NCBI GenBank assembly: GCA_021775875.1
Contig: JAJFHA010000022.1
Coordinates: forward strand, 62,001-126,000
Length of the DNA: 64,000 nt
Direction: 5' to 3'
Source of the DNA: Hyphomicrobiales bacterium
Lineage (GTDB): Bacteria > Pseudomonadota > Alphaproteobacteria > Rhizobiales > NORP267
Below the pieces are notes generated by a model. The model saw nothing but the letters and a program-made list of their open reading frames with translations, had not been told where the DNA came from and ran no database searches. Below are positions 1-64,000 of the stretch, piece by piece; positions within the stretch are counted from its first letter, which is position 1, and the number at the start of each line of letters is the position of its first letter. The translations under genes were made by a program, and so were the position numbers.

Positions 1-1
1 G

Positions 2-1264
2 CTTATTTTCATCACCCCGATGGTAATCCTTCAAGCCGTGGTTGCCTTTGTATTTATGGAACGCCACTGGGAAACCGTAACCAGACGTCTGTCCCACGCC
101 GTATCCCGCGACGTTGCAGCTATCATCTCGATCTATGAAAATTTCCCGCATCTCGATGATTATGCCAGCCTGATTTCGATCGCCAAGGAAGACCTTGATC
201 TTTCGGTATCATTCCTCCCGTCTGAAGACCTGCCGCCCGCCGGGCCAAAACCATTCTTTACGCTTCTCGACCGCACTCTTTCGCGCGAGATCACCGACCA
301 GGTAAACCGGCCCTTCTGGATTGATACCGTGGGGCGCTCCAACCTGATTGAAATTCGTGTAAAGCTGGAAAATTCCGTGCTGCGGGTAATCGCCCGACGC
401 AGCCAGGCTTACGCTTCCAACTCACATATTTTCCTTGTCTGGATGGTGGGCACATCTTTGGTGCTGATCATTGTCGCTATCATTTTTCTTCGCAACCAAA
501 TCAAACCGATCCAGCAACTAGCTAATGCTGCTGAAAGTTTCGGCAAAGGCCGGGAGGTTGATCTGTTTAAACCATATGGTGCCTCTGAAGTGCGCAAGGC
601 CGCGGCCGCCTTCGTGGATATGCGGGAACGGATTGAACGCCAAATTGAGCAGCGTACAATCATGTTGTCAGGGGTGAGTCACGATCTTCGAACCCTGATT
701 ACCAGGTTCAGATTGCAACTTGCATTACTGGAAGAAAGCCCGGAAACCGCCGACCTCATCAACGATGTCGACGAAATGCAGCACATGCTTGAGGATTATC
801 TTTCCTTTGCACGCGGCGATCAGGGAGAGCCGGAAGTGACCCTTAATGTCACGTCACTGCTGCGCGATATCAGAAAAAATGCTCTGGCCACCGGGGCATC
901 TGTCATCCTGCACAGATCCGAACCGGTTGAGATCAGGGGGCGCGCAGGCGCGTTAAAGCGGTGCGTTCAAAACCTGGTCGACAATGCGGTTAAATTCGCC
1001 GATCACGCCGAAATAACGATATCCAATTCGGATGATACGCTCACCATTCTGGTGGATGACGACGGTCACGGTATCCCTGTTGAGGAGCGCGAAAGTGTGT
1101 TCAAACCGTTCTTCCGGCTCGACATAGCCCGCAATCAGGATATCGGCGGGACAGGTTTAGGCCTCGCCATTGCCCGCGACATTGCACGGGGCCATGGCGG
1201 CGAAATTATCCTCACCGACAGCCCCCTTGGTGGTTTACGGGCGATATTGACCTTACCAATTTGA
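2..1264 (+). CDS. EnvZ-type sensor histidine kinase (5' end outside window)
   Basis: The frame is open from the left edge, so the true start and cytoplasmic N-terminus are missing. Visible parts in order are the end of a first membrane segment, a periplasmic sensor domain, a second membrane segment (about nt 430-490), a HAMP linker (about nt 490-650), the phosphoacceptor helix with VSHDLRT (His codon 680-682), and a HATPase domain with N box QNLVDNAVKF, G1 DDDGHGIP and G2 GGTGLGLAIA. Kinases of this family autophosphorylate in response to envelope or osmotic state and control an OmpR-type regulator, which probably lies just upstream. The Pro that normally follows HDLRT is Leu here (codon 695-697). 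Family assignment is firm; the stimulus is unknown. Confidence 0.93.
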   Translation, partial: LIFITPMVILQAVVAFVFMERHWETVTRRLSHAVSRDVAAIISIYENFPHLDDYASLISIAKEDLDLSVSFLPSEDLPPAGPKPFFTLLDRTLSREITDQVNRPFWIDTVGRSNLIEIRVKLENSVLRVIARRSQAYASNSHIFLVWMVGTSLVLIIVAIIFLRNQIKPIQQLANAAESFGKGREVDLFKPYGASEVRKAAAAFVDMRERIERQIEQRTIMLSGVSHDLRTLITRFRLQLALLEESPETADLINDVDEMQHMLEDYLSFARGDQGEPEVTLNVTSLLRDIRKNALATGASVILHRSEPVEIRGRAGALKRCVQNLVDNAVKFADHAEITISNSDDTLTILVDDDGHGIPVEERESVFKPFFRLDIARNQDIGGTGLGLAIARDIARGHGGEIILTDSPLGGLRAILTLPI

Positions 1265-1292
1265 TTTTCTGAGACCATCAATTGCCATGCGA

Positions 1293-1646
1293 TTAAAACA
1301 GCCGGGCGCCATTCTCGACCTTTTTATCGATTGCCACAAGCACAACCTCGCCCTCTTCATCGGGAAAGCCGAGGGTCAGCACTTCCGACATGACCGGGCC
1401 GATCTGTCGTGGTGGAAAATTTACAACCGCCGCCACTTGCCGCCCCACCAATTCTTCGCGCTGATAATGTTTGGTAATTTGCGCGGAGGTTTTACGGATG
1501 CCTATATCCGGTCCGAAATCGATTCGCATCTTGTAGGCGGGTTTGCGGGCTTCAGGAAATTCATTGGCTTCAACAATTGTCCCAACCCGGATATCGACTT
1601 TCAAAAAATCATCGAAGGTAATTTCAGGCGCGGAATTACCGCTCAT
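1293..1646 (-). CDS. csaA: CsaA-type tRNA-binding domain protein
   Basis: A 117-residue protein that is essentially one OB-fold tRNA-binding domain of the kind appended to MetRS and PheRS. Typical family features are the N-terminal FDDFLKVDIRVGTI strand region, the KTSAQITKHY segment and the VVNFPPRQIG loop. CsaA proteins act as dimers and have been linked to chaperone-like and secretion roles, but their physiological function is poorly settled. The start overlaps the stop of the upstream TetR-like gene by 4 bases, so the two are probably translationally coupled. Confidence 0.92.
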   Translation of the reverse strand: MSGNSAPEITFDDFLKVDIRVGTIVEANEFPEARKPAYKMRIDFGPDIGIRKTSAQITKHYQREELVGRQVAAVVNFPPRQIGPVMSEVLTLGFPDEEGEVVLVAIDKKVENGARLF

Positions 1647-2377
1647 TGTGCGGCTCCCGTTTCACCCGCCACATCTGTTGGTTCTCGCCCATCATCATTT
1701 TTTGCGTCCCGCCGGTCCCGCATCTGCTGGCAAAAGGCTTTGCCGAATGACCGCGCCATCCGCGCCATCTGGATGCCACCCTTAAGACGATTAATCGTCT
1801 GCTCGCCAGAGCGAAGCCGCCGGTCCAGATCAGCCATGGTACGCGCCATGCCCGGATCATCGTCATCCAGCCAGGTCTCAACGCTACGAGAAAATTGATA
1901 GGTCAGAGCCTGCGCCCGCACCAACCCGGACATGCCTTCGATTGAACCACCGGCTGCCGCCAGCATCTTCATCTGTGACCGAAGCGCTACTTTGTTCAGA
2001 CTGGCCATGATGCCGGCATCCTTACGGATGTCGCTGTGGATGCGTTGCAAAGCTGCTTTTTCCGGCAGCATTTGCTCGATCCGCGCGATAAGTACATCCA
2101 GCAATCTTTCGCGCACCGGCTCGTCAAGCGCATCACCATCAAGACTAGCCAGCACCCGGCTATCCACCAATTTTATATATCCCGCCAGTATCTCGGTTTT
2201 TGACGCGAACAAATCAACCAGTTCAGCGAACGGAAGCCGTGCGCCACGGGCAATTTCTTCCAGTGTCAAATCCTTCCACCCACGCCGCTCAGCAAGTTTG
2301 AACGCGGACGCAATGATTTTTTCCGATTTGCTTTTGCGGGGTCTGGTCGTCTTTTTTGGTTTTTCAGATTTGGCCAT
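1643..2377 (-). CDS. TetR-family-like transcriptional regulator
   Basis: A 244-residue protein. After a basic tail (KKTTRPRKSKSEK) comes a TetR-like helix-turn-helix (IIASAFKLAERRGWKDLTLEEIARGA, about residues 20-46), although the usual YxHF signature at the end of the motif is replaced by VDLFASKTE. The rest is a helical ligand or dimer domain that I cannot assign. The start is supported by GAGGTG a few bases upstream. It lies in an operon with csaA. Proteins of this kind in Alphaproteobacteria are annotated as TetR or as COQ9-like (COQ9 has a TetR fold), so a non-DNA-binding role cannot be excluded. Confidence 0.75.
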   Translation of the reverse strand: MAKSEKPKKTTRPRKSKSEKIIASAFKLAERRGWKDLTLEEIARGARLPFAELVDLFASKTEILAGYIKLVDSRVLASLDGDALDEPVRERLLDVLIARIEQMLPEKAALQRIHSDIRKDAGIMASLNKVALRSQMKMLAAAGGSIEGMSGLVRAQALTYQFSRSVETWLDDDDPGMARTMADLDRRLRSGEQTINRLKGGIQMARMARSFGKAFCQQMRDRRDAKNDDGREPTDVAGETGAAQ

Positions 2378-2440
2378 TTTTACACCTCAACATTCGCTGT
2401 CCTCAAGATAAGGCGCAAATGAGGAATGTTAAAGGACTTA

Positions 2441-2706
2441 GGGTCAGGTCTCATTAATTGCCTCCATTCTGCGGCGGCGAATTTGGCTTCTGAACAGGCG
2501 GGAAAGTGCCGGAAACCTTCATGGTTTGCAAGCTTTTCCAACGCATTCAGAAACCAAATCCGCCCCGCCCGAAGGGTTTGCCGGGGAGGGCCCGCCTGCT
2601 GGCAAACAATGCTCGATAAGGCAGAAAGCCTGATCCTGCGCTTGTTTACCAGCATTCGACCCCTTCCCGGCGAACAGATTTGAAGGCAATTAATGAGTCC
2701 TGACCC
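2441..2706. mobile_element. 266-bp MITE with 22-bp terminal inverted repeats and TA target duplication
   Basis: The element is bounded by inverted repeats at 2441-2462 and 2685-2706 that match at 21 of 22 positions, the only difference being T versus A at position 9 from the end. Both ends start GGGTCAGG. A TA dinucleotide flanks each end (2439-2440 and 2707-2708), the duplication expected for IS630/Tc1-mariner-type insertion. There is no transposase gene inside, so it would be mobilised in trans. Its right end abuts proC: the proC stop codon TAG is formed by the TA duplication plus the terminal base of the element. This also accounts for the 328-bp gap between the TetR-like gene and proC. 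Confidence 0.82.
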
Positions 2707-3536
2707 TAGCCGGACAATTCTCGCGAGCGTTTTTCAGCCGCCGCAATTGCCTTTTTCATGAGCGGTTCCAACCCGTCGTCATTCATCAAAATCTCAAGTG
2801 CGGCAGCTGTGGTTCCTGCAGGCGACGTCACATTTTCGCGCAAGGTTTCCGGTTCAAGGTCGGAGCAATGCATCAGTTCGCCGGCGCCCTCAACTGTCAC
2901 CCGACCAAGGCGGGCCGCGAGGTCTGCCGGAAGTCCGAGCGCTTCGCCGGCCTTCGCCATACATTCCGCCAGATAAAACACATAAGCCGGGCCGCTGCCG
3001 GAGACAGCCGTCACCGCATCGATAAGGGTTTCTTCCTCGACCCAGCCAACTTCACCGACGGCTTCTAGCAAAGAGCTACACATGGTTTTCTGGGTTTCAC
3101 TGACGGAACCATTGGCGAAAGCCACCGTGATCCCGCGCCCGACGGCTGCCGGGGTATTGGGAATTGTCCGCACAATGGCCGCTTTTCGGCCGTTCCGATC
3201 AAGCTTTCCTTCAAAAAACTGAACAGTCTTGCCAGCGGCGATGGACAAAAAAACCGAATCCGCGCGCACTAGATCATCAAGACCATCCAGCGCTGATTCC
3301 ATGATTTGCGGCTTGACCGCCAGCAACACAATTGCCGGATCGGGGATATCTTTCTGCGCCATGTTCAGATGCAAGCCGGTGCTGCCCGCCAGCTCGATCA
3401 GTCTTTCCGACGGGTTTGGGTCAAGAATATAAATGCCGCTGGCGTCAAGACCCTGTTCCAACCAGCCTTCCAGCATGGCCCCGCCCATATTCCCGGCACC
3501 AACAAGGACAAGTGGCCCCGGAAGCGTCAGGGTCAT
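2706..3536 (-). CDS. proC: Pyrroline-5-carboxylate reductase
   Basis: ProC reduces 1-pyrroline-5-carboxylate to proline with NAD(P)H, the last step of proline synthesis. The 276-residue protein has the N-terminal Rossmann motif VGAGNMGGAMLEGW (about residues 12-25), the central VRTIPNTPAAVG segment and the C-terminal dimerisation signature (DAVTAVSGSGPAYVFYL ... VTSPAGTT). Length is normal. The start overlaps the stop of the upstream YbjN gene by 4 bases. The stop codon sits at the junction with an inserted MITE (2441-2706), so the last residue or two may differ from the ancestral protein. Confidence 0.97.
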   Translation of the reverse strand: MTLTLPGPLVLVGAGNMGGAMLEGWLEQGLDASGIYILDPNPSERLIELAGSTGLHLNMAQKDIPDPAIVLLAVKPQIMESALDGLDDLVRADSVFLSIAAGKTVQFFEGKLDRNGRKAAIVRTIPNTPAAVGRGITVAFANGSVSETQKTMCSSLLEAVGEVGWVEEETLIDAVTAVSGSGPAYVFYLAECMAKAGEALGLPADLAARLGRVTVEGAGELMHCSDLEPETLRENVTSPAGTTAAALEILMNDDGLEPLMKKAIAAAEKRSRELSG

Positions 3537-4033
3537 GCTTCGCCCACAGTCTCGAACAGCGAGGACTCAATAGCCTCTTCAGCGGTTTTCCCGGCCCAGA
3601 GAACAAATTGAAATGCTTGATAATACCGCTCGCCCGTCTCAATCGAATTTTCGATCAACGCGGTACATTGTTCAGCAGATGGTTCCGCCCCGCCAGTCAG
3701 CAATAGACCGTGACGGAACATCACAATGCCTTCATGAGACCAGAGGTCGAAATGCCCGAGCCACAATTGCTCGTTGATCATCGCGACGAGGCGGTAAATT
3801 TCGTTACGCCGGTTCTCAGGCACCCGCATATCAAAGGCGCACGCCAGATGCAGCGCCTCAAGATCTTCGCGCCAATTGAAAGAAATATGATAATCGGTCC
3901 ACGAACCGCTGACCGAAATATTGATTTCGTCATCGGCACTGCGGTCAAACGCCCATTCATGAATGGCAGCGAGTTGTTCGATAATATCAACGGGGTGGAA
4001 ATCCCGCTCTTCACCAATTTGCACTAACGGCAT
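3533..4033 (-). CDS. YbjN domain-containing protein
   Basis: A 166-residue YbjN-family protein, a fold shared with type III secretion chaperones. Visible family features are the middle strand region (VSGSWTDYHISFNWREDLEALHLAC) and the C-terminal helical part with GERYYQAFQFVLWAGKTAEEA. YbjN in Enterobacteria affects motility and stress phenotypes, but the molecular function is not known. It is coupled to proC (4-base overlap), an arrangement I believe is frequent in Alphaproteobacteria. Confidence 0.85.
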   Translation of the reverse strand: MPLVQIGEERDFHPVDIIEQLAAIHEWAFDRSADDEINISVSGSWTDYHISFNWREDLEALHLACAFDMRVPENRRNEIYRLVAMINEQLWLGHFDLWSHEGIVMFRHGLLLTGGAEPSAEQCTALIENSIETGERYYQAFQFVLWAGKTAEEAIESSLFETVGEA

Positions 4034-4329
4034 ATCAGGCCTCCAATATAATCAGGCACGTGGCCTGAGAATTGTTGCTCAACCAAAACCAACAGCAAAG
4101 CATAACGCAACTGAAATGACGGTAAGACTTGGAACGAATTTCGAATCACTCAATAATTTCAATATATCGCGCCGGAATCAGTTGATGCTACCGGGGAGTG
4201 AAAAAAGTTTGCACTTATCCCGGAATTTATTCTGGGATGCGAAGTACGACATATGTGTGACAGTGTTCCCGGCCCTGTGAAAAACACATGGGCGCAGGGC
4301 GGTGACAGACCTTGAGCCCGATAAAGCTA
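4034..4329. other. Intergenic stretch with one short hairpin
   Basis: No gene is supported here. The only structure I see is the imperfect palindrome TCCCGGAATTTATTCTGGGA (4218-4237), lying downstream of ubiK on its strand; a T-run follows only after about 11 bases, so it is a weak terminator candidate. Promoter elements for the ybjN-proC unit must lie here but none is convincing by eye. Confidence 0.35.
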
Positions 4330-4683
4330 TCAGGCCTTGGAGGTCGTGCCTTTGGTAGTTTTTGCCGCGCTGGATTTGGCTTTTGTCGTTCTGCGGGCGG
4401 CTGGCTTTTTCGCTTTTGTCGTGGCGCGTGTCTGCGTAGATGCCTTGCCTTCAAGCGCTTCAAGTCGTGCCATCAGGGCTTCATTTTCTTCACGCGCCTT
4501 GCGAGCCATGGCCTTTACCGCGTCAAATTCTTCCCGGCTGACTATATCCAGATCACGTAAAACTTTTTCCGCTTGGCCGCGCACCACCGAATCCAGTTCT
4601 TTCTTGATACCGTTTGCAGCCCCTGCTGCATCGCCCATCAGGCGGGCAACTTCATCAAAGAAGCGGGAATTTGTCTGGGTCAT
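4330..4683 (-). CDS. ubiK: UbiK-family ubiquinone biosynthesis accessory factor
   Basis: Small BMFP-domain protein (117 residues from the chosen start MTQTNSRFF). The conserved core is two amphipathic helices: FFDEVARLMGDAAGAANGIKKE, and a predicted coiled coil from about residue 45 (VSREEFDAVKAMARKAREENEALMARLEALE). UbiK interacts with UbiJ/lipids and is needed for efficient aerobic ubiquinone synthesis in Enterobacteria. The C-terminal tail is a basic, Ala/Lys/Thr-rich low-complexity stretch. An in-frame upstream ATG at 4746 would add 21 residues that do not resemble the family, so I prefer 4683. Divergent from lgt across about 150 bases. Confidence 0.85.
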   Translation of the reverse strand: MTQTNSRFFDEVARLMGDAAGAANGIKKELDSVVRGQAEKVLRDLDIVSREEFDAVKAMARKAREENEALMARLEALEGKASTQTRATTKAKKPAARRTTKAKSSAAKTTKGTTSKA

Positions 4684-4834
4684 GGAAACACCGTTTTTAA
4701 AAAATATCGCTATATTGGTTATGGGCCTGCTAGCCACGATATTCAAGGATTAGTCCGGCAATTCCTTCACCAATGCTTGACCTCGTCCCGCTTGCCAGCC
4801 ATTAACGCCGGAAACTTTCAAACAAGGCTCACCC

Positions 4835-5659
4835 ATGGAACTTGCAATCCTGCCTTTCCCGAATATCAGCCCGATCGCTCTGGAGATCGGCCCGTTCGCC
4901 GTCCGCTGGTATGCGCTTGCCTATATGGCAGGGCTTCTGATCGCCTGGTTCTGGGTGGTTCGCCTGCTCAAGCGGCGCGAATTATGGTCAGCGGATGAAA
5001 CCCTCACCACCCAGCATCTGGACGATTTGATTGTCGCCGCCGCGATTGGCATCATTCTGGGCGGACGGCTTGGCTATGTGCTTTTTTACAATCCCGGATT
5101 TTATGTCGCCAACCCGGGCGAGATTTTCAAAGTCTGGCAGGGCGGCATGTCGTTTCATGGCGGCTTTCTCGGGTTCATTCTGGCATTTCTGATTTACGGC
5201 AAATGGAAAAAACTCCCCCTTGGCGCCATAGCCGACCTTGCAGCCGCAAGCGCCCCGTTTGGCCTTTTCTTTGGCCGGGTCGCCAATTTCGTGAATGGCG
5301 AATTATTTGGCCGGGTCACAGATGTGCCATGGTCATTCGTATTTCCAAATGGCGGCCCCCTGCCGCGCCACCCCAGCCAGCTTTATGAAGCGGGTCTGGA
5401 AGGTATTGCCCTGTTCCTGATTTTGAACTGGCTGATATTTAAAAGAGATGCGCTTAAAACACCTTGGCTGGTATGCGGCACATTTTTTGTCGGCTACGGC
5501 CTGTTCCGGGTATTTGCGGAATTATTTCGGGAACCGGATATCCAGATCGGTTATCTGGCCGGGGGCCTGACCATGGGCATGATCTTGTCGATCCCGATGA
5601 TTTTGGTCGGGATATGGCTGATTATGCGGGCACGATCCTCCGCGCCCGCCAAACGCTAA
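4835..5659 (+). CDS. lgt: Prolipoprotein diacylglyceryl transferase
   Basis: Lgt is the inner-membrane enzyme that transfers diacylglyceryl from phosphatidylglycerol to the lipobox cysteine of prolipoproteins. The 274-residue, multi-membrane-segment protein carries GGRLGYVLFYNP (about 76-87), the essential His of SFHGGFLGF (His108) and the Lgt signature GRVANFVNGELFGR (147-160), followed by RHPSQLYEA. Length is normal. It heads a rightward run of genes (methyltransferase, pgeF and others) with only 7 bases to the next start. Confidence 0.98.
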   Translation: MELAILPFPNISPIALEIGPFAVRWYALAYMAGLLIAWFWVVRLLKRRELWSADETLTTQHLDDLIVAAAIGIILGGRLGYVLFYNPGFYVANPGEIFKVWQGGMSFHGGFLGFILAFLIYGKWKKLPLGAIADLAAASAPFGLFFGRVANFVNGELFGRVTDVPWSFVFPNGGPLPRHPSQLYEAGLEGIALFLILNWLIFKRDALKTPWLVCGTFFVGYGLFRVFAELFREPDIQIGYLAGGLTMGMILSIPMILVGIWLIMRARSSAPAKR

Positions 5660-5666
5660 ACTCCAA

Positions 5667-6785
5667 ATGACAGAAAACCAATTCGAAACCCTCAAGGATA
5701 AAATTCGCCAGCGCATCTCTGGTGAAGGATCGCTCAGTGTCGAAGCTTATATGGAACTTTGCCTGACCGACCCGGATTTCGGCTATTACGTCACCCGCGA
5801 TCCGCTTGGCAAACCGGGGGACTTTATTACCGCGCCCGAAATCAGCCAGATGTTTGGTGAGGTCATCGGCGCCTGGTGCGCCCATATGTGGGTTGAACTG
5901 GGACAACCATCAGAATTTGCCCTTGTTGAACCAGGCCCCGGTCGCGGCACCCTGATGAACGATGTTTTGCGGACCGCAAATCTGCTGCCGGGATTTCAGG
6001 AAGCGGCCCGGGTGTTTCTGATTGAGGCCAGCCCGGTATTGCAGGTGCAGCAAAAATCACGACTTGAAGCTTTCGCGGACCATATCGAATGGCGGGATGA
6101 ATTCTCAACGCTTCCCGCAATGCCGATGATCATGATCGCCAATGAATTTGTCGATGCGCTGCCAATCCGCCAGCTCCAACGCAGTGCCACAGGTTGGGCT
6201 GAGCGCGGCGTTGGCATAGATGACGATGGCAAATTGACATGGGCGACGCTGGACGGCCCCGATCTGGAACCATTGGTGCCGCCGTCACTCCGCAAACTCG
6301 GTGAGAATACAATCATCGAGATTTCGCCCCAGCGAAACGGCGTCGCCGCCATGATCGGCCAACACCTCAACCAGCATGCGGGGGCCGCGCTGATCATCGA
6401 TTATGGCTATGACAGCGTCATGCCGGGAAATTCGTTCCAAGCCGTCAAATCCCATGAATTTGCCGACCCTCTGGAAGACCCCGGCAACGCCGATCTCACA
6501 GCCCATGTGGATTTCTCAAGCATGGCAAAAGCCGCCAGCGCAGCAGGCGGCAAGGTCTGGGGCCCACTCCCACAGGGTACATTTCTGCAAGAATTGGGGA
6601 TCACCCCCCGCGCAGACCAGATTATGGCAGCGAACCCTGATAGAAAGGAACGTATCGGGCGCGACCTGGCCAGACTGACAGCCAGCGATCAAATGGGAAT
6701 GTTGTTCAAGGCCATGGTCATCGCGTCACCAAATCTCCCCTCCCCGGCCCCATTCCCGCCAGCGGAAAATCGAGACAGCGAATGA
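5667..6785 (+). CDS. Class I SAM-dependent methyltransferase, MidA/NDUFAF7 family
   Basis: A 372-residue member of the family whose mitochondrial member NDUFAF7 dimethylates an arginine of complex I subunit NDUFS2 during assembly. The N-terminus has the characteristic YMELCLTDPDFGYY and GDFITAPEISQMFGE segments. The SAM site is VEPGPGRGTLMND (88-100), followed by ANEFVDALPI. A similar role on bacterial complex I is inference from the family. The gene is coupled to pgeF by an ATGA overlap (6782-6785), an arrangement common in Alphaproteobacteria. Confidence 0.93.
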   Translation: MTENQFETLKDKIRQRISGEGSLSVEAYMELCLTDPDFGYYVTRDPLGKPGDFITAPEISQMFGEVIGAWCAHMWVELGQPSEFALVEPGPGRGTLMNDVLRTANLLPGFQEAARVFLIEASPVLQVQQKSRLEAFADHIEWRDEFSTLPAMPMIMIANEFVDALPIRQLQRSATGWAERGVGIDDDGKLTWATLDGPDLEPLVPPSLRKLGENTIIEISPQRNGVAAMIGQHLNQHAGAALIIDYGYDSVMPGNSFQAVKSHEFADPLEDPGNADLTAHVDFSSMAKAASAAGGKVWGPLPQGTFLQELGITPRADQIMAANPDRKERIGRDLARLTASDQMGMLFKAMVIASPNLPSPAPFPPAENRDSE

Positions 6786-7555
6786 CACAGGAAAATATCA
6801 GCGTCCAATCATCCCGATTTGAAGAGCAATCCATCCGTCATGGGTTTTTCACCCGCAACGGCGGCATCTCCACGGGCCTGTATGCGTCCCTGAATGGCGG
6901 TATCGGGTCAGATGATATAACTGAAAATGTTCTGGAAAATCGCAAACGCATGGCTGCCCATCTAGGTGTCCGACCAGAACGGATGCTGGTCCCTTATCAA
7001 ATCCATTCACCACACGTTTCAGTGGTGAACGGCCCATGGGACGAAAGCGAACGGCCGAAATCCGACGCGCTGGTGACCGCTACCCCCGACCTCGCCATCG
7101 GCATTACAACCGCGGACTGTACGCCGATATTGTTTGCCGACCCCAAAGCTCGTGTTATCGGGGCGGCGCATGCCGGATGGCGGGGCGCACTTGACGGGGT
7201 TCTCGAAGCGACAATTGCCGCCATGGTCAATCTTGGCGCACAGACAAGCGATATCCATGCTGCAATTGGTCCGACCATTTCACAAGATTCTTATGAGGTC
7301 GGTCCTGAATTTGAAGACCGGTTCGTGCAGAAAAATAGCGACTTTGCCAAATTCTTCCGCCCCGGTCCAAACCAGCGACCACATTTTGACTTGCCGGGAT
7401 TTGTGGCCCACCAGCTTGCGGCCAGCGGGGTCGACAAAATCGAAAATCTGGGCCGTTGCACCTATCAGGAAAAAGATGCTTTCTTTTCATACAGGCGCAG
7501 CACACATTTGAACGAACCGGATTATGGTCGGCAACTATCGCTGATCGTACTCTGA
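6782..7555 (+). CDS. pgeF: Peptidoglycan editing factor PgeF / laccase-domain purine nucleoside phosphorylase
   Basis: A 257-residue YfiH/DUF152 protein. The conserved metal-site segments are all present: the Gln-Ile-His motif in VPYQIHSPHV, TTADCTPILF, GAAHAGWRGALDGV, and AAIGPTISQDSYEVG. Proteins of this family have been described both as purine nucleoside phosphorylase/adenosine deaminase-like enzymes and as editing factors that remove UDP-MurNAc-L-Ser errors in peptidoglycan synthesis. The start overlaps the upstream methyltransferase stop. Confidence 0.95.
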   Translation: MTQENISVQSSRFEEQSIRHGFFTRNGGISTGLYASLNGGIGSDDITENVLENRKRMAAHLGVRPERMLVPYQIHSPHVSVVNGPWDESERPKSDALVTATPDLAIGITTADCTPILFADPKARVIGAAHAGWRGALDGVLEATIAAMVNLGAQTSDIHAAIGPTISQDSYEVGPEFEDRFVQKNSDFAKFFRPGPNQRPHFDLPGFVAHQLAASGVDKIENLGRCTYQEKDAFFSYRRSTHLNEPDYGRQLSLIVL

Positions 7556-7576
7556 GACAGAGGAAAGCAGGCTGAC

Positions 7577-8728
7577 ATGGCGCTTCATTTCGAACGATCA
7601 GAATATCAATCCCGCGTGACCAATGCGGTTGTCGCCATTAATGAAGCGGGCCTCGACGGCATGCTGATTTTCGCCCAGGAATCCATGTATTACCTGACCG
7701 GTTACGACACGTTTGGATATTGCTTTTTTCAATGTCTCTATCTCGGTGCCGACGGACAAATGGCCTTGCTCACCCGGTCCGCTGATTTGCGACAGGCGCA
7801 ACATACCTCGACCCTCGGTGATATCCGCATCTGGACTGATGGCGGTGATGCAACTCCTGCGACCCAGTTGCGCGACATGGTTGAAGACTTTGGCGTGCAC
7901 GGCAAAAAACTCGGCGTTGAATACGACACCCACGGCCTGACGGCTGCAAACGGCAAAATTCTCGAAGCGGCCTTTGACGGGTTCTGTGAACTGGAAGACG
8001 CTTCCTACCTGATCTCAAAATTGCGCGTCGTCAAAAGCCCGGCGGAATTAGGCTATGTCCGCAAAGCCGGGAAGCTCGCCGACAAGGCCTGTGAAGCGGC
8101 CCTCGCTGAAATCGGCCCCGGTGCCGACGAAGGCGATATCCTGGCTGCGTTGCAGGGCGCGATATTTCGTAGCGGCGGAGATTTCCCCGCCAATGAAGTC
8201 ATCATCGGATCCGGGCGCGACGCTTTGCTTTGTCGCTACAAAGCAGGACGGCGCAAGCTGGACGCTCAGGATCAGGTCACACTCGAATGGGCAGGTGCAT
8301 ACCGCCATTACCACGCCGCCATGATGCGAACCGTCATTGTTGGCAAACCAAGCGACCGGCATGTATTCCTTCATCAAGCCAGCATGGACGCACTCGCAGC
8401 CTGTGAAGAGGTTATGCGCCCCGGCTCAACCGCCGGCGACGTGTTCGACGCCTATGCTGGTGTCATGGACAAAGCCGGACTGGAAGACCATCGCCTCGCC
8501 GCCTGTGGCTACAGCCTTGGTGCGCGTTTTACGCCAAGCTGGATGGATTGGCCGATGTTCTATCACGGCCACGATGTTGAGCTTCAAGAGAACATGGTTT
8601 TCTTTGCCCATATGATCCTGATGGATTCAGATACCGGCACCGCCATGACCCCGGGCCAAAGCTACATCATCACGGATGGCAAGCCGGAACCCCTGTCGGC
8701 GGCAAGTTTGGAACTGGTTGCAAAATGA
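7577..8728 (+). CDS. M24-family (creatinase/aminopeptidase P-like) protein with altered metal site
   Basis: A 383-residue protein with a creatinase-type N-terminal domain (ESMYYLTGYDTFGY near residue 40) and a C-terminal pita-bread fold. In true aminopeptidases P the metal is held by two Asp, one His and two Glu. Here the first Asp-containing segment reads EWAGAYRHYHAAMMRT, and the later segments read GYSLGARFTPSW and FFAHMILMD. Most ligands are therefore replaced, as in metal-independent relatives such as creatinase or ectoine hydrolase-like amidohydrolases. It is likely a C-N hydrolase of unknown substrate rather than a metallopeptidase. It follows pgeF after 21 bases and is coupled to the downstream lipoprotein by ATGA. 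Confidence 0.85.
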   Translation: MALHFERSEYQSRVTNAVVAINEAGLDGMLIFAQESMYYLTGYDTFGYCFFQCLYLGADGQMALLTRSADLRQAQHTSTLGDIRIWTDGGDATPATQLRDMVEDFGVHGKKLGVEYDTHGLTAANGKILEAAFDGFCELEDASYLISKLRVVKSPAELGYVRKAGKLADKACEAALAEIGPGADEGDILAALQGAIFRSGGDFPANEVIIGSGRDALLCRYKAGRRKLDAQDQVTLEWAGAYRHYHAAMMRTVIVGKPSDRHVFLHQASMDALAACEEVMRPGSTAGDVFDAYAGVMDKAGLEDHRLAACGYSLGARFTPSWMDWPMFYHGHDVELQENMVFFAHMILMDSDTGTAMTPGQSYIITDGKPEPLSAASLELVAK

Positions 8729-9225
8729 TAATTTCCAGGCCTGTCGGCAGGCTCTTCATATTTATGGCTCTGTTGGGCCTTGGTGCCTGCGCTTCAGACC
8801 AAGCAGCTACACCGGCAGCTATCGCCAATCTTGTCCAGCCTGCTCCTGTCGTGGCCCAAAGCTCCGATGAAGCGGATGGTCAGGTCGAAACCCGCACCAT
8901 GCTGGCAATCGTCCAATCCGAAACCATCACCCCGGATATCACTGCGCTGGACGCCCGGTTGCGCCAAATGCTGGCCTCGACCGGATACAGGATTGTTCCT
9001 GCCCCGGATCATGTACCGCCGGACCAGAATATCTATTTCGTGACGCCAGAAATCTACAACGCGGAAATCGAGTGGATCGTAGCTGATGCTGACGGAGACC
9101 CGCTTGGAAAAGTGGCCCAGCGGCGAATCGCCGACGCGTCTTCCAGTTCAAACGAAAACATGATTCTACTGGGTGCGGCTGCAGCGGCCGATGGAATCCA
9201 TCGAATTATCAAAAGGCAGTCATAA
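8725..9225 (+). CDS. Predicted lipoprotein of unknown function
   Basis: A 166-residue protein with an N-terminal signal peptide ending in a lipobox (LLGLGAC, Cys at about residue 22), so it should be lipidated and membrane anchored in the periplasm. After a low-complexity linker, the body has ITALDARLRQMLASTGYRIVPAPDH, an AMIN/BON-like alpha-beta pattern that I cannot assign to a family. Overlaps the upstream M24 gene by 4 bases. Confidence 0.8.
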   Translation: MIISRPVGRLFIFMALLGLGACASDQAATPAAIANLVQPAPVVAQSSDEADGQVETRTMLAIVQSETITPDITALDARLRQMLASTGYRIVPAPDHVPPDQNIYFVTPEIYNAEIEWIVADADGDPLGKVAQRRIADASSSSNENMILLGAAAAADGIHRIIKRQS

Positions 9226-9347
9226 AACTGTCGAAAACCGAAACAAATCCACATTTGGCAGTGTGCCTTCATATTTACACCCGCATCGCCATCCTGCTAG
9301 AAACCTGCATATAGAGACAATGAACAAGCTCACCGGGCGGGACAGTC

Positions 9348-10280
9348 ATGAAGCTGGTTGCAGGAAATTCCAACCACGCACTTGCCGGTGCTATTGCGGC
9401 ATATCTGAAAGTCGAACTCACTGATTGCAGCGTGCGGCGGTTTGCCGACATGGAGATTTTTGTTGAGATCAACGAAAATGTTCGCGGCGAAGATATTTTC
9501 ATAATCCAGTCCACATCATTCCCGGCCAACGACCATATGATGGAGCTTCTTGTTCTGATCGATGCTGTGCGTCGCGCCTCCGCCAGACGGATCACCGCCG
9601 TATTGCCGTATTTTGGCTATGCCCGTCAGGATCGCAAACCTGGCCCCAGAACACCGATCACCGCCAAGCTGGTGGCCAACATGATCACCCAGGCCGGTGC
9701 TGACCGGGTTTTGACCCTCGATCTCCATGCCGGCCAGATCCAGGGCTTCTTTGATATCCCGACCGACAACCTTTTTGCCGCCCCGGTCATGCTGCGCGAC
9801 ATTCAGGAACGTTTCAATGGCGATAATCTGATGATGGTATCGCCGGATGTGGGCGGCGTGGTTCGTGCCCGCGCGGTCGCGAAACGCCTGTCCATCCCGT
9901 TGGCGATTGTTGACAAAAGACGTGACCGGCCCGGCCAGTCCGAGGTGATGAACATTATCGGCGAAGTGAAGGGCAAGTCCTGCTTACTCTTCGATGATAT
10001 CATCGATTCAGGTGGCACACTCTGCAACGCAGCCGACGCACTGCTGACAGCCGGTGCAACTGATGTCAGCGCCTACATCACCCATGGCGTCCTTTCTGGC
10101 GGCGCGGTGGCGCGGATAACCGCCTCAAACCTCAAGGAATTGGTGATCACGGATTCAATCCAGGCAACTGAAGCCGTCCGAGTTGCCAGCAACATCCGGG
10201 TATTGTCCATCGCCCCCCTGATCGGCGAAGCCATCGGCCGCACGGCTCGGGAAGAATCCGTATCCAGCCTGTTTGATTAA
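9348..10280 (+). CDS. prs: Ribose-phosphate pyrophosphokinase
   Basis: Prs makes PRPP from ribose 5-phosphate and ATP, feeding nucleotide, His, Trp and NAD synthesis. The 310-residue protein has normal length and the family landmarks: [12 protein letters not shown] at the N-terminus, [11 protein letters not shown], the flexible-loop region [36 protein letters not shown], and the PRPP-binding loop [13 protein letters not shown]. It begins a block (prs, rplY, pth, ychF) that is conserved across many proteobacteria. Confidence 0.98.
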
Positions 10281-10304
10281 GCGGACAGTTAACCCATTTT
10301 CGGC

Positions 10305-10334
10305 TTGTAACCTCCCCCCCGCTAGCGCTATAAG
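10305..10334 (+). promoter_or_regulatory. Candidate sigma70-type promoter for rplY-pth-ychF
   Basis: TTGTAA at 10305-10310 and TATAAG at 10329-10334 are separated by 18 bases, about 85 bases ahead of the rplY start in the gap after prs. Both hexamers differ from consensus by one or two bases. This is read by eye only. Confidence 0.45.
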
Positions 10335-10417
10335 CCAGTCCGGCGATCGCACCAGACACCCCTGGAGGCGGAGGATCGCATTTGGGTCATTGGGCCCGCA
10401 TTTTATTGGAAAGTATT

Positions 10418-11083
10418 ATGGCAGACATTCAGGAACTGAAAGCAGAGACGCGCGACCGGGCCGGCAAGGGGGTAGCCCGCGAAGCACGTAGAAATGGCCT
10501 CGTACCCGCGGTCATTTACGGCGACAAACAACCCCCGCAGTCGATTACGGTTTCACGCCAGGAACTGGAAATGAAACTCAAAACCGGTTTGTTCTTATCA
10601 ACCCTTCTCAATGTTGCGGTTGGAGACGACAAGGTTCGGGTCATTCCAAAGGACGTTCAATTTGATCCGGTGCGGGATTTTCCGATCCACGTAGATTTTC
10701 TGCGGCTCGGTAAAGGCGCCAAGATCACCGTTGAAATTCCAGTTCAGTTCACCAACGAAGAAGAATCCCCCGGCCTGGTCCGCGGCGGTGTTCTCAACGT
10801 TGTTCGCTTCTCGATCGAAGTATCTTGTCCTGCCGACGCGATACCGGAATTCTTTGAAGGCGACCTGACCGGACTGGATATTGGTGATGCCATCCATGTC
10901 TCCGCCATTGCCTTCCCTGACGGCGTTGAGCCAACCATCTCGGATCGTGATTTCACCGTCGCCACAATTGCTGCACCTACTGTTGTAGAGACGCCAACTG
11001 ACGAGGAAGAGATCGAAGGCGAAGAAGGCGAAGGAATTGAAGGCGAAGGCGAAGAAGGTGCAGAAGAAGACGGCGAAGAATAA
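10418..11083 (+). CDS. rplY: 50S ribosomal protein L25/general stress protein Ctc
   Basis: L25 binds 5S rRNA in the large subunit. This is the two-domain Ctc form (221 residues): an N-terminal L25 domain (TRDRAGKGVAREARRNGLVPAVIYG) and a C-terminal beta domain (TVEIPVQFTNEEESPG), ending in a long acidic Glu/Gly tail from about residue 195. I place the start at MADIQELK because it is preceded by GGAAAG with 4 bases spacing; the in-frame ATG at 10382 adds 12 residues not seen in the family. Confidence 0.95.
   Translation: MADIQELKAETRDRAGKGVAREARRNGLVPAVIYGDKQPPQSITVSRQELEMKLKTGLFLSTLLNVAVGDDKVRVIPKDVQFDPVRDFPIHVDFLRLGKGAKITVEIPVQFTNEEESPGLVRGGVLNVVRFSIEVSCPADAIPEFFEGDLTGLDIGDAIHVSAIAFPDGVEPTISDRDFTVATIAAPTVVETPTDEEEIEGEEGEGIEGEGEEGAEEDGEE
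11008..11079 (+). repeat. GAAGGCGAA-type tandem repeats encoding the acidic L25 tail
   Basis: The 3' end of rplY consists of imperfect tandem GAAGGCGAA/GAAGAAGGC units that encode alternating Glu and Gly. Simple repeats like this can gain or lose units by slippage in steps of three bases without breaking the frame. Confidence 0.7.
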
Positions 11084-11132
11084 CCGTCTTTCAACCGACA
11101 CCCTTTACCCAATTGCAAAGGCGGGATGACCC

Positions 11133-11720
11133 ATGCTGCTTCTGGCAGGTCTCGGCAATCCCGGCGAGCGTTACGCCCGCCACCGGCACAATATTGGGTT
11201 CCAGGCAGCTGATACAATTCGGTTGCGCCGCAGCTTCGGCCCGTGGCGCAACCGTTTTCAATCTGAAGTCAGCGAGGGCAAATTTGGGACCGAAAAATGT
11301 CTCTTGATGAAGCCCATGACCTTCATGAATAATTCCGGGCAGGCCATCGGCGAAGCCATGCGGTTCTATAAACTTGAACCAAACGACGTGGTGGTAATCC
11401 ATGACGAGTTGGATTTACCACCCGGTAAATTGCGGGCAAAGGCTGGCGGCGGCGTTGCCGGGCATAATGGGTTGCGATCAACGGCGGCTCATATTGGCCC
11501 CGATTTCCGCCGCATCCGGGTTGGCATCGGCCATCCGGGTAACAAGAATATGGTCCATCGCTATGTGCTCAACGATTTCAGCAAGGCTGATCAGGATTGG
11601 GTCGACCCGATGCTGGACGCCATCGCAGACAATGCGGAATTTCTGGCCAGGGGTGAAGATTCTTCCTTCATGAACCGGGTCCACCTGGCAACAAATTCAA
11701 ACGATGATTCAAAGGACTGA
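11133..11720 (+). CDS. pth: Peptidyl-tRNA hydrolase
   Basis: Pth releases tRNA from prematurely dropped peptidyl-tRNAs. The 195-residue protein has GLGNPGERYARHRHNIGF with the catalytic His at residue 19 followed by Asn20, the MKPMTFMNNSGQA segment, the HDELDLPPGKLR loop and GGVAGHNGLRS. Length is normal. It sits between rplY and ychF, its usual neighbours. Confidence 0.98.
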   Translation: MLLLAGLGNPGERYARHRHNIGFQAADTIRLRRSFGPWRNRFQSEVSEGKFGTEKCLLMKPMTFMNNSGQAIGEAMRFYKLEPNDVVVIHDELDLPPGKLRAKAGGGVAGHNGLRSTAAHIGPDFRRIRVGIGHPGNKNMVHRYVLNDFSKADQDWVDPMLDAIADNAEFLARGEDSSFMNRVHLATNSNDDSKD

Positions 11721-11722
11721 CG

Positions 11723-12820
11723 ATGGGATTTAAATGCGGCATAGTCGGCCTCCCGAATGTTGGAAAATCGACCCTGTTCAACGCCCTGACCCGCACCGCG
11801 GCAGCGCAGGCCGAGAATTACCCGTTTTGCACCATCGAGCCGAACGAAGGCGAAGTCGGCGTTCCCGATGAACGCCTCGATACAATAGCAAAAATCGGCA
11901 AATCCGCCCGCATGGTCCCCACCAGGCTGACCTTTGTTGATATTGCCGGTCTGGTGCGAGGCGCTTCAAAAGGCGAAGGTCTCGGCAACAAATTTTTGGC
12001 GAATATTCGCGAAGTGGATGCCATCGCCCATGTAGTGCGCTGTTTTGAAGACGGCAATGTCACCCATGTTGAAGGACGGATTGACCCGGTGGCGGACGCC
12101 GAAACCATCAACACCGAATTGATGTTGGCTGATCTGGAAAGTCTGGAGAAGCGCCGCGAGGCTCTCGTCAAGAAGGCCCGTGGTAACGACAAGGAATCTA
12201 TCCAGACACTCGCCTTGGTCGACATCGCGCTCGAATTGTTGCGTGACGGCAAACCCGCCCGTGCCGCTACCTTGCAGGACGATCAGAAGCGTCCCTTCCA
12301 GCGCCTCAACCTGATGACCAGCAAGCCGGTTCTTTATGTTTGCAACGTCGAAGAAGACGCCGCCGCTGACGGCAACGAATGGTCGAAGAAAATTGAAGCG
12401 CTGGCTGAAAGCGAAGGTGCCCGTGCGGTAGTAATTTCCGCTGATATCGAAGCAGAATTGTCGCAACTCGACGATGACGAGCGCGTCGAATTTCTCGAAA
12501 CCCTTGGCCTTGAAAGCGCCGGTCTCGACCGGTTGATCCGGATCGGCTACGAGCTTCTGGACCTGATCACATTCTTTACCGTCGGCCCGAAAGAAGCCCG
12601 CGCCTGGACTATCGTGAAAGGATCGCGTGCACCCCGCGCCGCTGCGGCGATCCACACCGATTTCGAACGCGGTTTTATCCGCGCCCAAACCATCGATTAT
12701 AACGATTTTCTCGCGTGCGACGGCGAACAGGGTGCCCGTGATGCAGGGAAAGCCCGTGACGAGGGCAAAGATTATGTTGTACATGACGGCGATGTCATTC
12801 TTTTCAAATTTGCGGTTTAA
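11723..12820 (+). CDS. ychF: Redox-regulated ATPase YchF (Obg-like)
   Basis: A 365-residue Obg-family P-loop protein that in characterised members prefers ATP and associates with ribosomes. The P-loop is GLPNVGKST (residues 8-16), the G3-like motif is DIAGLVRGASKGEGLGNKFL, and the C-terminal TGS domain ends YVVHDGDVILFKF. Two bases separate it from the pth stop, consistent with one operon. Confidence 0.97.
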   Translation: MGFKCGIVGLPNVGKSTLFNALTRTAAAQAENYPFCTIEPNEGEVGVPDERLDTIAKIGKSARMVPTRLTFVDIAGLVRGASKGEGLGNKFLANIREVDAIAHVVRCFEDGNVTHVEGRIDPVADAETINTELMLADLESLEKRREALVKKARGNDKESIQTLALVDIALELLRDGKPARAATLQDDQKRPFQRLNLMTSKPVLYVCNVEEDAAADGNEWSKKIEALAESEGARAVVISADIEAELSQLDDDERVEFLETLGLESAGLDRLIRIGYELLDLITFFTVGPKEARAWTIVKGSRAPRAAAAIHTDFERGFIRAQTIDYNDFLACDGEQGARDAGKARDEGKDYVVHDGDVILFKFAV

Positions 12821-12829
12821 TCCAGGCTC

Positions 12830-13306
12830 ATGAAACTTGAAGATAAATATCATTTTGAAGATTTTGCCGTGGGCGAAGTTGTCGAGATAGACTCGAAATA
12901 CCTTGTGACCCGCGAAAATCTGATCGCCTTCGCCGAAGAATTTGACCCCCAGCCAATGCATCTTGAAGCAGGTGAAATCCCCGGCACCGATATGTCTGGC
13001 CCGATTGCCAGCGGCTGGCATACCTGCGCCATTTCCATGCATTTGATGAGTGACGGCTATATTACCAATTCCAATGGCATGGGATCGCCCGGCATGGATA
13101 GCCTGAAATGGCACAAACCTGTATTTCCGGGTGATGAAATCTGGATGCGCCGCACCTGTAAATCAGCACGCGTTTCCAAAAGCCGGCCCGAAATGGGGAT
13201 TTGTTCGTTTTTGTGGGAATTGCTCGACCAAAACAGCGATTTGGTCATGGAAATGCACGGTTTACAGATGTTCCGCACCCGCGCCTCATTGACGGGAGAC
13301 GCCTGA
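12830..13306 (+). CDS. MaoC-family dehydratase (first of a pair)
   Basis: A 158-residue hot-dog-fold protein of the MaoC/(R)-specific enoyl-CoA hydratase family. The hydratase-type signature region is FAEEFDPQPMHLEA, with the expected conserved FDPQPMH motif, followed by GPIASGWHTCAISM. The stop overlaps the start of a second MaoC gene by one base (TGATG), so the two may form a heterodimer. The substrate is not evident; the position after ychF carries no functional hint. Confidence 0.9.
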   Translation: MKLEDKYHFEDFAVGEVVEIDSKYLVTRENLIAFAEEFDPQPMHLEAGEIPGTDMSGPIASGWHTCAISMHLMSDGYITNSNGMGSPGMDSLKWHKPVFPGDEIWMRRTCKSARVSKSRPEMGICSFLWELLDQNSDLVMEMHGLQMFRTRASLTGDA

Positions 13307-13800
13307 TGCAATTCCTCAAGGATATCCCTGTCGGTACCGTCATCGAGGTTGACAGTCACATATTTCAAGAAGCCGACATGATCCGGTTTGCAGAGAAATT
13401 TGACCGCCAGACATTCCATCTGGATCCGGTCGCTGCAAAGGATACCTTTTTCGGCGGACTGATCGCCAGCGGCTGGTATACAGCTTCAATTTTCATGAAA
13501 CTACTGGTCACATGGTTTCACGCTGAAGACCAAAAACGCCGCGACCAAAACTTGCCACCAGCACAGAGGTCGGCGTCACCTGGTTTGTTGGATGTGAGAT
13601 GGCCCACACCGGTACGGGTCGGCGACACAGTCACTTATCGAACTGAGGTTACACAAACCCGGCGTCTGAAATCACGCCCCGGATGGGGCATCATGACCAT
13701 GAATACGGTAGCTAAAAACCAAAACGATAAAATCGTGCTTAGCATGACCGGCTATACAATCATGGAATGGGATGGTCCTGAAAAACGCAGTCAAGACTGA
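13306..13800 (+). CDS. MaoC-family dehydratase (second of a pair)
   Basis: A 164-residue paralogue of the preceding gene, with FAEKFDRQTFHLDP in place of the usual FDPQxxH motif (Pro replaced by Arg, Met by Phe) and GLIASGWYTASIF. The start codon shares one base with the previous stop, which I preferred over an in-frame ATG at 13201 that would overlap the first gene by over 100 bases. A degenerate motif next to an intact one is consistent with a heterodimeric hydratase in which one subunit is catalytic; this is inference. Confidence 0.86.
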   Translation: MQFLKDIPVGTVIEVDSHIFQEADMIRFAEKFDRQTFHLDPVAAKDTFFGGLIASGWYTASIFMKLLVTWFHAEDQKRRDQNLPPAQRSASPGLLDVRWPTPVRVGDTVTYRTEVTQTRRLKSRPGWGIMTMNTVAKNQNDKIVLSMTGYTIMEWDGPEKRSQD

Positions 13801-13915
13801 AATAATTTTTCTCATGATGTAGAAGTGATGGAATTTCAGCTATTTATCTGTACACTGAATTTTGTGTCCGGCAAATCTTGGACAAGTTTTGATAGTTTCT
13901 GGCAGGAGAATTCCT

Positions 13916-14239
13916 ATGAAATTGATAGTAGCCGCATTGACAACCGCCATGATACTGGGAAGTGCGTCTTTCGCCCTTGCGGAAGACCTAGAATTTATGC
14001 TGACAAACTTGACCAGCGCAAACGTGGAAGAATTTTACGTATCTCATGTTGGCACTGATGATTGGGAAGAAAACCTGATCGAAGGTGCATATCTGCCATC
14101 AGGAAACGAGGTTTCCGTCAATATTATGGATGGTCGGTTAACCTGCGCCTACGATATCCAAATCGTTTTTGATGATGGTGATGTTATTGAAGATTACGAT
14201 CTCAATCTTTGCGATCTGGGCGGGTATACGGTCCAATAG
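13916..14239 (+). CDS. Small exported protein, unknown family
   Basis: A 107-residue protein. The start is fixed by AGGAG at 13904-13908 and by a clean signal peptide (MKLIVAALTTAMILGSASF, predicted cleavage after ALA near residue 22). The mature part (about 85 residues) is acidic, contains two Cys (TCAYDIQ and NLCDLGG) that could form a disulfide, and has a beta-rich pattern. Similar small periplasmic proteins occur widely in Alphaproteobacteria without a known function. It appears to be a single-gene unit. Confidence 0.82.
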   Translation: MKLIVAALTTAMILGSASFALAEDLEFMLTNLTSANVEEFYVSHVGTDDWEENLIEGAYLPSGNEVSVNIMDGRLTCAYDIQIVFDDGDVIEDYDLNLCDLGGYTVQ

Positions 14240-14260
14240 GATTAGATCGAGTATGCTTTG

Positions 14261-14917
14261 TTAGCTTGGCGATTGCCGGTTGTAGGTTTCAAATCGCTCT
14301 AGAACTTTATTCATCTGGGTATCGGTGAGCAGATTCACTTTGCCCAATTTGACAAGGTCGCAATATTGCGCCGCGAGGTCTTCAACTTCCAAAGCAAGCT
14401 CAAACGCCGCCGTCAAATCAGTGCCAAACGCAACCTGCCCGTGATTGGCCATCAGACAGGCTTTACGGTTCTCAAGTCCTGCTACAACATGCCGTGATAA
14501 ATCTTCGCTGCCAAACAGCGCATAATCGGCGCAGCGAATATCCGTACCTCCTGCAACAGCCACCATATAATGAAATGCCGGGATCGGCATATGGCCACAG
14601 GCCAGCACGGTGGCAAAACGCGAATGGCAATGCACAATGGCGCCTGCTTCCGGCTGTGAATGATAAATTGCCAAATGGAACCGCCACTCACTTGATGGCA
14701 AAAAGGGATGCGTTTCGGCAATCCCATTTTCGTCCACGAAGATAATGTCTTCCGGCCGCATATCGCCATACGCAACCCCGCTCGGAGTTATCAGCATCCC
14801 GCTGCCAACCCTGGCGGAGACGTTGCCTGATCTGCCAATACCCAACCCCTGAGGGGCAAGCGCGCGTGCCGTTTCAAGAATATTCTGGCACAGGACGCGA
14901 TCTTTGACCGGTGTCAT
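14261..14917 (-). CDS. Class II aldolase, probable 5-methylthioribulose-1-phosphate aldolase
   Basis: A 218-residue class II aldolase/adducin-family protein. The zinc ligands are in place: Glu77 in SSEWRFH, His96 and His98 in VHCHSRFATVL, and His159 in ANHGQVAFG. The family includes fuculose- and ribulose-phosphate aldolases. Its position as last gene of mtnP-apt-mtnA, with an ATGA overlap with mtnA, points to the DHAP shunt, where such an aldolase splits 5-methylthioribulose 1-phosphate into DHAP and 2-methylthioacetaldehyde. An MtnB dehydratase is also in this superfamily, but no mtnC/D/E genes are nearby. Confidence 0.85.
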   Translation of the reverse strand: MTPVKDRVLCQNILETARALAPQGLGIGRSGNVSARVGSGMLITPSGVAYGDMRPEDIIFVDENGIAETHPFLPSSEWRFHLAIYHSQPEAGAIVHCHSRFATVLACGHMPIPAFHYMVAVAGGTDIRCADYALFGSEDLSRHVVAGLENRKACLMANHGQVAFGTDLTAAFELALEVEDLAAQYCDLVKLGKVNLLTDTQMNKVLERFETYNRQSPS

Positions 14918-16005
14918 GCTACATGCTCGGGGTATAGCTTGAGCAGATCTTCGTTACTGGCGCCGCAAATTCCGCGCTCGGTAATCAACCCGGTAACCAG
15001 ATGCCGGGGGGTTACATCGAAGGCCGGGTTTACAACCTGGCTTCCCGGCGCGACAACCGCCACCCGGCCCGGAACCCCCGCATCGGTCTGGCCATGGACA
15101 TACAAAACTTCGTCATCATCGCGCTTTTCAATCGGGATATCGTCGCCGGATTCAATCTCCCAATCGATCGTTGAATGCGGCAATGCGACAAAGAACGGGA
15201 TGTTATTGTCATGCGCCGCAAGGGCCTTCAGATAAGTGCCGATCTTGTTGCAAACATCGCCGCCGGCAGACACCCGGTCGGTCCCGACAATACAAAGGTC
15301 AACCAGCCCCTGCTGCATCAGATATCCACCGGCATTATCGACAATCACCGTATGCGGGACGCCATGTCCGCCCAATTCCCAAGCTGTCAACGACGCGCCC
15401 TGATTGCGCGGACGGGTCTCATCGACCCAGACATGGACCGGAATTCCTTCATCGAACGCCTGATAAATCGGCGACAAAGCCGTGCCCCAGTCAATCGCCG
15501 CCAGCCAGCCGGCATTGCAATGGGTCAGGATATTTACCGGCGCACCATCTTTGTTTTCAGCCATCGACCTGATGACCTCAACGCCGTGCGCCCCGATCTT
15601 TTCGCAAGTATCGATATCGTCATCGTAAAGCTCGCCCGCCCGCCGGTATGCCATACGCAGGCGCATTCTTTCAGGCTGCGGTTTCAGAACCCGGTACATC
15701 TCATCCAGCGCCCAGGCCAGATTAGACGCCGTTGGACGGGTCGCCCGCAAAGTGGCGATCGCGGCATCCAGCGTCTCATCATCGGTTCCCGCACGCATCG
15801 CCAGCGCCAAGCCATACGCAGCCGTTATCCCGATCAACGGCGCACCCCGCACCTGCATTGAAGAAATTGCGTGCGCCGCATGTTCAACGGTTTCCAGCGA
15901 CAAGACCATGAATTCATAAGGCAGCCGCGTTTGATCAATGATCTCGACTGTCAGTCCGTTATCGGCGATCCAGAGGGACCGGAACTCTTCTTTACCAACG
16001 CGCAT
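14914..16005 (-). CDS. mtnA: S-methyl-5-thioribose-1-phosphate isomerase
   Basis: MtnA converts 5-methylthioribose 1-phosphate to the ribulose form. The 363-residue protein starts MRVGKEEFRSLW and has VEIIDQTRLPYEF, the RGAPLIGITAAYG segment, the catalytic Cys in NILTHCNAGWLA, and the Asp-containing GTDRVSAGGDVCNKIGTY. A TTG at 16020 overlaps the apt stop and would add five residues; I prefer the ATG at 16005, preceded by AGGTG and matching family N-termini. eIF2B-like paralogues exist, but the gene neighbours support MtnA. Confidence 0.95.
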   Translation of the reverse strand: MRVGKEEFRSLWIADNGLTVEIIDQTRLPYEFMVLSLETVEHAAHAISSMQVRGAPLIGITAAYGLALAMRAGTDDETLDAAIATLRATRPTASNLAWALDEMYRVLKPQPERMRLRMAYRRAGELYDDDIDTCEKIGAHGVEVIRSMAENKDGAPVNILTHCNAGWLAAIDWGTALSPIYQAFDEGIPVHVWVDETRPRNQGASLTAWELGGHGVPHTVIVDNAGGYLMQQGLVDLCIVGTDRVSAGGDVCNKIGTYLKALAAHDNNIPFFVALPHSTIDWEIESGDDIPIEKRDDDEVLYVHGQTDAGVPGRVAVVAPGSQVVNPAFDVTPRHLVTGLITERGICGASNEDLLKLYPEHVA

Positions 16006-16016
16006 ACAGCACCTGC

Positions 16017-16562
16017 TCAATCACCTTCAAATTCGACCAGTTTGTGAAATTTGACACCCGCCTCGATCAATTTGGCACTGCCACCAAGATCAGGCAGGTC
16101 GATCACAAAACAGGCCGCAACCACTTCTCCGCCAGAACGTTTGATCAATTCCACCGCGGCCATTGCTGTGCCGCCGGTAGCTATCAGGTCATCCACCAGC
16201 AATATCCTGTCGCCGTCTTGAATAGCGTCGGCGTGGATTTCGATTGTATCGACACCATATTCCAGCGTGTAATCCTGGCCAATGGTCTGCGCCGGTAGTT
16301 TGCCCTTTTTGCGGATCGGGATAAACCCGCATCCCAATTCATGTGCAATCGCCCCACCAAGAATGAAACCGCGTGCTTCGATGCCCACGACGTAATCAAT
16401 ATTTTCCTGCAAAAACGGCCACATCAATTCATCAACGGATGCCCTGAACCCATACGGGTTGGAGAACAACGTGGTGATATCGCGGAATATAATGCCGGGT
16501 TTTGGATAATCCGGGATCGCCCGGATGTAGCGGGCAATATCAAAACCTTGTCGTAGGTCCAT
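16017..16562 (-). CDS. apt: Adenine phosphoribosyltransferase
   Basis: Apt turns adenine and PRPP into AMP. The 181-residue protein has the N-terminal [34 protein letters not shown], and the PRPP loop [16 protein letters not shown]. Between mtnP and mtnA it would recover the adenine released by MTA phosphorylase, so the operon handles both halves of methylthioadenosine. Confidence 0.97.
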
Positions 16563-16576
16563 GGTCTAACTCTCAA

Positions 16577-17458
16577 TCAAACTTTTGGTAAAAGTACCCG
16601 GCCCGCAACCGCATCCAATTTCGCCACCAATTCAGAATCGCGGTGTTCCGGCTGCGTGATAATGGCCACATCAAGCGCCTTGTCCGAGCCAATCGGGCAA
16701 GCTTCATGTTGGCGCGGAAATGATTTTGCCAGCACGGCCAGCATCTTCTGCGCTTCGGCCGCATTACCAAATAGCGTCGTGATAATATCGCTCACTTGGA
16801 CATGGTCGTGGTCCGGGTGCCAGCAGTCAAAATCGGTGACCATGCCAACAGACGCATAACAAATCTCGGCTTCCCGCGCGAGTTTGGCCTCCGGCATGTT
16901 GGTCATGCCGATCACATCGCAGCCCCATGATTTGTAGAGCATGGATTCGGCATAGCTTGAAAATTGCGGACCCTCCATCGCCAGGTAGGTGCCACCACGC
17001 TTGCCCGGAATACCGACTTCTTCAGCAGCCGTTGCAACCCGGTCAACCAGCGCAGGCGAGACCGGATGCGCCATCGATACATGAGCCACCACACCTTTGC
17101 CAAAAAAACTGCTCTCGCGCCGGAATGTGCGGTCAATAAACTGATCGACAAAAACAAAGGTGCCGGGCGGCAGCTCTTCGCGAAACGACCCACAGGCCGA
17201 AACCGAAACAAGATCGGTAACACCTGCCCGTTTCAGACAATCAATGTTGGCACGGAAATTTATGTCGCTCGGGCTAAGCTTGTGGCCCCGGCCATGGCGC
17301 GGCAGAAACACAATCGGCAAGCCTTCAAAGTCAGCAAACAGTAATTCATCCGAGGCCTCTCCCCACGGACTATCAACGCGCTTCCAATGCTGGTTCTGCA
17401 AGCCCGGCATATCGTAAACGCCCGACCCGCCAATGATCCCAAGTACCGCATTGGTCAT
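16577..17458 (-). CDS. mtnP: S-methyl-5'-thioadenosine phosphorylase
   Basis: MtnP cleaves methylthioadenosine with phosphate to adenine and 5-methylthioribose 1-phosphate. The 293-residue protein has LGIIGGSGVYD at the N-terminus, the phosphate-binding LPRHGRGHKLSPSDI, and the substrate segment AMEGPQFSSYAES ... GCDVIGMTNMPEA. The start at 17458 is preceded by GAGGA with 8 bases spacing; an upstream in-frame start at 17518 would add 20 unrelated residues. First gene of mtnP-apt-mtnA-aldolase. Confidence 0.96.
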   Translation of the reverse strand: MTNAVLGIIGGSGVYDMPGLQNQHWKRVDSPWGEASDELLFADFEGLPIVFLPRHGRGHKLSPSDINFRANIDCLKRAGVTDLVSVSACGSFREELPPGTFVFVDQFIDRTFRRESSFFGKGVVAHVSMAHPVSPALVDRVATAAEEVGIPGKRGGTYLAMEGPQFSSYAESMLYKSWGCDVIGMTNMPEAKLAREAEICYASVGMVTDFDCWHPDHDHVQVSDIITTLFGNAAEAQKMLAVLAKSFPRQHEACPIGSDKALDVAIITQPEHRDSELVAKLDAVAGRVLLPKV

Positions 17459-17500
17459 GAATTTATCCTCACAAATAACCGCCTGTATCCTGGCCCCAAA

Positions 17501-17537
17501 AGAAAAGCCGGAAGACATCGTCTCCCGGCTCTTTTCT
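17501..17537 (-). terminator. Rho-independent terminator after petC
   Basis: Stem AGCCGGAAGAC/GTCTCCCGGCT with one mismatch and a 3-base loop, flanked by A-rich and T-rich arms (AAAAG, CTTTT). On the minus strand it ends in TTTTCTTTT, just downstream of the petC stop, and so closes the petABC transcript ahead of mtnP. Confidence 0.75.
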
Positions 17538-17568
17538 GTGCCGAATATTCAGGATCAGAAACCTGATC

Positions 17569-18372
17569 CTAATGAACCGTCGACCAAACTTTGCGTTTTG
17601 CTGCGTACAGAAGGCCGGAAAAAATCAGCAGGAACAAGAAAACCTTGAAGCCAAGCTTATGCCGCGCTTCAAGTTTTGGTTCAGCCGCCCACATCATGAA
17701 TGCCGCAACATCCTGTGAATAATTATCAACGGTACCTGGCGTGCCGTCATCATAATCCACCGAGCCTTCAAAAATCGGCTGCGGCATCGCGATCTGGTGA
17801 CCGGGAAAATAGGCATTGTAATTCATGCCAACGGCCAATTCCATATCGGCAGGCGCTTCCTCATAACCTGTCAGCAAAGCGTAGAGATAATCTACGCCAC
17901 CGACCCGTGCTTTTGCCAGCAAGGAAAGGTCTGGTGGAAACGCGCCGCCATTGGCGAGACGGGCAATCTGCTCATTGTCAAACGGTGTCGGGAACCGATC
18001 GGAAGCAATCGCCGGGCGCATGAACATATCGCCATCATCGTTCGGGCCGTCTTCGACCTCAAATTCAGACGCGATAACCTTGACCTGCTCTGGTGAAAAT
18101 CCGGGTCCGCCTTCTTCCGCCAGATTGCGGAACGATACCAGGTTCATCGAATGACAGGCCGAACAGACCTCGCGAAAGACCTTGTAGCCGCGCTGCAATT
18201 GCCCCTGATCAAAAGTACCGAACGGGCCGCTGAACGACCAGTCGATCGACGGCAATGTTGCACCCTCTCCAGCCGCGCGACTGCTGTCAGCCGGCGACAG
18301 TAGCAACATCGCCGCAGCAACAGCGGATAATCCAAACCGACCAAGGGTTTTGAGTTTTCTATGCGTTTTCAT
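17569..18372 (-). CDS. petC: Ubiquinol-cytochrome c reductase cytochrome c1 subunit
   Basis: Cytochrome c1 of the bc1 complex, which carries electrons from the Rieske centre to soluble or membrane cytochrome c. The 267-residue precursor has an N-terminal signal/anchor (LSAVAAAMLLLSPADSSRAA), the haem-attachment motif Cys70-x2-Cys73-His74 in VCSACHSMNLV, conserved downstream Met residues that could provide the axial ligand, and a C-terminal membrane helix (FKVFLFLLIFSGLLYAA). It is the last gene of petABC, 5 bases after petB. Confidence 0.97.
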   Translation of the reverse strand: MKTHRKLKTLGRFGLSAVAAAMLLLSPADSSRAAGEGATLPSIDWSFSGPFGTFDQGQLQRGYKVFREVCSACHSMNLVSFRNLAEEGGPGFSPEQVKVIASEFEVEDGPNDDGDMFMRPAIASDRFPTPFDNEQIARLANGGAFPPDLSLLAKARVGGVDYLYALLTGYEEAPADMELAVGMNYNAYFPGHQIAMPQPIFEGSVDYDDGTPGTVDNYSQDVAAFMMWAAEPKLEARHKLGFKVFLFLLIFSGLLYAAKRKVWSTVH

Positions 18373-18377
18373 CGTCT

Positions 18378-19634
18378 CTAACCCTTGCTCTCGGCTTGTC
18401 CGCCATCATCCTTGCCAAGCACCGATTGGGTGATGCTTTGCGGCAAGGTTCGTGGTCGCTCGACAAGGCCAAGGACCGGTAGAATGACCAGGAAATGGAA
18501 GAAATAATAAGCGGTCAAAATTCGTGACCAGACAACATAGGCCCCTTCCGGCGGCTTGGCACCGAGATACCCAAGACCAATGCAGACGATGACCAATACC
18601 CAGAAAAACTGCCGGTAAAGAGGACGGAAGCTTGCTGAGCGCACTTTGGAGGTATCCAGCCAGGGCAGAATAAACAGCACCATAATGGCACCAAACATCA
18701 CAATCACACCACCAAGCTTGTCCGGAATGGCGCGCAGGATTGCGTAAAATGGCAGGAAATACCATTCGGGCACAATATGTTCTGGCGTCACCAGCGAATT
18801 GGCTTTTTCATAATTGATCGGATCGCCCAGAATGTTCGGTGCGAAGAAAACAAACATTGCAAAAAACAGGATAAACACCACCAGCGCAAAGCCGTCTTTC
18901 GCTGTATAGAACGGATGGAAAGGCAGGGTATCCTGCTTTGATTTGACGTTCAGTCCGGTTGGATTGTTGTTCCCCGTCACATGCAGCGCCCAGATATGCA
19001 GCACCACAACCCCGACAATCATGAAGGGAAGCAGGTAATGCAGCGAGAAGAAACGGTTGAGCGTTGGGTTATCAACCGCAAACCCGCCCCACAAAAGCTG
19101 GGTGATCATGTCACCTACATAAGGAATTGCTGAGAATAGCGACGTGATAACAGTCGCGCCCCAGAAGCTCATCTGGCCCCATGGCAATACGTAGCCCATA
19201 AAAGCTGTCGCCATCATCAGAATGAACAGCACAACACCCAAAATCCAGAGAATTTCACGCGGTGCCTTATATGACCCGTAATAAAGACCCCGGAACATAT
19301 GAATATAAACTGCGATGAAGAACATCGACCCGCCGTTGGCGTGTACGTAGCGCAATAACCAGCCAAAATTCACGTCGCGCATTATGTGTTCAACGCTCTC
19401 AAACGCCATATCCACATGCGGAACATAATGCATGGCCAGCACAATGCCGGTCATGATCTGAACCGTGAGGCAGAACATCAAAATGCCACCAAAGGTCCAC
19501 CAGTAATTGAGATTGCGCGGTGTCGGAAATGTAACCGCTGTTGGATAGAGCAGGCCCATAATCGGGAGTCTGGATTCCATCCATTTCATGAAGCCTGATT
19601 GCGGCTGATACGGTTCCCCGTGAAGTTCACTCAT
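18378..19634 (-). CDS. petB: Cytochrome b of the bc1 complex
   Basis: The 418-residue membrane core of complex III. Haem-ligating His pairs lie in [19 protein letters not shown] and in [20 protein letters not shown], and the quinol-oxidation site motif is [13 protein letters not shown]. It has at least eight hydrophobic segments and normal alphaproteobacterial length with a short C-terminal extension. It lies between petA (11 bases upstream) and petC. Confidence 0.98.
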
Positions 19635-19645
19635 GGGCTATCTCC

Positions 19646-20200
19646 TCAACCGATCTGGACGGCATCATCGCCGATAAATTCGTATTTTGGCACCAGCAGA
19701 TTTTCCGGTGCCGGGCCCTGGCGAATACGACCGGAAAGATCGTAATGCGAGCCGTGGCACGGGCAGAACCAGCCGTTAAAATCGCCCTGATCCTTGACGG
19801 GGATGCAACCAAGATGGGTGCAGACACCAACCACGATCAGCCATTCAGGTCGCACCACGCGGTTTGCATCAGACGCATCCTCAGCCCCACCAAGGCCATC
19901 GTTACGCGAGACCTGATCTTTCAGGTCGCCAAGCGGCGTATCCTGCGCGGTTTTAATTTCGGCTGGCGTACGGTGACGGATAAAGACCGGCCTGCCCTGC
20001 CACTTAACCGTAACGGTTTGCCCCAGTTCGATGGCGCTCAGATCAATTTCGATCGAGGCCAAAGCCTGGACCGAAGCATCCGGGTTCATTTGATGGATCA
20101 GGGGCCAGACCGCAGCCACCCCCCCAACCGCCGCGAAGGCACCGGTCGCGATATATAAAAAATCGCGCCGATGTGGTTCGTGCTGTTCGCTGATAGCCAC
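19646..20200 (-). CDS. petA: Ubiquinol-cytochrome c reductase Rieske iron-sulfur subunit
   Basis: The [2Fe-2S] subunit of complex III, 184 residues from a GTG start. Cluster ligands are in CTHLGCIP and CPCHGSHYD. The N-terminus carries a twin-arginine motif (HRRDFLYIATGAF), fitting Tat-dependent membrane insertion of a folded iron-sulfur protein. The GTG at 20200 sits five bases after AGAGGAG and gives a family-like N-terminus; an ATG at 20263 would add 21 unrelated residues with no ribosome site. Confidence 0.96.
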   Translation of the reverse strand: MAISEQHEPHRRDFLYIATGAFAAVGGVAAVWPLIHQMNPDASVQALASIEIDLSAIELGQTVTVKWQGRPVFIRHRTPAEIKTAQDTPLGDLKDQVSRNDGLGGAEDASDANRVVRPEWLIVVGVCTHLGCIPVKDQGDFNGWFCPCHGSHYDLSGRIRQGPAPENLLVPKYEFIGDDAVQIG

Positions 20201-20344
20201 GATCACTCCTCTTGGTTTATGCCCCCAGCCCCCCGAAGCTTCAAATATCGGGCGACCAAACAACCTGTATTTTCATACCAAAAATACGTCACCCGGTTTA
20301 TGGTCCGGGCGATGGAAAATCCAAACTTTTTTTGCACTGATACC

Positions 20345-20367
20345 CTATAATGTCCAGTGCGTTATAG
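20345..20367. promoter_or_regulatory. Divergent promoter region between petA and trmL with a small palindrome
   Basis: In the 227-base divergent gap, CTATAA (20345-20350) and TTATAG (20362-20367) form an inverted repeat. The first arm contains a perfect TATAAT (20346-20351) reading toward trmL, and the second contains TATAAC reading toward petA. No good -35 hexamer is visible for either, so this is a weak assignment. Confidence 0.35.
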
Positions 20368-20427
20368 ACAGAAAACGCAAAACCCCTTGGAATCTTTCCA
20401 AATATATCAGCAACAGAGCTTTGAACC

Positions 20428-20916
20428 GTGAAAATAGCCCTATACCAGCCGGATATTCCGCAAAATACCGGCACAATCCTGCGCCTGGCGGCCTGTTTGG
20501 GAATTGGCGTTGATCTGATTGAGCCTGCCGGATTCCCGATGTCCGATCGTGCCTTCCGTCGCGCCGGCATGGATTATCTCGACCAGGTCGAGATCAACCG
20601 CCACAAATCGTTTCAGGACTTTAACGAAAACCGGCAAAATCCGCCGTTAAACGAATCACCGTCGCGCCTCATTTTGCTGACTACCAGGGGAGACATCCCC
20701 TATTGCGACTTCGCGTTTCAGCCCTCCGATACCCTGTTGTTGGGCCGCGAAACCGCTGGCGTGCCGGAAGATATCCATGACCTCGCCGATGCCTGTTTGC
20801 TTATCCCCATGCGCCCCGGACTGCGCTCCATCAACGTGGCGGTTACAGCCGCCATGGTGGTCGGCGAAGCGCTGCGGCAAACCGATGGGTTTCCAAAGCC
20901 TGCGCCAGTGATGTAA
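20428..20916 (+). CDS. trmL: tRNA (cytidine(34)-2'-O)-methyltransferase
   Basis: TrmL is a small SPOUT methyltransferase that 2'-O-methylates position 34 of tRNA-Leu isoacceptors. The 162-residue protein uses a GTG start and shows KIALYQPDIPQNTGTILRLAA, the LLLGRETAGVP strand-loop, and the knotted SAM site LLIPMRPGLRSINVAVTAAM. Length is normal. Confidence 0.95.
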   Translation: MKIALYQPDIPQNTGTILRLAACLGIGVDLIEPAGFPMSDRAFRRAGMDYLDQVEINRHKSFQDFNENRQNPPLNESPSRLILLTTRGDIPYCDFAFQPSDTLLLGRETAGVPEDIHDLADACLLIPMRPGLRSINVAVTAAMVVGEALRQTDGFPKPAPVM

Positions 20917-20927
20917 GACATCATCAC

Positions 20928-21569
20928 ATGAGTTGGGGAAAACCACGACGCGGCAAACGCGGCTATCACCACGGCAATCTGCGCGAAGCGCTTGTCGACG
21001 CCGCCCTTGGCTTGATCTCGGAACGCGGAGCCGAAGCTGTGACGCTGGCCGAGGTTGCCCGCATCGCTGGCGTCAGCACGGCTGCCCCCTATCGCCATTT
21101 CGCCGACCGGGACGCCCTGATGGTTGAAGTTGGCAAACGCGGCTTTTCCCGCTTTGCCGAAACCCTGCAGGCCGCCACCCCGCCAGGCGACGCCGCGCCC
21201 CTGGACGTGCTCCAGGCCATCGGCCGCGCCTATATCCAGTTTGCCAGATCAGAACCAGCGCTCTACGCCGCCATGTTCGAAGGCGGCGTCCCGCCATCCG
21301 CAAATTCAGGCTTGTCGAGCGAGGCCGAACGCGCTTTCAGCTCCCTGCAGGAAACCTGCGAGCGCCTCTATGAGACCCTGCCCAAAGAAAAACGCGCCCC
21401 CGCCCTGATGATGGCGTTGCACATCTGGGCCCTCTCCCACGGCATCGCGTCGCTGTTTGCCCGCTCAGACCGCGGCCGCCGCCCGATCCCCGTCCCGGCG
21501 GAAGATTTGCTGGAAGCCGGCGTGTTGATCTACCTCCACGGCTTGGGGTTCGAGCAAGGGGACGATTGA
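20928..21569 (+). CDS. TetR/AcrR-family transcriptional regulator
   Basis: A 213-residue regulator with a well-formed TetR helix-turn-helix (AEVARIAGVSTAAPYRHFADRDAL, about residues 41-64) and a C-terminal ligand/dimer domain of the WHG type (residues about 85-190; HIWALSHGIASLF). The gene starts 11 bases after trmL and may be co-transcribed. Its third-position GC is visibly higher than that of trmL. The target is unknown; no efflux or metabolic gene is adjacent. Confidence 0.92.
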   Translation: MSWGKPRRGKRGYHHGNLREALVDAALGLISERGAEAVTLAEVARIAGVSTAAPYRHFADRDALMVEVGKRGFSRFAETLQAATPPGDAAPLDVLQAIGRAYIQFARSEPALYAAMFEGGVPPSANSGLSSEAERAFSSLQETCERLYETLPKEKRAPALMMALHIWALSHGIASLFARSDRGRRPIPVPAEDLLEAGVLIYLHGLGFEQGDD

Positions 21570-21591
21570 GGGGGACATTAAGCACCCCAAC

Positions 21592-21726
21592 CGTCATTCC
21601 GGGATAAACCGGATTCCAGCGCAGACGTGCCACAATTGAAATCGCTGAAGACTGGATCCCGGATCGCGCTGCGGATCAATATTGAGGCATGAAAACCATC
21701 CGGGCCGCAGCTTGTCCGGGATGACG
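21592..21726. repeat. Dispersed palindromic element, copy 1
   Basis: A 135-bp unit with inverted ends (CGTCATTCCGGGATAA at the left, TTGTCCGGGATGACG at the right). It matches the element at 24781-24913 over most of its length, including CTGGATCCCGGATCGCGC and the AAACCATCCGG segment near the right end. It lies in the 524-base gene-free stretch after the TetR gene. No coding sequence is supported within it. Confidence 0.8.
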
Positions 21727-21753
21727 AGTGAGTGGGGCCTTCTCAGCTCCCCT

Positions 21754-22027
21754 CGTCTTTCCGGCGAAAGCCGAAATCCAGTCATCTTCGTAAAATTCCT
21801 TATCGCAACCACCTCCCCGCTCCGTCATTCCCGTGCTCGTCACGGGAATCCATTCCGCTGACCTCTCCCCAATTCGCTTACTCTCAGATATGGGCCTCGG
21901 AACGGTCCAAGATGACGAACGTAGCAAAGCCCCCTCATCGTCATTCCGGCGAAAGCCGGAATCCAGCCTCTTCGTGAAAACCCAATCGCAACCACCGCTC
22001 TGGATCCCGGCTTTCGCCGGGATGACG
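21754..22027. repeat. Cluster of REP-like palindromes
   Basis: Continuation of the gene-free stretch. 21939-22027 is a compact unit with long inverted ends (CGTCATTCCGGCGAAAGCC at the left, GGCTTTCGCCGGGATGACG at the right). 21754 to about 21823 is a partial, diverged copy sharing the ATCGCAACCACC interior. 21825-21853 holds a separate perfect hairpin (ATTCCCGTG/CACGGGAAT). Repeats with these CGTCATTCC ends are common between genes in proteobacteria and can act in RNA stability or termination. Confidence 0.78.
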
Positions 22028-22058
22028 GTTAACATGCAAAGCACACTCGACCCATACA

Positions 22059-22087
22059 TTGAAAATGTGTAGCTTTCATGCTACATA
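22059..22087 (+). promoter_or_regulatory. Promoter and palindromic operator of the toxin-antitoxin pair
   Basis: TTGAAA (22059-22064) and TACATA (22082-22087) are spaced by 17 bases. The perfect inverted repeat TGTAGC-TTTCAT-GCTACA (22068-22085) covers the spacer and -10. An operator placed this way fits the autorepression typical of toxin-antitoxin operons. The toxin start follows 6 bases after the -10, so either translation uses a very short leader or transcription starts elsewhere. Confidence 0.55.
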
Positions 22088-22093
22088 TCAAAA

Positions 22094-22432
22094 ATGAGAC
22101 GGTACAGGATTGAGAGTTACATTTCCGCAAATGGCGACGCACCATTTGCGGAATGGCTGGCCCGGCTGAAGAATAAAACCGTCAAAACCAAACTCTATGC
22201 CCGCCTGGACCGCGCTAGCTACGGTAATTTTGGTGACTGGAAAGCCTTGAAAGCTACTGACGGCGTCTGCGAAATGCGCGAACATACAGGACAAGGCTAC
22301 CGCATATATTACGCTATTTTGGACCGGAAAATTGTTTTGCTATTGGCAGGTTCAACCAAAAAGCAGCAGTCCAAAACCATCGCCAAGGCTACAGAATATC
22401 TGGCCGATTACAAACAGAGGACGAACAAATGA
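22094..22432 (+). CDS. Type II toxin, HigB/RelE-like (HI1419 family)
   Basis: A 112-residue member of the phage-derived Gp49/HigB-like family of the RelE/ParE fold. Typical segments are FAEWLARLKNKTVKTKLYARLDRASYGNFGDWKAL, the strand ending CEMREHTGQGYRIYY, and the C-terminal VLLLAGSTKKQQSKTIAKA. Such toxins generally cut mRNA on the ribosome. It is coupled to the antitoxin by ATGA; toxin-first order is usual for this family. Confidence 0.92.
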   Translation: MRRYRIESYISANGDAPFAEWLARLKNKTVKTKLYARLDRASYGNFGDWKALKATDGVCEMREHTGQGYRIYYAILDRKIVLLLAGSTKKQQSKTIAKATEYLADYKQRTNK

Positions 22433-22734
22433 CCGCTCCAAGCAAACCCTTTGATTTCAGCGGTCGCGACGAATTGTTGCGCGACCCGGAACAAGCCGCC
22501 CTTTATCTCGAAGAATGCCTCGTTGACGGTAACATGGAACTTTTCCAGGTAGCCCTGCGCAATGTCGCCAAAGCCCAGCAAGGCGGCGTCCGCGCGGTCG
22601 CCAAACAAGCCGAGCTAAACCGCGAAAATCTCTACCGCGCCTTATCCAAAACCGGCAAGCCCCAGATGGAAACAATCACCAAAATGCTATCTGCATTGGG
22701 AATGCGGATTACGATAACGCCTGATACACCTTAA
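22429..22734 (+). CDS. Antitoxin of the HigA-like (HI1420) family
   Basis: A 101-residue DNA-binding antitoxin. The N-terminal half includes LRDPEQAALYLEECLVDG, typical of the addiction-module antidote HI1420 family. The C-terminal half is a helix-turn-helix of the Xre/lambda type (AVAKQAELNRENLYRALSK, then TITKMLSALGMRITI). It should neutralise the upstream toxin and repress the operon through the palindrome at 22068-22085. Confidence 0.92.
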   Translation: MTAPSKPFDFSGRDELLRDPEQAALYLEECLVDGNMELFQVALRNVAKAQQGGVRAVAKQAELNRENLYRALSKTGKPQMETITKMLSALGMRITITPDTP

Positions 22735-22779
22735 CCCAACTACCAAACTGTCCAGTATATCGAGGTCACTTCATAATTC

Positions 22780-23112
22780 ATGAGAAAAATCATTTTTATC
22801 GTTCTGTTGTTGATGTTGCCGATGAGTGTTTCGGCACAAAATAATACAATGTCGGCAGGCAATATTTTGAGCGTGTGTACAACTGCTTCAATGCACTGGA
22901 TAGATTTCTGCAATGGTTTTTTTCAAGCTCTTCACGACCATGCTGTACTACAGGGGATTGCGTGCACACCTAGTGGAATTTCACGAGATGATTTAGTTGA
23001 GCTTTTTCAGCACGAAGCGGCGAGGAACATACAATCTGATCCGTCAATTAGAGAGCAGCCCGCTTTATCCATTGGCACTGATATTTTAGGCAAGGCTTTC
23101 CCGTGCAGATAG
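22780..23112 (+). CDS. Rap1a/Tai-like small exported protein
   Basis: A 110-residue protein with a signal peptide (MRKIIFIVLLLMLPMSVSA, cleavage after residue 19). The mature part has the four-Cys pattern of the Rap1a/Tai domain: ILSVCTT, DFCNGFF, GIACTPSG and a terminal FPCR. Characterised members are periplasmic immunity proteins against type VI secreted amidases, but many alphaproteobacterial members are orphans with unknown roles. No cognate effector is visible. AT content is higher than in neighbours. Confidence 0.75.
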   Translation: MRKIIFIVLLLMLPMSVSAQNNTMSAGNILSVCTTASMHWIDFCNGFFQALHDHAVLQGIACTPSGISRDDLVELFQHEAARNIQSDPSIREQPALSIGTDILGKAFPCR

Positions 23113-23271
23113 AGCCACCGGCATTTCAAGGTTATTGAATTCAAAATAGTGACTTTGCTAATTTCTATGCCATTTTAGAGTACGCCACCCAAATCCCTCC
23201 ACCCCTTGACATCCACCCCTGCTTCCACCATCTATGTGAATGTTAGTAACATTAACACTGGAGCATGGAAG

Positions 23272-23649
23272 ATGGACCTTATTGAGAAGATGGACGGTTA
23301 TGGAAAAGGGGCTTGGATCGCTGCGATGGTCCTTGGCTTCATTCTTTTCTGGCCGGTCGGTCTGGCGGTTCTGTTCTTTCTGATATGGAGCGGACGAATG
23401 GGATGTAAAGGACGACACTGGCGCGGGCGCGCGCATCGTATGAGCGGGACAACCCGCACAAGCGGCAACAGCGCATTTGACGAATACAAGACGGCGACGA
23501 TTGACAGGCTTGAAGAAGAACAGTCGGCATTCAAGGATTTCCTTGATAATTTGCGTCGCTCAAAAGACAAGGCCGAGTTCGACCAGTTTATGGACGATCT
23601 GAAAAGCGGCAAATCAGGCAACGGCCCCTCACCCGAGCCTGCCGCCTAG
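23272..23649 (+). CDS. DUF2852 family membrane protein
   Basis: A 125-residue protein from the start MDLIEKMDGYG. One or two hydrophobic segments lie at about residues 12-40 (AAMVLGFILFWPVGLAVLFFL, with the family's WPVG turn), followed by a basic patch, a Ser/Thr/Gly linker and a charged C-terminal helix (YKTATIDRLEEEQSAFKDFL). The family is common in Alphaproteobacteria and has no known function. A strong terminator follows. Confidence 0.85.
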   Translation: MDLIEKMDGYGKGAWIAAMVLGFILFWPVGLAVLFFLIWSGRMGCKGRHWRGRAHRMSGTTRTSGNSAFDEYKTATIDRLEEEQSAFKDFLDNLRRSKDKAEFDQFMDDLKSGKSGNGPSPEPAA

Positions 23650-23670
23650 AGGCTGATCCTTCTCGACCCC

Positions 23671-23703
23671 AAGCCGCCCGCTTTTCCGGGCGGCTTCTTT
23701 TAT
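23671..23703 (+). terminator. Rho-independent terminator
   Basis: Perfect 10-bp stem AAGCCGCCCG/CGGGCGGCTT with a 6-base loop, followed by CTTTTAT. It lies 21 bases after the DUF2852 stop on the same strand. Confidence 0.88.
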
Positions 23704-23739
23704 GGGAAAACCGCGCACACCCCAAGACAAACAAGAATT

Positions 23740-23762
23740 CCCTCTCCCCATTGGGGAGAGGG
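23740..23762. repeat. CCCTCTCCCC palindrome
   Basis: Perfect inverted repeat CCCTCTCCCC-ATT-GGGGAGAGGG, followed by TTAGGGTGAGGGGG. This motif is a frequent intergenic repeat in many proteobacterial genomes. It could form a hairpin in transcripts of either strand; no T-run follows it. Confidence 0.65.
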
Positions 23763-23899
23763 TTAGGGTGAGGGGGTTATGATAGCAAATTGTCACCCGG
23801 ATTTGGGGCCACGACTTAACTGCCTGCTGGACTCTGCATTCAGGTTGCGTCTAGGAAAAGCACATTGCATCTCCAATCCCGAGCCAAAATGAGAAGCCC

Positions 23900-24772
23900 A
23901 TGTCCGACCTGACCGAACAGCAAAAAACCCGCGCCACCGACTGGTTCGCCGCATTACGTGACCGGATTTGCAGCGCGTTCGAGGTGATCGAAGACCAAAT
24001 AGGCGACGGCCCTTCTGGCGGTGGCGACGCTGGTCGCTTCAAACGCACCCCCTGGGAGCGGGCGGAGGATGGTGGTGGCGGAGTCATGTCGATCATGAAA
24101 GGCCGCGTGTTTGAAAAAGTCGGCGTGCATGCATCAACCGTCCACGGCGAATTCTCGGAAGATTTCAGAAACCAGATCCCCGGCGCTGATGTTGACCCTC
24201 GCTTCTGGGCCAGCGGTATTTCGCTGATCGCGCATCTCTGGAACCCGCATATCCCCGCCGTCCATATGAACACCCGGATGGTGATGACCTCGCAGAATTG
24301 GTTCGGCGGCGGCGCCGATCTGACCCCGGTTCTGGACGCCCGGCGGACCCAGGATGACCCGGATACAGTAGCTTTCCACAAAGCCATGGAACAGGCCTGT
24401 GTGGGGCATGAATGCGCCGATTACCCGGATTTCAAAGCCTGGTGCGACCGGTATTTTTACCTGCCCCACCGCGACGAACCGCGCGGCACCGGCGGCATTT
24501 TTTACGACCATCTGAATTCCGGCGATTGGGACGCCGATTTTGATTTCACAAAAAGCGTCGGCGAAGCCTTTCTCAGCGTCTACCCGGAACTTGTGAAGCG
24601 TAATATGATGACAACATGGACGGATACTGAGCGCGAAGAACAATTGATCCGGCGTGGGCGCTACGTGGAATTCAACCTGCTCTATGATCGCGGCACAACC
24701 TTCGGCCTGAAAACCGGCGGCAACGTGGATAGCATCCTCTCCTCAATGCCGCCCGAAGTGAAATGGCCTTAA
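23900..24772 (+). CDS. hemF: Oxygen-dependent coproporphyrinogen III oxidase
   Basis: HemF converts coproporphyrinogen III to protoporphyrinogen IX with O2 in haem synthesis. The 290-residue protein has the family landmarks [62 protein letters not shown] and the C-terminal [21 protein letters not shown]. Length is normal. Its presence means the organism makes haem aerobically, in line with the bc1 complex in this window. Confidence 0.98.
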
Positions 24773-24780
24773 TCTACATT

Positions 24781-24913
24781 CGTCATTCCGGCGAAAGCCG
24801 GAATCCAGAACGATGGTGCCTCAACCGAGATTGCTAAAGCTGGATCCCGGATCGCGCAGCGGGGGCCATCGGGGCATGTAAACCATCCGGACCGCTGCTT
24901 GCCCGGAATGACG
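24781..24913. repeat. Dispersed palindromic element, copy 2
   Basis: A 133-bp relative of the element at 21592-21726, in the convergent gap between hemF and cca. It starts CGTCATTCCGGCGAAAG and ends TTGCCCGGAATGACG, sharing the CTGGATCCCGGATCGCGC block with the first copy. Position between two converging 3' ends would suit a bidirectional terminator-like role. Confidence 0.8.
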
Positions 24914-24918
24914 AGTTA

Positions 24919-26157
24919 CTATTTTTCAGATATTGCCTCTTCTAACAAAGCCTCAAATGCCGCCTTGTGTTCCGGGTAATCCGCAGCAATCCACAGACTT
25001 TCAGCACGCTTCAGAATATCGCCAATTCTGGGGCCCGGTTCGAAACCACGCGACAGCAAATCTTCACCGCGTAACATGAAATCTGGTGCGTGCCATCGTG
25101 TGGGCAGCTCCCACAAAGTTTGCCAATCAGATGTATCCCCACCCGGCGACACGGTCCAATTGTTCAAAAGCCGATCACGAAAAGCCGCCACCTCCAACCG
25201 GTATAAAGTTTCTTTTCGCTCCGGTTCCCCAAGGCTTGGCGACAGATGTCGAGCCTCATCAAGAGCCGCTTTCATCCGCGCGGTCTCATCTTTGGAGAAT
25301 CTGAGCCGGGGAGCCAGCCGCGTGATATCTTCACGGACCCGAACCGCAAGCACCATCAGCCGCAATAGCGGGTCCGGTTCAAGCGACAGAATTTCCTCGA
25401 TGTCACAAAGCCGCACCAACGCACCCGGATACACAACCCCGCCGAGGAGACTATTTAAAATACCAGTATGAGCAAAGTCCGCTACAGCATTCAAGCAACA
25501 TTTAACCGCCAGCAATTTCAGCAATTCAGCCCGCACCCGCTCCGCCGACAAACCAGCTACGCCGTCCCGACCACGGATACAGGCGGCCAAACCGTCAGCA
25601 TCCGCCGGGCCATTGCCAAATCTGGCCGTAAATCTGAAAAAGCGCAAAATACGCAGATAATCTTCGGCAACCCGCGCGTCGGCATCGCCAATGAACCGGA
25701 CCCGCCCGGCGGCTAAATCCTGCCGCCCGCCAAATGGATCATGCAACGCCCCGTCGGCATCGGCGTAAATCGCGTTGATAGTGAAATCACGCCGCGCCGC
25801 ATCGGCTTCCCAGTCGCGTGTAAACGCCACATCGGCGTGGCGTCCATGGCTTCGCACGTCCACCCGCAGCGTTGTGACCTGAAATTCAAAGCCTTCTTTC
25901 AGGGCGGTCAGGGTGCCGTGATCCTTGCCGGTCTCAACGACCCGAAAGCCCGCATCCGCCAGAAACCCGGCTACCGCATCAGGCTCAAATTCGGTAGCTA
26001 CATCAATATCTGAAACAGGCAAACCCGCTAAGGCGTTGCGTACCGCGCCGCCAACAACACGGGCCACTGCCCCGTCCCGGCTGAGAGCTGACAGCAATGC
26101 TTGAAGGTTTTTTTCCTGAAGCCAATCAGCATTTTTTGGCAAGCGATCGAGGGTCAT
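24919..26157 (-). CDS. cca: CCA tRNA nucleotidyltransferase (class II)
   Basis: Adds or repairs the 3' CCA of tRNAs. The 412-residue protein has the nucleotidyltransferase head with GGAVRNALAG and DIDVATE (about residues 36-56; the catalytic Asp pair), and the RRDFTINAIYAD and EDYLRILRFFRFTARFG neck motifs. The C-terminal body is divergent, as usual. A CCA- or poly(A)-adding role cannot be separated by sequence alone, but this compact alphaproteobacterial form is normally the CCA enzyme. Confidence 0.93.
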   Translation of the reverse strand: MTLDRLPKNADWLQEKNLQALLSALSRDGAVARVVGGAVRNALAGLPVSDIDVATEFEPDAVAGFLADAGFRVVETGKDHGTLTALKEGFEFQVTTLRVDVRSHGRHADVAFTRDWEADAARRDFTINAIYADADGALHDPFGGRQDLAAGRVRFIGDADARVAEDYLRILRFFRFTARFGNGPADADGLAACIRGRDGVAGLSAERVRAELLKLLAVKCCLNAVADFAHTGILNSLLGGVVYPGALVRLCDIEEILSLEPDPLLRLMVLAVRVREDITRLAPRLRFSKDETARMKAALDEARHLSPSLGEPERKETLYRLEVAAFRDRLLNNWTVSPGGDTSDWQTLWELPTRWHAPDFMLRGEDLLSRGFEPGPRIGDILKRAESLWIAADYPEHKAAFEALLEEAISEK

Positions 26158-26166
26158 CGCCGACGC

Positions 26167-26439
26167 CTAATCCTGATTTTCGAAATGACCCGGCACAACT
26201 TTGCCGTCACGAATAACGGCCGGCACATAATCGCTTTCCGTACCGCTGCCGGAAAATGTTGCAAACCCGACCATACCGAGTGCGATTAGTCCCATGCCTG
26301 CGAGAAACAGTTTGTAAATCGGCGCATCCAGCCAAAACCCCTTTCCCATCCGCTGGCGGCGAACAAGGAAAAGATAGCTCGCATATACCGCGAACGGCAC
26401 CAGAAACAGCAGAAATTCAAAAAAAGCGATCCTGATCAC
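26167..26439 (-). CDS. DUF6111 family membrane protein
   Basis: A 90-residue protein with two hydrophobic segments (FFEFLLFLVPFAVYASYLFL and FLAGMGLIALGMVGFATF) separated by a short basic loop and followed by a polar tail (YVPAVIRDGKVVPGHF). It lies between the Nudix gene (4-base overlap) and cca (9-base gap). The family is restricted to Alphaproteobacteria and no function is known. Confidence 0.85.
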   Translation of the reverse strand: MIRIAFFEFLLFLVPFAVYASYLFLVRRQRMGKGFWLDAPIYKLFLAGMGLIALGMVGFATFSGSGTESDYVPAVIRDGKVVPGHFENQD

Positions 26440-27113
26440 GAGCCGTATAACTCCTCATAAAGCAGCCGAACAATTCCAGCAGTAATACCCCATATATGGT
26501 GTTTGCCGTAGGGAACTACAAAGAAATGACGTTTCACCCCGCTCCAGACCCGACTGTCTCTTTGATGATTGTTGGGGTTCATCAGAAATGCCAGCGGCAC
26601 CTCAAAAATTTCTTCAACCTCGTTTGCGTCCGGGATCAGCTCAAATCCAGGACGTACAAGCCCGACCACCGGCGTTATCCGGTACCCGGTCGTTGTCTGA
26701 TACGCGGGCAAATAACCAAGTGGTTCGACAAAACGATCTTCAAGACCGATCTCTTCGTGGGATTCGCGCAAAGCCGTCGCCAATGGTGTCGCATCTTTCT
26801 TTTCGATTTTGCCGCCCGGAAAAGATACCTGCCCGGCATGAGACGGTAAATGCTGGGTGCGCTTGGTAAAAAGAACCTGCGCTCCTTCAGCCTTTTCAAT
26901 AACCGGGATCAACACGGCTGCCGGGCGCAAGCCCCGCGCTATTGTCTCAGCCGATGGCCCGCCGCCTGGGTTAAGATGATGATCCCCGCGCGGCGCATCG
27001 ATGGTAATATCGTGAGATTCAGGCGAAATAGAGAGATCGAGTTTGGCGCGGCCAAGAGTCAGAAAATTCTCCACCGAAAAATAAGGATCAACATCCGCTC
27101 CGGCGCTACTCAT
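26436..27113 (-). CDS. Nudix hydrolase, CoA pyrophosphatase type
   Basis: A 225-residue protein. The Nudix box is GGKIEKKDATPLATALRESHEEIG with the catalytic REx2EE residues, preceded by FTKRTQHLPSHAGQVSFPGG, the CoA-pyrophosphatase (NudL-like) signature region. Members hydrolyse CoA or acyl-CoA to 3',5'-ADP and phosphopantetheine. Overlaps DUF1285 and DUF6111 genes by 4 bases each, forming a tight four-gene unit with cca. Confidence 0.93.
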   Translation of the reverse strand: MSSAGADVDPYFSVENFLTLGRAKLDLSISPESHDITIDAPRGDHHLNPGGGPSAETIARGLRPAAVLIPVIEKAEGAQVLFTKRTQHLPSHAGQVSFPGGKIEKKDATPLATALRESHEEIGLEDRFVEPLGYLPAYQTTTGYRITPVVGLVRPGFELIPDANEVEEIFEVPLAFLMNPNNHQRDSRVWSGVKRHFFVVPYGKHHIWGITAGIVRLLYEELYGS

Positions 27114-27700
27114 GCACTTTCCTGCAAACTTGATGATTTAGCCATCGGATAAAAAATCCCTGAACTCCAAACACCGAAATGAGAAACACCGTCCACGTCT
27201 TCATCTTCCCCTAGCCCTACCAATTCGTAGAAAACCGCTCTGGCAACGCGCGCTTCCAGTTGCCCGCGCACATGAATATAAGGCCTAAGCCCGTCTGTTC
27301 CCTGCTCGATTTCAAATCGGATCGGATGCGCATCATCAATAACAACGTGATCTTCCACATTCGTACGGAACGTTAAAACCTGCTCCTTGCCCGTGCCCTC
27401 GGTTTCCATCTCGACGGCGAGAAACGGCACGTCTTCGACTTCAATCCCGCATTTCTCAACCGGTGTCACCAGATAATACTTGCCGTCATCGTCGTGACGC
27501 AGCACGGATGCAAACAACTGGACCAGCGGTTTGCGGCCGATTGGGGTGCCCATATAAAACCAGGTGCCGTCATGGGCGATCCGCATTTCCAGATCACCGC
27601 AAAATGGCGGATTCCAGAGATGCACCGGCGCAGGGCCACGCTTTTTAGCTTTGCGCGCCTGCTCCTCGATCGAGCCCAGACCTGTCGATTTCGACGTCAT
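27110..27700 (-). CDS. DUF1285 domain protein
   Basis: A 196-residue DUF1285 protein from the start MTSKSTGLG. Features include PPFCGDLEMRIAHDGTWFYMGTPIGRKPLVQLFASVL near the N-terminus and the C-terminal SHFGVWSSGIFYPM. The structure of the family is a two-domain beta-rich fold of unknown function. An in-frame start at 27736 would add 12 residues. It heads the DUF1285-Nudix-DUF6111-cca unit and diverges from the moxR-like operon over about 100 bases. Confidence 0.87.
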   Translation of the reverse strand: MTSKSTGLGSIEEQARKAKKRGPAPVHLWNPPFCGDLEMRIAHDGTWFYMGTPIGRKPLVQLFASVLRHDDDGKYYLVTPVEKCGIEVEDVPFLAVEMETEGTGKEQVLTFRTNVEDHVVIDDAHPIRFEIEQGTDGLRPYIHVRGQLEARVARAVFYELVGLGEDEDVDGVSHFGVWSSGIFYPMAKSSSLQESA

Positions 27701-27798
27701 GCCCCCACTTATGCTAGGAATCGAGGCGAATGCCAATTACCATGTTCAACAATATCAGGAATTTTGATCACAAACTGGCCATAAATGCCGGACAGTGA

Positions 27799-28839
27799 AT
27801 GATAGAGGCTACCAATAATATTTCTCCCAAACCGGATGGGCCTATGCAAACCGAGACAAATCCAGACGACAATATCATCCAGCAAGTGGAACAGACCGGC
27901 GAAAAAATCGCCCGCGCCCGCGAAGCGGTTGGCAAGGTGATTTTCGGTCAGGACCCGGTGATTGACCAGGTTTTGATCACCCTGTTGTGCGGAGGCCATG
28001 CTTTGCTGGTCGGGGTTCCAGGTCTTGCCAAAACCAAGCTGGTTGAGACCCTTGGTATCGTGCTCGGGCTGGATACCAGTCGGATCCAGTTCACCCCCGA
28101 CCTGATGCCGTCGGATATTCTCGGTTCAGAGGTTCTGGAAGAAAGCGATAGCGGCAAACGCTCGTTCCGCTTCATCCGGGGGCCAATATTTTCGCAACTT
28201 CTAATGGCGGACGAGATTAACCGTGCCAGCCCACGTACTCAAGCTGCTCTCTTGCAGGCGATGCAGGAAAATCATGTCACCATCGCCGGTGAACGCCACG
28301 ATCTGCCGCGCCCGTTCCACGTATTGGCAACACAAAACCCACTTGAGCAGGAAGGCACTTACCCCTTGCCGGAAGCGCAACTGGACCGGTTCATGATGCA
28401 GGTTGATGTGCCCTACCCGGATATGGAATCCGAGCGGCGCATGCTGCTGGAAACTACCGACGTGGACGAATACCACCCGAGCGCTGTGCTAGACGGCGAT
28501 GACCTGATCGCCAGCCAGCGTTTGATCCGCCGCATTCCTGTTGGTGAAAGCGTGGTCCAAGCGATCCTTAATCTTGTCAGGGCCGCCAGACCCGGCGAAG
28601 GCGACGAGGAATTCACTCGCTGGATATCCTGGGGACCGGGGCCGCGAGCAAGTCAGGCATTGATGCTTGGAGTACGGGCACGCGCCTTAATTGATGGCCG
28701 CCTCGCACCATCTGTTGACGACGTGATCGCGCTTGCCGAACCGGTATTGCAACATCGTATGGCGTTGACATTTGCAGCCCGTGCCGAAGGTAAAACCAAT
28801 CTCGGTTTGATTTCGCAACTCGCCGCAAAGTTGGGATAA
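27799..28839 (+). CDS. MoxR-family AAA+ ATPase
   Basis: A 346-residue AAA+ chaperone-like ATPase. Walker A is GVPGLAKTKLVE (about residues 73-84), Walker B is LLMADEINRASP, followed by QAALLQAMQENHVTI and the sensor region LATQNPLEQEGTYPLPEAQLDRF. MoxR proteins act with DUF58 and von Willebrand-type partners in maturation or stress complexes at the membrane. It is first in a four-gene operon with DUF58, DUF4159 and a large membrane protein. Confidence 0.96.
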   Translation: MIEATNNISPKPDGPMQTETNPDDNIIQQVEQTGEKIARAREAVGKVIFGQDPVIDQVLITLLCGGHALLVGVPGLAKTKLVETLGIVLGLDTSRIQFTPDLMPSDILGSEVLEESDSGKRSFRFIRGPIFSQLLMADEINRASPRTQAALLQAMQENHVTIAGERHDLPRPFHVLATQNPLEQEGTYPLPEAQLDRFMMQVDVPYPDMESERRMLLETTDVDEYHPSAVLDGDDLIASQRLIRRIPVGESVVQAILNLVRAARPGEGDEEFTRWISWGPGPRASQALMLGVRARALIDGRLAPSVDDVIALAEPVLQHRMALTFAARAEGKTNLGLISQLAAKLG

Positions 28840-28843
28840 CCCT

Positions 28844-29809
28844 TTGGCCTTTTCGCGCCCCCGCAACGCAAATGGTCCAGGAGCCGCCTGGGTCGACTGG
28901 GTTCATGACGCCGGCATCGTCGCTGGCGATCTGCCAGATTTGCTGGTGGATGCAGCGCGGATTACTCATACCCTGACCCATGGGCTGCATGGCAGACGCC
29001 AATCCGGTATCGGCGAAACCTTTTGGCAATTCCGGCATTATCAATCCGGCGAACCAGCGGGACGGATCGATTGGCGTCGGTCAGCCCACGATGATCACGT
29101 CTATATCCGCGAGCAGGAATGGGAGGCCGCCCATACGGTTTGGCTGTGGCCAGAACGGTCACCAGGCATGCAATGGCATTCAGCCCTTGCCAGCATCACC
29201 AAGGAACACCGCGCCATTATTCTGGCGCTGGCGCTGGCCGGGTTGCTGGTGCGCGCCGGAGAGCGGGTTGGCATCCCCGACCTGACCCGCCCGTCGCTCT
29301 CAAAAAACACCCCGCGTCATCTGGCCGAAACTCTGGCCAGAATGGATAAATCCGCGACCGCCACGACCCTGCCGCCGGAAGGCGATACCCGATCCTATTC
29401 CGACTATGTAATTTTCAGCGATTTTTTTGGTGACCCGGAAGAGATTGAAACCCGCGTTGAAAATATTTCAGCGGGAGGTGTTCGCTGTCATCTGGTCCAG
29501 ATACTGGATCCCGCAGAAGAGAGCTTTCCATTTGAAGGCCATATGGAATTTGTCGGCCCGGACCAGAAGACCCGGATGCAGGCCGGCCGCGCTGAAAGCC
29601 TGCGATCAGATTATGTTGAGGCGTTGCGCCTGTTGCGCCTGCGTCTGCAAAACCTTGCCAGCCGGGTCGGCGGTACGTTTTTAACCCACCGGACAGACCA
29701 GCCACCGCATAAGGTGCTGCTTGGCCTTCACGGCAACCTGACCAATCCCGGCCATACCGCCATCCATGGTCGCAACGGGTCCAGCCACATTTTGGAGACC
29801 GTCTCTTGA
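28844..29809 (+). CDS. DUF58 domain protein
   Basis: A 321-residue protein, read from a TTG start 4 bases after the moxR stop. The DUF58 core is FWQFRHYQSGEPAGRIDWRRSAHDDHVYIREQEWEAAHTVWLW (about residues 62-104), with the conserved D-W-R-x-S motif. DUF58 proteins are obligate operon partners of MoxR ATPases and probably resemble a VWA domain. The stop overlaps the next start (TTGA). Confidence 0.92.
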   Translation: MAFSRPRNANGPGAAWVDWVHDAGIVAGDLPDLLVDAARITHTLTHGLHGRRQSGIGETFWQFRHYQSGEPAGRIDWRRSAHDDHVYIREQEWEAAHTVWLWPERSPGMQWHSALASITKEHRAIILALALAGLLVRAGERVGIPDLTRPSLSKNTPRHLAETLARMDKSATATTLPPEGDTRSYSDYVIFSDFFGDPEEIETRVENISAGGVRCHLVQILDPAEESFPFEGHMEFVGPDQKTRMQAGRAESLRSDYVEALRLLRLRLQNLASRVGGTFLTHRTDQPPHKVLLGLHGNLTNPGHTAIHGRNGSSHILETVS

Positions 29810-32664
29810 CCGGGCTCATTCCAGGTCTGGGATTTGGCGCACCATTGATTTTGTGGGCGCTCCTGTTGTTGCCATTGATCTGGTGGCTTTTGCGATTCAC
29901 GCCGCCAAAACCATTTTCGACTTTCTTTCCGCCAATCCGGTTGCTGCTCAAATTGCGCAACCGGGAAGAAACCCCGTCCCACAGTCCATGGTGGCTGACG
30001 TTACTTCGCATTTCGCTGGCCGGGTTGGTGATTTTGGCATTGTCGGAGCCCGTATTCAGGCCAGACACCTCGCAAAGCAAGCTATCAGCTCCTCTCGTCA
30101 TCCTTGTCGATAACGGCTGGGCGGCAGCGGCCAATTGGAACTCACGCCAGCAAATTGCCCGCGAAGAAATCATGCGAGCACGCAATTCGCACCTGCCAGT
30201 TGTGTTGGTGCCAACAGTGCCAGGCACCAACGACGGCATTGGTTTTGAAATCCCGGATGACGCCCTTGACCGGCTTCAAACTTTAAGCCCGAAACCCTAC
30301 GCGCCTGCACGCCAACGCCTGTTGGAGCGCCTGGCACCGGCTCTGTCGGAACAAGACGCCCTGAATATCCTGTGGCTAAGCGATGGCCTTGGCTATGAAC
30401 GCGAATTAAATTTCGCCAACAATCTGGTCGGGCTTGCGGATCAATCTTCGCTCACAATCTTTGTTCCTGAACCGGGAGCAAATCCGCTATTTCTGGGCCG
30501 CCCTGAACAAACCAATACCGGATTGGATATTTCGGTAAACCGGATAGTCGCCACCATTGCCCGCTCGGGCCGGGTTGAAGCCCGCGCCCTGAATGGCAGG
30601 CTCTTGAGTGAACAGGAGTTTTTCCTCGGCGAAGGCGTCAAGACCACCAGGGTTGAGTTCGTCATGCCCCTTGAACTTCGCAACCAGGTTACCAGGGTCG
30701 AAATTTCGGCAGAACATTCAGCCGGTGCTGTTCGCCTTCTCGATGATCGCTGGCGCAAGCACCGGGTCGGGCTTATATCCGGCGAGAACCTTGATGCGGC
30801 CCAGCCCCTCCTCTCTCCCCTTTTCTATATCGAAAAGGCACTGGCCCCGTTCGCCGAAATCCATACCGGAATTGAGCCGACCATCCCGGAGAATATCGAG
30901 CGAATAATCAGCGAGCAGGTCGGCGTCATGGTTATGGCGGATGTGGGAAATTTTGCGCCCGAGACAACCGAAATTCTGACAAACTGGGTCAACCAGGGCG
31001 GCATGCTGATCCGGTTTGCCGGACCAAGGCTCGCATCCGGGTCATCCGGCTTGTTGCCAGTCCGCCTGCGCAACGGCTCCCGGACCCTCGGCGGCACCTT
31101 GTCATGGAGTGATCCCCAGCCATTGGCAGAATTCAGCCCGACAAGCCCGTTCAGCGATCTCGAAGTTTCGTCAGACATCACAGTCTCGCGGCAAGTATTG
31201 GCGGAACCTGATATCGGCCTCCCGGAACGTATCTGGGCCAGATTGCAGGACGGCACACCGCTTGTAACCGGCGCCCGGCAAGGCAATGGCTGGCTCGTGC
31301 TGTTCCACGTTACCGCCAGCCCGAACTGGTCCAACCTGCCCCTGTCAGGGACATTCGTTGATATGCTTGGCAAGCTCGTGGAACGATCCGGGTTTTCCCA
31401 AATCGGGGCGCAGACTGACAATGCTGGAGAGGCGAATGCAACAAATCGCATCAGCCTGCCACCGGTCTCTATTCTGAACGCCACCGGCATAGCCGGCCCG
31501 CCACCGGCAAATGCCATTCCAATTTCAGCAGATGATTTTGCGGGGCATGTAGTCGGACCGGATACCCCGCCCGGGTTTTACGGTCATGATGAAGCCTTGC
31601 TGGCACTGAACACAATTGCGCCTGACGCGGAATTTTCGCTTCTCCCCGCGCCCCCCGCTGATGCCCGGCAACTAACCTATGCCCGGCTGGCACCGACGCC
31701 AATCAAGCGCTGGCTGCTGCTGGCAGCATTCGGTTTGCTGTTGCTGGATGGGTTGGCGGTGATTTTCCTGTCCGGCGGATTGCGGCGTTTAGCCATCAAA
31801 GCAGGCCCGATCACACCGGTGATCATTGCATTTGCCCTGACAATATTGGTTTCAGGAAATCCAGCCCTTGCCCAAACCACGGAACCCGACTCCGCCCAAT
31901 TGTCGCCAGCCGAAGAATTTGCCTTGCGAGCCGCCAACGAGACCCGGCTTGCCTATGTGATTACCGGCAATTCTGAAATTGACGAAACTGCGCGCGCCGG
32001 GTTGACAGGGCTGAGCCGCATTCTGCAACAGCGCACTGCGATGGAACCGGGTGACCCGGTCGGCGTGAATATCGCGCAGGACGAATTGGCGTTTTTCCCG
32101 CTGATATATTGGCCCCTCACCTCTGATGCCCACGCACTGGATACAACCAGCGCAGCCCGGATAGATGCCTATATGCGCCATGGAGGCACCATCCTGTTTG
32201 ATACCCGCGAACAGACAATCACCGTAAACCCGAATGACGGCGGTCCCGGCATGGCCGCCTTGCGCCGGGTGTTGGCCTCGCTGGATATCCCGCCGATTGA
32301 ACCCGTACCGGCGAGCCACGTCCTGACCAAAGCATTTTATTTGTTGCAGGATTTTCCGGGCCGCTACGAAGGCGGCAGATTGTGGACGGAATCATCCCAT
32401 AACGGCGCCGCAAGCGCCTCCAGCACCAACGCCTCTCGCAACGCCGACGGCGTATCAACCATATTAATCACATCCAACGATTTGGCCGCAGCCTGGGCGA
32501 TTGATGATTCCGGCCGGCCCATATTCCCGGTCGTTCCAGGCGGCGACCGCCAGCGCGAGATCGCCTACCGGGTCGGCGTCAATATTGTCATGTATACCCT
32601 GACCGGAAACTACAAAGCTGATCAGGTACATATCCCCGCTCTACTCGAGCGCCTTGGGCAATAG
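29806..32664 (+). CDS. DUF4159 domain membrane protein with BatA-type N-terminus
   Basis: A 952-residue protein from a TTG start overlapping the DUF58 stop. The first 100 residues match the BatA N-terminal region (two membrane helices with PPKPFSTFFPPIRLLLKL and a second helix near residue 65). Residues about 100-620 form a long periplasmic part. There is a further membrane segment near residue 640 (WLLLAAFGLLLLDGLAVIFL) and another hydrophobic stretch ending at SGNPALAQ near 685, which resembles a signal sequence in mid-protein. The last 240 residues are DUF4159 (GTILFDTREQTITVNPNDGG). It looks like a fusion of a BatA-like protein with an exported DUF4159 protein. Confidence 0.88.
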   Translation: MTGLIPGLGFGAPLILWALLLLPLIWWLLRFTPPKPFSTFFPPIRLLLKLRNREETPSHSPWWLTLLRISLAGLVILALSEPVFRPDTSQSKLSAPLVILVDNGWAAAANWNSRQQIAREEIMRARNSHLPVVLVPTVPGTNDGIGFEIPDDALDRLQTLSPKPYAPARQRLLERLAPALSEQDALNILWLSDGLGYERELNFANNLVGLADQSSLTIFVPEPGANPLFLGRPEQTNTGLDISVNRIVATIARSGRVEARALNGRLLSEQEFFLGEGVKTTRVEFVMPLELRNQVTRVEISAEHSAGAVRLLDDRWRKHRVGLISGENLDAAQPLLSPLFYIEKALAPFAEIHTGIEPTIPENIERIISEQVGVMVMADVGNFAPETTEILTNWVNQGGMLIRFAGPRLASGSSGLLPVRLRNGSRTLGGTLSWSDPQPLAEFSPTSPFSDLEVSSDITVSRQVLAEPDIGLPERIWARLQDGTPLVTGARQGNGWLVLFHVTASPNWSNLPLSGTFVDMLGKLVERSGFSQIGAQTDNAGEANATNRISLPPVSILNATGIAGPPPANAIPISADDFAGHVVGPDTPPGFYGHDEALLALNTIAPDAEFSLLPAPPADARQLTYARLAPTPIKRWLLLAAFGLLLLDGLAVIFLSGGLRRLAIKAGPITPVIIAFALTILVSGNPALAQTTEPDSAQLSPAEEFALRAANETRLAYVITGNSEIDETARAGLTGLSRILQQRTAMEPGDPVGVNIAQDELAFFPLIYWPLTSDAHALDTTSAARIDAYMRHGGTILFDTREQTITVNPNDGGPGMAALRRVLASLDIPPIEPVPASHVLTKAFYLLQDFPGRYEGGRLWTESSHNGAASASSTNASRNADGVSTILITSNDLAAAWAIDDSGRPIFPVVPGGDRQREIAYRVGVNIVMYTLTGNYKADQVHIPALLERLGQ

Positions 32665-32673
32665 GGGCGGTAT

Positions 32674-34779
32674 ATGGATTTAGATATCGGCTTTGCGCCC
32701 CTGTTTCCGACAACCCTTTTGATTGGTTTAACCGCCCTCTCACTGGTCCTTGGGGGCTATATGATTTTGACACGCCGACGCGGCAGATTTCTGCGCGGGC
32801 TTGCGTTTGCGGCTTTATTGACGGCGTTCCTGAATCCCACCGTGACGCGGATCGAACGTGACCCGTTGCCCGGCATTGTCGCTCTTGTTGTGGACGCGTC
32901 TGAAAGCGCCCGCCTTGCGGAACGACCCGCTCTCAGCGCCACCATTCGTGAAGCCCTGGAAGCCCGCCTGTCCGCCCATGGCGCTTTTGAAGTCAGAACA
33001 ATTATTGCCAACAGCGACAATGCCACAGGCGGTAGCGGAACACGGTTGTTTGAAAGCATGGCCCACACCCTCGCAGACGTCCCGCCGGAGCAGATTGCTG
33101 GTGCGGTGTTCATCACCGATGGCCAAATCCATGATGTGCCCGACAATGTAGGCGCGCTCGGTTTCAACGCCCCGCTTCACGCTTTCATTACCGGCGACAC
33201 AGATGAGACCGATCGCCGGATCATTCTCAACCAGACCCCGCGTTTTGGTATCGTCGGACAGGAACAACAGGTTACGTTCCGGGTCAGCGATGACGGCGTC
33301 AACATTCTGCAACGGGTCCGCGTTACGATACGCCGCGACGGTGAGCAGATCGCAACCCTCAATGCAACGACCGGGGATACAATTACCCTCTCCCTTGGCA
33401 TTGAGCATGGCGGCGCAACAATATTCGAATTCGAGGTCGAACCACTGGCCGGAGAATTGACGGCTGCCAACAATGTAGCGGTTATGTCTCTCGAAGGGAT
33501 CAGGGAAAACTTACGGGTTCTGCTGGTCTCTGGCGAGCCGCATCTGGGAGAGCGCACCTGGCGAAATCTGCTTAAATCAGACGCGGCGGTGGACCTGGTG
33601 CATTTCACCATTTTGCGCCCACCGGAAAAACAGGACGGCACGCCGATCAATCAATTATCCCTGATCGCTTTCCCGACCCGGGAATTATTCTCGGTAAAAA
33701 TCGACGAATTTGATCTGATCATTTTTGACCGCTACCAACGGCGCGGCGTTTTACCGATTGTTTATTTCGACAACATTGCTCGTTACGTGCGGGATGGCGG
33801 CGCTTTGCTGGTAGCGGCCGGGCCGGAATATGCCGCTCCCGAAAGCCTGTACCGAACCCCGATTGCTCCAGTACTCGCCGCCCAGCCAACAGGCATTGTC
33901 ATAAATACACCCTATTATCCGATTGTCAGCGAAGCCGGCGCCCGTCACCCTGTAACCCGAGGTCTGCCGGGCACAGTCTTCGACCCGGCAAACGGCAACA
34001 ATCCCCGCTGGGGTCGCTGGTTACGGATGATCGAAACCAATCCCGATCGCGGACAAACAATTATGAACGGCGCAAACGGTTTGCCGTTATTGACGCTTAG
34101 CCATGAAGAAGATGGCCGGGTTGCCATTCTGCTTTCGGATCAGGCGTGGCTCTGGTCTAGAGGCTTTGAAGGCGGCGGCCCCCATATTCCGCTGTTGCGC
34201 CGTTTATCTCACTGGTTGATGAAAGAACCGGAGCTGGAAGAAGAGCGCCTTATTGCCTGGCATTCCGGCTCCAATCTGGTGATCGAACGCCACACCATGG
34301 CGGAAATACCGGGTGCTGTGATTATAACCGCCCCCGACGGATCAACGGAATCCATGAGGCTGGAACCCACAACACCCGGCATATGGCGCGGCGCTGTTGT
34401 AGCCGAAGATACCGGCATTTTCCGGGTCAGCGACGGCGAAGAATCAACGCTTGCCCATGTAGGACCATTAAATTCACTTGAACTGATCAACGTAACCGCG
34501 ACCGAGCAATTTATCGCGCCACTTGTACAGCAAACCGGAGGCGCGGTTGCGTGGGTTGGGTCCAGCAGCAACGACGACGAAGACACAAATTTCCATATGC
34601 CCCGGATCGTTCCCCTGCGCGACGCCAGCGATTGGGCAGGGGATGGTTGGATCGGGTTCAGACGCGTTTCGGCGTCTATGGTTACTGACACCTATTCGCT
34701 GTCTCTGTTTGCCGGTCTACTGGGCCTCGCCCTGTTGCTTGGACTTCTTTCAGCCACCTGGTACCGTGAAGGCCGCTAG
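32674..34779 (+). CDS. Large membrane protein with glutamine-amidotransferase/VWA-like periplasmic domain
   Basis: A 701-residue protein. Two N-terminal membrane helices (about 10-32 and 40-56) precede a VWA-like region (VALVVDASESARLAERPAL, with a D-x-S-x-S-like metal site), beta-sandwich domains, a class I amidotransferase-like domain (FDLIIFDRYQRRGVLPI ... GGALLVAAGPEYA) lacking an obvious catalytic Cys, and a C-terminal anchor helix (SLFAGLLGLALLLGLL). Last gene of the moxR operon, 9 bases after DUF4159. The probable role is in an envelope complex assembled by the MoxR ATPase. Confidence 0.86.
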   Translation: MDLDIGFAPLFPTTLLIGLTALSLVLGGYMILTRRRGRFLRGLAFAALLTAFLNPTVTRIERDPLPGIVALVVDASESARLAERPALSATIREALEARLSAHGAFEVRTIIANSDNATGGSGTRLFESMAHTLADVPPEQIAGAVFITDGQIHDVPDNVGALGFNAPLHAFITGDTDETDRRIILNQTPRFGIVGQEQQVTFRVSDDGVNILQRVRVTIRRDGEQIATLNATTGDTITLSLGIEHGGATIFEFEVEPLAGELTAANNVAVMSLEGIRENLRVLLVSGEPHLGERTWRNLLKSDAAVDLVHFTILRPPEKQDGTPINQLSLIAFPTRELFSVKIDEFDLIIFDRYQRRGVLPIVYFDNIARYVRDGGALLVAAGPEYAAPESLYRTPIAPVLAAQPTGIVINTPYYPIVSEAGARHPVTRGLPGTVFDPANGNNPRWGRWLRMIETNPDRGQTIMNGANGLPLLTLSHEEDGRVAILLSDQAWLWSRGFEGGGPHIPLLRRLSHWLMKEPELEEERLIAWHSGSNLVIERHTMAEIPGAVIITAPDGSTESMRLEPTTPGIWRGAVVAEDTGIFRVSDGEESTLAHVGPLNSLELINVTATEQFIAPLVQQTGGAVAWVGSSSNDDEDTNFHMPRIVPLRDASDWAGDGWIGFRRVSASMVTDTYSLSLFAGLLGLALLLGLLSATWYREGR

Positions 34780-34780
34780 G

Positions 34781-35287
34781 TTATTCGTCGCGGACAGGCG
34801 ACAACAAACCTTCAACTCCTGTCAGGCCACCTTCCTGCAAGGCAAGAACCATAACCCGGTCTGGATCGACGGGTCCGGGAAATTTAATTGTCCCGGGCGC
34901 AGCTTTTTCAAACCCGGCTTTTTCGTAATAAGGCGCGTCCCCCACCAGAATGATCCATGAAAAACCGTCTTTGCAGGATGCTTCAACCGCTTCATTGACG
35001 AGCTTCAGACCAAACCCCTGACTGGCAAATTCAGGATCCACAACAATCGGTCCGAGCAACAAGCCGACAGAATTTTCAATTTTCACACGGGTCAACCGGA
35101 TCGAGGCAACCAGCGCTCCGTCAAGCCAGCCGGTATGGCAAAGGCTGGTCACAGGCGACACCCCTTCCCGCAACCGGTAAGCTGTACGGGTAAACCGTCC
35201 CGGGCCAAAAGCCCGCGCGTGAAGATTTTCGATAAGTTCCTGATCGTCAGACGTTTCCGCCCTGATTTCAAATTTCAAGTCTGACAT
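34781..35287 (-). CDS. GNAT family N-acetyltransferase
   Basis: A 168-residue acetyltransferase of the YhbS-like type. The acetyl-CoA-binding segment is GPIVVDPEFASQGFGLKLVNEAV (about residues 80-102), with a slightly altered Q-x-x-G-x-G/A motif (SQGFGLKL), then ILVGDAPYYEKAGFEKA. It converges on the moxR operon, leaving one base between stops. Substrate unknown. Confidence 0.9.
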   Translation of the reverse strand: MSDLKFEIRAETSDDQELIENLHARAFGPGRFTRTAYRLREGVSPVTSLCHTGWLDGALVASIRLTRVKIENSVGLLLGPIVVDPEFASQGFGLKLVNEAVEASCKDGFSWIILVGDAPYYEKAGFEKAAPGTIKFPGPVDPDRVMVLALQEGGLTGVEGLLSPVRDE

Positions 35288-35523
35288 AAATGTATTTTCC
35301 CGACTGGAGTAAATTCAGCCCGGACAGGTGCAGGTTTTAATGGTAGCCAGGATCTGATCCCAGGTGATGTTCCATCAATTGCATGCCGGACAACAAGCTT
35401 TAGTCCCGAATAACGGGCACCTGTCGTCGTCGCGTGTATGTCAGAATTGCCATCATGCCTGTCCGCAAAATGATTTTCGATCAAGAACCAGTCGCATGTA
35501 GCACAGTAACAATTGCTTGTCAT
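35275..35523 (-). CDS. Possible small zinc-finger-like protein
   Basis: An 82-codon frame that overlaps the GNAT start by 13 bases. The N-terminus has CYCATCDW followed at a distance by His residues and HATTTGARY, a pattern resembling small C2H2-like CxxCDW zinc ribbons. AAGG precedes the ATG by a few bases. I do not recognise the rest, and it lies in a 313-base stretch (35288-35600) otherwise without a gene, so it may be a chance frame. Confidence 0.35.
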   Translation of the reverse strand: MTSNCYCATCDWFLIENHFADRHDGNSDIHATTTGARYSGLKLVVRHAIDGTSPGIRSWLPLKPAPVRAEFTPVGKIHLCQT

Positions 35524-35600
35524 GCAGCCTTGCCGGTTTTCTCAAAAAATCCCGCAAAAAATGCTTTCCACTTCAAATTTGCCATATTTTTCCTATATTC

Positions 35601-36575
35601 ATGATTATGTTTACCTTGGCTCATTTCTCTGACCCTCATCTGGCGCTGACCCAAAAACCGTCGCTGCCTTACCTCATCAACAAACGCATTACAGGTTATC
35701 TGAACCTCCTTCGCCACCGCGCCCACAAGCATCAGGACTGGGCGCTGGAATTGTTGCTGGAAGATATGAAAAGCCGCCGACCTGACCATGTCGCCCTGAC
35801 CGGCGATCTGGTCAATCTCTCGCTTCCGGCAGAATTTTCCCGCACCCACGCCTGGCTCCGGGAAATAGGCACACCGGACAAGGTCAGTGTAATCCCCGGC
35901 AACCACGACGCGTATGTCAGAATTTCCGAAAAAGACGGCATCGCCAAATGGGCGGATTATATGACCGGCGATGTGCGCGACCATGCACCGGCGGATACAG
36001 TCCCGCTTTTTCCCTACCTGCGTATTCGCGGCGAAGTCGGCATTCTGGGCCTGTCCAGTGCTGTCACCACAGCGCCCTTTATGGCGACCGGAAAAATTGG
36101 AAAAATCCAGTTGGCAACGGCAGAAAAAATGCTGATTGCCATGAAAGAACAGAATATTTTCCGCGCCCTGCTGGTCCATCACCCGGTGATCGAAGGACAG
36201 GCCCCAAAATATAAACGGCTAAAAGACGCCGACAAATTGCTTGAAATGGTGGCCCGCACTGGCGTTGATCTGATCCTGCATGGCCACAATCACACCGATA
36301 CTATCGGCTGGTGCACAACGCCAACAGGCCGGGCGCCGGTTATCGGAGTTCCATCAGCATCTTCGATACAGCGCGAACACAGACCCCCGGCGCAATATAA
36401 TCTCTATGGAATTGCGCGCGATCAGGAAAACTGGAAAATCGACATGGTATCGCGTCGCCTCAAACCCAATACCAGAAATTTCCAAACCGTCCGCCGCATG
36501 AACCTTGTTCCCGGCTCAGGGGATCTGGACATATCCATAGGCGAGCAAGAGGACGATACCGGCGACAACGCCTAA
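35601..36575 (+). CDS. Calcineurin-like metallophosphoesterase
   Basis: A 324-residue member of the Icc/CpdA-like metallophosphoesterase superfamily. Metal-binding motifs in order are HFSDPHL (residues 7-13), TGDLVN, PGNHDAY and HGHNHTD, plus LVHHPVI. Substrates may be cyclic nucleotides or phospholipids; some relatives are lipid A or UDP-sugar hydrolases. The ATG at 35607 is an equally possible start. The last 60 bases overlap the 3' end of the convergent gene. Confidence 0.92.
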   Translation: MIMFTLAHFSDPHLALTQKPSLPYLINKRITGYLNLLRHRAHKHQDWALELLLEDMKSRRPDHVALTGDLVNLSLPAEFSRTHAWLREIGTPDKVSVIPGNHDAYVRISEKDGIAKWADYMTGDVRDHAPADTVPLFPYLRIRGEVGILGLSSAVTTAPFMATGKIGKIQLATAEKMLIAMKEQNIFRALLVHHPVIEGQAPKYKRLKDADKLLEMVARTGVDLILHGHNHTDTIGWCTTPTGRAPVIGVPSASSIQREHRPPAQYNLYGIARDQENWKIDMVSRRLKPNTRNFQTVRRMNLVPGSGDLDISIGEQEDDTGDNA

Positions 36576-37106
36576 GATAAATGACGCGATTGCAGATCCA
36601 AACCCGCCGCGACTTACAGAAACAACAGGTGCTGTATCCGCACTATCTTCGCTCTCGGTATCTTCCGCGACAACCGCAAAATCTCCAGCTGCCTCAAGCG
36701 CCTTTTCGCGTTCGATGATCCGATGAGCGGCATAATCGTGAATGCGCGCCGAAACCGTTTCTGGATCGGTTGATTCAAACAAAACCTGCCGCCCGTCCCG
36801 GGTATCGCGCATAAACCGGTAGGTGCGCCGGTCACGTCCCATCACCACAAAGGCAAGCATGTCGATCCAGAGCCGGGGCCGGTTACCCTTGCTCAACACA
36901 ATCTCAAACATATCGTTGTCGGGCGGAACAACATTCAGGCTCTCGCCGAGATTTCCAAACAAGACTTCAAGCCGCGCAATTTCAGCGCCGCGCATATCAG
37001 ATTGCACATCGGTCCGCTCGGCTTGCGCTTCGCGGGCGCGATGGATCGCTTCCTTCAACCGGGAATCCGGCGCTGGTGCAGGTACATTATCTTCTGTGTG
37101 TTCCAT
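36516..37106 (-). CDS. Tail-anchored membrane protein of unknown function
   Basis: A 196-residue protein from MEHTEDNVPAP. A charged helical N-terminus (KEAIHRAREAQAERTDVQ) leads to a compact domain (residues about 55-130: FEIVLSKGNRPRLWIDMLAFVVMGRDRRTYRFMRD). An acidic linker and one C-terminal membrane helix (AIASFILGVVAGIVLLLAY) follow, so the bulk is probably cytoplasmic. I do not know the family by name. The longer frame to 37337 has no family-like sequence. The 3' end overlaps the phosphoesterase gene by 60 bases on the other strand. Confidence 0.82.
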   Translation of the reverse strand: MEHTEDNVPAPAPDSRLKEAIHRAREAQAERTDVQSDMRGAEIARLEVLFGNLGESLNVVPPDNDMFEIVLSKGNRPRLWIDMLAFVVMGRDRRTYRFMRDTRDGRQVLFESTDPETVSARIHDYAAHRIIEREKALEAAGDFAVVAEDTESEDSADTAPVVSVSRGGFGSAIASFILGVVAGIVLLLAYGYVQIP

Positions 37107-37215
37107 GGCACTTACCAATTGAGTCGTGGCCGCATCGCGATCATAATAGCATGCTGGCCGGGAATGTTGAGTCCGGTCTGACTTACCCTTTCTAATCCCC
37201 CTTTGGAGCAAAATT

Positions 37216-37689
37216 ATGGAATTGCCAGCGAGCGCCCAGCGCTTCAAAAATGCCGCCACCGAAGCCGGGTTGGAAATCGACATTATGGAAATGCCGGATA
37301 GCACCAGAACCGCCGAAGAAGCAGCCGCCGCCTGCAAATGCGAAGTTGGTCAGATCGTCAAATCACTTGTATTTACCGGCCATGACAGCGGCGACATTTA
37401 TATGTTGCTGGTATCCGGCAGCAACCGCGTCAATCAAAAGGGAATAGCCGCTGAAATCGGCGAAGCCCTCGACCGCCCCGAAGCGGATTTCGTGCGCACA
37501 CATACGAGTTATGCAATTGGTGGCATCCCGCCGCTTGGCCATGCCACACCCATAAAAACCTGGCTCGATAAAGACCTGCTGCAATATAAAACGGTTTTCG
37601 CCGCTGCCGGGACTCCGCGCTGCATTTTCAGCGTTGATCCGCAAAAACTGGCGACGGCGGCAAATGCAACAATCACCACGGTCACCTGA
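37216..37689 (+). CDS. YbaK/EbsC-family aminoacyl-tRNA deacylase
   Basis: A 157-residue editing-domain protein. Family features are the N-terminal SAQRFKNAATEAGL, CEVGQIVKSLVF, the VSGSNRVNQKGIA segment with the invariant Lys, and TSYAIGGIPPLGH. Such proteins hydrolyse mischarged tRNAs (Cys-tRNA-Pro, Ala-tRNA-Pro and others); which one is not evident. The next gene starts 2 bases after its stop. Confidence 0.93.
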   Translation: MELPASAQRFKNAATEAGLEIDIMEMPDSTRTAEEAAAACKCEVGQIVKSLVFTGHDSGDIYMLLVSGSNRVNQKGIAAEIGEALDRPEADFVRTHTSYAIGGIPPLGHATPIKTWLDKDLLQYKTVFAAAGTPRCIFSVDPQKLATAANATITTVT

Positions 37690-37691
37690 AC

Positions 37692-38606
37692 ATGGATATT
37701 GCCACCCTGATTGGGCCCTGGTTGTGGGTGATCTTCACCCTTGTGGCATCCACCAGCCAGACATTTAGAAACGCCCTCCAGCACGACCTGACAAGCATTC
37801 TTGGCACCGCCGGGGCAACCAATGTCCGGTTCCTGTTTGGCCTGCCATTTGCCATAATATTTTTCGTCATTGTGACCAATTATTACGGTATGCTGGGCAT
37901 GCCCGAAGGCACCACACTATTATGGACTTTGCTTGGCGCGACGGCCCAGATTTTAGCAACGGCCCTGATGCTGGCCGCCATGCAACACCGCTCATTTGTT
38001 GTGTCGATTGCATTTGTCAAAACCGAAGCCGTGCAGGTTGCCCTGTTCGCCCTTGTGTTTCTCGGTGAGCTGATCTCGCTCTGGCTGGCCGTCGCCATTC
38101 TGGTGGCAACAACGGGCGTGGTTATCCTGTCGACAAAATCAAATACAGGAAATTTGCGAGGTGCAAGCGCGAAACCCGCTTTGATGGGGATCGCAGCTGG
38201 TGCACTATTCGCTTTGTCGGCGGTTGGGTTCCGGGGCGCTATTCGCTCGGTCGAGACGGATCATTTCGTGCTCGCAGCCACCACTATCCTTGTCATGGGT
38301 CTGACCATGCAAACCATTTTGGTGACCATCTGGCTGAAGTTACGGGCACCTGAAACCATCACAAAAATCATGTCCCATTGGCGCACTTCGCTCGGTGCCG
38401 GATTTTTGGGGGCATTCGCATCGCAAGCCTGGTTCCTGGCCTTCGCGCTTGAAAGCGTAGCCAAGGTCCGCACCCTCGCTCTTGTTGAAGTCTTGATCGC
38501 CGGCTTGATCTCAAAACGGCTATTTTCGCAAACCACCAGCAAACGCGAATATATTGGCATCGTCTTGATTATTGTGGGTGTCGTCATACTTCTGAATATG
38601 CGTTGA
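37692..38606 (+). CDS. EamA/DMT-superfamily transporter
   Basis: A 304-residue protein with about ten hydrophobic segments arranged as two EamA-like halves. The first half ends in the [36 protein letters not shown] region, a typical helix pair. Members export small metabolites or amino acids. Substrate unknown. Two bases separate it from the deacylase gene. Confidence 0.9.
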
Positions 38607-38674
38607 GCAATTGCCTGGACACAAAATTGCAGATAAGCAATGTGGCTGTTGTTCGAGAGGAACATAATATTTCC

Positions 38675-39601
38675 ATGTCCGTGGTTATCGAAATCAATGA
38701 CCTGACCAAGGTCTATGGCGACAATCTTGAAGCCCTTAAGGGTATCAATCTGGAAATCAGACGCGGTGAGATTTTTGCTTTGCTTGGCCCCAATGGCGCT
38801 GGCAAGACGACCCTTATCGGCATCATCTGCGGCATCGTGAATCCGTCCAGCGGCAGCGCCAGGGTCAACGGATTTGATGTCCAGAAAGATTATCTGAAAA
38901 GCCGCGCGGTGATTGGCTACGTACCCCAGGAACTGACCACCGAGACATTTGAAAGTGTCATGGATACGGTCAAATATTCACGCGGGTTGTTTGGCAAGAA
39001 ACCTGATGCCGCCCATATCGAAAAAGTGCTCCGCGCATTATCGCTGTGGGACCGCAAGGACAGTAGCATTATGTCTTTATCCGGCGGCATGAAGCGGCGT
39101 GTATTGATCGCCAAGGCGCTCTCGCATGAACCGGAAATCCTGTTCCTTGACGAACCGACAGCAGGTGTTGATGTGGAGTTGCGCAAGGAAATGTGGGGCG
39201 TTGTGCGGAACTTGCGTGATAACGGTGTCACCATTTTCCTGACCACTCATTATATCGAAGAAGCCGAACAAATGGCCGACCGGGTCGGTGTTATCGATCA
39301 GGGCCAACTGGTTCTGGTTGAAGATAAAGACAGCCTGATGCGCAAACTCGGTTCCAAGCAATTGACGCTGGATTTGCACAAGTCACTAAAGAGCATCCCG
39401 AAAACCGTTGCCCGCAAAGGGCTCACGCTCACCAACAATGGCACCCAACTGGTTTATTCCTACGATACAAAAGCGGAACGCACTGGAATAACCGCCTTGT
39501 TGAATGCCTTGAGCAAAGCGAAAATCAAATTCCGTGATCTCAGCACCAGCCAGAGTTCGCTGGAAGACATTTTTATCAGCCTGGTCGAGAAAAAGAAATG
39601 A
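38675..39601 (+). CDS. ABC-2 type transporter ATP-binding protein
   Basis: A 308-residue ATPase of the drug/NodI-type family. Walker A is [12 protein letters not shown] (about residues 40-51), the signature is [15 protein letters not shown] and Walker B is [12 protein letters not shown], with the H-loop in [18 protein letters not shown]-terminal domain of about 90 residues ([12 protein letters not shown]) is typical of exporters of this type. The start at MSVVIEIND is chosen over an upstream frame. It overlaps the permease gene by 4 bases. Confidence 0.96.
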
Positions 39602-40359
39602 ACCTGCGCGCCGTCAAAGCCATCTATATGTTTGAGATGATGCGCACCTGGCGCACGCTGGCCCAGAGCATCGTTGCACCGGTCATTTCTACCATTTTGT
39701 ACTTTATCGTTTTCGGTGCGGCCATCGGTTCGCGTATCACCGAAGTCGAGGGTGTCAGCTATGGGACCTTCATCGTGCCCGGCCTGATCATGCTCTCGGT
39801 GCTCAACCAGAGCGTCTCAAACGCGTCTTTCGGAATTTATTTCCCTCGCTTTATCGGCACCATTTACGAAGTGCTTACCGCACCCATTAGCTTTTACGAA
39901 ATCACGCTCGGTTATGTGGGCGCAGCGGCAACCAAATCGATCATTCTCGGCCTGATCATTCTGGCGACCGCCGGGCTGTTTGTGCCACTGGAAATTGCCC
40001 ATCCCTGGTGGATGGCCCTGTTTCTGGTATTGACGGCGTTCAGCTTCAGCCTGTTCGGTTTTATCATCGGTATTTGGGCAGACAATTGGGAGAAGCTGCA
40101 AATCGTCCCGATGCTGCTGATCACCCCATTGGCGTTTCTTGGGGGTAGCTTTTATTCGGTCAGCATGTTGCCGCCTGCGTGGCAAACCGTGACCATGTTC
40201 AACCCGATCGTTTATTTGATCAGCGGGTTCCGCTGGAGTTTTTTTGAGATATCCGACGTCCCAGTCGAACTAAGCCTCACCATGGTCGGATTATTCATGC
40301 TGCTATGCCTGGTGGCGGTTTGGTGGATTTTCAAAACCGGATACCGCCTGCGCGACTAA
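39598..40359 (+). CDS. ABC-2 type transporter permease
   Basis: A 253-residue, six-helix permease of the ABC-2 family, with [30 protein letters not shown] near the first cytoplasmic loop and [20 protein letters not shown] before the last helices. With the upstream ATPase it forms an exporter (ATPase and permease dimers). Substrate unknown; drug, polysaccharide and lipid exporters share this architecture. Confidence 0.95.
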
Positions 40360-40374
40360 AACGCTTCGCTTAAA

Positions 40375-41016
40375 TCAGCAAGGCCGTTTGAACGCATCAC
40401 GCTGGCGCTCAATTTCCGGGCGGCAGACACATCCTTCAAGATGATCATTCACCATCCCCATCGCCTGCATGAAAGCATAAACCGTGGTCGGACCGACGAA
40501 TGACCAACCGCGCTTTTTCAGTTCTTTCGAGAGGTGCGTGGATTCCGGCGTTTTTCCCATGGCGGTCATGGCCGCATAATCGCAAACATCCGGGCGCGCC
40601 TCAGCACCTGGCTCGAACCCCCAGAAATACGCTGCCAGCGATCCGAATTCTTCGACCATTTCCAAAGCCCGGTTGGCATTGTTGATGGTGGAGACAATCT
40701 TGCCCCGGTGGCGAACAATCCCGGCATCCTGCACGAGACGCTCGATATCGCAATCGTCAAATTTGGCGATTTTTCCGAAATCAAAGCCTGCAAAGGCGGC
40801 GCGGAAATTCTCGCGCTTGCGCAGGATCGTCAGCCAGCTAAGGCCGGACTGAAACCCTTCCAGGCAGATTTTTTCAAAAAGCGTGTTGTCGTTTCCCTGA
40901 GGATTGCCCCATTCATTGTCGTGGTAATCCAGATAGTCAGGCTTGTTGCCGTGCCACCAGCATCTGACGATGCCGTCTTCACCCTGAATAAGACCTTTTG
41001 GTAATTCGTCTGACAT
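40375..41016 (-). CDS. tag: DNA-3-methyladenine glycosylase I
   Basis: Tag removes 3-methyladenine from alkylated DNA. The 213-residue protein has the N-terminal RCWWHGNKPDYLDYHDNEWG with the zinc-binding Cys/His and the substrate Tyr/Glu, LTILRKRENFRAAFAGFD and the C-terminal VGPTTVYAFMQAMGMVNDHLEGC. The start at 41016 is preceded by CGGAG with 9 bases spacing. Confidence 0.95.
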   Translation of the reverse strand: MSDELPKGLIQGEDGIVRCWWHGNKPDYLDYHDNEWGNPQGNDNTLFEKICLEGFQSGLSWLTILRKRENFRAAFAGFDFGKIAKFDDCDIERLVQDAGIVRHRGKIVSTINNANRALEMVEEFGSLAAYFWGFEPGAEARPDVCDYAAMTAMGKTPESTHLSKELKKRGWSFVGPTTVYAFMQAMGMVNDHLEGCVCRPEIERQRDAFKRPC

Positions 41017-41051
41017 CTTGTTTGCTCCGCCCGCTTTGCCGGCGGACTGGA

Positions 41052-41963
41052 CTAAATCCCAGGCACATCCGGCACGCAAATTTCTGTCTCTTCTTGCAAC
41101 AATGCTTTCAGTGACGCAAGTAACGGCGCGCGGATATCGCCGCGATCAAGCGCAAACGCGATATTGGCCGTCAAAAATCCAACCTTGCTGCCGCAATCGT
41201 AGCTCGTACCCTTGAAGGTATGTGCAAAGAATTCCTGCCGCGCCATGAGTTGCAGCATTGCATCTGTCAGTTGAACTTCACCGCCAGCGCCCTTTGTTTG
41301 GCCTGCCAAAATATCAAAAATTTTGGGTTGCAGAATATACCTGCCAAGGATCATCTTGTTTGAGGGCGCGGTGCCGGTGGGTGGTTTTTCAACCATGCCG
41401 GTAATTCCGTGAACACCATCAATTTCATCCCCAAGTGCGACGATGCCATATTGATGAGCTTCTTCCGGCGATACCTCTTCAACTGCAATAACATTGCCGC
41501 CATGGCGCTGATACACATCTACCATCTGGGCGAGGCACCCTTTTTCGCTGCGCACCAGCACATCCGGTAAAAGCAGGGCGAAAGGTTCGTCGCCAACCAA
41601 ATGCCGGGCGCACCAGACCGCGTGGCCAAGCCCGAGCGGCGATTGCTGGCGGGTAAAGCTGACCTCCCCCGGCCCCGGCAAATCTTCGGCCAAAGCCTCA
41701 AGCGCATCCGTTTTGCCGCGCTCCACCAAAGTCTGTTCAAGTTCAGCCTGGATATCGAAATGGTCTTCAATGACGCCCTTGTTGCGGCCCGTCACGAAAA
41801 TAAACTGCTCAATGCCGGCTTCGCGCGCCTCGTCCACCACATGCTGGATCAAGGGCCGATCGACAACGGTCAGCATTTCTTTTGGCATCGCCTTGGTGGC
41901 GGGAAGGAATCTTGTTCCAAGTCCGGCGACGGGAAACACCGCTTTTCTGATCGGTCGAGCCAT
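41052..41963 (-). CDS. galU: UTP-glucose-1-phosphate uridylyltransferase
   Basis: GalU makes UDP-glucose for exopolysaccharide, LPS and trehalose synthesis. The 303-residue protein has the nucleotidyltransferase signature PVAGLGTRFLPATKAMPKEML (starting at residue 12), LLPDVLVRSEKGCLAQM, and the sugar-binding VEKPPTGTAPSN. Length is normal. Confidence 0.97.
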   Translation of the reverse strand: MARPIRKAVFPVAGLGTRFLPATKAMPKEMLTVVDRPLIQHVVDEAREAGIEQFIFVTGRNKGVIEDHFDIQAELEQTLVERGKTDALEALAEDLPGPGEVSFTRQQSPLGLGHAVWCARHLVGDEPFALLLPDVLVRSEKGCLAQMVDVYQRHGGNVIAVEEVSPEEAHQYGIVALGDEIDGVHGITGMVEKPPTGTAPSNKMILGRYILQPKIFDILAGQTKGAGGEVQLTDAMLQLMARQEFFAHTFKGTSYDCGSKVGFLTANIAFALDRGDIRAPLLASLKALLQEETEICVPDVPGI

Positions 41964-42052
41964 GACGTAATCCTACCTTACAATTCCCGGGCAATTCCCC
42001 ACGAGATTATCAATTTCGGGAAAACAAGGCGTAAACGGTATTAAATGCTCTA

Positions 42053-43225
42053 TCACCCAGTCTCAGCGCCAGATTCCGGTAATACCAGATCGGCTTTCTT
42101 CATCCGCGAGAACAGGAACCAGATTATGATGCCGGCCACCACCAGAATGGCGATACCGAGCAATGGCCGGTAGAAAACCCAGGCGATTGCAATTGTGACA
42201 AGCGACAGGCTGCCCGCCAGCAAAGCGGAAACAAAGCTGATCCCGGTGCCGACAATCTGCCCAACCAACGGCACGATCGCAGCAATTGTCCGCAATACGC
42301 CAAACAGCAGCTTGAAGCCGATAAACATCATCATGAAGCCTGCAAACCGCAGCGCCCAGGTGAGATATTTGTTGCGCAGCTCCGCCGCCTTGAACATGGC
42401 GACGGCGGAAACAATGCCCATATCCAGCAATTCAATTGTGCCACCGGCTTCGGCCTGAAACGGAGCCAGACCGTTTCCCGCCTGCGCCGCGATGACACTG
42501 ACTTCGGTAGGCCTGACAATGGTGAGGTTGATCCGCAAATCGCCAATCGCAGGGGATTGCGGGTTGCCCACGTGGATGCTGCCATTGACGAGGCGGGCGC
42601 GATAGCCAAGGCTCGCCGGGATCGTCACATTATCCGATACCGGCAAGGCTTCTTCCCCGGAAATGGAGCCGATCAGGCTCGACGACAGCCGATACACCCC
42701 AACCGAGACCTGGTTGGCTTGCCATGAATCAGATGAAAGCGCCATTTGGCCAGGATTCCGATGCCCCGTCTGATTTTTGAAACGCGAAGAATCTATCACC
42801 TGCTCCGACCAGACCATCTCATAATTATAGGTGGTGACCGTCTCCGTCCCCCCACCAAATTTTTCGCGGGTCTCGCTGGTGGAGCTTTCCCACCATTGAT
42901 ACATTTCAACATCGCGGCCAAGACGGATGGCATTTTCAGAGACGCCCAATACCGGGTCCGTGACATTTTCGCTGGTTTCCGCGCGGCCGGTAAAATGGAT
43001 TAATTGCCCCTCGTTAGCAGGGTCGCGGGTGGCGGCATCAACTGAGACCACAAGACCGGCACCTTCTTGCAAAGTTTTATACCGCTCTACCGCCCGGCCC
43101 TCGTTCCAGAACAGGAACGGGAAAGCAATGACGATCAACAACAACCCGAAAAGCATGCCTGTGAGAGCACCTTTCATGCGTCCAAACCATGATTGACTGG
43201 TGGTTTCCTGAAAGCCGTTACTCAT
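42053..43225 (-). CDS. TMEM43 family membrane protein
   Basis: A 390-residue homologue of eukaryotic TMEM43/LUMA. A first membrane helix (ALTGMLFGLLLIVIAFPFLFWNEGRAVERYKTL) with the family's WNEGRAV motif is followed by a large periplasmic domain (residues about 45-270) and a cluster of three C-terminal helices. The bacterial function is unknown. Confidence 0.9.
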   Translation of the reverse strand: MSNGFQETTSQSWFGRMKGALTGMLFGLLLIVIAFPFLFWNEGRAVERYKTLQEGAGLVVSVDAATRDPANEGQLIHFTGRAETSENVTDPVLGVSENAIRLGRDVEMYQWWESSTSETREKFGGGTETVTTYNYEMVWSEQVIDSSRFKNQTGHRNPGQMALSSDSWQANQVSVGVYRLSSSLIGSISGEEALPVSDNVTIPASLGYRARLVNGSIHVGNPQSPAIGDLRINLTIVRPTEVSVIAAQAGNGLAPFQAEAGGTIELLDMGIVSAVAMFKAAELRNKYLTWALRFAGFMMMFIGFKLLFGVLRTIAAIVPLVGQIVGTGISFVSALLAGSLSLVTIAIAWVFYRPLLGIAILVVAGIIIWFLFSRMKKADLVLPESGAETG

Positions 43226-43325
43226 AATCGCATTCTCCGTCTATTGGAGTTGAACCCTAACATATCAGGAGGTTCAGGCAATGATCCGTAGTCGGAACAA
43301 CACCCATCACACAAAGTCCAGCGCA

Positions 43326-43355
43326 CAAAAAAAGGCGGCCCTTGCGGACCGCCTT
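43326..43355 (-). terminator. Rho-independent terminator after the glycine-zipper gene
   Basis: Stem AAGGCGGCCC/GGACCGCCTT with one mismatch and a 4-base loop, followed on the minus strand by a run of seven T. It lies 25 bases downstream of the glycine-zipper gene stop. Confidence 0.82.
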
Positions 43356-43379
43356 CTCATACATTTCTGAAAGCCGGTT

Positions 43380-43880
43380 TTACTGGCAGAATTGCCGCGG
43401 ACCGTTGCCATAAGGCTGGAACGTGCCGTCACCAGGGCGGAACGAGCGGTAGCGCCTGTCACAATCGGCATACCAACCCGGTGACCATGGCTCATAACCG
43501 CCACCGCGATGAGCCCGTACCGGTTGTTGATATCTGGCGGACTGCATGCAACGACCAAACTGGCGGTCGTAAGCCGCATTCCAGCGTGCATCATGGGTTG
43601 CGGCACCAGCGAGAGCGCCAACGCCGCCGCCGATCAGAGCACCACGGCCAGCAGACCGGCTACCTCTGGAACTACCAATAATGGCCCCCAGGGCGCCGCC
43701 AAGAAGCGCACCACCGACGGCACCTGATCCTGGGCTGCGAGCAACACGGTTCGCATGGTTTCTGGCTTCACGGTCACATTGTGCGCGCGAAGCAGCTTCT
43801 GCCGGGACTGAAACCGGGATGGCCAGTGAAGTCGACATAATCGCCGCCACCAGTAAGCTTGTTGTAAATTTCTGTTTCAT
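43380..43880 (-). CDS. Exported glycine-zipper protein
   Basis: A 166-residue protein with a signal peptide (about residues 1-30, ending PAEAA). Two glycine-zipper helices follow (GAVGGALLGGALGAIIGSS and GALIGGGVGALAGAATHDA, about residues 53-97), then a Cys-containing C-terminal part with NAAYDRQFGRCM. Glycine-zipper proteins insert in the outer membrane or envelope. The start is preceded by a strong GGAGG, and a terminator follows, so it is a well-expressed single gene. Confidence 0.87.
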   Translation of the reverse strand: MKQKFTTSLLVAAIMSTSLAIPVSVPAEAASRAQCDREARNHANRVARSPGSGAVGGALLGGALGAIIGSSRGSRSAGRGALIGGGVGALAGAATHDARWNAAYDRQFGRCMQSARYQQPVRAHRGGGYEPWSPGWYADCDRRYRSFRPGDGTFQPYGNGPRQFCQ

Positions 43881-43976
43881 GTTTACCTCCAAGGCTTATT
43901 GAAACACCATACCCTCACGGAAACATGATGAACACTGATTGAGGTCAATTCAAGACCTTTTTGGTTCCAAAGTGAA

Positions 43977-44681
43977 TCAGGCCACAACCCCGACATATTG
44001 GTTGAGGGTGTTTTCGTCCCGCAAAGCCTTGCTGTCGCCATTGTAAACGATCATGCCACGGTCCATGACAATAGTGGTTTCCGCAAACGCCAAAGCAAAT
44101 TTTACATGCTGCTCCACAAGCAAAATTGCCAGATTAAATTCGTCGCGCAAGCGGGTAATGATCTCGCCAAGTTCCTCCACTATCACTGGTGCCAGTCCTT
44201 CTGACGGCTCATCCATCAACAGCAATTTCGGGTTGCCAACAAGCGCCCGCGCAATCGCCAGCATCTGCTGTTCACCACCGGACAATTGGTTGCCCCGGTT
44301 CGAACGCCGCGCCGCCAGATTGGGAAATAAATCAAATACCTGCTCAACCGACCAGTCACCAGACTGGCGGGCCACATCGATATTTTCCTGCACCGTGAGG
44401 GACGGAAATACTTCCCGTTCCTGAGGCACATAGCCAATCCCCATCCGGCATCTTTTATACGCCGCTACCCGGGTCAGGTCTTTTGATTCGAACCGGATCG
44501 ACCCGTCGCGCAAATTGGCATGGCCCATAATGGTCGCCAGCAGCGACGATTTTCCGACCCCGTTACGACCGATAATTGAAACGCACTGGCCCTCCGAAAG
44601 GGTCAGATTCAAATTTTCAAGAACAATCGTTTCGCCATACCCGGCAGATACATTTTCAAGCTGAAGCAGCGGATCAGGCAT
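43977..44681 (-). CDS. livF: Branched-chain-type ABC transporter ATP-binding protein LivF
   Basis: A 234-residue ATPase. Walker A is GRNGVGKSSLLA (about residues 37-48), the signature is QLSGGEQQMLAIARAL and Walker B is LLLMDEPSEGLAP, the LivF form. It overlaps livG by 8 bases and is last in the livKHMGF order. The transporter family covers branched-chain amino acids, amides, urea and aromatic acids, so the livF name reflects family, not proven substrate. Confidence 0.95.
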   Translation of the reverse strand: MPDPLLQLENVSAGYGETIVLENLNLTLSEGQCVSIIGRNGVGKSSLLATIMGHANLRDGSIRFESKDLTRVAAYKRCRMGIGYVPQEREVFPSLTVQENIDVARQSGDWSVEQVFDLFPNLAARRSNRGNQLSGGEQQMLAIARALVGNPKLLLMDEPSEGLAPVIVEELGEIITRLRDEFNLAILLVEQHVKFALAFAETTIVMDRGMIVYNGDSKALRDENTLNQYVGVVA

Positions 44682-45426
44682 CGAGGCTCTCCCCCAGATA
44701 AACTGCCCGCACTTGCTCGTTTTCGGCAATTTCCTCGGGCGTGCCTTCGGTAAGAATAGCCCCGCTCACAAGCACACTGATACTTTTTGCAAACCTGAAC
44801 ACAACGTCCATGTCATGCTCGATGATCAAAACCGCAATATCGTCACCGAGCGCGTCCACCGCATCCAGAATGATAGGGGTCTCGGTAGAAGGTACACCTG
44901 CCGCTGGTTCATCCAGCAACAAAACTTTCGGAGACAGACCAAGCGTAATCGCGATTTCCACGAGCCGCTGGCGACCATAGGGCAATTCCTCGATCACGGT
45001 CAGGGCGTCGCTCTGCAGACCAAGCCGTTTCAGCAGGACCATAGCTTCATCGAGAACCTCAGAATTGCGCCACGCCTGGCTCCAGAATACATGATTTTTA
45101 CCCAACCGTTCCGAAACCGACAGAGCTACATTTTCCAGCGTGGTAAGTTTTCGGAAAAGCTGGTTTATCTGAAAAGTACGCGCGAGACCGTTTTTGACCC
45201 GGCCAGATTCACTCATATTGGTTACGTCGCGCTGTTCTAGAAAAATATTCCCCTGATCGGGCTTTAAAACACCGGTCATCAAATTTATAAGGGTTGTTTT
45301 ACCGGCACCATTTGGGCCGATAAGAGCGTGGCGCGCACCCGCTTCGAGAGTCAAATGCACATTTTGCGTAACTGCCAACGCACCGAAACTCTTGTACAAG
45401 CCACGAACTTCAAGAATACCGGTCAT
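44674..45426 (-). CDS. livG: Branched-chain-type ABC transporter ATP-binding protein LivG
   Basis: A 250-residue ATPase with Walker [17 protein letters not shown], the LivG-type ARTFQINQLFRKLTTLENV segment, Walker B VLLLDEPAAGVPSTE and the C-terminal LVSGAILTEGTPEEIAENE. The signature motif is poor (ELPYGRQRLVEIA, as in many LivG). The start overlaps the livM stop by ATGA. Confidence 0.95.
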   Translation of the reverse strand: MTGILEVRGLYKSFGALAVTQNVHLTLEAGARHALIGPNGAGKTTLINLMTGVLKPDQGNIFLEQRDVTNMSESGRVKNGLARTFQINQLFRKLTTLENVALSVSERLGKNHVFWSQAWRNSEVLDEAMVLLKRLGLQSDALTVIEELPYGRQRLVEIAITLGLSPKVLLLDEPAAGVPSTETPIILDAVDALGDDIAVLIIEHDMDVVFRFAKSISVLVSGAILTEGTPEEIAENEQVRAVYLGESLDA

Positions 45427-46424
45427 GCTTTGAGCCTTTTGCAAAACCGGACAAAAGATTCAAGTGCACCCAACAATCCTTGCCGGAAAAACAGGGCCGT
45501 CAATACGAGCACAAAGCCCAGCCCCAATTCCCAATATGCCGGATATTCCTTGGCCAGCTCATCTTCGACGAGAATGTAGACGAGCGCTCCGACAAATGCC
45601 CCGTAAAGTCGACCGGTTCCTCCGAGCACAAGAACGATCAGGATGGTGCCCGACCGCGCAAAACTGAGCACATCAAGGGTTACATACGCATTCACTTGCG
45701 CAAACAATGCCCCGGCAATTCCCGCCATGAATGCGGAGATTGTATAAATTGTGACAAGCCGAAGATGCACCGGTGATCCAATTGCCCGCATCCGTTCGGT
45801 ATTTTCGCGAATGCCAACCAGGCTGCGCCCAAAAGCTGAATTTACAATGCGGCGGCACGCCAGAAACACAAAAAATGTCGCTATCAGGGAATACCAGTAA
45901 TAATTCCGGCGCCAGAGGTCATTCTCGAATATCCCGAAAATCGGATCGATCACGATACCGGAAAGCCCGTCAAAACCGCCTGTCCAGACTTCGGTGACAT
46001 TGGCCAGTTCAGCCATCATGATACCAAGCGCAAGCGTCAGCATCAAAAGCGCCAAACCGTGATACCTGAGCAATATCCACCCGGTAGCAAAGCCGAATGC
46101 ACCTGCCACCGTAGCGCCTGCCAGAAGACCGGAAATCGGTTCATTCCACCCCAAATGAGCCGAAAGCATTCCGGTCACATATGCGCCTGCACCAAAATAA
46201 GCCGCATGACCAAGCGTGACGACTCCGCCATAACCAAGGATCAGATCAAGTGACAGCGCAAAAATGATCGTGATCAGAATTTGCACGCCGAGATTAAGCG
46301 TGATCGGCTGTAAAAAGAAAATCGCAACCGCCACAATCCATGGCAACGCCTCTGCCCAGTGCCAGCGCGTGCGGTCACGCAAAAATACGACAGGGTTTTC
46401 AGCGTCATAGACCTTCGTGGTCAT
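45423..46424 (-). CDS. livM: Branched-chain-type ABC transporter permease LivM
   Basis: A 333-residue permease with eight or nine membrane helices. The family motif region is LGYGGVVTLGHAAYFGAGAYVTGML, and the EAA-like loop is RNYYWYSLIATFFVFLACRRIVNSAFGRSLVGIRENTERMRAIG. Overlaps livH (4 bases) and livG (4 bases). Confidence 0.95.
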   Translation of the reverse strand: MTTKVYDAENPVVFLRDRTRWHWAEALPWIVAVAIFFLQPITLNLGVQILITIIFALSLDLILGYGGVVTLGHAAYFGAGAYVTGMLSAHLGWNEPISGLLAGATVAGAFGFATGWILLRYHGLALLMLTLALGIMMAELANVTEVWTGGFDGLSGIVIDPIFGIFENDLWRRNYYWYSLIATFFVFLACRRIVNSAFGRSLVGIRENTERMRAIGSPVHLRLVTIYTISAFMAGIAGALFAQVNAYVTLDVLSFARSGTILIVLVLGGTGRLYGAFVGALVYILVEDELAKEYPAYWELGLGFVLVLTALFFRQGLLGALESFVRFCKRLKA

Positions 46425-47302
46425 TGGGATGCTCCTTTGCCGAAGAATCCGTCAGGCCTTATCAGCAACACAGCCACCGTAACGACATAGATAAAAAAGG
46501 CACCGCCTTCCGGCCATAGATATTTGCCGGCGGTATCGATAACGCCAAGAACGATTGCTGCCAGAAAGGCACCACGAAGACTGCCAAGTCCCCCGACCGC
46601 AACCACGATCAGGAAGAGCACCAGATAGTTAAACGCAAAGGTCGGTGAGATGCCGACAATGTCGATCGCCAATCCGCCACCAACGCCTGCAAGACCGCTG
46701 CCCAGAGCAAACGTCAGAATGAAGAGCTTGTCCACGTCAATGCCAACGGCTTGTGCCATCTGGCGATTGTCGACGGCGGCCCTGATTTTGGCACCAATAA
46801 TGGTCCGCTCAAACCCGAGCCAGAGCGCAATCGCCATCACAAAGCCAACCACAATCATAAAGAACCGGTAGGTTGGGAATGTCTTGAAACCAAGGTCAAT
46901 TTGCCCCTTGAGAAATTCCGGCAAAACAATTGCCGGTGGGTTAGGCCCGAAAATCAGCGTAACCCCGGCAATCGCCATAAAGGTAATGCCGATTGACATC
47001 AAAACCTGATCAAGTTCACCGGCTTTATAAAGCGGCGCGTAGAGAAGCCGTTCTAGAGGAATAGACATGATCGCAACGAAAAAGAATGCCAGCACAAGGG
47101 CCGGGATAAATGGCACGCCGAGCATGTTCATGCACGCCACCGTTACATAACCACCCGCCATGGCAAACGCTCCATGAGCGAGGTTGACGAAGCCCATCAG
47201 CCCCATGGTGATAGATAGCCCTACTGAAATAACGAAGAGCAACATGGCGTAGGCCAGGCCATCGAAAAAAATACTAACTGCAGAAGTAACAAAACCTGAC
47301 AT
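46421..47302 (-). CDS. livH: Branched-chain-type ABC transporter permease LivH
   Basis: A 293-residue permease with the LivH landmarks ITMGLMGFVNLAHGAFAMAGGYV and ERTIIGAKIRAAVDNRQMAQAVGIDVD. The start at MSGFVTSAV is chosen; the frame continues upstream into the hairpin region. Its message lies after the stem-loop at 47341-47370, so it is probably translated at lower level than the binding protein. Confidence 0.95.
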   Translation of the reverse strand: MSGFVTSAVSIFFDGLAYAMLLFVISVGLSITMGLMGFVNLAHGAFAMAGGYVTVACMNMLGVPFIPALVLAFFFVAIMSIPLERLLYAPLYKAGELDQVLMSIGITFMAIAGVTLIFGPNPPAIVLPEFLKGQIDLGFKTFPTYRFFMIVVGFVMAIALWLGFERTIIGAKIRAAVDNRQMAQAVGIDVDKLFILTFALGSGLAGVGGGLAIDIVGISPTFAFNYLVLFLIVVAVGGLGSLRGAFLAAIVLGVIDTAGKYLWPEGGAFFIYVVTVAVLLIRPDGFFGKGASQ

Positions 47303-47340
47303 GGATCTGATGCGCCCGCTTAAATCTCGTGAAAACAAAA

Positions 47341-47370
47341 CAGGGGCCTGATGGTCTCATCAGGCCCCTG
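47341..47370 (-). terminator. Strong stem-loop between livK and livH
   Basis: Perfect 13-bp stem CAGGGGCCTGATG/CATCAGGCCCCTG with a 4-base loop, followed on the minus strand by TTTTGTTTTC. It sits 15 bases after the binding-protein stop. In ABC operons such elements stop or protect most transcripts so that binding protein is made in excess over the membrane components. Confidence 0.85.
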
Positions 47371-47385
47371 GAAAATGTCTGACGG

Positions 47386-48606
47386 TTATTCGCCGCCGCA
47401 CCGCCCGATAGCCAGAGCCTTACAGGGGTCTGCAACCTGAGGAATGGTGCCAAGCACATTGATGCCAAGACGGCCATCATCGCGCCGGACAACTTCATGA
47501 ATATTGGAATCCATCACAATATCCCGGGTTTCAGGGTCGATCATGATATGACCGCGTGGGCTTTCAAATTCCCAACCGCTCAATGCGGCCATGGTGCCTT
47601 CAGCAGTGATAACACCATTCTGCTCAGTAATGGCATGAGCAATTGCAGCCATGCCGTCCCAGCCACCAACAGCCATGAAGTCTGGCGTTGAATCTTCGCC
47701 GTAAGCTGCTTTCCATGCGGCCACAAACTCCAGGTTTACAGGGGTCTGATAGTCAGCTGAATAATGATGCATGGTGATGAGACCAACCGCGTCGTCGCCC
47801 ATATCCTGCAACTTGGTGTCCTGGGTAATATCGCCAGGACCGATCAGACGGATGCCAGCTTCGGCCATGCCGAGTTGGGCAAATGTCTTGATAACCGCAG
47901 TGGCGTGATTGCCAGCCGGAACAAACACATAGAAGCAATCCGGAGCGGCGTCTTTCACACGCTGGAAGAACGGTGTGAAATCAGGAACCTCACGAGGTCC
48001 GCCCATCGGAATATCTTCAATCAGTGAACCACCAGAAGACTCAAACCCGGTCTGGAAAGCATTGCGGCTGTCCTTGCCCGGAGGATAATCCGTATAGCCA
48101 GCGGCTGCTGTTTCACAGCCCAGGGTGTCATGCGCATACTGGCCCATCGGATATCCCGAATGCCACATGGTGAAAGACACCCTTGCGATATAAGGCGACA
48201 AGCTCGGAATCCAGGCTGTACCCGCATTCATGATGATCATCGGAACTTCGCCCTGGGTCGCCAGAGGCGCACTGGCCATGGCGTTTGGCGAGAATACAAA
48301 CCCGGCAAGGATATCAACTTCCTCAGCCGTGATCAGTTCCTGAACCGCATTCTTGGCGATATCGCCGCCAGGGCGTTTTGAATCGCGCTTGATCAGCGTG
48401 ACCGTATGACCGCCAAAGGCTTCCGGGTGGGTTTCCATGTAAAGGCTCATGCCGCGATCTATTTGTTCGCCAAATTGCGCTGCACCGCCCGAATAGGTCA
48501 GAACGACACCTATCTTTACTTCCTCAGCCTGAACCGGCTGAGATACAGCCAAAAACGGCAATGAAGCCGCCATCAAGCCTGCAAAAAGTCCTGCTTTCAA
48601 AGACAT
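47386..48606 (-). CDS. Periplasmic substrate-binding protein of a branched-chain-type ABC transporter
   Basis: A 406-residue type I periplasmic binding protein with a signal peptide (AGLFAGLMAASLPFLAVS, cleavage near QAEE at about residue 27). The mature N-terminus is EVKIGVVLTYSGGAAQFGEQIDRGM, and GGHTVTLIKRDSKRPGGDIAK follows. GGGAGAG precedes the start. It is longer than LivJ-type amino-acid binders and resembles binders for aromatic or amide compounds; the ligand is not determined by sequence. Confidence 0.94.
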   Translation of the reverse strand: MSLKAGLFAGLMAASLPFLAVSQPVQAEEVKIGVVLTYSGGAAQFGEQIDRGMSLYMETHPEAFGGHTVTLIKRDSKRPGGDIAKNAVQELITAEEVDILAGFVFSPNAMASAPLATQGEVPMIIMNAGTAWIPSLSPYIARVSFTMWHSGYPMGQYAHDTLGCETAAAGYTDYPPGKDSRNAFQTGFESSGGSLIEDIPMGGPREVPDFTPFFQRVKDAAPDCFYVFVPAGNHATAVIKTFAQLGMAEAGIRLIGPGDITQDTKLQDMGDDAVGLITMHHYSADYQTPVNLEFVAAWKAAYGEDSTPDFMAVGGWDGMAAIAHAITEQNGVITAEGTMAALSGWEFESPRGHIMIDPETRDIVMDSNIHEVVRRDDGRLGINVLGTIPQVADPCKALAIGRCGGE

Positions 48607-48670
48607 TTTTCTCTCCCTGTGAATACACTGTTCGCTATCTGGCACAGAGATTGTGTCAGCGCCGCCAACA

Positions 48671-48719
48671 GCAATTAGTCCCCTCTAATTGCCGGGTTGC
48701 CCGACAATAGAGAAGTATA
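48671..48719 (-). promoter_or_regulatory. Inverted repeat and -10 element ahead of the liv operon
   Basis: A perfect inverted repeat GCAATTAG-TCCCCT-CTAATTGC lies at 48671-48692, about 65 bases before the binding-protein start. TATACT (minus strand, 48714-48719) is a good -10; a matching -35 at usual spacing is not clear. The repeat would lie just inside the transcript, where an operator or a leader hairpin could sit. A second short dyad (GTCACATATGAC) is slightly further upstream. Confidence 0.45.
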
Positions 48720-48810
48720 CTGGTCCGTCACATATGACATATCAAGGGCAAAAACGCAGAATCAATGATCGCTGCAAAAAACAAATCAGGGTTGTCAGCA
48801 GAATCGCAAA

Positions 48811-49650
48811 CTAAAGGCGGATCGCTGCTTCACCCCAAAGATTGTAGGCTTTGTAACCCTGCCCCCATTTGCCAGTTTCGGCATCATCCTTGAGCACATC
48901 CAGTTCGTTGGAAATCTCGACCTTGTTGCCATCCGGGTCCTGGACCATGAAAAATAAATTATTCCCGACACCGTGGCGACCAGGCCCCCAGAAAATCCGG
49001 GTCTCGAAAGTTGCAAAATGATCGGCCCAATCGCGAACATCGTTCCAGTCATTGGTTTCCATCGAGAAATGATCCAGCACGGCCATGTCGCCTTTGAAGA
49101 CCGCAAAAGAATGATGCTCGGCATCGGAACGCAAAAACGAAGCCATCAGGCTGTCATCTTCTTCCAACACATAGTCTGACAGGCGCATCCCGACGACATT
49201 TTGGTAAAAATCACCCATCTCAACCGGTTGTGCTGACGCGACCACCACATGTTGCAACCGGCCGGGCAAACCCGAATGGGTATTATTTGGCGCGGAGGAT
49301 TTTACAATTCTGATTTCGACCCCATCCGGGTCAGTGAAACAAAACCCTTCCGATCCAAACGCACCGGAAATGTCTGCTATTTCCACATGCCCTGCCATCA
49401 GATCCCGCGCCTTGGCGATATCGGCCTCATCCTCGGATGCGATAGAAAAATAGCGCAGTTTTTGCGATTTTCCATCAACCAATATAAGCCGCCGTTCGCG
49501 ACCTTCCAGCGCCACAAAATCCGCCCCTTCGCCCACAATCGAAAGATCGATCTGCTTGCAATAAAATTCCTGCATTGCCGCCCGTTGCGGCGTCTCGATA
49601 GCGATGTGGTCGAGATGAAGTTTGATATCTTGAAGCATGATTTTCCCCAT
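48811..49650 (-). CDS. Two-domain VOC protein, probable extradiol ring-cleavage dioxygenase
   Basis: A 279-residue protein with two vicinal-oxygen-chelate domains (about 10-118 and 130-265). The second domain holds a full type I extradiol triad: His134 (LQHVVVA), His194 (LDHFSME) and Glu245 (DGNKVEISNE). The spacing (60 and 51) is close to BphC-type enzymes (64 and 50). HHSFAV (179-184) matches the catalytic His region. This favours iron-dependent meta cleavage of a catechol-like ring. Upstream of the liv genes in the same direction, after MBL and dehydrogenase genes. Confidence 0.85.
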   Translation of the reverse strand: MGKIMLQDIKLHLDHIAIETPQRAAMQEFYCKQIDLSIVGEGADFVALEGRERRLILVDGKSQKLRYFSIASEDEADIAKARDLMAGHVEIADISGAFGSEGFCFTDPDGVEIRIVKSSAPNNTHSGLPGRLQHVVVASAQPVEMGDFYQNVVGMRLSDYVLEEDDSLMASFLRSDAEHHSFAVFKGDMAVLDHFSMETNDWNDVRDWADHFATFETRIFWGPGRHGVGNNLFFMVQDPDGNKVEISNELDVLKDDAETGKWGQGYKAYNLWGEAAIRL

Positions 49651-49670
49651 AAATTCCGCACCCCGTCCCG

Positions 49671-50486
49671 TCAGGCATCCATCAATGGCGACGGCTTTAA
49701 CGGGTCTTCACTGAGAATGACCGTCAGCGGATCATTTTCAAGTTTTGGATACAAATCCATCACCAGCGGGTCATGCCCCGGAATAATATGATCAGGCGTC
49801 GGCGCCAACCGGCGCAACGTGTCATACCCTTCCAGATATTGCGCTACATCGATAACAATCGGAAACGGATTTCCGCTGGTCATGTTTTCGAAAAAATGCG
49901 CCGCATCAGACGCCAGCACCAACGTGCCGCGCCTGGTATTGACGGTGACCGCCTGTAATCCTTTTGAATGACCACCGATAAGGTGCAGGCCGATGCCCGG
50001 AGATAATTCCTGATCACCATCAACAAATCGCACCCGGTTATTGAAATTACAACGGACCAGATCAACCACATCATCTTCTTCAAATGGCATGCGAATGGCC
50101 GCGTGGCGAATATAGCGCCCGGTAGCAAACTTGACTTCTTCGTCCTGGACCACAAATTCGGCATTCGGAAATTTCTGGATATTGCCCGCATGGTCATAAT
50201 GGAGATGGGTCAGGATAACAGTTTTTACGTCTGCTGCGGCAATGCCCAACACTGAAAGGGCTTCAACCGGGCAGCGGGTCAGCGTCCGTTTCCGGGCGTC
50301 CGCGCGCCGCTGGTCGAACCCCGTATCCACCACAATAACGCCGTCCGGTCCCCGCAGCACCCAGATATAATAATACATCGGCAGCGGGCCATCATGGGGA
50401 TCCTGGAAAATGAAAAAATCCCGCGACGGGCGTATGGTCTTTGCATATTTCAGCGCGTAAACCTCATATTCCGGCAATTTGGTCAT
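49671..50486 (-). CDS. Metallo-beta-lactamase fold hydrolase, AHL-lactonase-like
   Basis: A 271-residue protein with the metal-binding HLHYDHAGN motif (near residue 94), a later GGHSKGLQAV His, ASDAAHFFEN and the final DHIIPGHDPLV. The pattern is that of N-acyl homoserine lactonase-like enzymes (AiiA/AttM group), which open lactone rings. In this context it may hydrolyse a lactone intermediate of the catabolic pathway. Its start overlaps the upstream dehydrogenase stop by 4 bases. Confidence 0.9.
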   Translation of the reverse strand: MTKLPEYEVYALKYAKTIRPSRDFFIFQDPHDGPLPMYYYIWVLRGPDGVIVVDTGFDQRRADARKRTLTRCPVEALSVLGIAAADVKTVILTHLHYDHAGNIQKFPNAEFVVQDEEVKFATGRYIRHAAIRMPFEEDDVVDLVRCNFNNRVRFVDGDQELSPGIGLHLIGGHSKGLQAVTVNTRRGTLVLASDAAHFFENMTSGNPFPIVIDVAQYLEGYDTLRRLAPTPDHIIPGHDPLVMDLYPKLENDPLTVILSEDPLKPSPLMDA

Positions 50487-51367
50487 ATCGCATTATCCTC
50501 AAGATATTTGTAAATTTCAGTGTGATCGGCACCGGACGCCAATTGTTCGTCGGCCTTGCTCCACATCTCTGACGCCTGCTTCAAAATAGGCACTTCAAGG
50601 CCCAACTCGCCAGCCAGCTGTGATGCCGCGCGCAAATCCTTGGCCATCAGATCGAGTGCAAAGCCGGACGCGAAATTATCGTCCAGGATTAGCGAATGAA
50701 ATTTGCTCTCGGTCGAGTTATTACGGCCCGTGGAAGAATTGATAACGTCAATCATGGTGCCACGATCAAGCCCGAATTTCTGGCCCACAATCAGCGCTTC
50801 ACTGGCGGCGGCCAGACCGGTTGCTGATAGAAAATTATTCAGCGCCTTCAGGGCATGGCCGGACCCAAGCGGCCCGGTACGGAAAATCCGCCCCATTGTT
50901 TCAAGAACGGGTGTTGCGGTTTCAAGCGCCGCTTCATCATCACCGCCCAGCATGATCGCCAATTCGCCACTAACGGCCTTTTTCGTACCCCCCGATACCG
51001 GCGCATCCAGCATCGCGACACCAAGGTCCGCAAGGCGTTTACCTGTCGCTTGCGTGGTTGCCGGATAAGATGAACTCATATCGACAACGATATTTCCAGC
51101 TTCCAGCCCGTCCGCGAGACAATCTGCACCCGGCCCGAATAAAGCTGCGGCCACGATATCAGCATTGGGCAACATGGTGATGATGATGTCAGCGGCTTTG
51201 GCTGCATCATCAAGGCCAGCAGCCGAAGCTACATTCAATTCGTTGGCAAGGGCGCTACAAACATCAACACGAAGATCGAACAGGACCAGATCGCATCCAG
51301 CCTTCGCCATGTTTCGCGCCATTGGCGCCCCCATATTGCCGAGCCCGATAAAGGCAGTTTTCGTCAT
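50483..51367 (-). CDS. NAD(P)-dependent oxidoreductase, 3-hydroxyisobutyrate dehydrogenase family
   Basis: A 294-residue beta-hydroxyacid dehydrogenase. The N-terminal Rossmann motif is FIGLGNMGAPMARNMAKAG, the substrate loop is LDAPVSGGTKKAVSGELAIM, and the catalytic Lys is in GSGHALKALNNFL. The family includes 3-hydroxyisobutyrate, tartronate-semialdehyde and succinic-semialdehyde reductases; substrate unknown. It heads the leftward catabolic unit and is divergent from the QueG-like operon over 181 bases. Confidence 0.93.
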   Translation of the reverse strand: MTKTAFIGLGNMGAPMARNMAKAGCDLVLFDLRVDVCSALANELNVASAAGLDDAAKAADIIITMLPNADIVAAALFGPGADCLADGLEAGNIVVDMSSSYPATTQATGKRLADLGVAMLDAPVSGGTKKAVSGELAIMLGGDDEAALETATPVLETMGRIFRTGPLGSGHALKALNNFLSATGLAAASEALIVGQKFGLDRGTMIDVINSSTGRNNSTESKFHSLILDDNFASGFALDLMAKDLRAASQLAGELGLEVPILKQASEMWSKADEQLASGADHTEIYKYLEDNAI

Positions 51368-51548
51368 GCTCAATTTCCCGTTTCAAGATTCATGTGTTGA
51401 CCAGAAGAATACAGAGAAATGCTGCGACACAAAGCCTGGAATTTGCAACCGGCGCTTCCTGTTGTAAAAAAACATTATACATATAAAATAATTAGGCCAT
51501 CATCCAGAAACCCGGATGAATGATCGGCAATAAGGGGTTTAGCCAACC
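51368..51548. promoter_or_regulatory. Divergent control region of the catabolic locus
   Basis: This 181-base gap lies between the leftward dehydrogenase-lactonase-VOC-liv unit and the rightward QueG-like operon. It has an AT-rich core (about 51468-51494; TTGTAA, TATACA, TATAAA) and a short inverted repeat TCATCC-N8-GGATGA at 51500-51519. No regulator gene is adjacent. Exact promoters cannot be fixed by eye. Confidence 0.4.
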
Positions 51549-52586
51549 ATGGATGCACAACAGGTCAAAGAGCTTGCAAAGTCTCTTGGGGCCGATCTTG
51601 TTGGTATCGCCAGTGCCAAAACCCTGAATGCGTTTCCGCCTGATCCGCTCTGGCCGCAAACGCCAGAGCTTATTTCCAAAAGCTGCAAAAGCGTCATTGT
51701 GGTTGCGAGCCGGATTCCGGTCGCCGCCTTCCGTGCCAAATCCGGCGTTGTCGTCCAGTATATGGACATGCTGGTGCTGCGGCGCATGGACAAGATCGCC
51801 TACCGGATCGCCGACGCTCTGGAAAAAGAGGGCCACCCATCATTTGTCACCGCCGCTCAGGAAACCGACTGGGATTTCAAACATGCCAGCTATGGCCGCC
51901 TCTCAACCCGGCATATGGGAATCGAGGCCGGTCTCGGCACATTCGGGCTGGAAGTGAATATTCTGACACCGGAATTCGGCCCGCGGATTTATCTGACCGG
52001 CATCCTGACCGATCTGGAACTGGAGCCGGATAGAATCATGACCGAGCAGGTTTGTATCGGTGAATCCTGTTCCCGCTGCCTCCATTCCTGCCCGACCGAT
52101 GCGGTCAAACATTTCGGTATCGACAAGCGCAAATGCGCCGAAGCCGCCCAGGAATTTGGTTTCATGACGTCGCTCGCCACCTGGGAACGGTTTATTGATG
52201 GCGACACCGAACAGAAAAAAGAGGCCATCCGCTCACGCGATATTTACGGCCTCTGGCAAGGCCTGTTGCGGGTCGTCGGCTCGTTTGGCGATTGCCCGCG
52301 CTGTCTGGCCGTCTGCCCGGTCGGCAACGATTACCATGCCCATTTATCAAGCGAGCAAAAGGTCATTCCAGAAAAGACACCGGAAAAGGTCGCACGGGGA
52401 AAAGCCTTCAAACAGGCCCGCAAAGACGGCGATGAGATTGATGGCCTGAACCAATGGAACCGGCGTTGGGTCGGCCCGGACGGGTATCAGGGCATGGTCG
52501 CCCGGCAGATGCAGGAATTCAAAAAACAACAGGCGCAACGGGCCAGCGAAAATAAATTCAAGCGCGAACCGGAGGACATATCCTGA
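51549..52586 (+). CDS. QueG-like double [4Fe-4S] reductase, tandem copy 1
   Basis: A 345-residue protein related to epoxyqueuosine reductase and to the core of reductive dehalogenases. The corrinoid-type core is EAGLGTFGLEVNILTPEFGP (from residue 126). Eight Cys are arranged C169-x4-C174-x2-C177-x3-C181, C196, and C249-x2-C252-x3-C256, which fits two [4Fe-4S] clusters. No signal peptide is seen, so it is cytoplasmic. It is not QueG by context, and its C-terminus lacks QueG's HEAT-like repeat. The stop overlaps the next start by one base. Confidence 0.85.
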   Translation: MDAQQVKELAKSLGADLVGIASAKTLNAFPPDPLWPQTPELISKSCKSVIVVASRIPVAAFRAKSGVVVQYMDMLVLRRMDKIAYRIADALEKEGHPSFVTAAQETDWDFKHASYGRLSTRHMGIEAGLGTFGLEVNILTPEFGPRIYLTGILTDLELEPDRIMTEQVCIGESCSRCLHSCPTDAVKHFGIDKRKCAEAAQEFGFMTSLATWERFIDGDTEQKKEAIRSRDIYGLWQGLLRVVGSFGDCPRCLAVCPVGNDYHAHLSSEQKVIPEKTPEKVARGKAFKQARKDGDEIDGLNQWNRRWVGPDGYQGMVARQMQEFKKQQAQRASENKFKREPEDIS

Positions 52587-53581
52587 TGGTGGAAATATTT
52601 CAAAGCGCGATCAGCGCGGAAGATATCAAGGCCAAAACCCGTGCGTTGGGATTGGACCTGACCGGGATAGCTGATGCGAGCGTAATGAACGAAAACCCGT
52701 CTGATCCCGACGACCCGCGCCGCCCGGCAGATATATCCGACCATGATGCGGACCGGGTTATCGTTATCGCCAAGCGGCTCAATATGGGCGCGACCCGCCT
52801 GACCCGCTGGGACGAGCGTCACAAATATTATAATGATGAGCTAACCCTCACGATGCTTGAAGAAGCCGCCCTTGAGCTGGTGCTCTGGCTGGAGGATCAA
52901 GGCTATCCGGCCCTGATGATCCCGCCGACACATACCGATCCCTGGGCTTATCAAGGCGATCCGAAAGCGCATTTGCACACAATCCTATCGCTGCCCCACG
53001 CTGCCGTGGAAGCGGGCCTCGGCACCCTTGGCCTGAACCAGCAATTGCTGACACCGGAATTCGGCCCGCGCGTTATGCTCGGCGCAGTACTTACCTCAGC
53101 ACCGGTAGAACCGGATTTGAGGGAAGAAACCGGCCTGTGCCATGGCCCTGCATGTGGGCGCTGCCTTTCTTCCTGCCCCGGCGATGTGATCAAACATTGG
53201 GACCGCGACTGGGCGGCGTGTGACCGCTACAAATCTCCTCATGGCTTTGCTGCCTTGACCGAACACGTTGAAAATATCATCGACGAGCCGGACAATCAGA
53301 AAAAGAAAGCGATGCTGCGCTCCGAAGATCAATTTTATATCTGGCAAAGTATCCTGCGCGGCTCCGGCGTCGTTACCGGCTGCCGCCGCTGTCAGGATGT
53401 CTGCCCGGTGGGCGCGGATTATGAGAGCTTGAGTGACGCGCTTGAAGAGATTGCAGAAGCCAGTGACGAAAAAACTGCGCGGCTGCAAGAATATGTCAAA
53501 GCTGAAACCAGCGGCGAAATACCTCCCGCCTACAAAGACGCATCGCGTTGGATTGGCACTATTTCCGGGACACAAAAATGA
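52586..53581 (+). CDS. QueG-like double [4Fe-4S] reductase, tandem copy 2
   Basis: A 331-residue paralogue of the preceding protein. It has the same core (EAGLGTLGLNQQLLTPEFGP from residue 142) and the same Cys layout: C185-x4-C190-x2-C193-x3-C197, C212, C266-x2-C269-x3-C273. The Cys order and spacing are nearly identical between the copies, while the rest is clearly diverged, so a heterodimer of old paralogues is plausible. The stop overlaps the start of the ligase-like gene (ATGA). Confidence 0.85.
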   Translation: MVEIFQSAISAEDIKAKTRALGLDLTGIADASVMNENPSDPDDPRRPADISDHDADRVIVIAKRLNMGATRLTRWDERHKYYNDELTLTMLEEAALELVLWLEDQGYPALMIPPTHTDPWAYQGDPKAHLHTILSLPHAAVEAGLGTLGLNQQLLTPEFGPRVMLGAVLTSAPVEPDLREETGLCHGPACGRCLSSCPGDVIKHWDRDWAACDRYKSPHGFAALTEHVENIIDEPDNQKKKAMLRSEDQFYIWQSILRGSGVVTGCRRCQDVCPVGADYESLSDALEEIAEASDEKTARLQEYVKAETSGEIPPAYKDASRWIGTISGTQK

Positions 53582-54879
53582 AACCAGAAACCAGCCCCCT
53601 GCCGATCCCGAAATCCCGTGAGGACCTCGCGGCGCATCAAAGCCGACGTAAAAGGGTGGCGGTGGAAAATGCCAAACGCTCAAAATTCTGGCAGGGCAAG
53701 CTCGACCATATCAACATGGACTATCTGGACCAGCCGGAGGAATGGGCGAAAATCCCGATCCTTCACAAAGATACATTGCGGGAAATTGCCGACGATAATT
53801 TCTTCGATACCTTCTGCATCGCGCCGCGCTCCGAGATCAGCGAGTTTTGGCGCTCCGGTGGATCAACCGGAAAACCGCTTTTTTACCCACGCACCTTTGA
53901 AGACATAAAATACGCCATGGCCGCCTTTGGCCGTTCTTATGAAATGATGGAAGTTACACCGGACGATGTCGCCCATAACAGCTTCCCGCTGGGCATCCAC
54001 CCGGCTGGCCATATGTGGGGGCGCTCCGCCAGCCTTCACGGCGTCGGCGTCAATTGGTCCGGTGCCGGATCAGGAACTCCCTCCGCTATGCAACTGGCCC
54101 TGCTTGATATGATGCAACCCTCGATCTGGATGGGGATGCCAAGCTTCGGGCTTCATCTCGCCAATCTGGCGGAAGAAAAAGGCATCAACCTGGCGTCCGG
54201 CAGCGTCAAGAAAATACTTACTTCGGCCGAACCCTTGTCAAACGCCAAACGTGAAAAGCTGGAACGCCAATGGGGCGCAAAGGTGTTTGATAGTTTCGGC
54301 ATGACCGAATGTTCGCTGATGGGGTCCCAATCCGTGCATCACGATGGTCTTGTTATGTGGACCGACATGGCCTTCATCGAAGTGCTTGATGAAGACACCC
54401 TCGAACCGCTCGCCGAAGACAAACAGGGCACCCTGGTCATGACGTCCCTGATGACCAATAACGCCACCCCGTTTCTGCGCTGGAACGCCGGCGACATCGT
54501 CACCTGGCACGATCAAAGCGCCGCGACTGATGCCTATTCCGTCTTTCCCATGATCCGCCACGCCCATCGCACGGCAGGCTTTTTCAAGGTGCGCGGCGTC
54601 AACATCAACCATTCCGAATTTGAAGACTTGATGTTCACCCAGCCCCAATTGGCGGAATTCACCCTGTCGGCTGAAAACCGGGGTGATGCTGATATTCTGC
54701 ATCTCCGCGTCGAATTGACCAAAGGAAGCGATCCGACCCGCGAAACCTCTTACCTGTCCGATCTGGTCAAAGGCACCTTTGAGGTAACCCCGGAAATCAA
54801 CATTCTGGAGCGCGGAACGATTGGCGCTGAGTTTGAAAAAACCATCAAGGCACAACGGTTTTCCGACAATAGAGGTTAG
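53578..54879 (+). CDS. Phenylacetate-CoA ligase-like adenylate-forming enzyme
   Basis: A 433-residue member of the PaaK-like branch of the ANL superfamily. The AMP-binding P-loop is WRSGGSTGKPLFYPRT (about residues 98-113), followed by FDSFGMTECSLMGSQ (A5-type motif) and FLRWNAGDIVTWHD. The C-terminal lid has FFKVRGVNINHSEFEDL. Such enzymes activate aromatic or other carboxylic acids as CoA thioesters. It is translationally coupled to the two QueG-like genes, so a CoA-activated acid is likely their shared substrate or product. Confidence 0.9.
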   Translation: MKPETSPLPIPKSREDLAAHQSRRKRVAVENAKRSKFWQGKLDHINMDYLDQPEEWAKIPILHKDTLREIADDNFFDTFCIAPRSEISEFWRSGGSTGKPLFYPRTFEDIKYAMAAFGRSYEMMEVTPDDVAHNSFPLGIHPAGHMWGRSASLHGVGVNWSGAGSGTPSAMQLALLDMMQPSIWMGMPSFGLHLANLAEEKGINLASGSVKKILTSAEPLSNAKREKLERQWGAKVFDSFGMTECSLMGSQSVHHDGLVMWTDMAFIEVLDEDTLEPLAEDKQGTLVMTSLMTNNATPFLRWNAGDIVTWHDQSAATDAYSVFPMIRHAHRTAGFFKVRGVNINHSEFEDLMFTQPQLAEFTLSAENRGDADILHLRVELTKGSDPTRETSYLSDLVKGTFEVTPEINILERGTIGAEFEKTIKAQRFSDNRG

Positions 54880-54903
54880 TTCAGGGGCCACGGCGTCACG
54901 ACA

Positions 54904-56028
54904 TCACGGCGTCAATATCTGCCGGAGGGCTTTGCTGGCTGCCATACGTTCCAGGGCAATATTGATGTCGCCAATCGGCATCCGGTGGGTGATCAGTTTT
55001 TCAACCGGAAAGCGCCCGGCTTTGTACAATTCAACAAATTTGGGAATGTCATCCGCTGAATTGCAGCTCCCCATATAAGAACCATGGATGGTTTTGGCGC
55101 CGGTGACATGCGCCGCGACATCCAGTGAAAACGGCGTTGCCGGGTTGACCAACCCGACAGTTATTACCCTGCCGCCGCGCTTCGCTGAAGCATAGGCAGT
55201 TTCAAACGCGCCAAGAATGCCAGCCGTCTCCAGAGCGCAATCAACCCCGCCGCCGGTCAATTCCAGAATTTCATCTGCCGCCAACGCGCCGCCCAAAACC
55301 GTGTCGGTCGCGCCCAGTTCTTTTGCAGTTTCAAGCTTGGCTTCGTCTATATCTACAGCGATAATGCGGCTTGCACCCGCAAGCTGCGCACCGAGAATGG
55401 CGCTGGCACCGACCCCGCCAATACCAACAATCGCAACCATTTCGCCTGCCTGAATGTTGCCCGTATTGATAACGCTGCCAGCCCCGCACATGACGGCGCA
55501 ACCAAACAGGGCGGCAATTTCCGGCGGCAGATCGTTATCTACTTTCACCAACGAATGCTCGGATACAATCGCCATCTCGGCAAAAGCGGACAGCCCCATA
55601 TGATGGTGAATAGTTTCACCATTGATCGAAAGCCGCGGCGGTCCGCTGAGCAAAGCCCCGGCCCGGTTCGCGGCCAACCCCGGTTCGCAGAGATAGGTCC
55701 GCCCTTCTTCGCAACATGGGCAAACGCCACAACTTGGCTGATACACAAGCACCACCTGATCGCCCGGCGAGACCTGCATAACCCCATCGCCAACTTCCTC
55801 GACAATCCCGCTTGCCTCATGGCCCGGCACAATCGGCATCGGCCATGCCCTGACCCCGGTAATGACAGACAAATCGGAACGACAAAGACTGGCCGCGTTG
55901 ATCCGCACCAATACTTCATGGGCATTGGGTCCAGCGGCATCGATGGTCTCGATTTTCAAAGGCAGGCTATCGGAAAAAGGCCGCGCAATTGTGCAGGTAT
56001 CAAGGACGGCCGCCTTGAAACTGATCAT
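54904..56028 (-). CDS. Zinc-dependent MDR alcohol dehydrogenase
   Basis: A 374-residue medium-chain dehydrogenase. Catalytic-zinc ligands are Cys48-region (ASLCRSDLSVITG) and GHEASGIVEEVGDG; the structural-zinc loop CGVCPCCEEGRTYLC is intact. The NAD site is AIVGIGGVGASAILGAQLAG. This is the class III/benzyl-alcohol-like layout. It converges on the ligase operon and is preceded by the agmatinase-like gene (4-base overlap). Confidence 0.93.
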   Translation of the reverse strand: MISFKAAVLDTCTIARPFSDSLPLKIETIDAAGPNAHEVLVRINAASLCRSDLSVITGVRAWPMPIVPGHEASGIVEEVGDGVMQVSPGDQVVLVYQPSCGVCPCCEEGRTYLCEPGLAANRAGALLSGPPRLSINGETIHHHMGLSAFAEMAIVSEHSLVKVDNDLPPEIAALFGCAVMCGAGSVINTGNIQAGEMVAIVGIGGVGASAILGAQLAGASRIIAVDIDEAKLETAKELGATDTVLGGALAADEILELTGGGVDCALETAGILGAFETAYASAKRGGRVITVGLVNPATPFSLDVAAHVTGAKTIHGSYMGSCNSADDIPKFVELYKAGRFPVEKLITHRMPIGDINIALERMAASKALRQILTP

Positions 56029-56975
56029 GCCGTGTCCCTGGCAACAATACCAAGTGCGTTGACGATGAGCCGCGCAGCGACAAGCGCACCAAGATCATCA
56101 ACATCCATATCGGGCATGAATTCAACAATATTGAACCCGGCAATACGCCCCTTTTTTCCGACCCCATGGATCATATCAACCACGTCCCAATAGGAAAGTC
56201 CGCCCGGTGCGCGACCGATAACGCCGGGCATAATTGCTGGATCAAGCCCATCGCAATCGAGCGCGATCACCACATTTGCACCGTCCGGAATGAGATCAAT
56301 GACCCCGCCAAGGCCATCGTCATGGACATCACGTGCATCGATAAATTCGACACCCCATGCAAGCGCGTCAGCAACATCCTCCGGGCGCGCCGAGCCGATG
56401 CCGCGACGACCAACCTGAATGATATTCTTGACATGCCCCATTTCCGACGCCCGCCGCATAGTGGAACTCAAGCCCCAGCGCTCGCCATGCACTTCATCGC
56501 GCCAATCGATATGGGCATCGATTTGCAGGATCGTGATATCGCCCCGTCCCTCAAACGCCTGAAGCACTGGCGTTGGAACGGAATCATCGCCGCCAATGAC
56601 AATCGGCACTGCGTGCTGATCGAGAATTGAGTTGACCGAAGCGCGGATCATATCCCGGTTCGCTTTGCTATCATCTTCGCCGCAATCCAGATTACCACAA
56701 TCAACCGCGCTGACCTGACCATCGGGGAAAATCTGCCCATCCAGATCGAAATCATGATGCAGCAAATTCCCGGCATAGGGCGCGATCGCATTGCGGATCG
56801 CTTCCGGCGCACTTGCACAATACGCCCCGGCGGCTTCATACGGTGACGCTGTAGGAACCCCGACTATAGCTAAACCCGCGCCCGCCAAATCGGTGATATT
56901 CCCTTTTGGCAGGCCTAAAAATGTTTCAACTTTATCCGTGCCAAATACATCGGCCACGCTCTTCAAACTGGTCAT
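56025..56975 (-). CDS. Agmatinase/ureohydrolase-family protein
   Basis: A 316-residue arginase-fold protein. Metal motifs are GGDDSVPTPVLQAF, DAHIDWRDEVHGE and ALDCDGLDPAIMPG. In typical agmatinases the first motif reads GGDHS; the His ligand is Asp here, and the other ligands are present. The enzyme probably releases urea from a guanidino compound, but the substrate may not be agmatine. Coupled to the dehydrogenase gene; divergent from the aspartate-dehydrogenase-like gene. Confidence 0.88.
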   Translation of the reverse strand: MTSLKSVADVFGTDKVETFLGLPKGNITDLAGAGLAIVGVPTASPYEAAGAYCASAPEAIRNAIAPYAGNLLHHDFDLDGQIFPDGQVSAVDCGNLDCGEDDSKANRDMIRASVNSILDQHAVPIVIGGDDSVPTPVLQAFEGRGDITILQIDAHIDWRDEVHGERWGLSSTMRRASEMGHVKNIIQVGRRGIGSARPEDVADALAWGVEFIDARDVHDDGLGGVIDLIPDGANVVIALDCDGLDPAIMPGVIGRAPGGLSYWDVVDMIHGVGKKGRIAGFNIVEFMPDMDVDDLGALVAARLIVNALGIVARDTA

Positions 56976-57000
56976 GACACCTCCTGAAATTGAGCTGCAA

Positions 57001-57018
57001 TTCGATACCTAAATCGAA
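57001..57018. promoter_or_regulatory. Palindrome in the agmatinase/AspDH divergent gap
   Basis: TTCGATACCTAAATCGAA is a perfect inverted repeat with 6-base arms and a 6-base centre. It lies 26 bases ahead of the agmatinase start in the 110-base gap. A GAGCTGC motif occurs twice around it (56992-56998 and 57043-57049). A bound regulator would affect both genes; none is encoded next to it. Confidence 0.4.
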
Positions 57019-57085
57019 CCAAAAGCAAGACGCTGCATTGGTGAGCTGCTACATTCATCAATGACTAAACGTAGCAAAATCTTTC

Positions 57086-57901
57086 ATGAGCAATCCAGAC
57101 ATGGGAAAAAAACTGAACGTCGCAATTATCGGCTTTGGCGCAATTGGAGCATATGTTGCTGAGAACCTGGTTGATGACGAAGCGATCAACCTTGTCGGGT
57201 TTCTCTGCCGTGAAGGACGAGAAGAAATTGCGGCACAAATTGTGCCCGGAATAGATGCGGCATCCACCCTTTCAGATTTTTCAATTGCCCCCGATCTGAT
57301 CGCTGATTGCGGCGGCCATGCAGCTTTGCGCGTTCATGGCCCGGCGATTTTGCGCCAGGGCATCGATCTCGCGACCATATCAATCGGCGCATTGGCAGAC
57401 GCCGACCTCGCGGTCGAACTGGAAAATGCAGCACTGGCAGGCAACGCCAGGTTGCTTTTGGCGAGCGGGTCTGTCGGCGCTCTCGATATCATTTCAGCGA
57501 TCATGATCGGTGGGCTGGACGAGATTGTTTATCGCGGCCGCAAACCTCCAGCGGGCTGGAAAGGGTCGCCCGCTGAACAGGTGCTTGATCTGGATAATCT
57601 GTCAGAAGCCGCAATCCATTTCGCAGGCAGCGCCCGCGAAGCCGCTTTGCAATATCCAAAAAACGCCAATGTCGCCGCCGCCGTCGCGCTTGCCGGGCCG
57701 GGCCTTGATGCGACCCGCGTTGAGCTGATTGCCGACCCGGCAGTTACCCGCAACATCCACGAAATCGAAGCCATGGGAGCGTTCGGTAAAATGCAATTCC
57801 GGGTTGAAGCCAACCCGTTCCCGGATAATCCGAAATCATCCATGCTGGCGGCCATGAGCATGGTCTCCACGATCCGGAAATATTGCGCACTCGTTGCGTG
57901 A
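57086..57901 (+). CDS. Aspartate dehydrogenase-like NAD(P)-dependent enzyme
   Basis: A 271-residue L-aspartate dehydrogenase family (NadX) protein. The Rossmann motif is VAIIGFGAIGAYVAENL (about residues 12-28), then LIADCGGHAALRVHGP and the catalytic-domain SGSVGALDIISAI, plus PKNANVAAAVALAG near the C-terminus. True members oxidise aspartate to iminoaspartate for NAD synthesis or amino-acid catabolism. No nadA or nadC is nearby, and the location beside an agmatinase and dehydrogenases suggests a catabolic amine substrate. Confidence 0.88.
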   Translation: MSNPDMGKKLNVAIIGFGAIGAYVAENLVDDEAINLVGFLCREGREEIAAQIVPGIDAASTLSDFSIAPDLIADCGGHAALRVHGPAILRQGIDLATISIGALADADLAVELENAALAGNARLLLASGSVGALDIISAIMIGGLDEIVYRGRKPPAGWKGSPAEQVLDLDNLSEAAIHFAGSAREAALQYPKNANVAAAVALAGPGLDATRVELIADPAVTRNIHEIEAMGAFGKMQFRVEANPFPDNPKSSMLAAMSMVSTIRKYCALVA

Positions 57902-57988
57902 GGGTGGCACGGCACATAATCTCCATTGATTATTAACTTGATGGATATATGTAGATTTACTCATATATACTAATAGTTGTGGTTTCTA

Positions 57989-59062
57989 ATGCAAAATCAA
58001 CTCACTGACTTAGCCCGCGTAACCTCAGGCGATAAACGCCGCGAATTGATGCGCTCGATCGCTGACATTTTTGTGGCCCAGGCGGAAGATTATTCGGACC
58101 GGGAACTATACCTGTTCGGCGAGGTTTTCACCAGGCTGTTGAGCAAAGTCGATAGCAAAGACCGGGCACAATTATCTCACACAATTGCAGCTATCAAACA
58201 GACCCCGCATGACCTGGCGATTGCACTTGCCCATGATGAAATTTCTGTGGCAGAGCCGGTCCTGGAATTTTCTCCGGTCTTGACCGATGAAGATCTGGTA
58301 AAAATCGCCAATTCAAGCGCAATCGGACACCGTCTCGCCATATCAAAACGTTCCAATCTCAGCGCACAGGTTACCGATGCTCTCATAATCCATGGCGAAC
58401 AATCGGTCATGTGTTCTGTAACAAGCAATGAGGCAGCAAAAATTTCCGACGAAGGCTTCGACAGCCTTATACGGCACGCAGAAAACTACAGCGATTTATG
58501 TGAACGGCTTGCCCACCGTACCGATATGTCCGTTCAAATGCTGAGACGTATTATACCACTGGTTCCCGCGAGCGCGAGGGACAGGTTAGTGGCTCTCATA
58601 GACGCACAAGGTGACGACGTTCTGGATGATCTGATCGAAGAGGCCGGTCAATTGACCAAGACAGCAGTGCTCGACAACAGGAAAGAGCGTTTTAATGCTC
58701 GCATATTGTTAGACGACATCTGCGCCGGTCATAGACAACTTAATCCCGTCATCGAATTTCTCAGCGATGAAGACCGGCCGATGGATGTGAGCATGATACT
58801 CGCCAGAATTGCAGAGTTTCCAGAGAAATCCGTATCCAGTGCCCTGATGAATATGAATGGCCAGGCCATCGCCGTCTTGTGCCGCACGCTTGAAATTTCG
58901 GACAAAGCATTTTCGGCCATAGCCAAAATGCGCTGCAAACGTTTTCATCTGCCTAGTTCCATGGCCGATCGGTTGTCACAAGAATTTGCGGCTATTGATA
59001 TGAAGACGGCGCATCGTACATTGCGCTTTTCCAAGGTCAAGAACGGTCTCACTACCGCCTGA
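57989..59062 (+). CDS. DUF2336 domain protein
   Basis: A 357-residue DUF2336 protein, all-helical with HEAT-like repeats (LVKIANSSAIGHRLAISKRSNLSAQVTDALIIHG is one clear repeat at about residues 100-135). The family is almost confined to Alphaproteobacteria; one studied member has been linked to cyclic di-GMP or cell-cycle signalling, but most are unknown. It is the last clear host gene before the prophage. Confidence 0.88.
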   Translation: MQNQLTDLARVTSGDKRRELMRSIADIFVAQAEDYSDRELYLFGEVFTRLLSKVDSKDRAQLSHTIAAIKQTPHDLAIALAHDEISVAEPVLEFSPVLTDEDLVKIANSSAIGHRLAISKRSNLSAQVTDALIIHGEQSVMCSVTSNEAAKISDEGFDSLIRHAENYSDLCERLAHRTDMSVQMLRRIIPLVPASARDRLVALIDAQGDDVLDDLIEEAGQLTKTAVLDNRKERFNARILLDDICAGHRQLNPVIEFLSDEDRPMDVSMILARIAEFPEKSVSSALMNMNGQAIAVLCRTLEISDKAFSAIAKMRCKRFHLPSSMADRLSQEFAAIDMKTAHRTLRFSKVKNGLTTA

Positions 59063-59092
59063 TACACCCGTCAGATCTTTGTCTACTTTGCT

Positions 59093-59281
59093 ATGACACG
59101 AGTTTTGAGCTCAAATCAGGCCTGTTTTCAGTGTATTAAGCGGCAGCGAGCCACCGGAGACGGAGTTCTATTCATGCTGGCCCACGCCCACGACGGGCAT
59201 GAGTGGCAACCAGTACAAATGGAAGACCGGCCGGATGGGTTGATATTCCATGCCCACACGGATCAAGTCAGTGTTGTTTGA
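59093..59281 (+). CDS. Possible small or truncated host gene at the prophage edge
   Basis: A 62-codon frame starting 30 bases after the DUF2336 stop. It has ACFQCIKRQRAT and HEWQPVQMEDRPDGLIFHAHT but no recognisable family and no clear ribosome site. Its stop (TGA at 59279-59281) falls inside the region where the prophage left end must lie, so it may be a host gene cut by the insertion, or chance. Confidence 0.3.
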   Translation: MTRVLSSNQACFQCIKRQRATGDGVLFMLAHAHDGHEWQPVQMEDRPDGLIFHAHTDQVSVV

Positions 59282-59298
59282 CACTTAAAGTTGGAGTG

Positions 59299-59363
59299 GG
59301 CGGGATTATCCGGTAATAGGCGGGATTGAGCGGGAAAGCCAAAGAGATCAAGGGATTATCCGA
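59299..59363. repeat. Phased GGGATTATCCG iterons, candidate transposase-binding sites of the prophage left end
   Basis: GGGATTATCCG occurs exactly at 59302-59312 and 59352-59362, with a related GGGATTGAGCG at 59322-59332. Spacings are 20 and 30 bases, close to whole helical turns, so the sites face the same side of DNA. Mu-like phages carry several transposase sites at the left end ahead of cargo and the repressor, which fits this position. The exact terminus, expected to begin TG, is not resolved: candidates lie between 59272 and 59298. Confidence 0.5.
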
Positions 59364-59592
59364 GGCCAGGCACCCCAAAACGGATTTTTCGTTTGTCGCA
59401 TAAGACTGGAATTCTCACTCGAAATAGCAGCGCCGACAAAAAATGGCGCTCCATCCTTTGAGGGTTTTGAGAGGCCTTCGAAGGGATATTTCGACGGTTG
59501 CTAGCAGATTGAAAAACAACAGATATTGGATTTGAAGCACAGCTGAAAAAGGCCGGCGTTTTTTTGTTCGGTCGGCAGGGAAAAGCAATTGG

Positions 59593-59615
59593 AACTCGGA
59601 CATCGTGTCCGAGTT
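59593..59615. repeat. AACTCGGACA palindrome with an extra half copy
   Basis: Perfect hairpin AACTCGGACA-TCG-TGTCCGAGTT at 59593-59615; the same half-site recurs at 59701-59710, 28 bases after which the minus-strand cargo gene ends. It may be an operator, transcript terminator or further end-binding site. The remainder of the 447-base stretch 59282-59728 has no supported gene. Confidence 0.55.
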
Positions 59616-59728
59616 GGGTGTACCAGCTATTTTGGACACTAAAATCACCAATAAAACATACAGTTAGGTGAAGTGGGGAGATGGTGTAGCAGCCGAATTA
59701 AACTCGGACACGATTCCGGCCAGCGCTT

Positions 59729-60133
59729 CTATCTGTTCGGGATATCTTCAGGCGCAGTTGGCCACCAGATGGCGAGTGTACGGAGCATGGCTGAAGCCTG
59801 TTGGGCATCCACAGGACGCTGGTTCCACAATGCATTGCGTAGAATAGTGAAACGGTCGGAGCCGTCAGGCCGGGTGAACTGACACTGAAGGCTTGTTCTG
59901 AGTGGGACGCCGTAGGCATTGGATGCGTCAAACAGCAGATCAGCAACCACAATATTCGGATTGCCAAGGCTACCGGTCCTGGAACCGACGAGATTGAAAG
60001 TGGCAGGTGCGCGCATTATTGACTTTGCGGCTTCCACGCACGCGGCTTCGAGTTGCGTTTTAACCTCCGCAGCGTGGGCTTCGCCGAAGGTAAAGACCAA
60101 TCCAATCAACAATGCAACAATTCTCGTCCTCAT
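59729..60133 (-). CDS. Exported cargo protein near the prophage left end
   Basis: A 134-residue protein with a signal peptide (MRTRIVALLIGLVFTFGEAHA, cleavage at about residue 21). The mature part has LEAACVEAAKSIMRAPATFNL, a pair of Cys, VADLLFDASNAYGVPLRTSLQCQF and a C-terminal helical part. I do not recognise a characterised family. Between the phage end and the repressor, on the repressor's strand, it may be expressed in the lysogen and alter the host. Confidence 0.75.
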   Translation of the reverse strand: MRTRIVALLIGLVFTFGEAHAAEVKTQLEAACVEAAKSIMRAPATFNLVGSRTGSLGNPNIVVADLLFDASNAYGVPLRTSLQCQFTRPDGSDRFTILRNALWNQRPVDAQQASAMLRTLAIWWPTAPEDIPNR

Positions 60134-60136
60134 AGA

Positions 60137-60928
60137 TTAAACCCCGAATAGCTCGTTGACGGTCATGACGTGGTGGATCGCGGAGACCTTATCGCCTGTG
60201 AATTCCACCTCCGCTTCGGGATTATATTGGCGAGTAACAATCCTGTCATTTGTGTGGCTGACCAATTCTTTCAACCATGCGGTTACAGGTGCAGCCTCGT
60301 GATTGCGCGTCTGAACAACAACGATGTCGCCAGCGCGAATCGGACGGCCCGGATGAACAAAAACAATATCACCTGCGTGAAAGCGCGGTTCCATAGATGT
60401 GCCAATAATATGGAGAGCGTATGCGCCGACGGCACCCCGCAACCCAGCAGGCCGCTCAATATGGTCAATCACATTATCGTCGATGGCTATAGCGCCAGCA
60501 AGGGACGCAGCAGCGGTGCCGTAAACAGGAACACTTGAACCTGTCACTCGGTGCTCCCAATTAAGATTATGGGCTGATCCCTCTTCCAGCTGCTGCCTCT
60601 TTTGAGAGCGGGCTGCGGCTTCCTTCAATTCTTCCATCTCTAACTCAAATGCAAGTTCAACGCTATCTGGAGCGGCCTGGCGCAGCAGAGCCAGACTTGT
60701 CGGGCGAGGTTGCCGACGGCCAGACCTGTAATTGTCTATTGAAGGAAGAGAGACCTTCATTATCTCAGCAGCTTTCGAACGACCGCCCACCCCTTCGACA
60801 GCAATCGTAATTTGATGAGCCAACATCCTTTTTTCCGCGTCGATTTTTTCCCATAACGACTCATATTTATGGACCGCTTTTAGGACTCGACGTTTCAACT
60901 TATCTCTATCAGATTCTTGTTTAGTCAA
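60137..60928 (-). CDS. S24-family phage repressor
   Basis: A 263-residue CI/LexA-like repressor. An N-terminal Xre-like helix-turn-helix (GGRSKAAEIMKVSLPSIDNYRSGRRQPRP, about residues 48-76) leads to a linker and a C-terminal S24 peptidase domain with the Ser of IIGTSMEPRFHAGDIVFV and the downstream Lys-containing VVVQ region. Such repressors hold the lysogen and self-cleave when RecA is activated. The 5' end uses TTG at 60928; a later start is possible. Divergent from the Ner-like gene. Confidence 0.88.
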   Translation of the reverse strand: MTKQESDRDKLKRRVLKAVHKYESLWEKIDAEKRMLAHQITIAVEGVGGRSKAAEIMKVSLPSIDNYRSGRRQPRPTSLALLRQAAPDSVELAFELEMEELKEAAARSQKRQQLEEGSAHNLNWEHRVTGSSVPVYGTAAASLAGAIAIDDNVIDHIERPAGLRGAVGAYALHIIGTSMEPRFHAGDIVFVHPGRPIRAGDIVVVQTRNHEAAPVTAWLKELVSHTNDRIVTRQYNPEAEVEFTGDKVSAIHHVMTVNELFGV

Positions 60929-60995
60929 TTTTTGTTTGCTTTTTCTGAGTTTTGTTTATAAATAGTGCACGTTTGTTGACTATTAGAGCATCAAT
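60929..60995. promoter_or_regulatory. Divergent operator/promoter region of the prophage
   Basis: A 67-base AT-rich gap between repressor and Ner-like genes. It contains repeated TTTGTTTG/TTTGTTTA/GTTTGTTG units. TAGTCAA at the repressor start and TTGACTA at 60977-60983 form a widely spaced inverted repeat. TATAAA near 60957 is a plausible -10 for rightward early transcription. Repressor and Ner would bind here to set lysis or lysogeny. Confidence 0.55.
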
Positions 60996-61292
60996 ATGAT
61001 ATCTGATGACCGTATCCTTGAGGCATTGAAAATCAAAGAGCGCCTTGCGCTTTTCGGTTTAACATTATCCGACGTGGACAGACTATACACCCTCGCCCCT
61101 AGCACCGCTCGCGTAACTCTGGTTCAGCCAAACAAGGCCGGCGAAAATGCGATCTCCGCTGCTCTCGGTATGCCTGCCAGTGATCTCTGGCCATCGCGCT
61201 ACCACAAAACCGGTCAACGAAGATCGCAACTTGATTATTCCCGCCCACCGACGCTTGCACAACGTCGAAAAGCTGCAGGGGCGCAGACATGA
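60996..61292 (+). CDS. Ner/Nlp-family phage regulator
   Basis: A 98-residue DNA-binding protein. The helix-turn-helix is IKERLALFGLTLSDVDRLYTLAPSTARVTL followed by GENAISAALGMPASDLWPSRY, the Mu Ner pattern ending in the conserved WPSRY. Ner turns down early and repressor transcription in Mu. Its stop overlaps the next start (ATGA). Confidence 0.88.
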   Translation: MISDDRILEALKIKERLALFGLTLSDVDRLYTLAPSTARVTLVQPNKAGENAISAALGMPASDLWPSRYHKTGQRRSQLDYSRPPTLAQRRKAAGAQT

Positions 61293-61771
61293 ATTCTGTC
61301 AGCAAGCCCGGTGCGGGCGGACCATTTCCATTCACTTCAATTTCACAGCGCAATCTGCCTCCCCGTGCAAATGCAGCGGATCGCGACCTGCCGGCAGGCG
61401 AACAACCAACTGTATCTCACATGGGTTATGGGCTGGCGGGTCGCGAAAGTGAATTTTACGATATCTTCGATGCTGCATTGAGCGGCGTTCATCACGGCTT
61501 CAATCACCTTTCAAAAACCGATATTGCGCACCCGCCGCATGAATGGTTCGACGCGGCCCTGGCTCGTCAAATCACCTACCATTTGATGGTCGAGCGATAC
61601 GGCATCCCCAAACGCAAAATTGTCAAAGAGCTGCAACGAACGCGAGACGCGATGCAGCGGGCGATGCGGAATGTCGAAGACAGGCTGATGGGCCCCGACT
61701 TTGCAAAATCATATGCCGAAATGGCGGCGCGCGCAGACGCAGCGCTCCAGCGGGCACGGGACGAGGAGTGA
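61289..61771 (+). CDS. Phage early protein, unknown function
   Basis: A 160-residue protein. The first 60 residues are Pro/Ala-rich. The rest is helical, with ALARQITYHLMVERYGIPKRKIVKELQRTRDAMQRAM, possibly a DNA-binding helix-turn-helix (RYGIPKRKIVKELQRTR). It overlaps the Ner-like gene and precedes the Cys-rich small gene. Mu-like phages carry several such uncharacterised early genes ahead of the transposase. Confidence 0.72.
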   Translation: MNSVSKPGAGGPFPFTSISQRNLPPRANAADRDLPAGEQPTVSHMGYGLAGRESEFYDIFDAALSGVHHGFNHLSKTDIAHPPHEWFDAALARQITYHLMVERYGIPKRKIVKELQRTRDAMQRAMRNVEDRLMGPDFAKSYAEMAARADAALQRARDEE

Positions 61772-61780
61772 TGCATTGTG

Positions 61781-61957
61781 ATGCGTAATGATGACATCTG
61801 CAAAATATGTGATGGCCAGGGCACCGTCTCCAATTGTCCGAAATGGCCGCAATGTTATTGTCGGGACGTAATCAAGTGCGACAAATTTCCGGGTCACCCG
61901 AGCCAACCATGCCCGGCATGTGAAGGTACGCACAGCAGCACCAAGGTGCGGCGATGA
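61781..61957 (+). CDS. 58-residue cysteine-rich zinc-ribbon-like phage protein
   Basis: A short gene between two phage genes, coupled to the next by ATGA (61954-61957). The product begins MRNDDICKICDGQGTV and has eight Cys, including CKIC, CYC and CPAC pairs, ending CPACEGTHSSTKVRR. The CxxC...CPAC pattern with Gly is like DnaJ-type zinc centres. GTG at 61778 is an alternative start. It probably binds one or two zinc ions; partner unknown. Confidence 0.7.
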   Translation: MRNDDICKICDGQGTVSNCPKWPQCYCRDVIKCDKFPGHPSQPCPACEGTHSSTKVRR

Positions 61958-62334
61958 CACCTGAAACCATCCAACATACCCAATCAGACGCCGACGCGGT
62001 CTGTTGCCCAACCTGCGGGCAATTGAAGCCTGTGACGATGAACCTGGATCAGGTGATCAAGGTCGCCCGAATGACGAGGCTAGAAGCGCATTTCTGCCGA
62101 TTATTGATGTCACGCAAAGGCGAATTTGCCAACTCGAATGATATTGCAAGTTCTTTGTACGCAGATCGGATCGACGGTGGACCGCTTAGCGCGTGTAGCG
62201 GCATTAAAGGGATCGCGTTCAGCGTTAGAAATAAAACCCCTGCAACTGCAAATTTTGCAATCGAATCGAAAACTGGTCCCAGTGGCGGGTGGCGCTTTGT
62301 TTTAAAGCAGCCGGAGACGCGCGATGCAGTTTAA
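61954..62334 (+). CDS. Phage protein with zinc-knuckle start and winged-helix-like body
   Basis: A 126-residue protein. CCPTCGQLKP at residues 17-26 is a half zinc site. The body (MTRLEAHFCRLLMSRKGEFANSNDIASSLYADRIDGGPLSACSGIKGIAFSVRNK) resembles a winged-helix DNA-binding domain with a terminal strand pair (GGWRFVLKQPE), as in response-regulator or phage helix-turn-helix proteins. The 3' end overlaps the ParB-like gene by 11 bases. Confidence 0.75.
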   Translation: MTPETIQHTQSDADAVCCPTCGQLKPVTMNLDQVIKVARMTRLEAHFCRLLMSRKGEFANSNDIASSLYADRIDGGPLSACSGIKGIAFSVRNKTPATANFAIESKTGPSGGWRFVLKQPETRDAV

Positions 62335-63169
62335 ATCCATCCCGCTCACCGATATCGCCATCCCGGAACGCCTGCGGGCGACCGATGAAGGCCACGCGCA
62401 AGCGATAGCTGCTTCAATCCGGGAACATGGCCTGATCAACCCAATAACTTTGCGTCATACACCCGCAGCAAAGGCCGGGAAATACCATCTTGTCGCCGGA
62501 GCCCATCGTCACCGTGCAATGGCAATACTGAAAGAGCCTGAAATTCTCGCCGTAATCGTAGTTGCCGACCAACCAACTGCGCTTCTTCTGGAGATTGAGG
62601 AAAACCTGTTTCGCAATGATCTGACGAAACTTGATCGTGCAGTCTATGTGTCCGCATTTCGCGAAATATGGGAGGCTGAACACGGTGAAATCAAAGCCGG
62701 ACGTCCTAATTGGGTAAACTTGCACCAATTAGATACACAGCCCGGATTTTCAGCCTGGTGCGCAGAGCGCCTTGGCCTGTCAGCAGATGCAATTAAGCGA
62801 TCCTATCGAATTGCCAAGAACATCCCAGCAGACCTCAAATCCGCACTGTATGGCACCCCCGCAGAGGACAATCAGTCGGTCCTGCTCCGGTTTGCAAACC
62901 TACCCGCGACACAACTCAAGCTCGCTGCCGCTGCATTTGAAGAAGCTGATGGCGATATCGAGAAATGTTTCGAAATCCTTGTCGGTGTACCTGCGAAAAT
63001 TGGTGAAACCCGGCAATTGATCAATCGGTTTGTCGGCACCTTCGGCAAGGCCAACACACGTCAACAGCGCCAGCTGCTGGCGGAGATAGGCGTGCCTGGC
63101 GACGTTGTCGAGGCCGTCATTAAGCAGTGGAAAATAGATGCGGGAACGAAGAAGGACACAAGAGTATGA
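62324..63169 (+). CDS. ParB/Spo0J-like phage protein
   Basis: A 281-residue protein with an N-terminal ParB domain: IPLTDIAIPERLR, HAQAIAASIREHGLINPITLR, the box LVAGAHRHRAMAIL and LEIEENLFRNDLTKLDRA. A helix-turn-helix region near residues 135-165 (FSAWCAERLGLSADAIKRSYR) and a C-terminal helical part follow. ParB-like proteins are known in some Mu-like phages; whether this one has CTPase/partition or nuclease-like activity is not evident. Overlaps both neighbours. Confidence 0.87.
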   Translation: MQFKSIPLTDIAIPERLRATDEGHAQAIAASIREHGLINPITLRHTPAAKAGKYHLVAGAHRHRAMAILKEPEILAVIVVADQPTALLLEIEENLFRNDLTKLDRAVYVSAFREIWEAEHGEIKAGRPNWVNLHQLDTQPGFSAWCAERLGLSADAIKRSYRIAKNIPADLKSALYGTPAEDNQSVLLRFANLPATQLKLAAAAFEEADGDIEKCFEILVGVPAKIGETRQLINRFVGTFGKANTRQQRQLLAEIGVPGDVVEAVIKQWKIDAGTKKDTRV

Positions 63170-63618
63170 GTATCATCCATCCCAATCAGACCGACCTGTT
63201 TGAAACGCCGCTCTTTGAGAGCCGGCAACCGATCCAGACCCTCGACATGGACCGGTTCAGGCTGCGCATGAAAACAGCGATGGCCGCAGCGATCCGCGAT
63301 AGCGGGATCAGGCGCGACGAAATCGCGCGATCCATGTCCGACAGCCTACGAGCCACCGTCTCCAAAACCATGCTCGACGCATACACATCGCCTGCCAAAC
63401 AACATGATATTTCGCTGGTACGCTTTAAAGCCCTGACGCGCTCATTACCCGCACCAGGTCTTTGGGATATTGCGGTATCAGACGAGGGTCTGATCGTTAT
63501 TGAAGGCGATGAAGCCCGCCTCGCAGAGATTGCCCGGTTGCAGCAGGAGCAACGTGTTCTGTCAGCTAAAATCCGCGCCATGCGTTCTGTCCCTGTCGAC
63601 ATCAAGCGGGGGCGGTAG
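63166..63618 (+). CDS. Phage early protein, unknown function
   Basis: A 150-residue protein starting MSIIHPNQTDLFETPLFE, overlapping the ParB-like stop (ATGA). Residues about 30-85 (FRLRMKTAMAAAIRDSGIRRDEIARSMSDSL ... AYTSPAKQHDISLVRFKALTRSLPAPGLWDI) look like a DNA-binding toxin-antitoxin-like or Xre-like helix bundle. The C-terminus is a coiled-coil-like helix (ARLQQEQRVLSAKIRAM). Family not recognised by name. Confidence 0.75.
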   Translation: MSIIHPNQTDLFETPLFESRQPIQTLDMDRFRLRMKTAMAAAIRDSGIRRDEIARSMSDSLRATVSKTMLDAYTSPAKQHDISLVRFKALTRSLPAPGLWDIAVSDEGLIVIEGDEARLAEIARLQQEQRVLSAKIRAMRSVPVDIKRGR

Positions 63619-63858
63619 ATGGAACCGTATTCGCCCAAAATCACGCTGCGAACGCAAATAAAAGAAGTTGAGCGCGAGATCATGATGCGCCAGCGGGTTT
63701 ACGAAAACCAAGTGCGCATACGCAAAATGAAACAGGGCGAAGCAGACCTTCTAATCTCGCATATGGGAGCTGTCCTCGACACGCTCCGGTTCTGCGAAAA
63801 GCATATTGAAGATATTCGCGCCTGGGCGGCAGACCGCGAAAGGGCCGCTAATGTCTGA
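63619..63858 (+). CDS. Small coiled-coil phage protein
   Basis: A 79-residue protein that starts directly after the previous stop. It is almost all helix, with a heptad-like pattern (LRTQIKEVEREIMMRQRVYENQVRIRKMKQGEADLLISHMGAVLDTLRFCEKHIEDIRAWA). It overlaps the transposase start by 8 bases. Function unknown. Confidence 0.72.
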   Translation: MEPYSPKITLRTQIKEVEREIMMRQRVYENQVRIRKMKQGEADLLISHMGAVLDTLRFCEKHIEDIRAWAADRERAANV

Positions 63859-64000
63859 TTGGTTCTCACCTGCCGAGATTGCCAGCGCCTCGCTTGGTGA
63901 ATTGCCGAGCAGCGAACGCGCCGTTCGGCGTATTGCTCAAAAGGAAGGTTGGCGGGATCAACCGGGCATGGCACAGCGGCAGCCAGGCAAAGGTGGCGGC
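63851..64000 (+). CDS. Mu-type transposase A, N-terminal part (runs off window)
   Basis: Only the first 50 codons are present. MSDWFSPAEIASASLGELPSSERAVRRIAQKEGWRDQPG matches the N-terminal winged-helix DNA-binding domain of MuA-like transposases, which begin with W-x-S/P ... GLP-x-S/T ... A-x-x-x-G-W, followed here by a Gly/Gln-rich start of the linker. MuA binds phage ends and catalyses transposition. The order repressor, Ner, early genes, transposase is that of Mu-like phages. Confidence 0.82.
   Translation, partial: MSDWFSPAEIASASLGELPSSERAVRRIAQKEGWRDQPGMAQRQPGKGGG

Follow-up and report, generated by a model that had tools for sequence, protein, structure and literature searches.

The window (the whole stretch of 64,000 nucleotides analysed) contains three consecutive genes, here designated A, B and C, with the following features:

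51549-52586, + strand: A, 345 aa, QueG/RdhA-fold protein (open reading frame and predicted fold)
52053-52136, + strand: first five cluster Cys of A (C169-x4-C-x2-C-x3-C ... C196)
52586-53581, + strand: B, 331 aa, paralogue of A
53138-53221, + strand: first five cluster Cys of B (C185-x4-C-x2-C-x3-C ... C212)
53578-54879, + strand: C, 433 aa, PaaK-like adenylate-forming acid:CoA ligase

The A/B junction reads TGATG, with one base common to both frames, and the B/C junction reads ATGA, a four-base overlap. The start of C was set at the ATG at 53578; the open reading frame list has an earlier TTG at 53548. The gene places, the one-base overlap and the ATGA coupling to the ligase reported in the first-pass annotation were exact to the base. 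Its mention of ring-cleavage neighbours proved weaker than stated: the VOC protein upstream of A (48811-49650) scored 90 of 321 bits for HpaD, far under any dioxygenase cut-off, and the upstream VOC, MBL-fold and 3-hydroxyisobutyrate-dehydrogenase-like genes recurred in one locus only (L052) among the named loci, i.e. the best 80 of 154 relatives. Downstream, both the arginase-family and the aspartate-dehydrogenase gene recurred in L097, and L071 had the arginase-family one (same best 80 of 154). Since the genes that flank A-B-C in the window recur in so few loci, they were placed outside the system and dropped as possible parts of it.

A and B share 37% identity across 318 aligned columns, and both carry the EAGLGT-GL core. 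Eight cluster Cys are invariant in each protein: 169, 174, 177, 181, 196, 249, 252 and 256 in A (80/80 sequences) and 185, 190, 193, 197, 212, 266, 269 and 273 in B (75/75), which agrees with the earlier description of two diverged paralogues with this core and a near-identical eight-Cys layout. The eight Cys of A are predicted to form two [4Fe-4S] sites; a ninth, Cys46, varies among A sequences. Many non-Cys positions are also nearly invariant in the 80 A and 75 B sequences. The alignment of B (A3) was made without L052, L118, L123, L128 and L129 (each with a stop or an X inside the match) and without L110, and that of A (A4) without L052; sequences of a second, more distant form (L049-L051) are in alignments A1/A2 only and absent from A3/A4. 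In a tree built from one in five of the A and B rows together with others, which leaves the order of clades open, A rows and B rows formed separate clades with a branch between them.

Foldseek searches with the B model (pLDDT 89.6) gave 46 matches at E<=0.001, all of them (46/46) RdhA or QueG, then MMACHC/CblC. By VIA-align, the B model gave Z 16.8-18.1 to RdhA and QueG and 8.5-10.4 to MMACHC; the A model, which is weak at 106-116 and 236-247 (putative active-site loop included), followed the same pattern with Z 13.8-15.4. Both predicted folds match class III cobalamin enzymes best, then CblC/CblD. The layout of that class, a nitroreductase-like corrinoid module with a two-cluster ferredoxin module, is present in both models, and its eight cluster Cys are present in all A (80/80) and B (75/75) sequences. 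The corrinoid-type fold suggested earlier was thus borne out by predicted models of both proteins, from which we infer that A and B would bind cobalamin. Class III cobalamin enzymes have two chemistries, reductive dehalogenation and epoxyqueuosine reduction, according to the available part of PMC4646009.

Neither protein scored near the QueG model TIGR00276 (cut-off 200 bits; A 59.2, B 40.9), and neither had a match to PF08331 (QueG_DUF1730) in Pfam at E 0.01; the sole own-genome match to that domain was on contig C27, in a protein (G000:C27) that scored 426.8 bits for TIGR00276. QueG orthology of A or B was rejected on the low scores and this separate true QueG, in keeping with the first-pass view of a pair distinct from the housekeeping gene. 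The active-site Tyr of QueG, given as S. thermophilus Tyr-101 in the available part of PMC4646009, falls in the column of A Tyr71 (79/80) and B Tyr82 (74/75); Asp73 of A is kept, and Asn83 and Asp84 of B lie in the same stretch as its Tyr. In the second form (L049-L051, 3/3), A has Met/Asn at Tyr71/Asp73 and the Tyr of B is kept; A of this form lacks Tyr71 and may therefore not be catalytic. At the catalytic Asp-130/134 of QueG, where the alignment is gapped, there is no conserved Asp in A (Ser114-Tyr115, invariant in 80/80) or in B (variable). The fold matches to QueG extend to about residue 266 in A and about residue 282 in B; QueG has a C-terminal HEAT-like domain.

The reductive dehalogenase model TIGR02486 (cut-off 160.35 bits) gave 42.0 bits for A and 40.3 for B. 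The position of PceA Arg-305, made equivalent by counting along the A and B alignments, is Tyr in 80/80 A, Met/Ile/Leu/Val in 73/75 B and Arg/Lys in five RdhA-like rows; this absence of Arg/Lys lowered the case for a simple reductive dehalogenase. For PceA Tyr-246, the Tyr of the RdhA rows is not in the QueG/A/B Tyr column, in a gapped stretch of the alignment. An RdhA-type protein overlaps B or comes after it in L060 (TIGR02486 179.2 bits) and L066, and one with PF13486 does so in L049. RdhA stands directly after A-B in only 2/80 named loci (best 80 of 154). The A-B operon is joined in some loci by a third protein with an EAGLG-type core (cluster 26); an RdhA or cluster-26 gene occurs in only 7/80 of the best 80 of 154.

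Gene order was compared in the best 80 of 154 relatives. B follows A in all 80, within 400 bp in 79 and at about 530 bp in L076, and C follows B in 57/80; 75/80 have room for C, in the other five the sequence stops too soon after B for C to be seen, and L110 was skipped in the C count (B cut short) though its B is present. The three-gene order is thus kept elsewhere, and the pairing of A with B exceeds chance. Among class genomes with B, A adjoins B in 10/11 and the 11th is cut by a contig end; in G224, B is a half gene at a contig end and A was not seen. L126 carries a single fused A-B frame of 680 aa. For the heterodimer raised in the first-pass annotation, the constant pairing and the fused gene are indirect pointers to a putative A:B contact. 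Plasmid records with annotated neighbours gave no match at 1e-40.

C scored above the cut-off for PF00501 and matched PDB 2y4o at E 4e-29. Its structure matches include 2-hydroxyisobutyryl-CoA synthetase, and the PaaK-like fold is not substrate-diagnostic. A phenylacetate route for C was unsupported, with PaaA in 0/11 A-B class genomes.

At the genome level, A-B was associated with the family NF006101. The model title is bifunctional salicylyl-CoA 5-hydroxylase/oxidoreductase; we take the family to be of the 2-aminobenzoyl-CoA monooxygenase/reductase type, a naming that the two domains and operon partners of these genes fit. The family was found in 11/11 A-B class genomes vs 45/278 others (p 6e-9), and two-domain matches in 47/49 genomes behind 50 loci chosen from the best 80 of 154 relatives (G320 and G157 have identical monooxygenase coordinates and are probably one genome). 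A-B occurred only where such an aryl-CoA ring-attacking enzyme was found, with two exceptions: G289, at 1.1 Mb probably an incomplete genome, and G323, in which every match covered a single domain. BoxB was looked for as a prediction of the aryl-CoA reading, ahead of the result: it was present in 10/11 A-B class genomes vs 20/137 others (142 genomes minus five listed A-B genomes, a sample that may include G157, which has no BoxB; p 3e-7), and in 51/56 A-B genomes in all, a count that omits G289, G320, G323 and G324 of the 49. Kynureninase (10/11 vs 44/278), Trp dioxygenase (10/11 vs 35/278) and 3-hydroxyanthranilate (3-HAA) dioxygenase (9/11 vs 17/278) followed the same division of class genomes; 3-HAA dioxygenase is missing from G157 and G224, and G157 also lacks kynureninase and BoxB. 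The one control, PaaA (phenylacetyl-CoA epoxidase, 1e-100), was found in 0/11 vs 32/278, i.e. no enrichment and a depletion that is not significant (p 0.27). In all these comparisons the enriched families are mutually correlated and related genomes are not independent. Of the 56 class genomes with the NF006101 family, 45 lack A-B, and A-B is therefore optional to that pathway.

In the own genome, A-B-C is on a different contig from the monooxygenase operon (C12), BoxB (C3), kynureninase (C21) and 3-HAA dioxygenase (C12); the NF006101 operon includes SDR, MarR, enoyl-CoA hydratase, acyl-CoA dehydrogenase and benzoate-CoA-ligase-family genes. A clade of NF006101-type proteins private to A-B genomes was not found overall in the tree (rows L156, L180, L189 and L201 were in the wrong frame and unusable), which has one clade of five second copies, all from A-B genomes. 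The neighbours of A-B differ much from locus to locus. An NF006101-type gene lies near A-B in 7/80 of the best 80 of 154, vs about 0.4 expected at 1.3 copies per 4.5 Mb, and in L212 an RdhA adjoins such a gene. In L063, L123, L128 and L129 the gene immediately before A is of the benzoate-CoA-ligase family. A kynureninase cluster is beside A-B in four loci (best 80 of 154) and in L091 overlaps the end of C. L113 has acyl-CoA-dehydrogenase-like, HMG-CoA-synthase-like and thiolase neighbours. LIV-type transporter genes were seen at 23 named loci (best 80 of 154). The earlier proposal of a reductive step dedicated to an activated acid thus has indirect support from the phylogenetic profile and the neighbours, and its tie to local ring-cleavage genes found no support.

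The constant A-B pairing, the acid-activating enzyme and the aryl-CoA-equipped genomes together suggest an undescribed two-part reductase. Our preferred reading, held tentatively and somewhat short of probable, is that A and B together form a corrinoid/Fe-S reductase of class III type, with two subunits, which takes as substrate an aryl-CoA supplied by C or by a different ligase; the aryl-CoA substrate, the A:B complex and the bond cut are what we infer from the comparisons above. A and B would be two non-interchangeable subunits of one enzyme, and C would activate an aromatic acid to its CoA ester; in operons where C is missing, a ligase of the benzoate-CoA-ligase family or another AMP-forming ligase would stand in. 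The Fe-S clusters would hand electrons on to the corrinoid, for the reductive removal of an amino, hydroxyl or halogen substituent from the ring. The product would enter the flavin monooxygenase/reductase pathway as 2-aminobenzoyl-CoA or the Box pathway as benzoyl-CoA. The likeliest substrate source would be tryptophan/kynurenine-derived aromatic amines, e.g. 3-hydroxyanthranilate or anthranilate. A narrower and speculative form, unlikely as it stands, makes A-B the first aryl-CoA reductase of corrinoid/Fe-S type that tolerates oxygen and has two subunits, taking amino or hydroxyl groups off anthraniloyl-type CoA esters made by C.

Other readings of the same data were weighed. One catalytic subunit with a corrinoid-free or regulatory partner could act on the CoA ester of a non-aromatic acid, either short and branched or heterocyclic, the aryl-CoA link then reflecting lifestyle; the undiagnostic fold of C, the synthetase among its matches and varied neighbours such as those in L113 are consistent with this, but the profile is not general (NF006101 11/11 vs PaaA 0/11) and we consider it fairly unlikely. 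It is also unlikely that A and B are an electron-transfer or activating pair, Fe-S carriers for an oxygenase or other reductase, their corrinoid having been lost. The eight invariant Cys of each, the lost catalytic Asp/Arg and the Tyr lost from A of the second form would suit carriers, and the RdhA or cluster-26 protein in some operons could therefore be fed by A-B; however, such a gene is confined to the 7/80 loci (best 80 of 154), the models keep the corrinoid-module fold, and the QueG-type Tyr, nearby Asp and many almost invariant non-Cys positions are more than a pure carrier needs.

The two known class III chemistries were considered as well. As an epoxide deoxygenase acting on a QueG-type bond, A-B would return a toxic aryl-CoA epoxide (2,3-epoxybenzoyl-CoA or related) to the aryl-CoA, a role consistent with the kinship to QueG, its Tyr in A and B, and BoxB in 51/56 A-B genomes. 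PaaABCE deoxygenates its own epoxide, described as toxic in the available part of PMC4498308, and no PaaA-family match at 1e-100 was found in any of the 11 A-B class genomes. We rate this role improbable: the catalytic Asp of QueG is not kept, BoxB occurs without A-B in 20/137 class genomes and A-B without BoxB in 5/56, no BoxB was identified beside A-B among the neighbours named, and C would have no special reason for its operon place. Dehalogenation of halo-aromatic acids as CoA esters by A-B (with C), true RdhA joining some operons, draws on the RdhA-type proteins at B in L060, L066 and L049 and by the NF006101-type gene in L212, yet the RdhA Arg/Lys is replaced in both proteins, their scores are 42 and 40 bits vs 160 for TIGR02486, and RdhA comes right after A-B in just two of the best 80 of 154 loci; it too seems distinctly unlikely. 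A redundant or diverged epoxyqueuosine reductase is very improbable indeed: TIGR00276 is the best NCBIfam match of both A and B, but far under cut-off, a proper QueG is present, PF08331 and the Asp are missing, and the operon contains an acid:CoA ligase.

New here is the tie of A-B genomes to aerobic aryl-CoA catabolism; no description of the pair was found in the open-licence PMC literature. If the narrower, oxygen-tolerant reading is true, tryptophan/kynurenine breakdown would be joined to the 2-aminobenzoyl-CoA and benzoyl-CoA pathways, and class III B12 chemistry would extend beyond dehalogenation and epoxide reduction. The pair, found in cultured bacteria, is a concrete place to seek a third class III chemistry and a corrinoid enzyme working as a heteromer in aerobes, and could also help to show where an unassigned reductive step of aromatic-amine breakdown belongs.

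Compared with known systems, QueG (PDB 5d08, 5d6s, 5t8y) has a similar corrinoid-module and double [4Fe-4S] fold (about 205 residues, Z 15-18) with eight Cys, and its Tyr and nearby Asp are common to A (Asp73), B (Asp84) and the own QueG, whereas A/B are tandem paralogues linked to a CoA ligase, without PF08331 or the catalytic Asp. RdhA (respiratory PceA, catabolic NpRdhA/JtRdhA; PDB 4uqu, 4ras, 6zxu) has the same fold and redox-module layout, and its EAGLG and FGPR-type stretch are also in A/B; the differences are the replaced active-site Arg/Lys, the two-paralogue arrangement with a CoA ligase and, for JtRdhA, a fused reductase domain (available part of PMC10463259) that A/B lack. CblC/MMACHC and CblD have a corrinoid-binding module of the same family, with Z of about 8-10 for the former and 6-7 for the latter, but CblC, as described in the accessible part of PMC4646009, has no ferredoxin domain, and the gene context differs. 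PaaK phenylacetate-CoA ligase is of the same adenylate-forming type as C, but C scores 136.8 bits for the PaaK equivalog model TIGR02155 (cut-off 646.3). The 2-aminobenzoyl-CoA monooxygenase/reductase pathway, for which the own genome has a matching operon and all 11 A-B class genomes have NF006101, comprises a ligase, the monooxygenase/reductase and beta-oxidation enzymes in the available part of PMC4539516, where no Fe-S/corrinoid pair is named. For the deaminations, the parts of PMC4539516 and PMC7500099 available propose a 4-hydroxybenzoyl-CoA-reductase-like gene set in the 4-amino case and name no gene in the 2-amino case. Elsewhere, the reaction of the oxygen-tolerant reading is known in anaerobes, where different enzymes carry it out: 2-aminobenzoyl-CoA reductase (deaminating) and the reductive deamination of 4-aminobenzoyl-CoA, anaerobic in the same parts of these sources, cleave the aryl-CoA C-N bond to benzoyl-CoA, which is a possible reaction of A-B.

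Three genes were located in the window:
51549-52586: A, open reading frame for a QueG/RdhA-fold double [4Fe-4S] protein
52586-53581: B, its paralogue, with one base in common with A (TGATG)
53578-54879: C, acid:CoA ligase gene, ATG start at 53578, overlapping B at ATGA

This layout with both overlaps, described in the first-pass annotation, was confirmed on the sequence by the coordinates and the TGATG and ATGA junctions. A and B were 37% identical (pairwise alignment), and each carried eight Cys that were invariant across 80 A and 75 B aligned sequences; the near-identical Cys spacing, also claimed in that annotation, was seen in A and B. C was assigned as a PaaK-like adenylate-forming ligase from profile and structure-database matches.

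Models TIGR00276 (QueG) and TIGR02486 (RDH) matched A and B far below their cut-offs, Pfam search gave no PF08331 match in either protein, and the QueG of the source genome (426.8 bits) was encoded on a different contig. QueG was therefore ruled out as the identity of A or B; RdhA was rejected by family rule, on the TIGR02486 score. A, B, the genome's own QueG and RdhA-like proteins were then aligned for residue comparison. The QueG active-site Tyr was present in 79/80 A and 74/75 B, and an Asp two positions further on in all 80 A and all 75 B. QueG's catalytic Asp had no conserved counterpart in A or B, the Arg/Lys site of RdhA was occupied by Tyr in A and by Met/Ile/Leu/Val in 73/75 B, and the QueG and RdhA-like rows had Pro where A carried His122 (80/80) and B His138 (74/75). 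Because this pattern is unlike QueG and RdhA, A and B are, on sequence grounds, a family pair of their own. In a 49-row tree, A (support 95/94), B (89/96), RdhA-type (100/98) and cluster-26 ("E") proteins (100/99) were each set apart from all other rows by a single branch; the E proteins share an EAGLG-type core with A and B. The relative branching of A, B and E was not fixed, and the deeper joins were unsafe owing to long branches.

Besides QueG, A and B, the source genome encoded four more proteins with this core, outside the window (TIGR02486 cut-off, 160.35 bits):
L004:1432-2541: cluster-26 type
L005:1195-2478: RdhA-like, 159.2 bits
L008:133-2292: RdhA-like, 161.4 bits
L009:1318-2316: RdhA-like, 100.2 bits

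The structure model was good for B (pLDDT 89.6, pTM 0.89) and fair for A (75.0; weak at residues 106-116 and 236-247). All 46 Foldseek matches at E<=0.001 were RdhA or QueG, for A and B alike, followed by human CblC for both proteins and CblD for A. VIA-align Z scores to RdhA/QueG were 16.8-18.1 (B) and 13.8-15.4 (A) across 198-238 residues, and those to MMACHC were 8.5-10.4 (B) and 7.5-8.7 (A). The predicted folds support a corrinoid-type module in A and B, with a putative cofactor.

A genome scan found 154 relatives, and the best 80 were used as the locus set. Their hosts were mostly metagenome-assembled genomes (MAGs) titled alphaproteobacterial, together with MAGs titled Beta-/Gammaproteobacteria, SAR324 and Rokuibacteriota, and the strains Amorphus coralli DSM 19760 and Tateyamaria sp. 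ANG-S1. The gene order proved to recur in other genomes: B followed A in 80/80 of these best loci, directly in 79 by a 400-bp rule (the gap at locus L076 was ~530 bp), and C lay 3' of B in 57/80, at least 600 bases past B being available in 75. C was found elsewhere within five more loci (L060, L066, L072, L073, L111). Among 289 genomes of the same class as the source genome (the class set), B occurred in 11 and adjoined A in 10; in the eleventh, the locus was interrupted where the contig stopped. A second form of the set, more distantly related, was found in two genomes; at L049, genes for an RdhA-type protein (PF13486), an acyl-CoA dehydrogenase and an AMP ligase came after A-B.

Several loci departed from the usual arrangement. 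In L126 (MAG isolate ERR599097_bin.30), A and B formed a single 680-aa open frame (3823-5874; possibly a sequencing error), with another AMP-forming ligase replacing C. In G279, a second A-B copy (L021 / L048:9315-10307) carried an in-frame TGA within B and may be decaying or reflect a sequencing error. L052, from a 1.1-Mb MAG titled Candidatus Dependentiae, had the gene order of the window and a 94% identical A gene, so its host label or bin is probably wrong.

Among the best 80 of the 154, the genes near A-B included LIV-type ABC transporter parts (23 loci, and the window), a different AMP-forming ligase cluster (8), a benzoate-CoA-ligase-family cluster (7), a cluster-26 protein (5), a kynureninase cluster (4; two members Pfam-checked) and an RdhA overlapping or right after B (2). 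A bifunctional monooxygenase/old-yellow-enzyme gene of NF006101 type was present in 7/80 loci, where ~0.4 would be expected at an assumed density of 1.3 copies per 4.5 Mb. On the plus strand of L072, such a gene, an SDR, an enoyl-CoA hydratase, an acyl-CoA dehydrogenase and a ligase preceded A and B, with C on the minus strand between this gene group and the A-B pair. An RdhA-type protein overlapped or directly followed B in Tateyamaria sp. ANG-S1 (L060:12015-13406) and an Aestuariivita MAG (L066:12047-13405), both with C elsewhere on the minus strand. In L091 (10001-11257), kynureninase is probably in one operon with C, since its start lies within the end of C (four-base overlap). A small cupin-like protein, recognised by eye, followed C in L053 (13416-13862) and L054 (13341-13790); the latter had no NCBIfam match at 1e-15. 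On the single contig L212:1-13315, an RdhA, an AMP-forming ligase and a cluster-26 protein adjoined an NF006101-type gene, a benzoate-CoA-ligase-family gene and an acyl-CoA dehydrogenase. Window positions 42053-51373 held a divergent gene set comprising a LIV-type ABC transporter, a VOC protein, an MBL-fold hydrolase and a 3-hydroxyisobutyrate-dehydrogenase-like protein, an order recurring completely only in L052 among the best 80.

For phylogenetic profiling, the 11 A-B genomes (8 families) were compared with the other 278 of the class sample. NF006101 (11/11 versus 45/278, p 6e-9), kynureninase TIGR01814 (10/11 versus 44/278, p 2e-7), tryptophan 2,3-dioxygenase TIGR03036 (10/11, two fragments, versus 35/278, p 3e-8) and 3-hydroxyanthranilate (3-HAA) dioxygenase TIGR03037 (9/11 versus 17/278, p 4.5e-9) were enriched, although these p-values assume independent genomes, an assumption that does not hold here, and the enriched families co-occur. 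The control, phenylacetyl-CoA epoxidase TIGR02156, was found in 0/11 versus 32/278 (depletion p 0.27); this one control suggests that the association is not merely one with many aromatic genes. A-B was present in 9/13 genomes combining NF006101, kynureninase and 3-HAA dioxygenase. In the 49 genomes behind 50 chosen loci, NF006101 was matched at 1e-100 in 48, over two domains in 47 (some cut by contig ends) and at or above the family cut-off in 41. Two matches above 1000 bits occurred in 11/49, and five second copies (L198, L199, L202, L204, L205) formed a clade of A-B genomes only, among those treed. The source genome itself carried an NF006101-type operon (C12:231.6 kb), BoxB (C3:108987) and kynurenine-pathway genes.

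In the mechanism that we consider likeliest, C would activate an aromatic acid, and A-B would pass electrons via the [4Fe-4S] clusters to a corrinoid carried by one or both subunits and reductively cut a ring substituent, the product entering the 2-aminobenzoyl-CoA or Box pathway. The second form (L049-L051) had Met and Asn at the Tyr and Asp sites of A and retained Tyr and Asp in B; B is the likelier corrinoid subunit, because neither form has lost the Tyr of B. If a ring substituent is removed reductively, use of benzoyl-CoA is predicted, and BoxB (TIGR03225) was found in 51/56 A-B genomes overall, and in 10/11 A-B genomes of the class set versus 20/137 non-A-B genomes in a 142-genome class sample. 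During anaerobic growth, aminobenzoyl-CoA is described as being reductively deaminated to benzoyl-CoA, according to passages of PMC4539516 and PMC7500099.

We consider the two-subunit class III reading of A-B probable. An aryl-CoA substrate has about an even chance, the rival being another acyl-CoA, and any single bond type is unlikely to be the one cut. A-B may alternatively be an epoxide deoxygenase, a dehalogenase or an electron carrier. No description of the pair was found in the titles, abstract openings and passages of open-licence PMC literature, and the layout of two paralogues with a ligase is, as far as we could find, undescribed; the set is worth testing at the bench. Although A-B failed both family score tests, the kind that it has in common with QueG and RdhA is the class III cobalamin fold.
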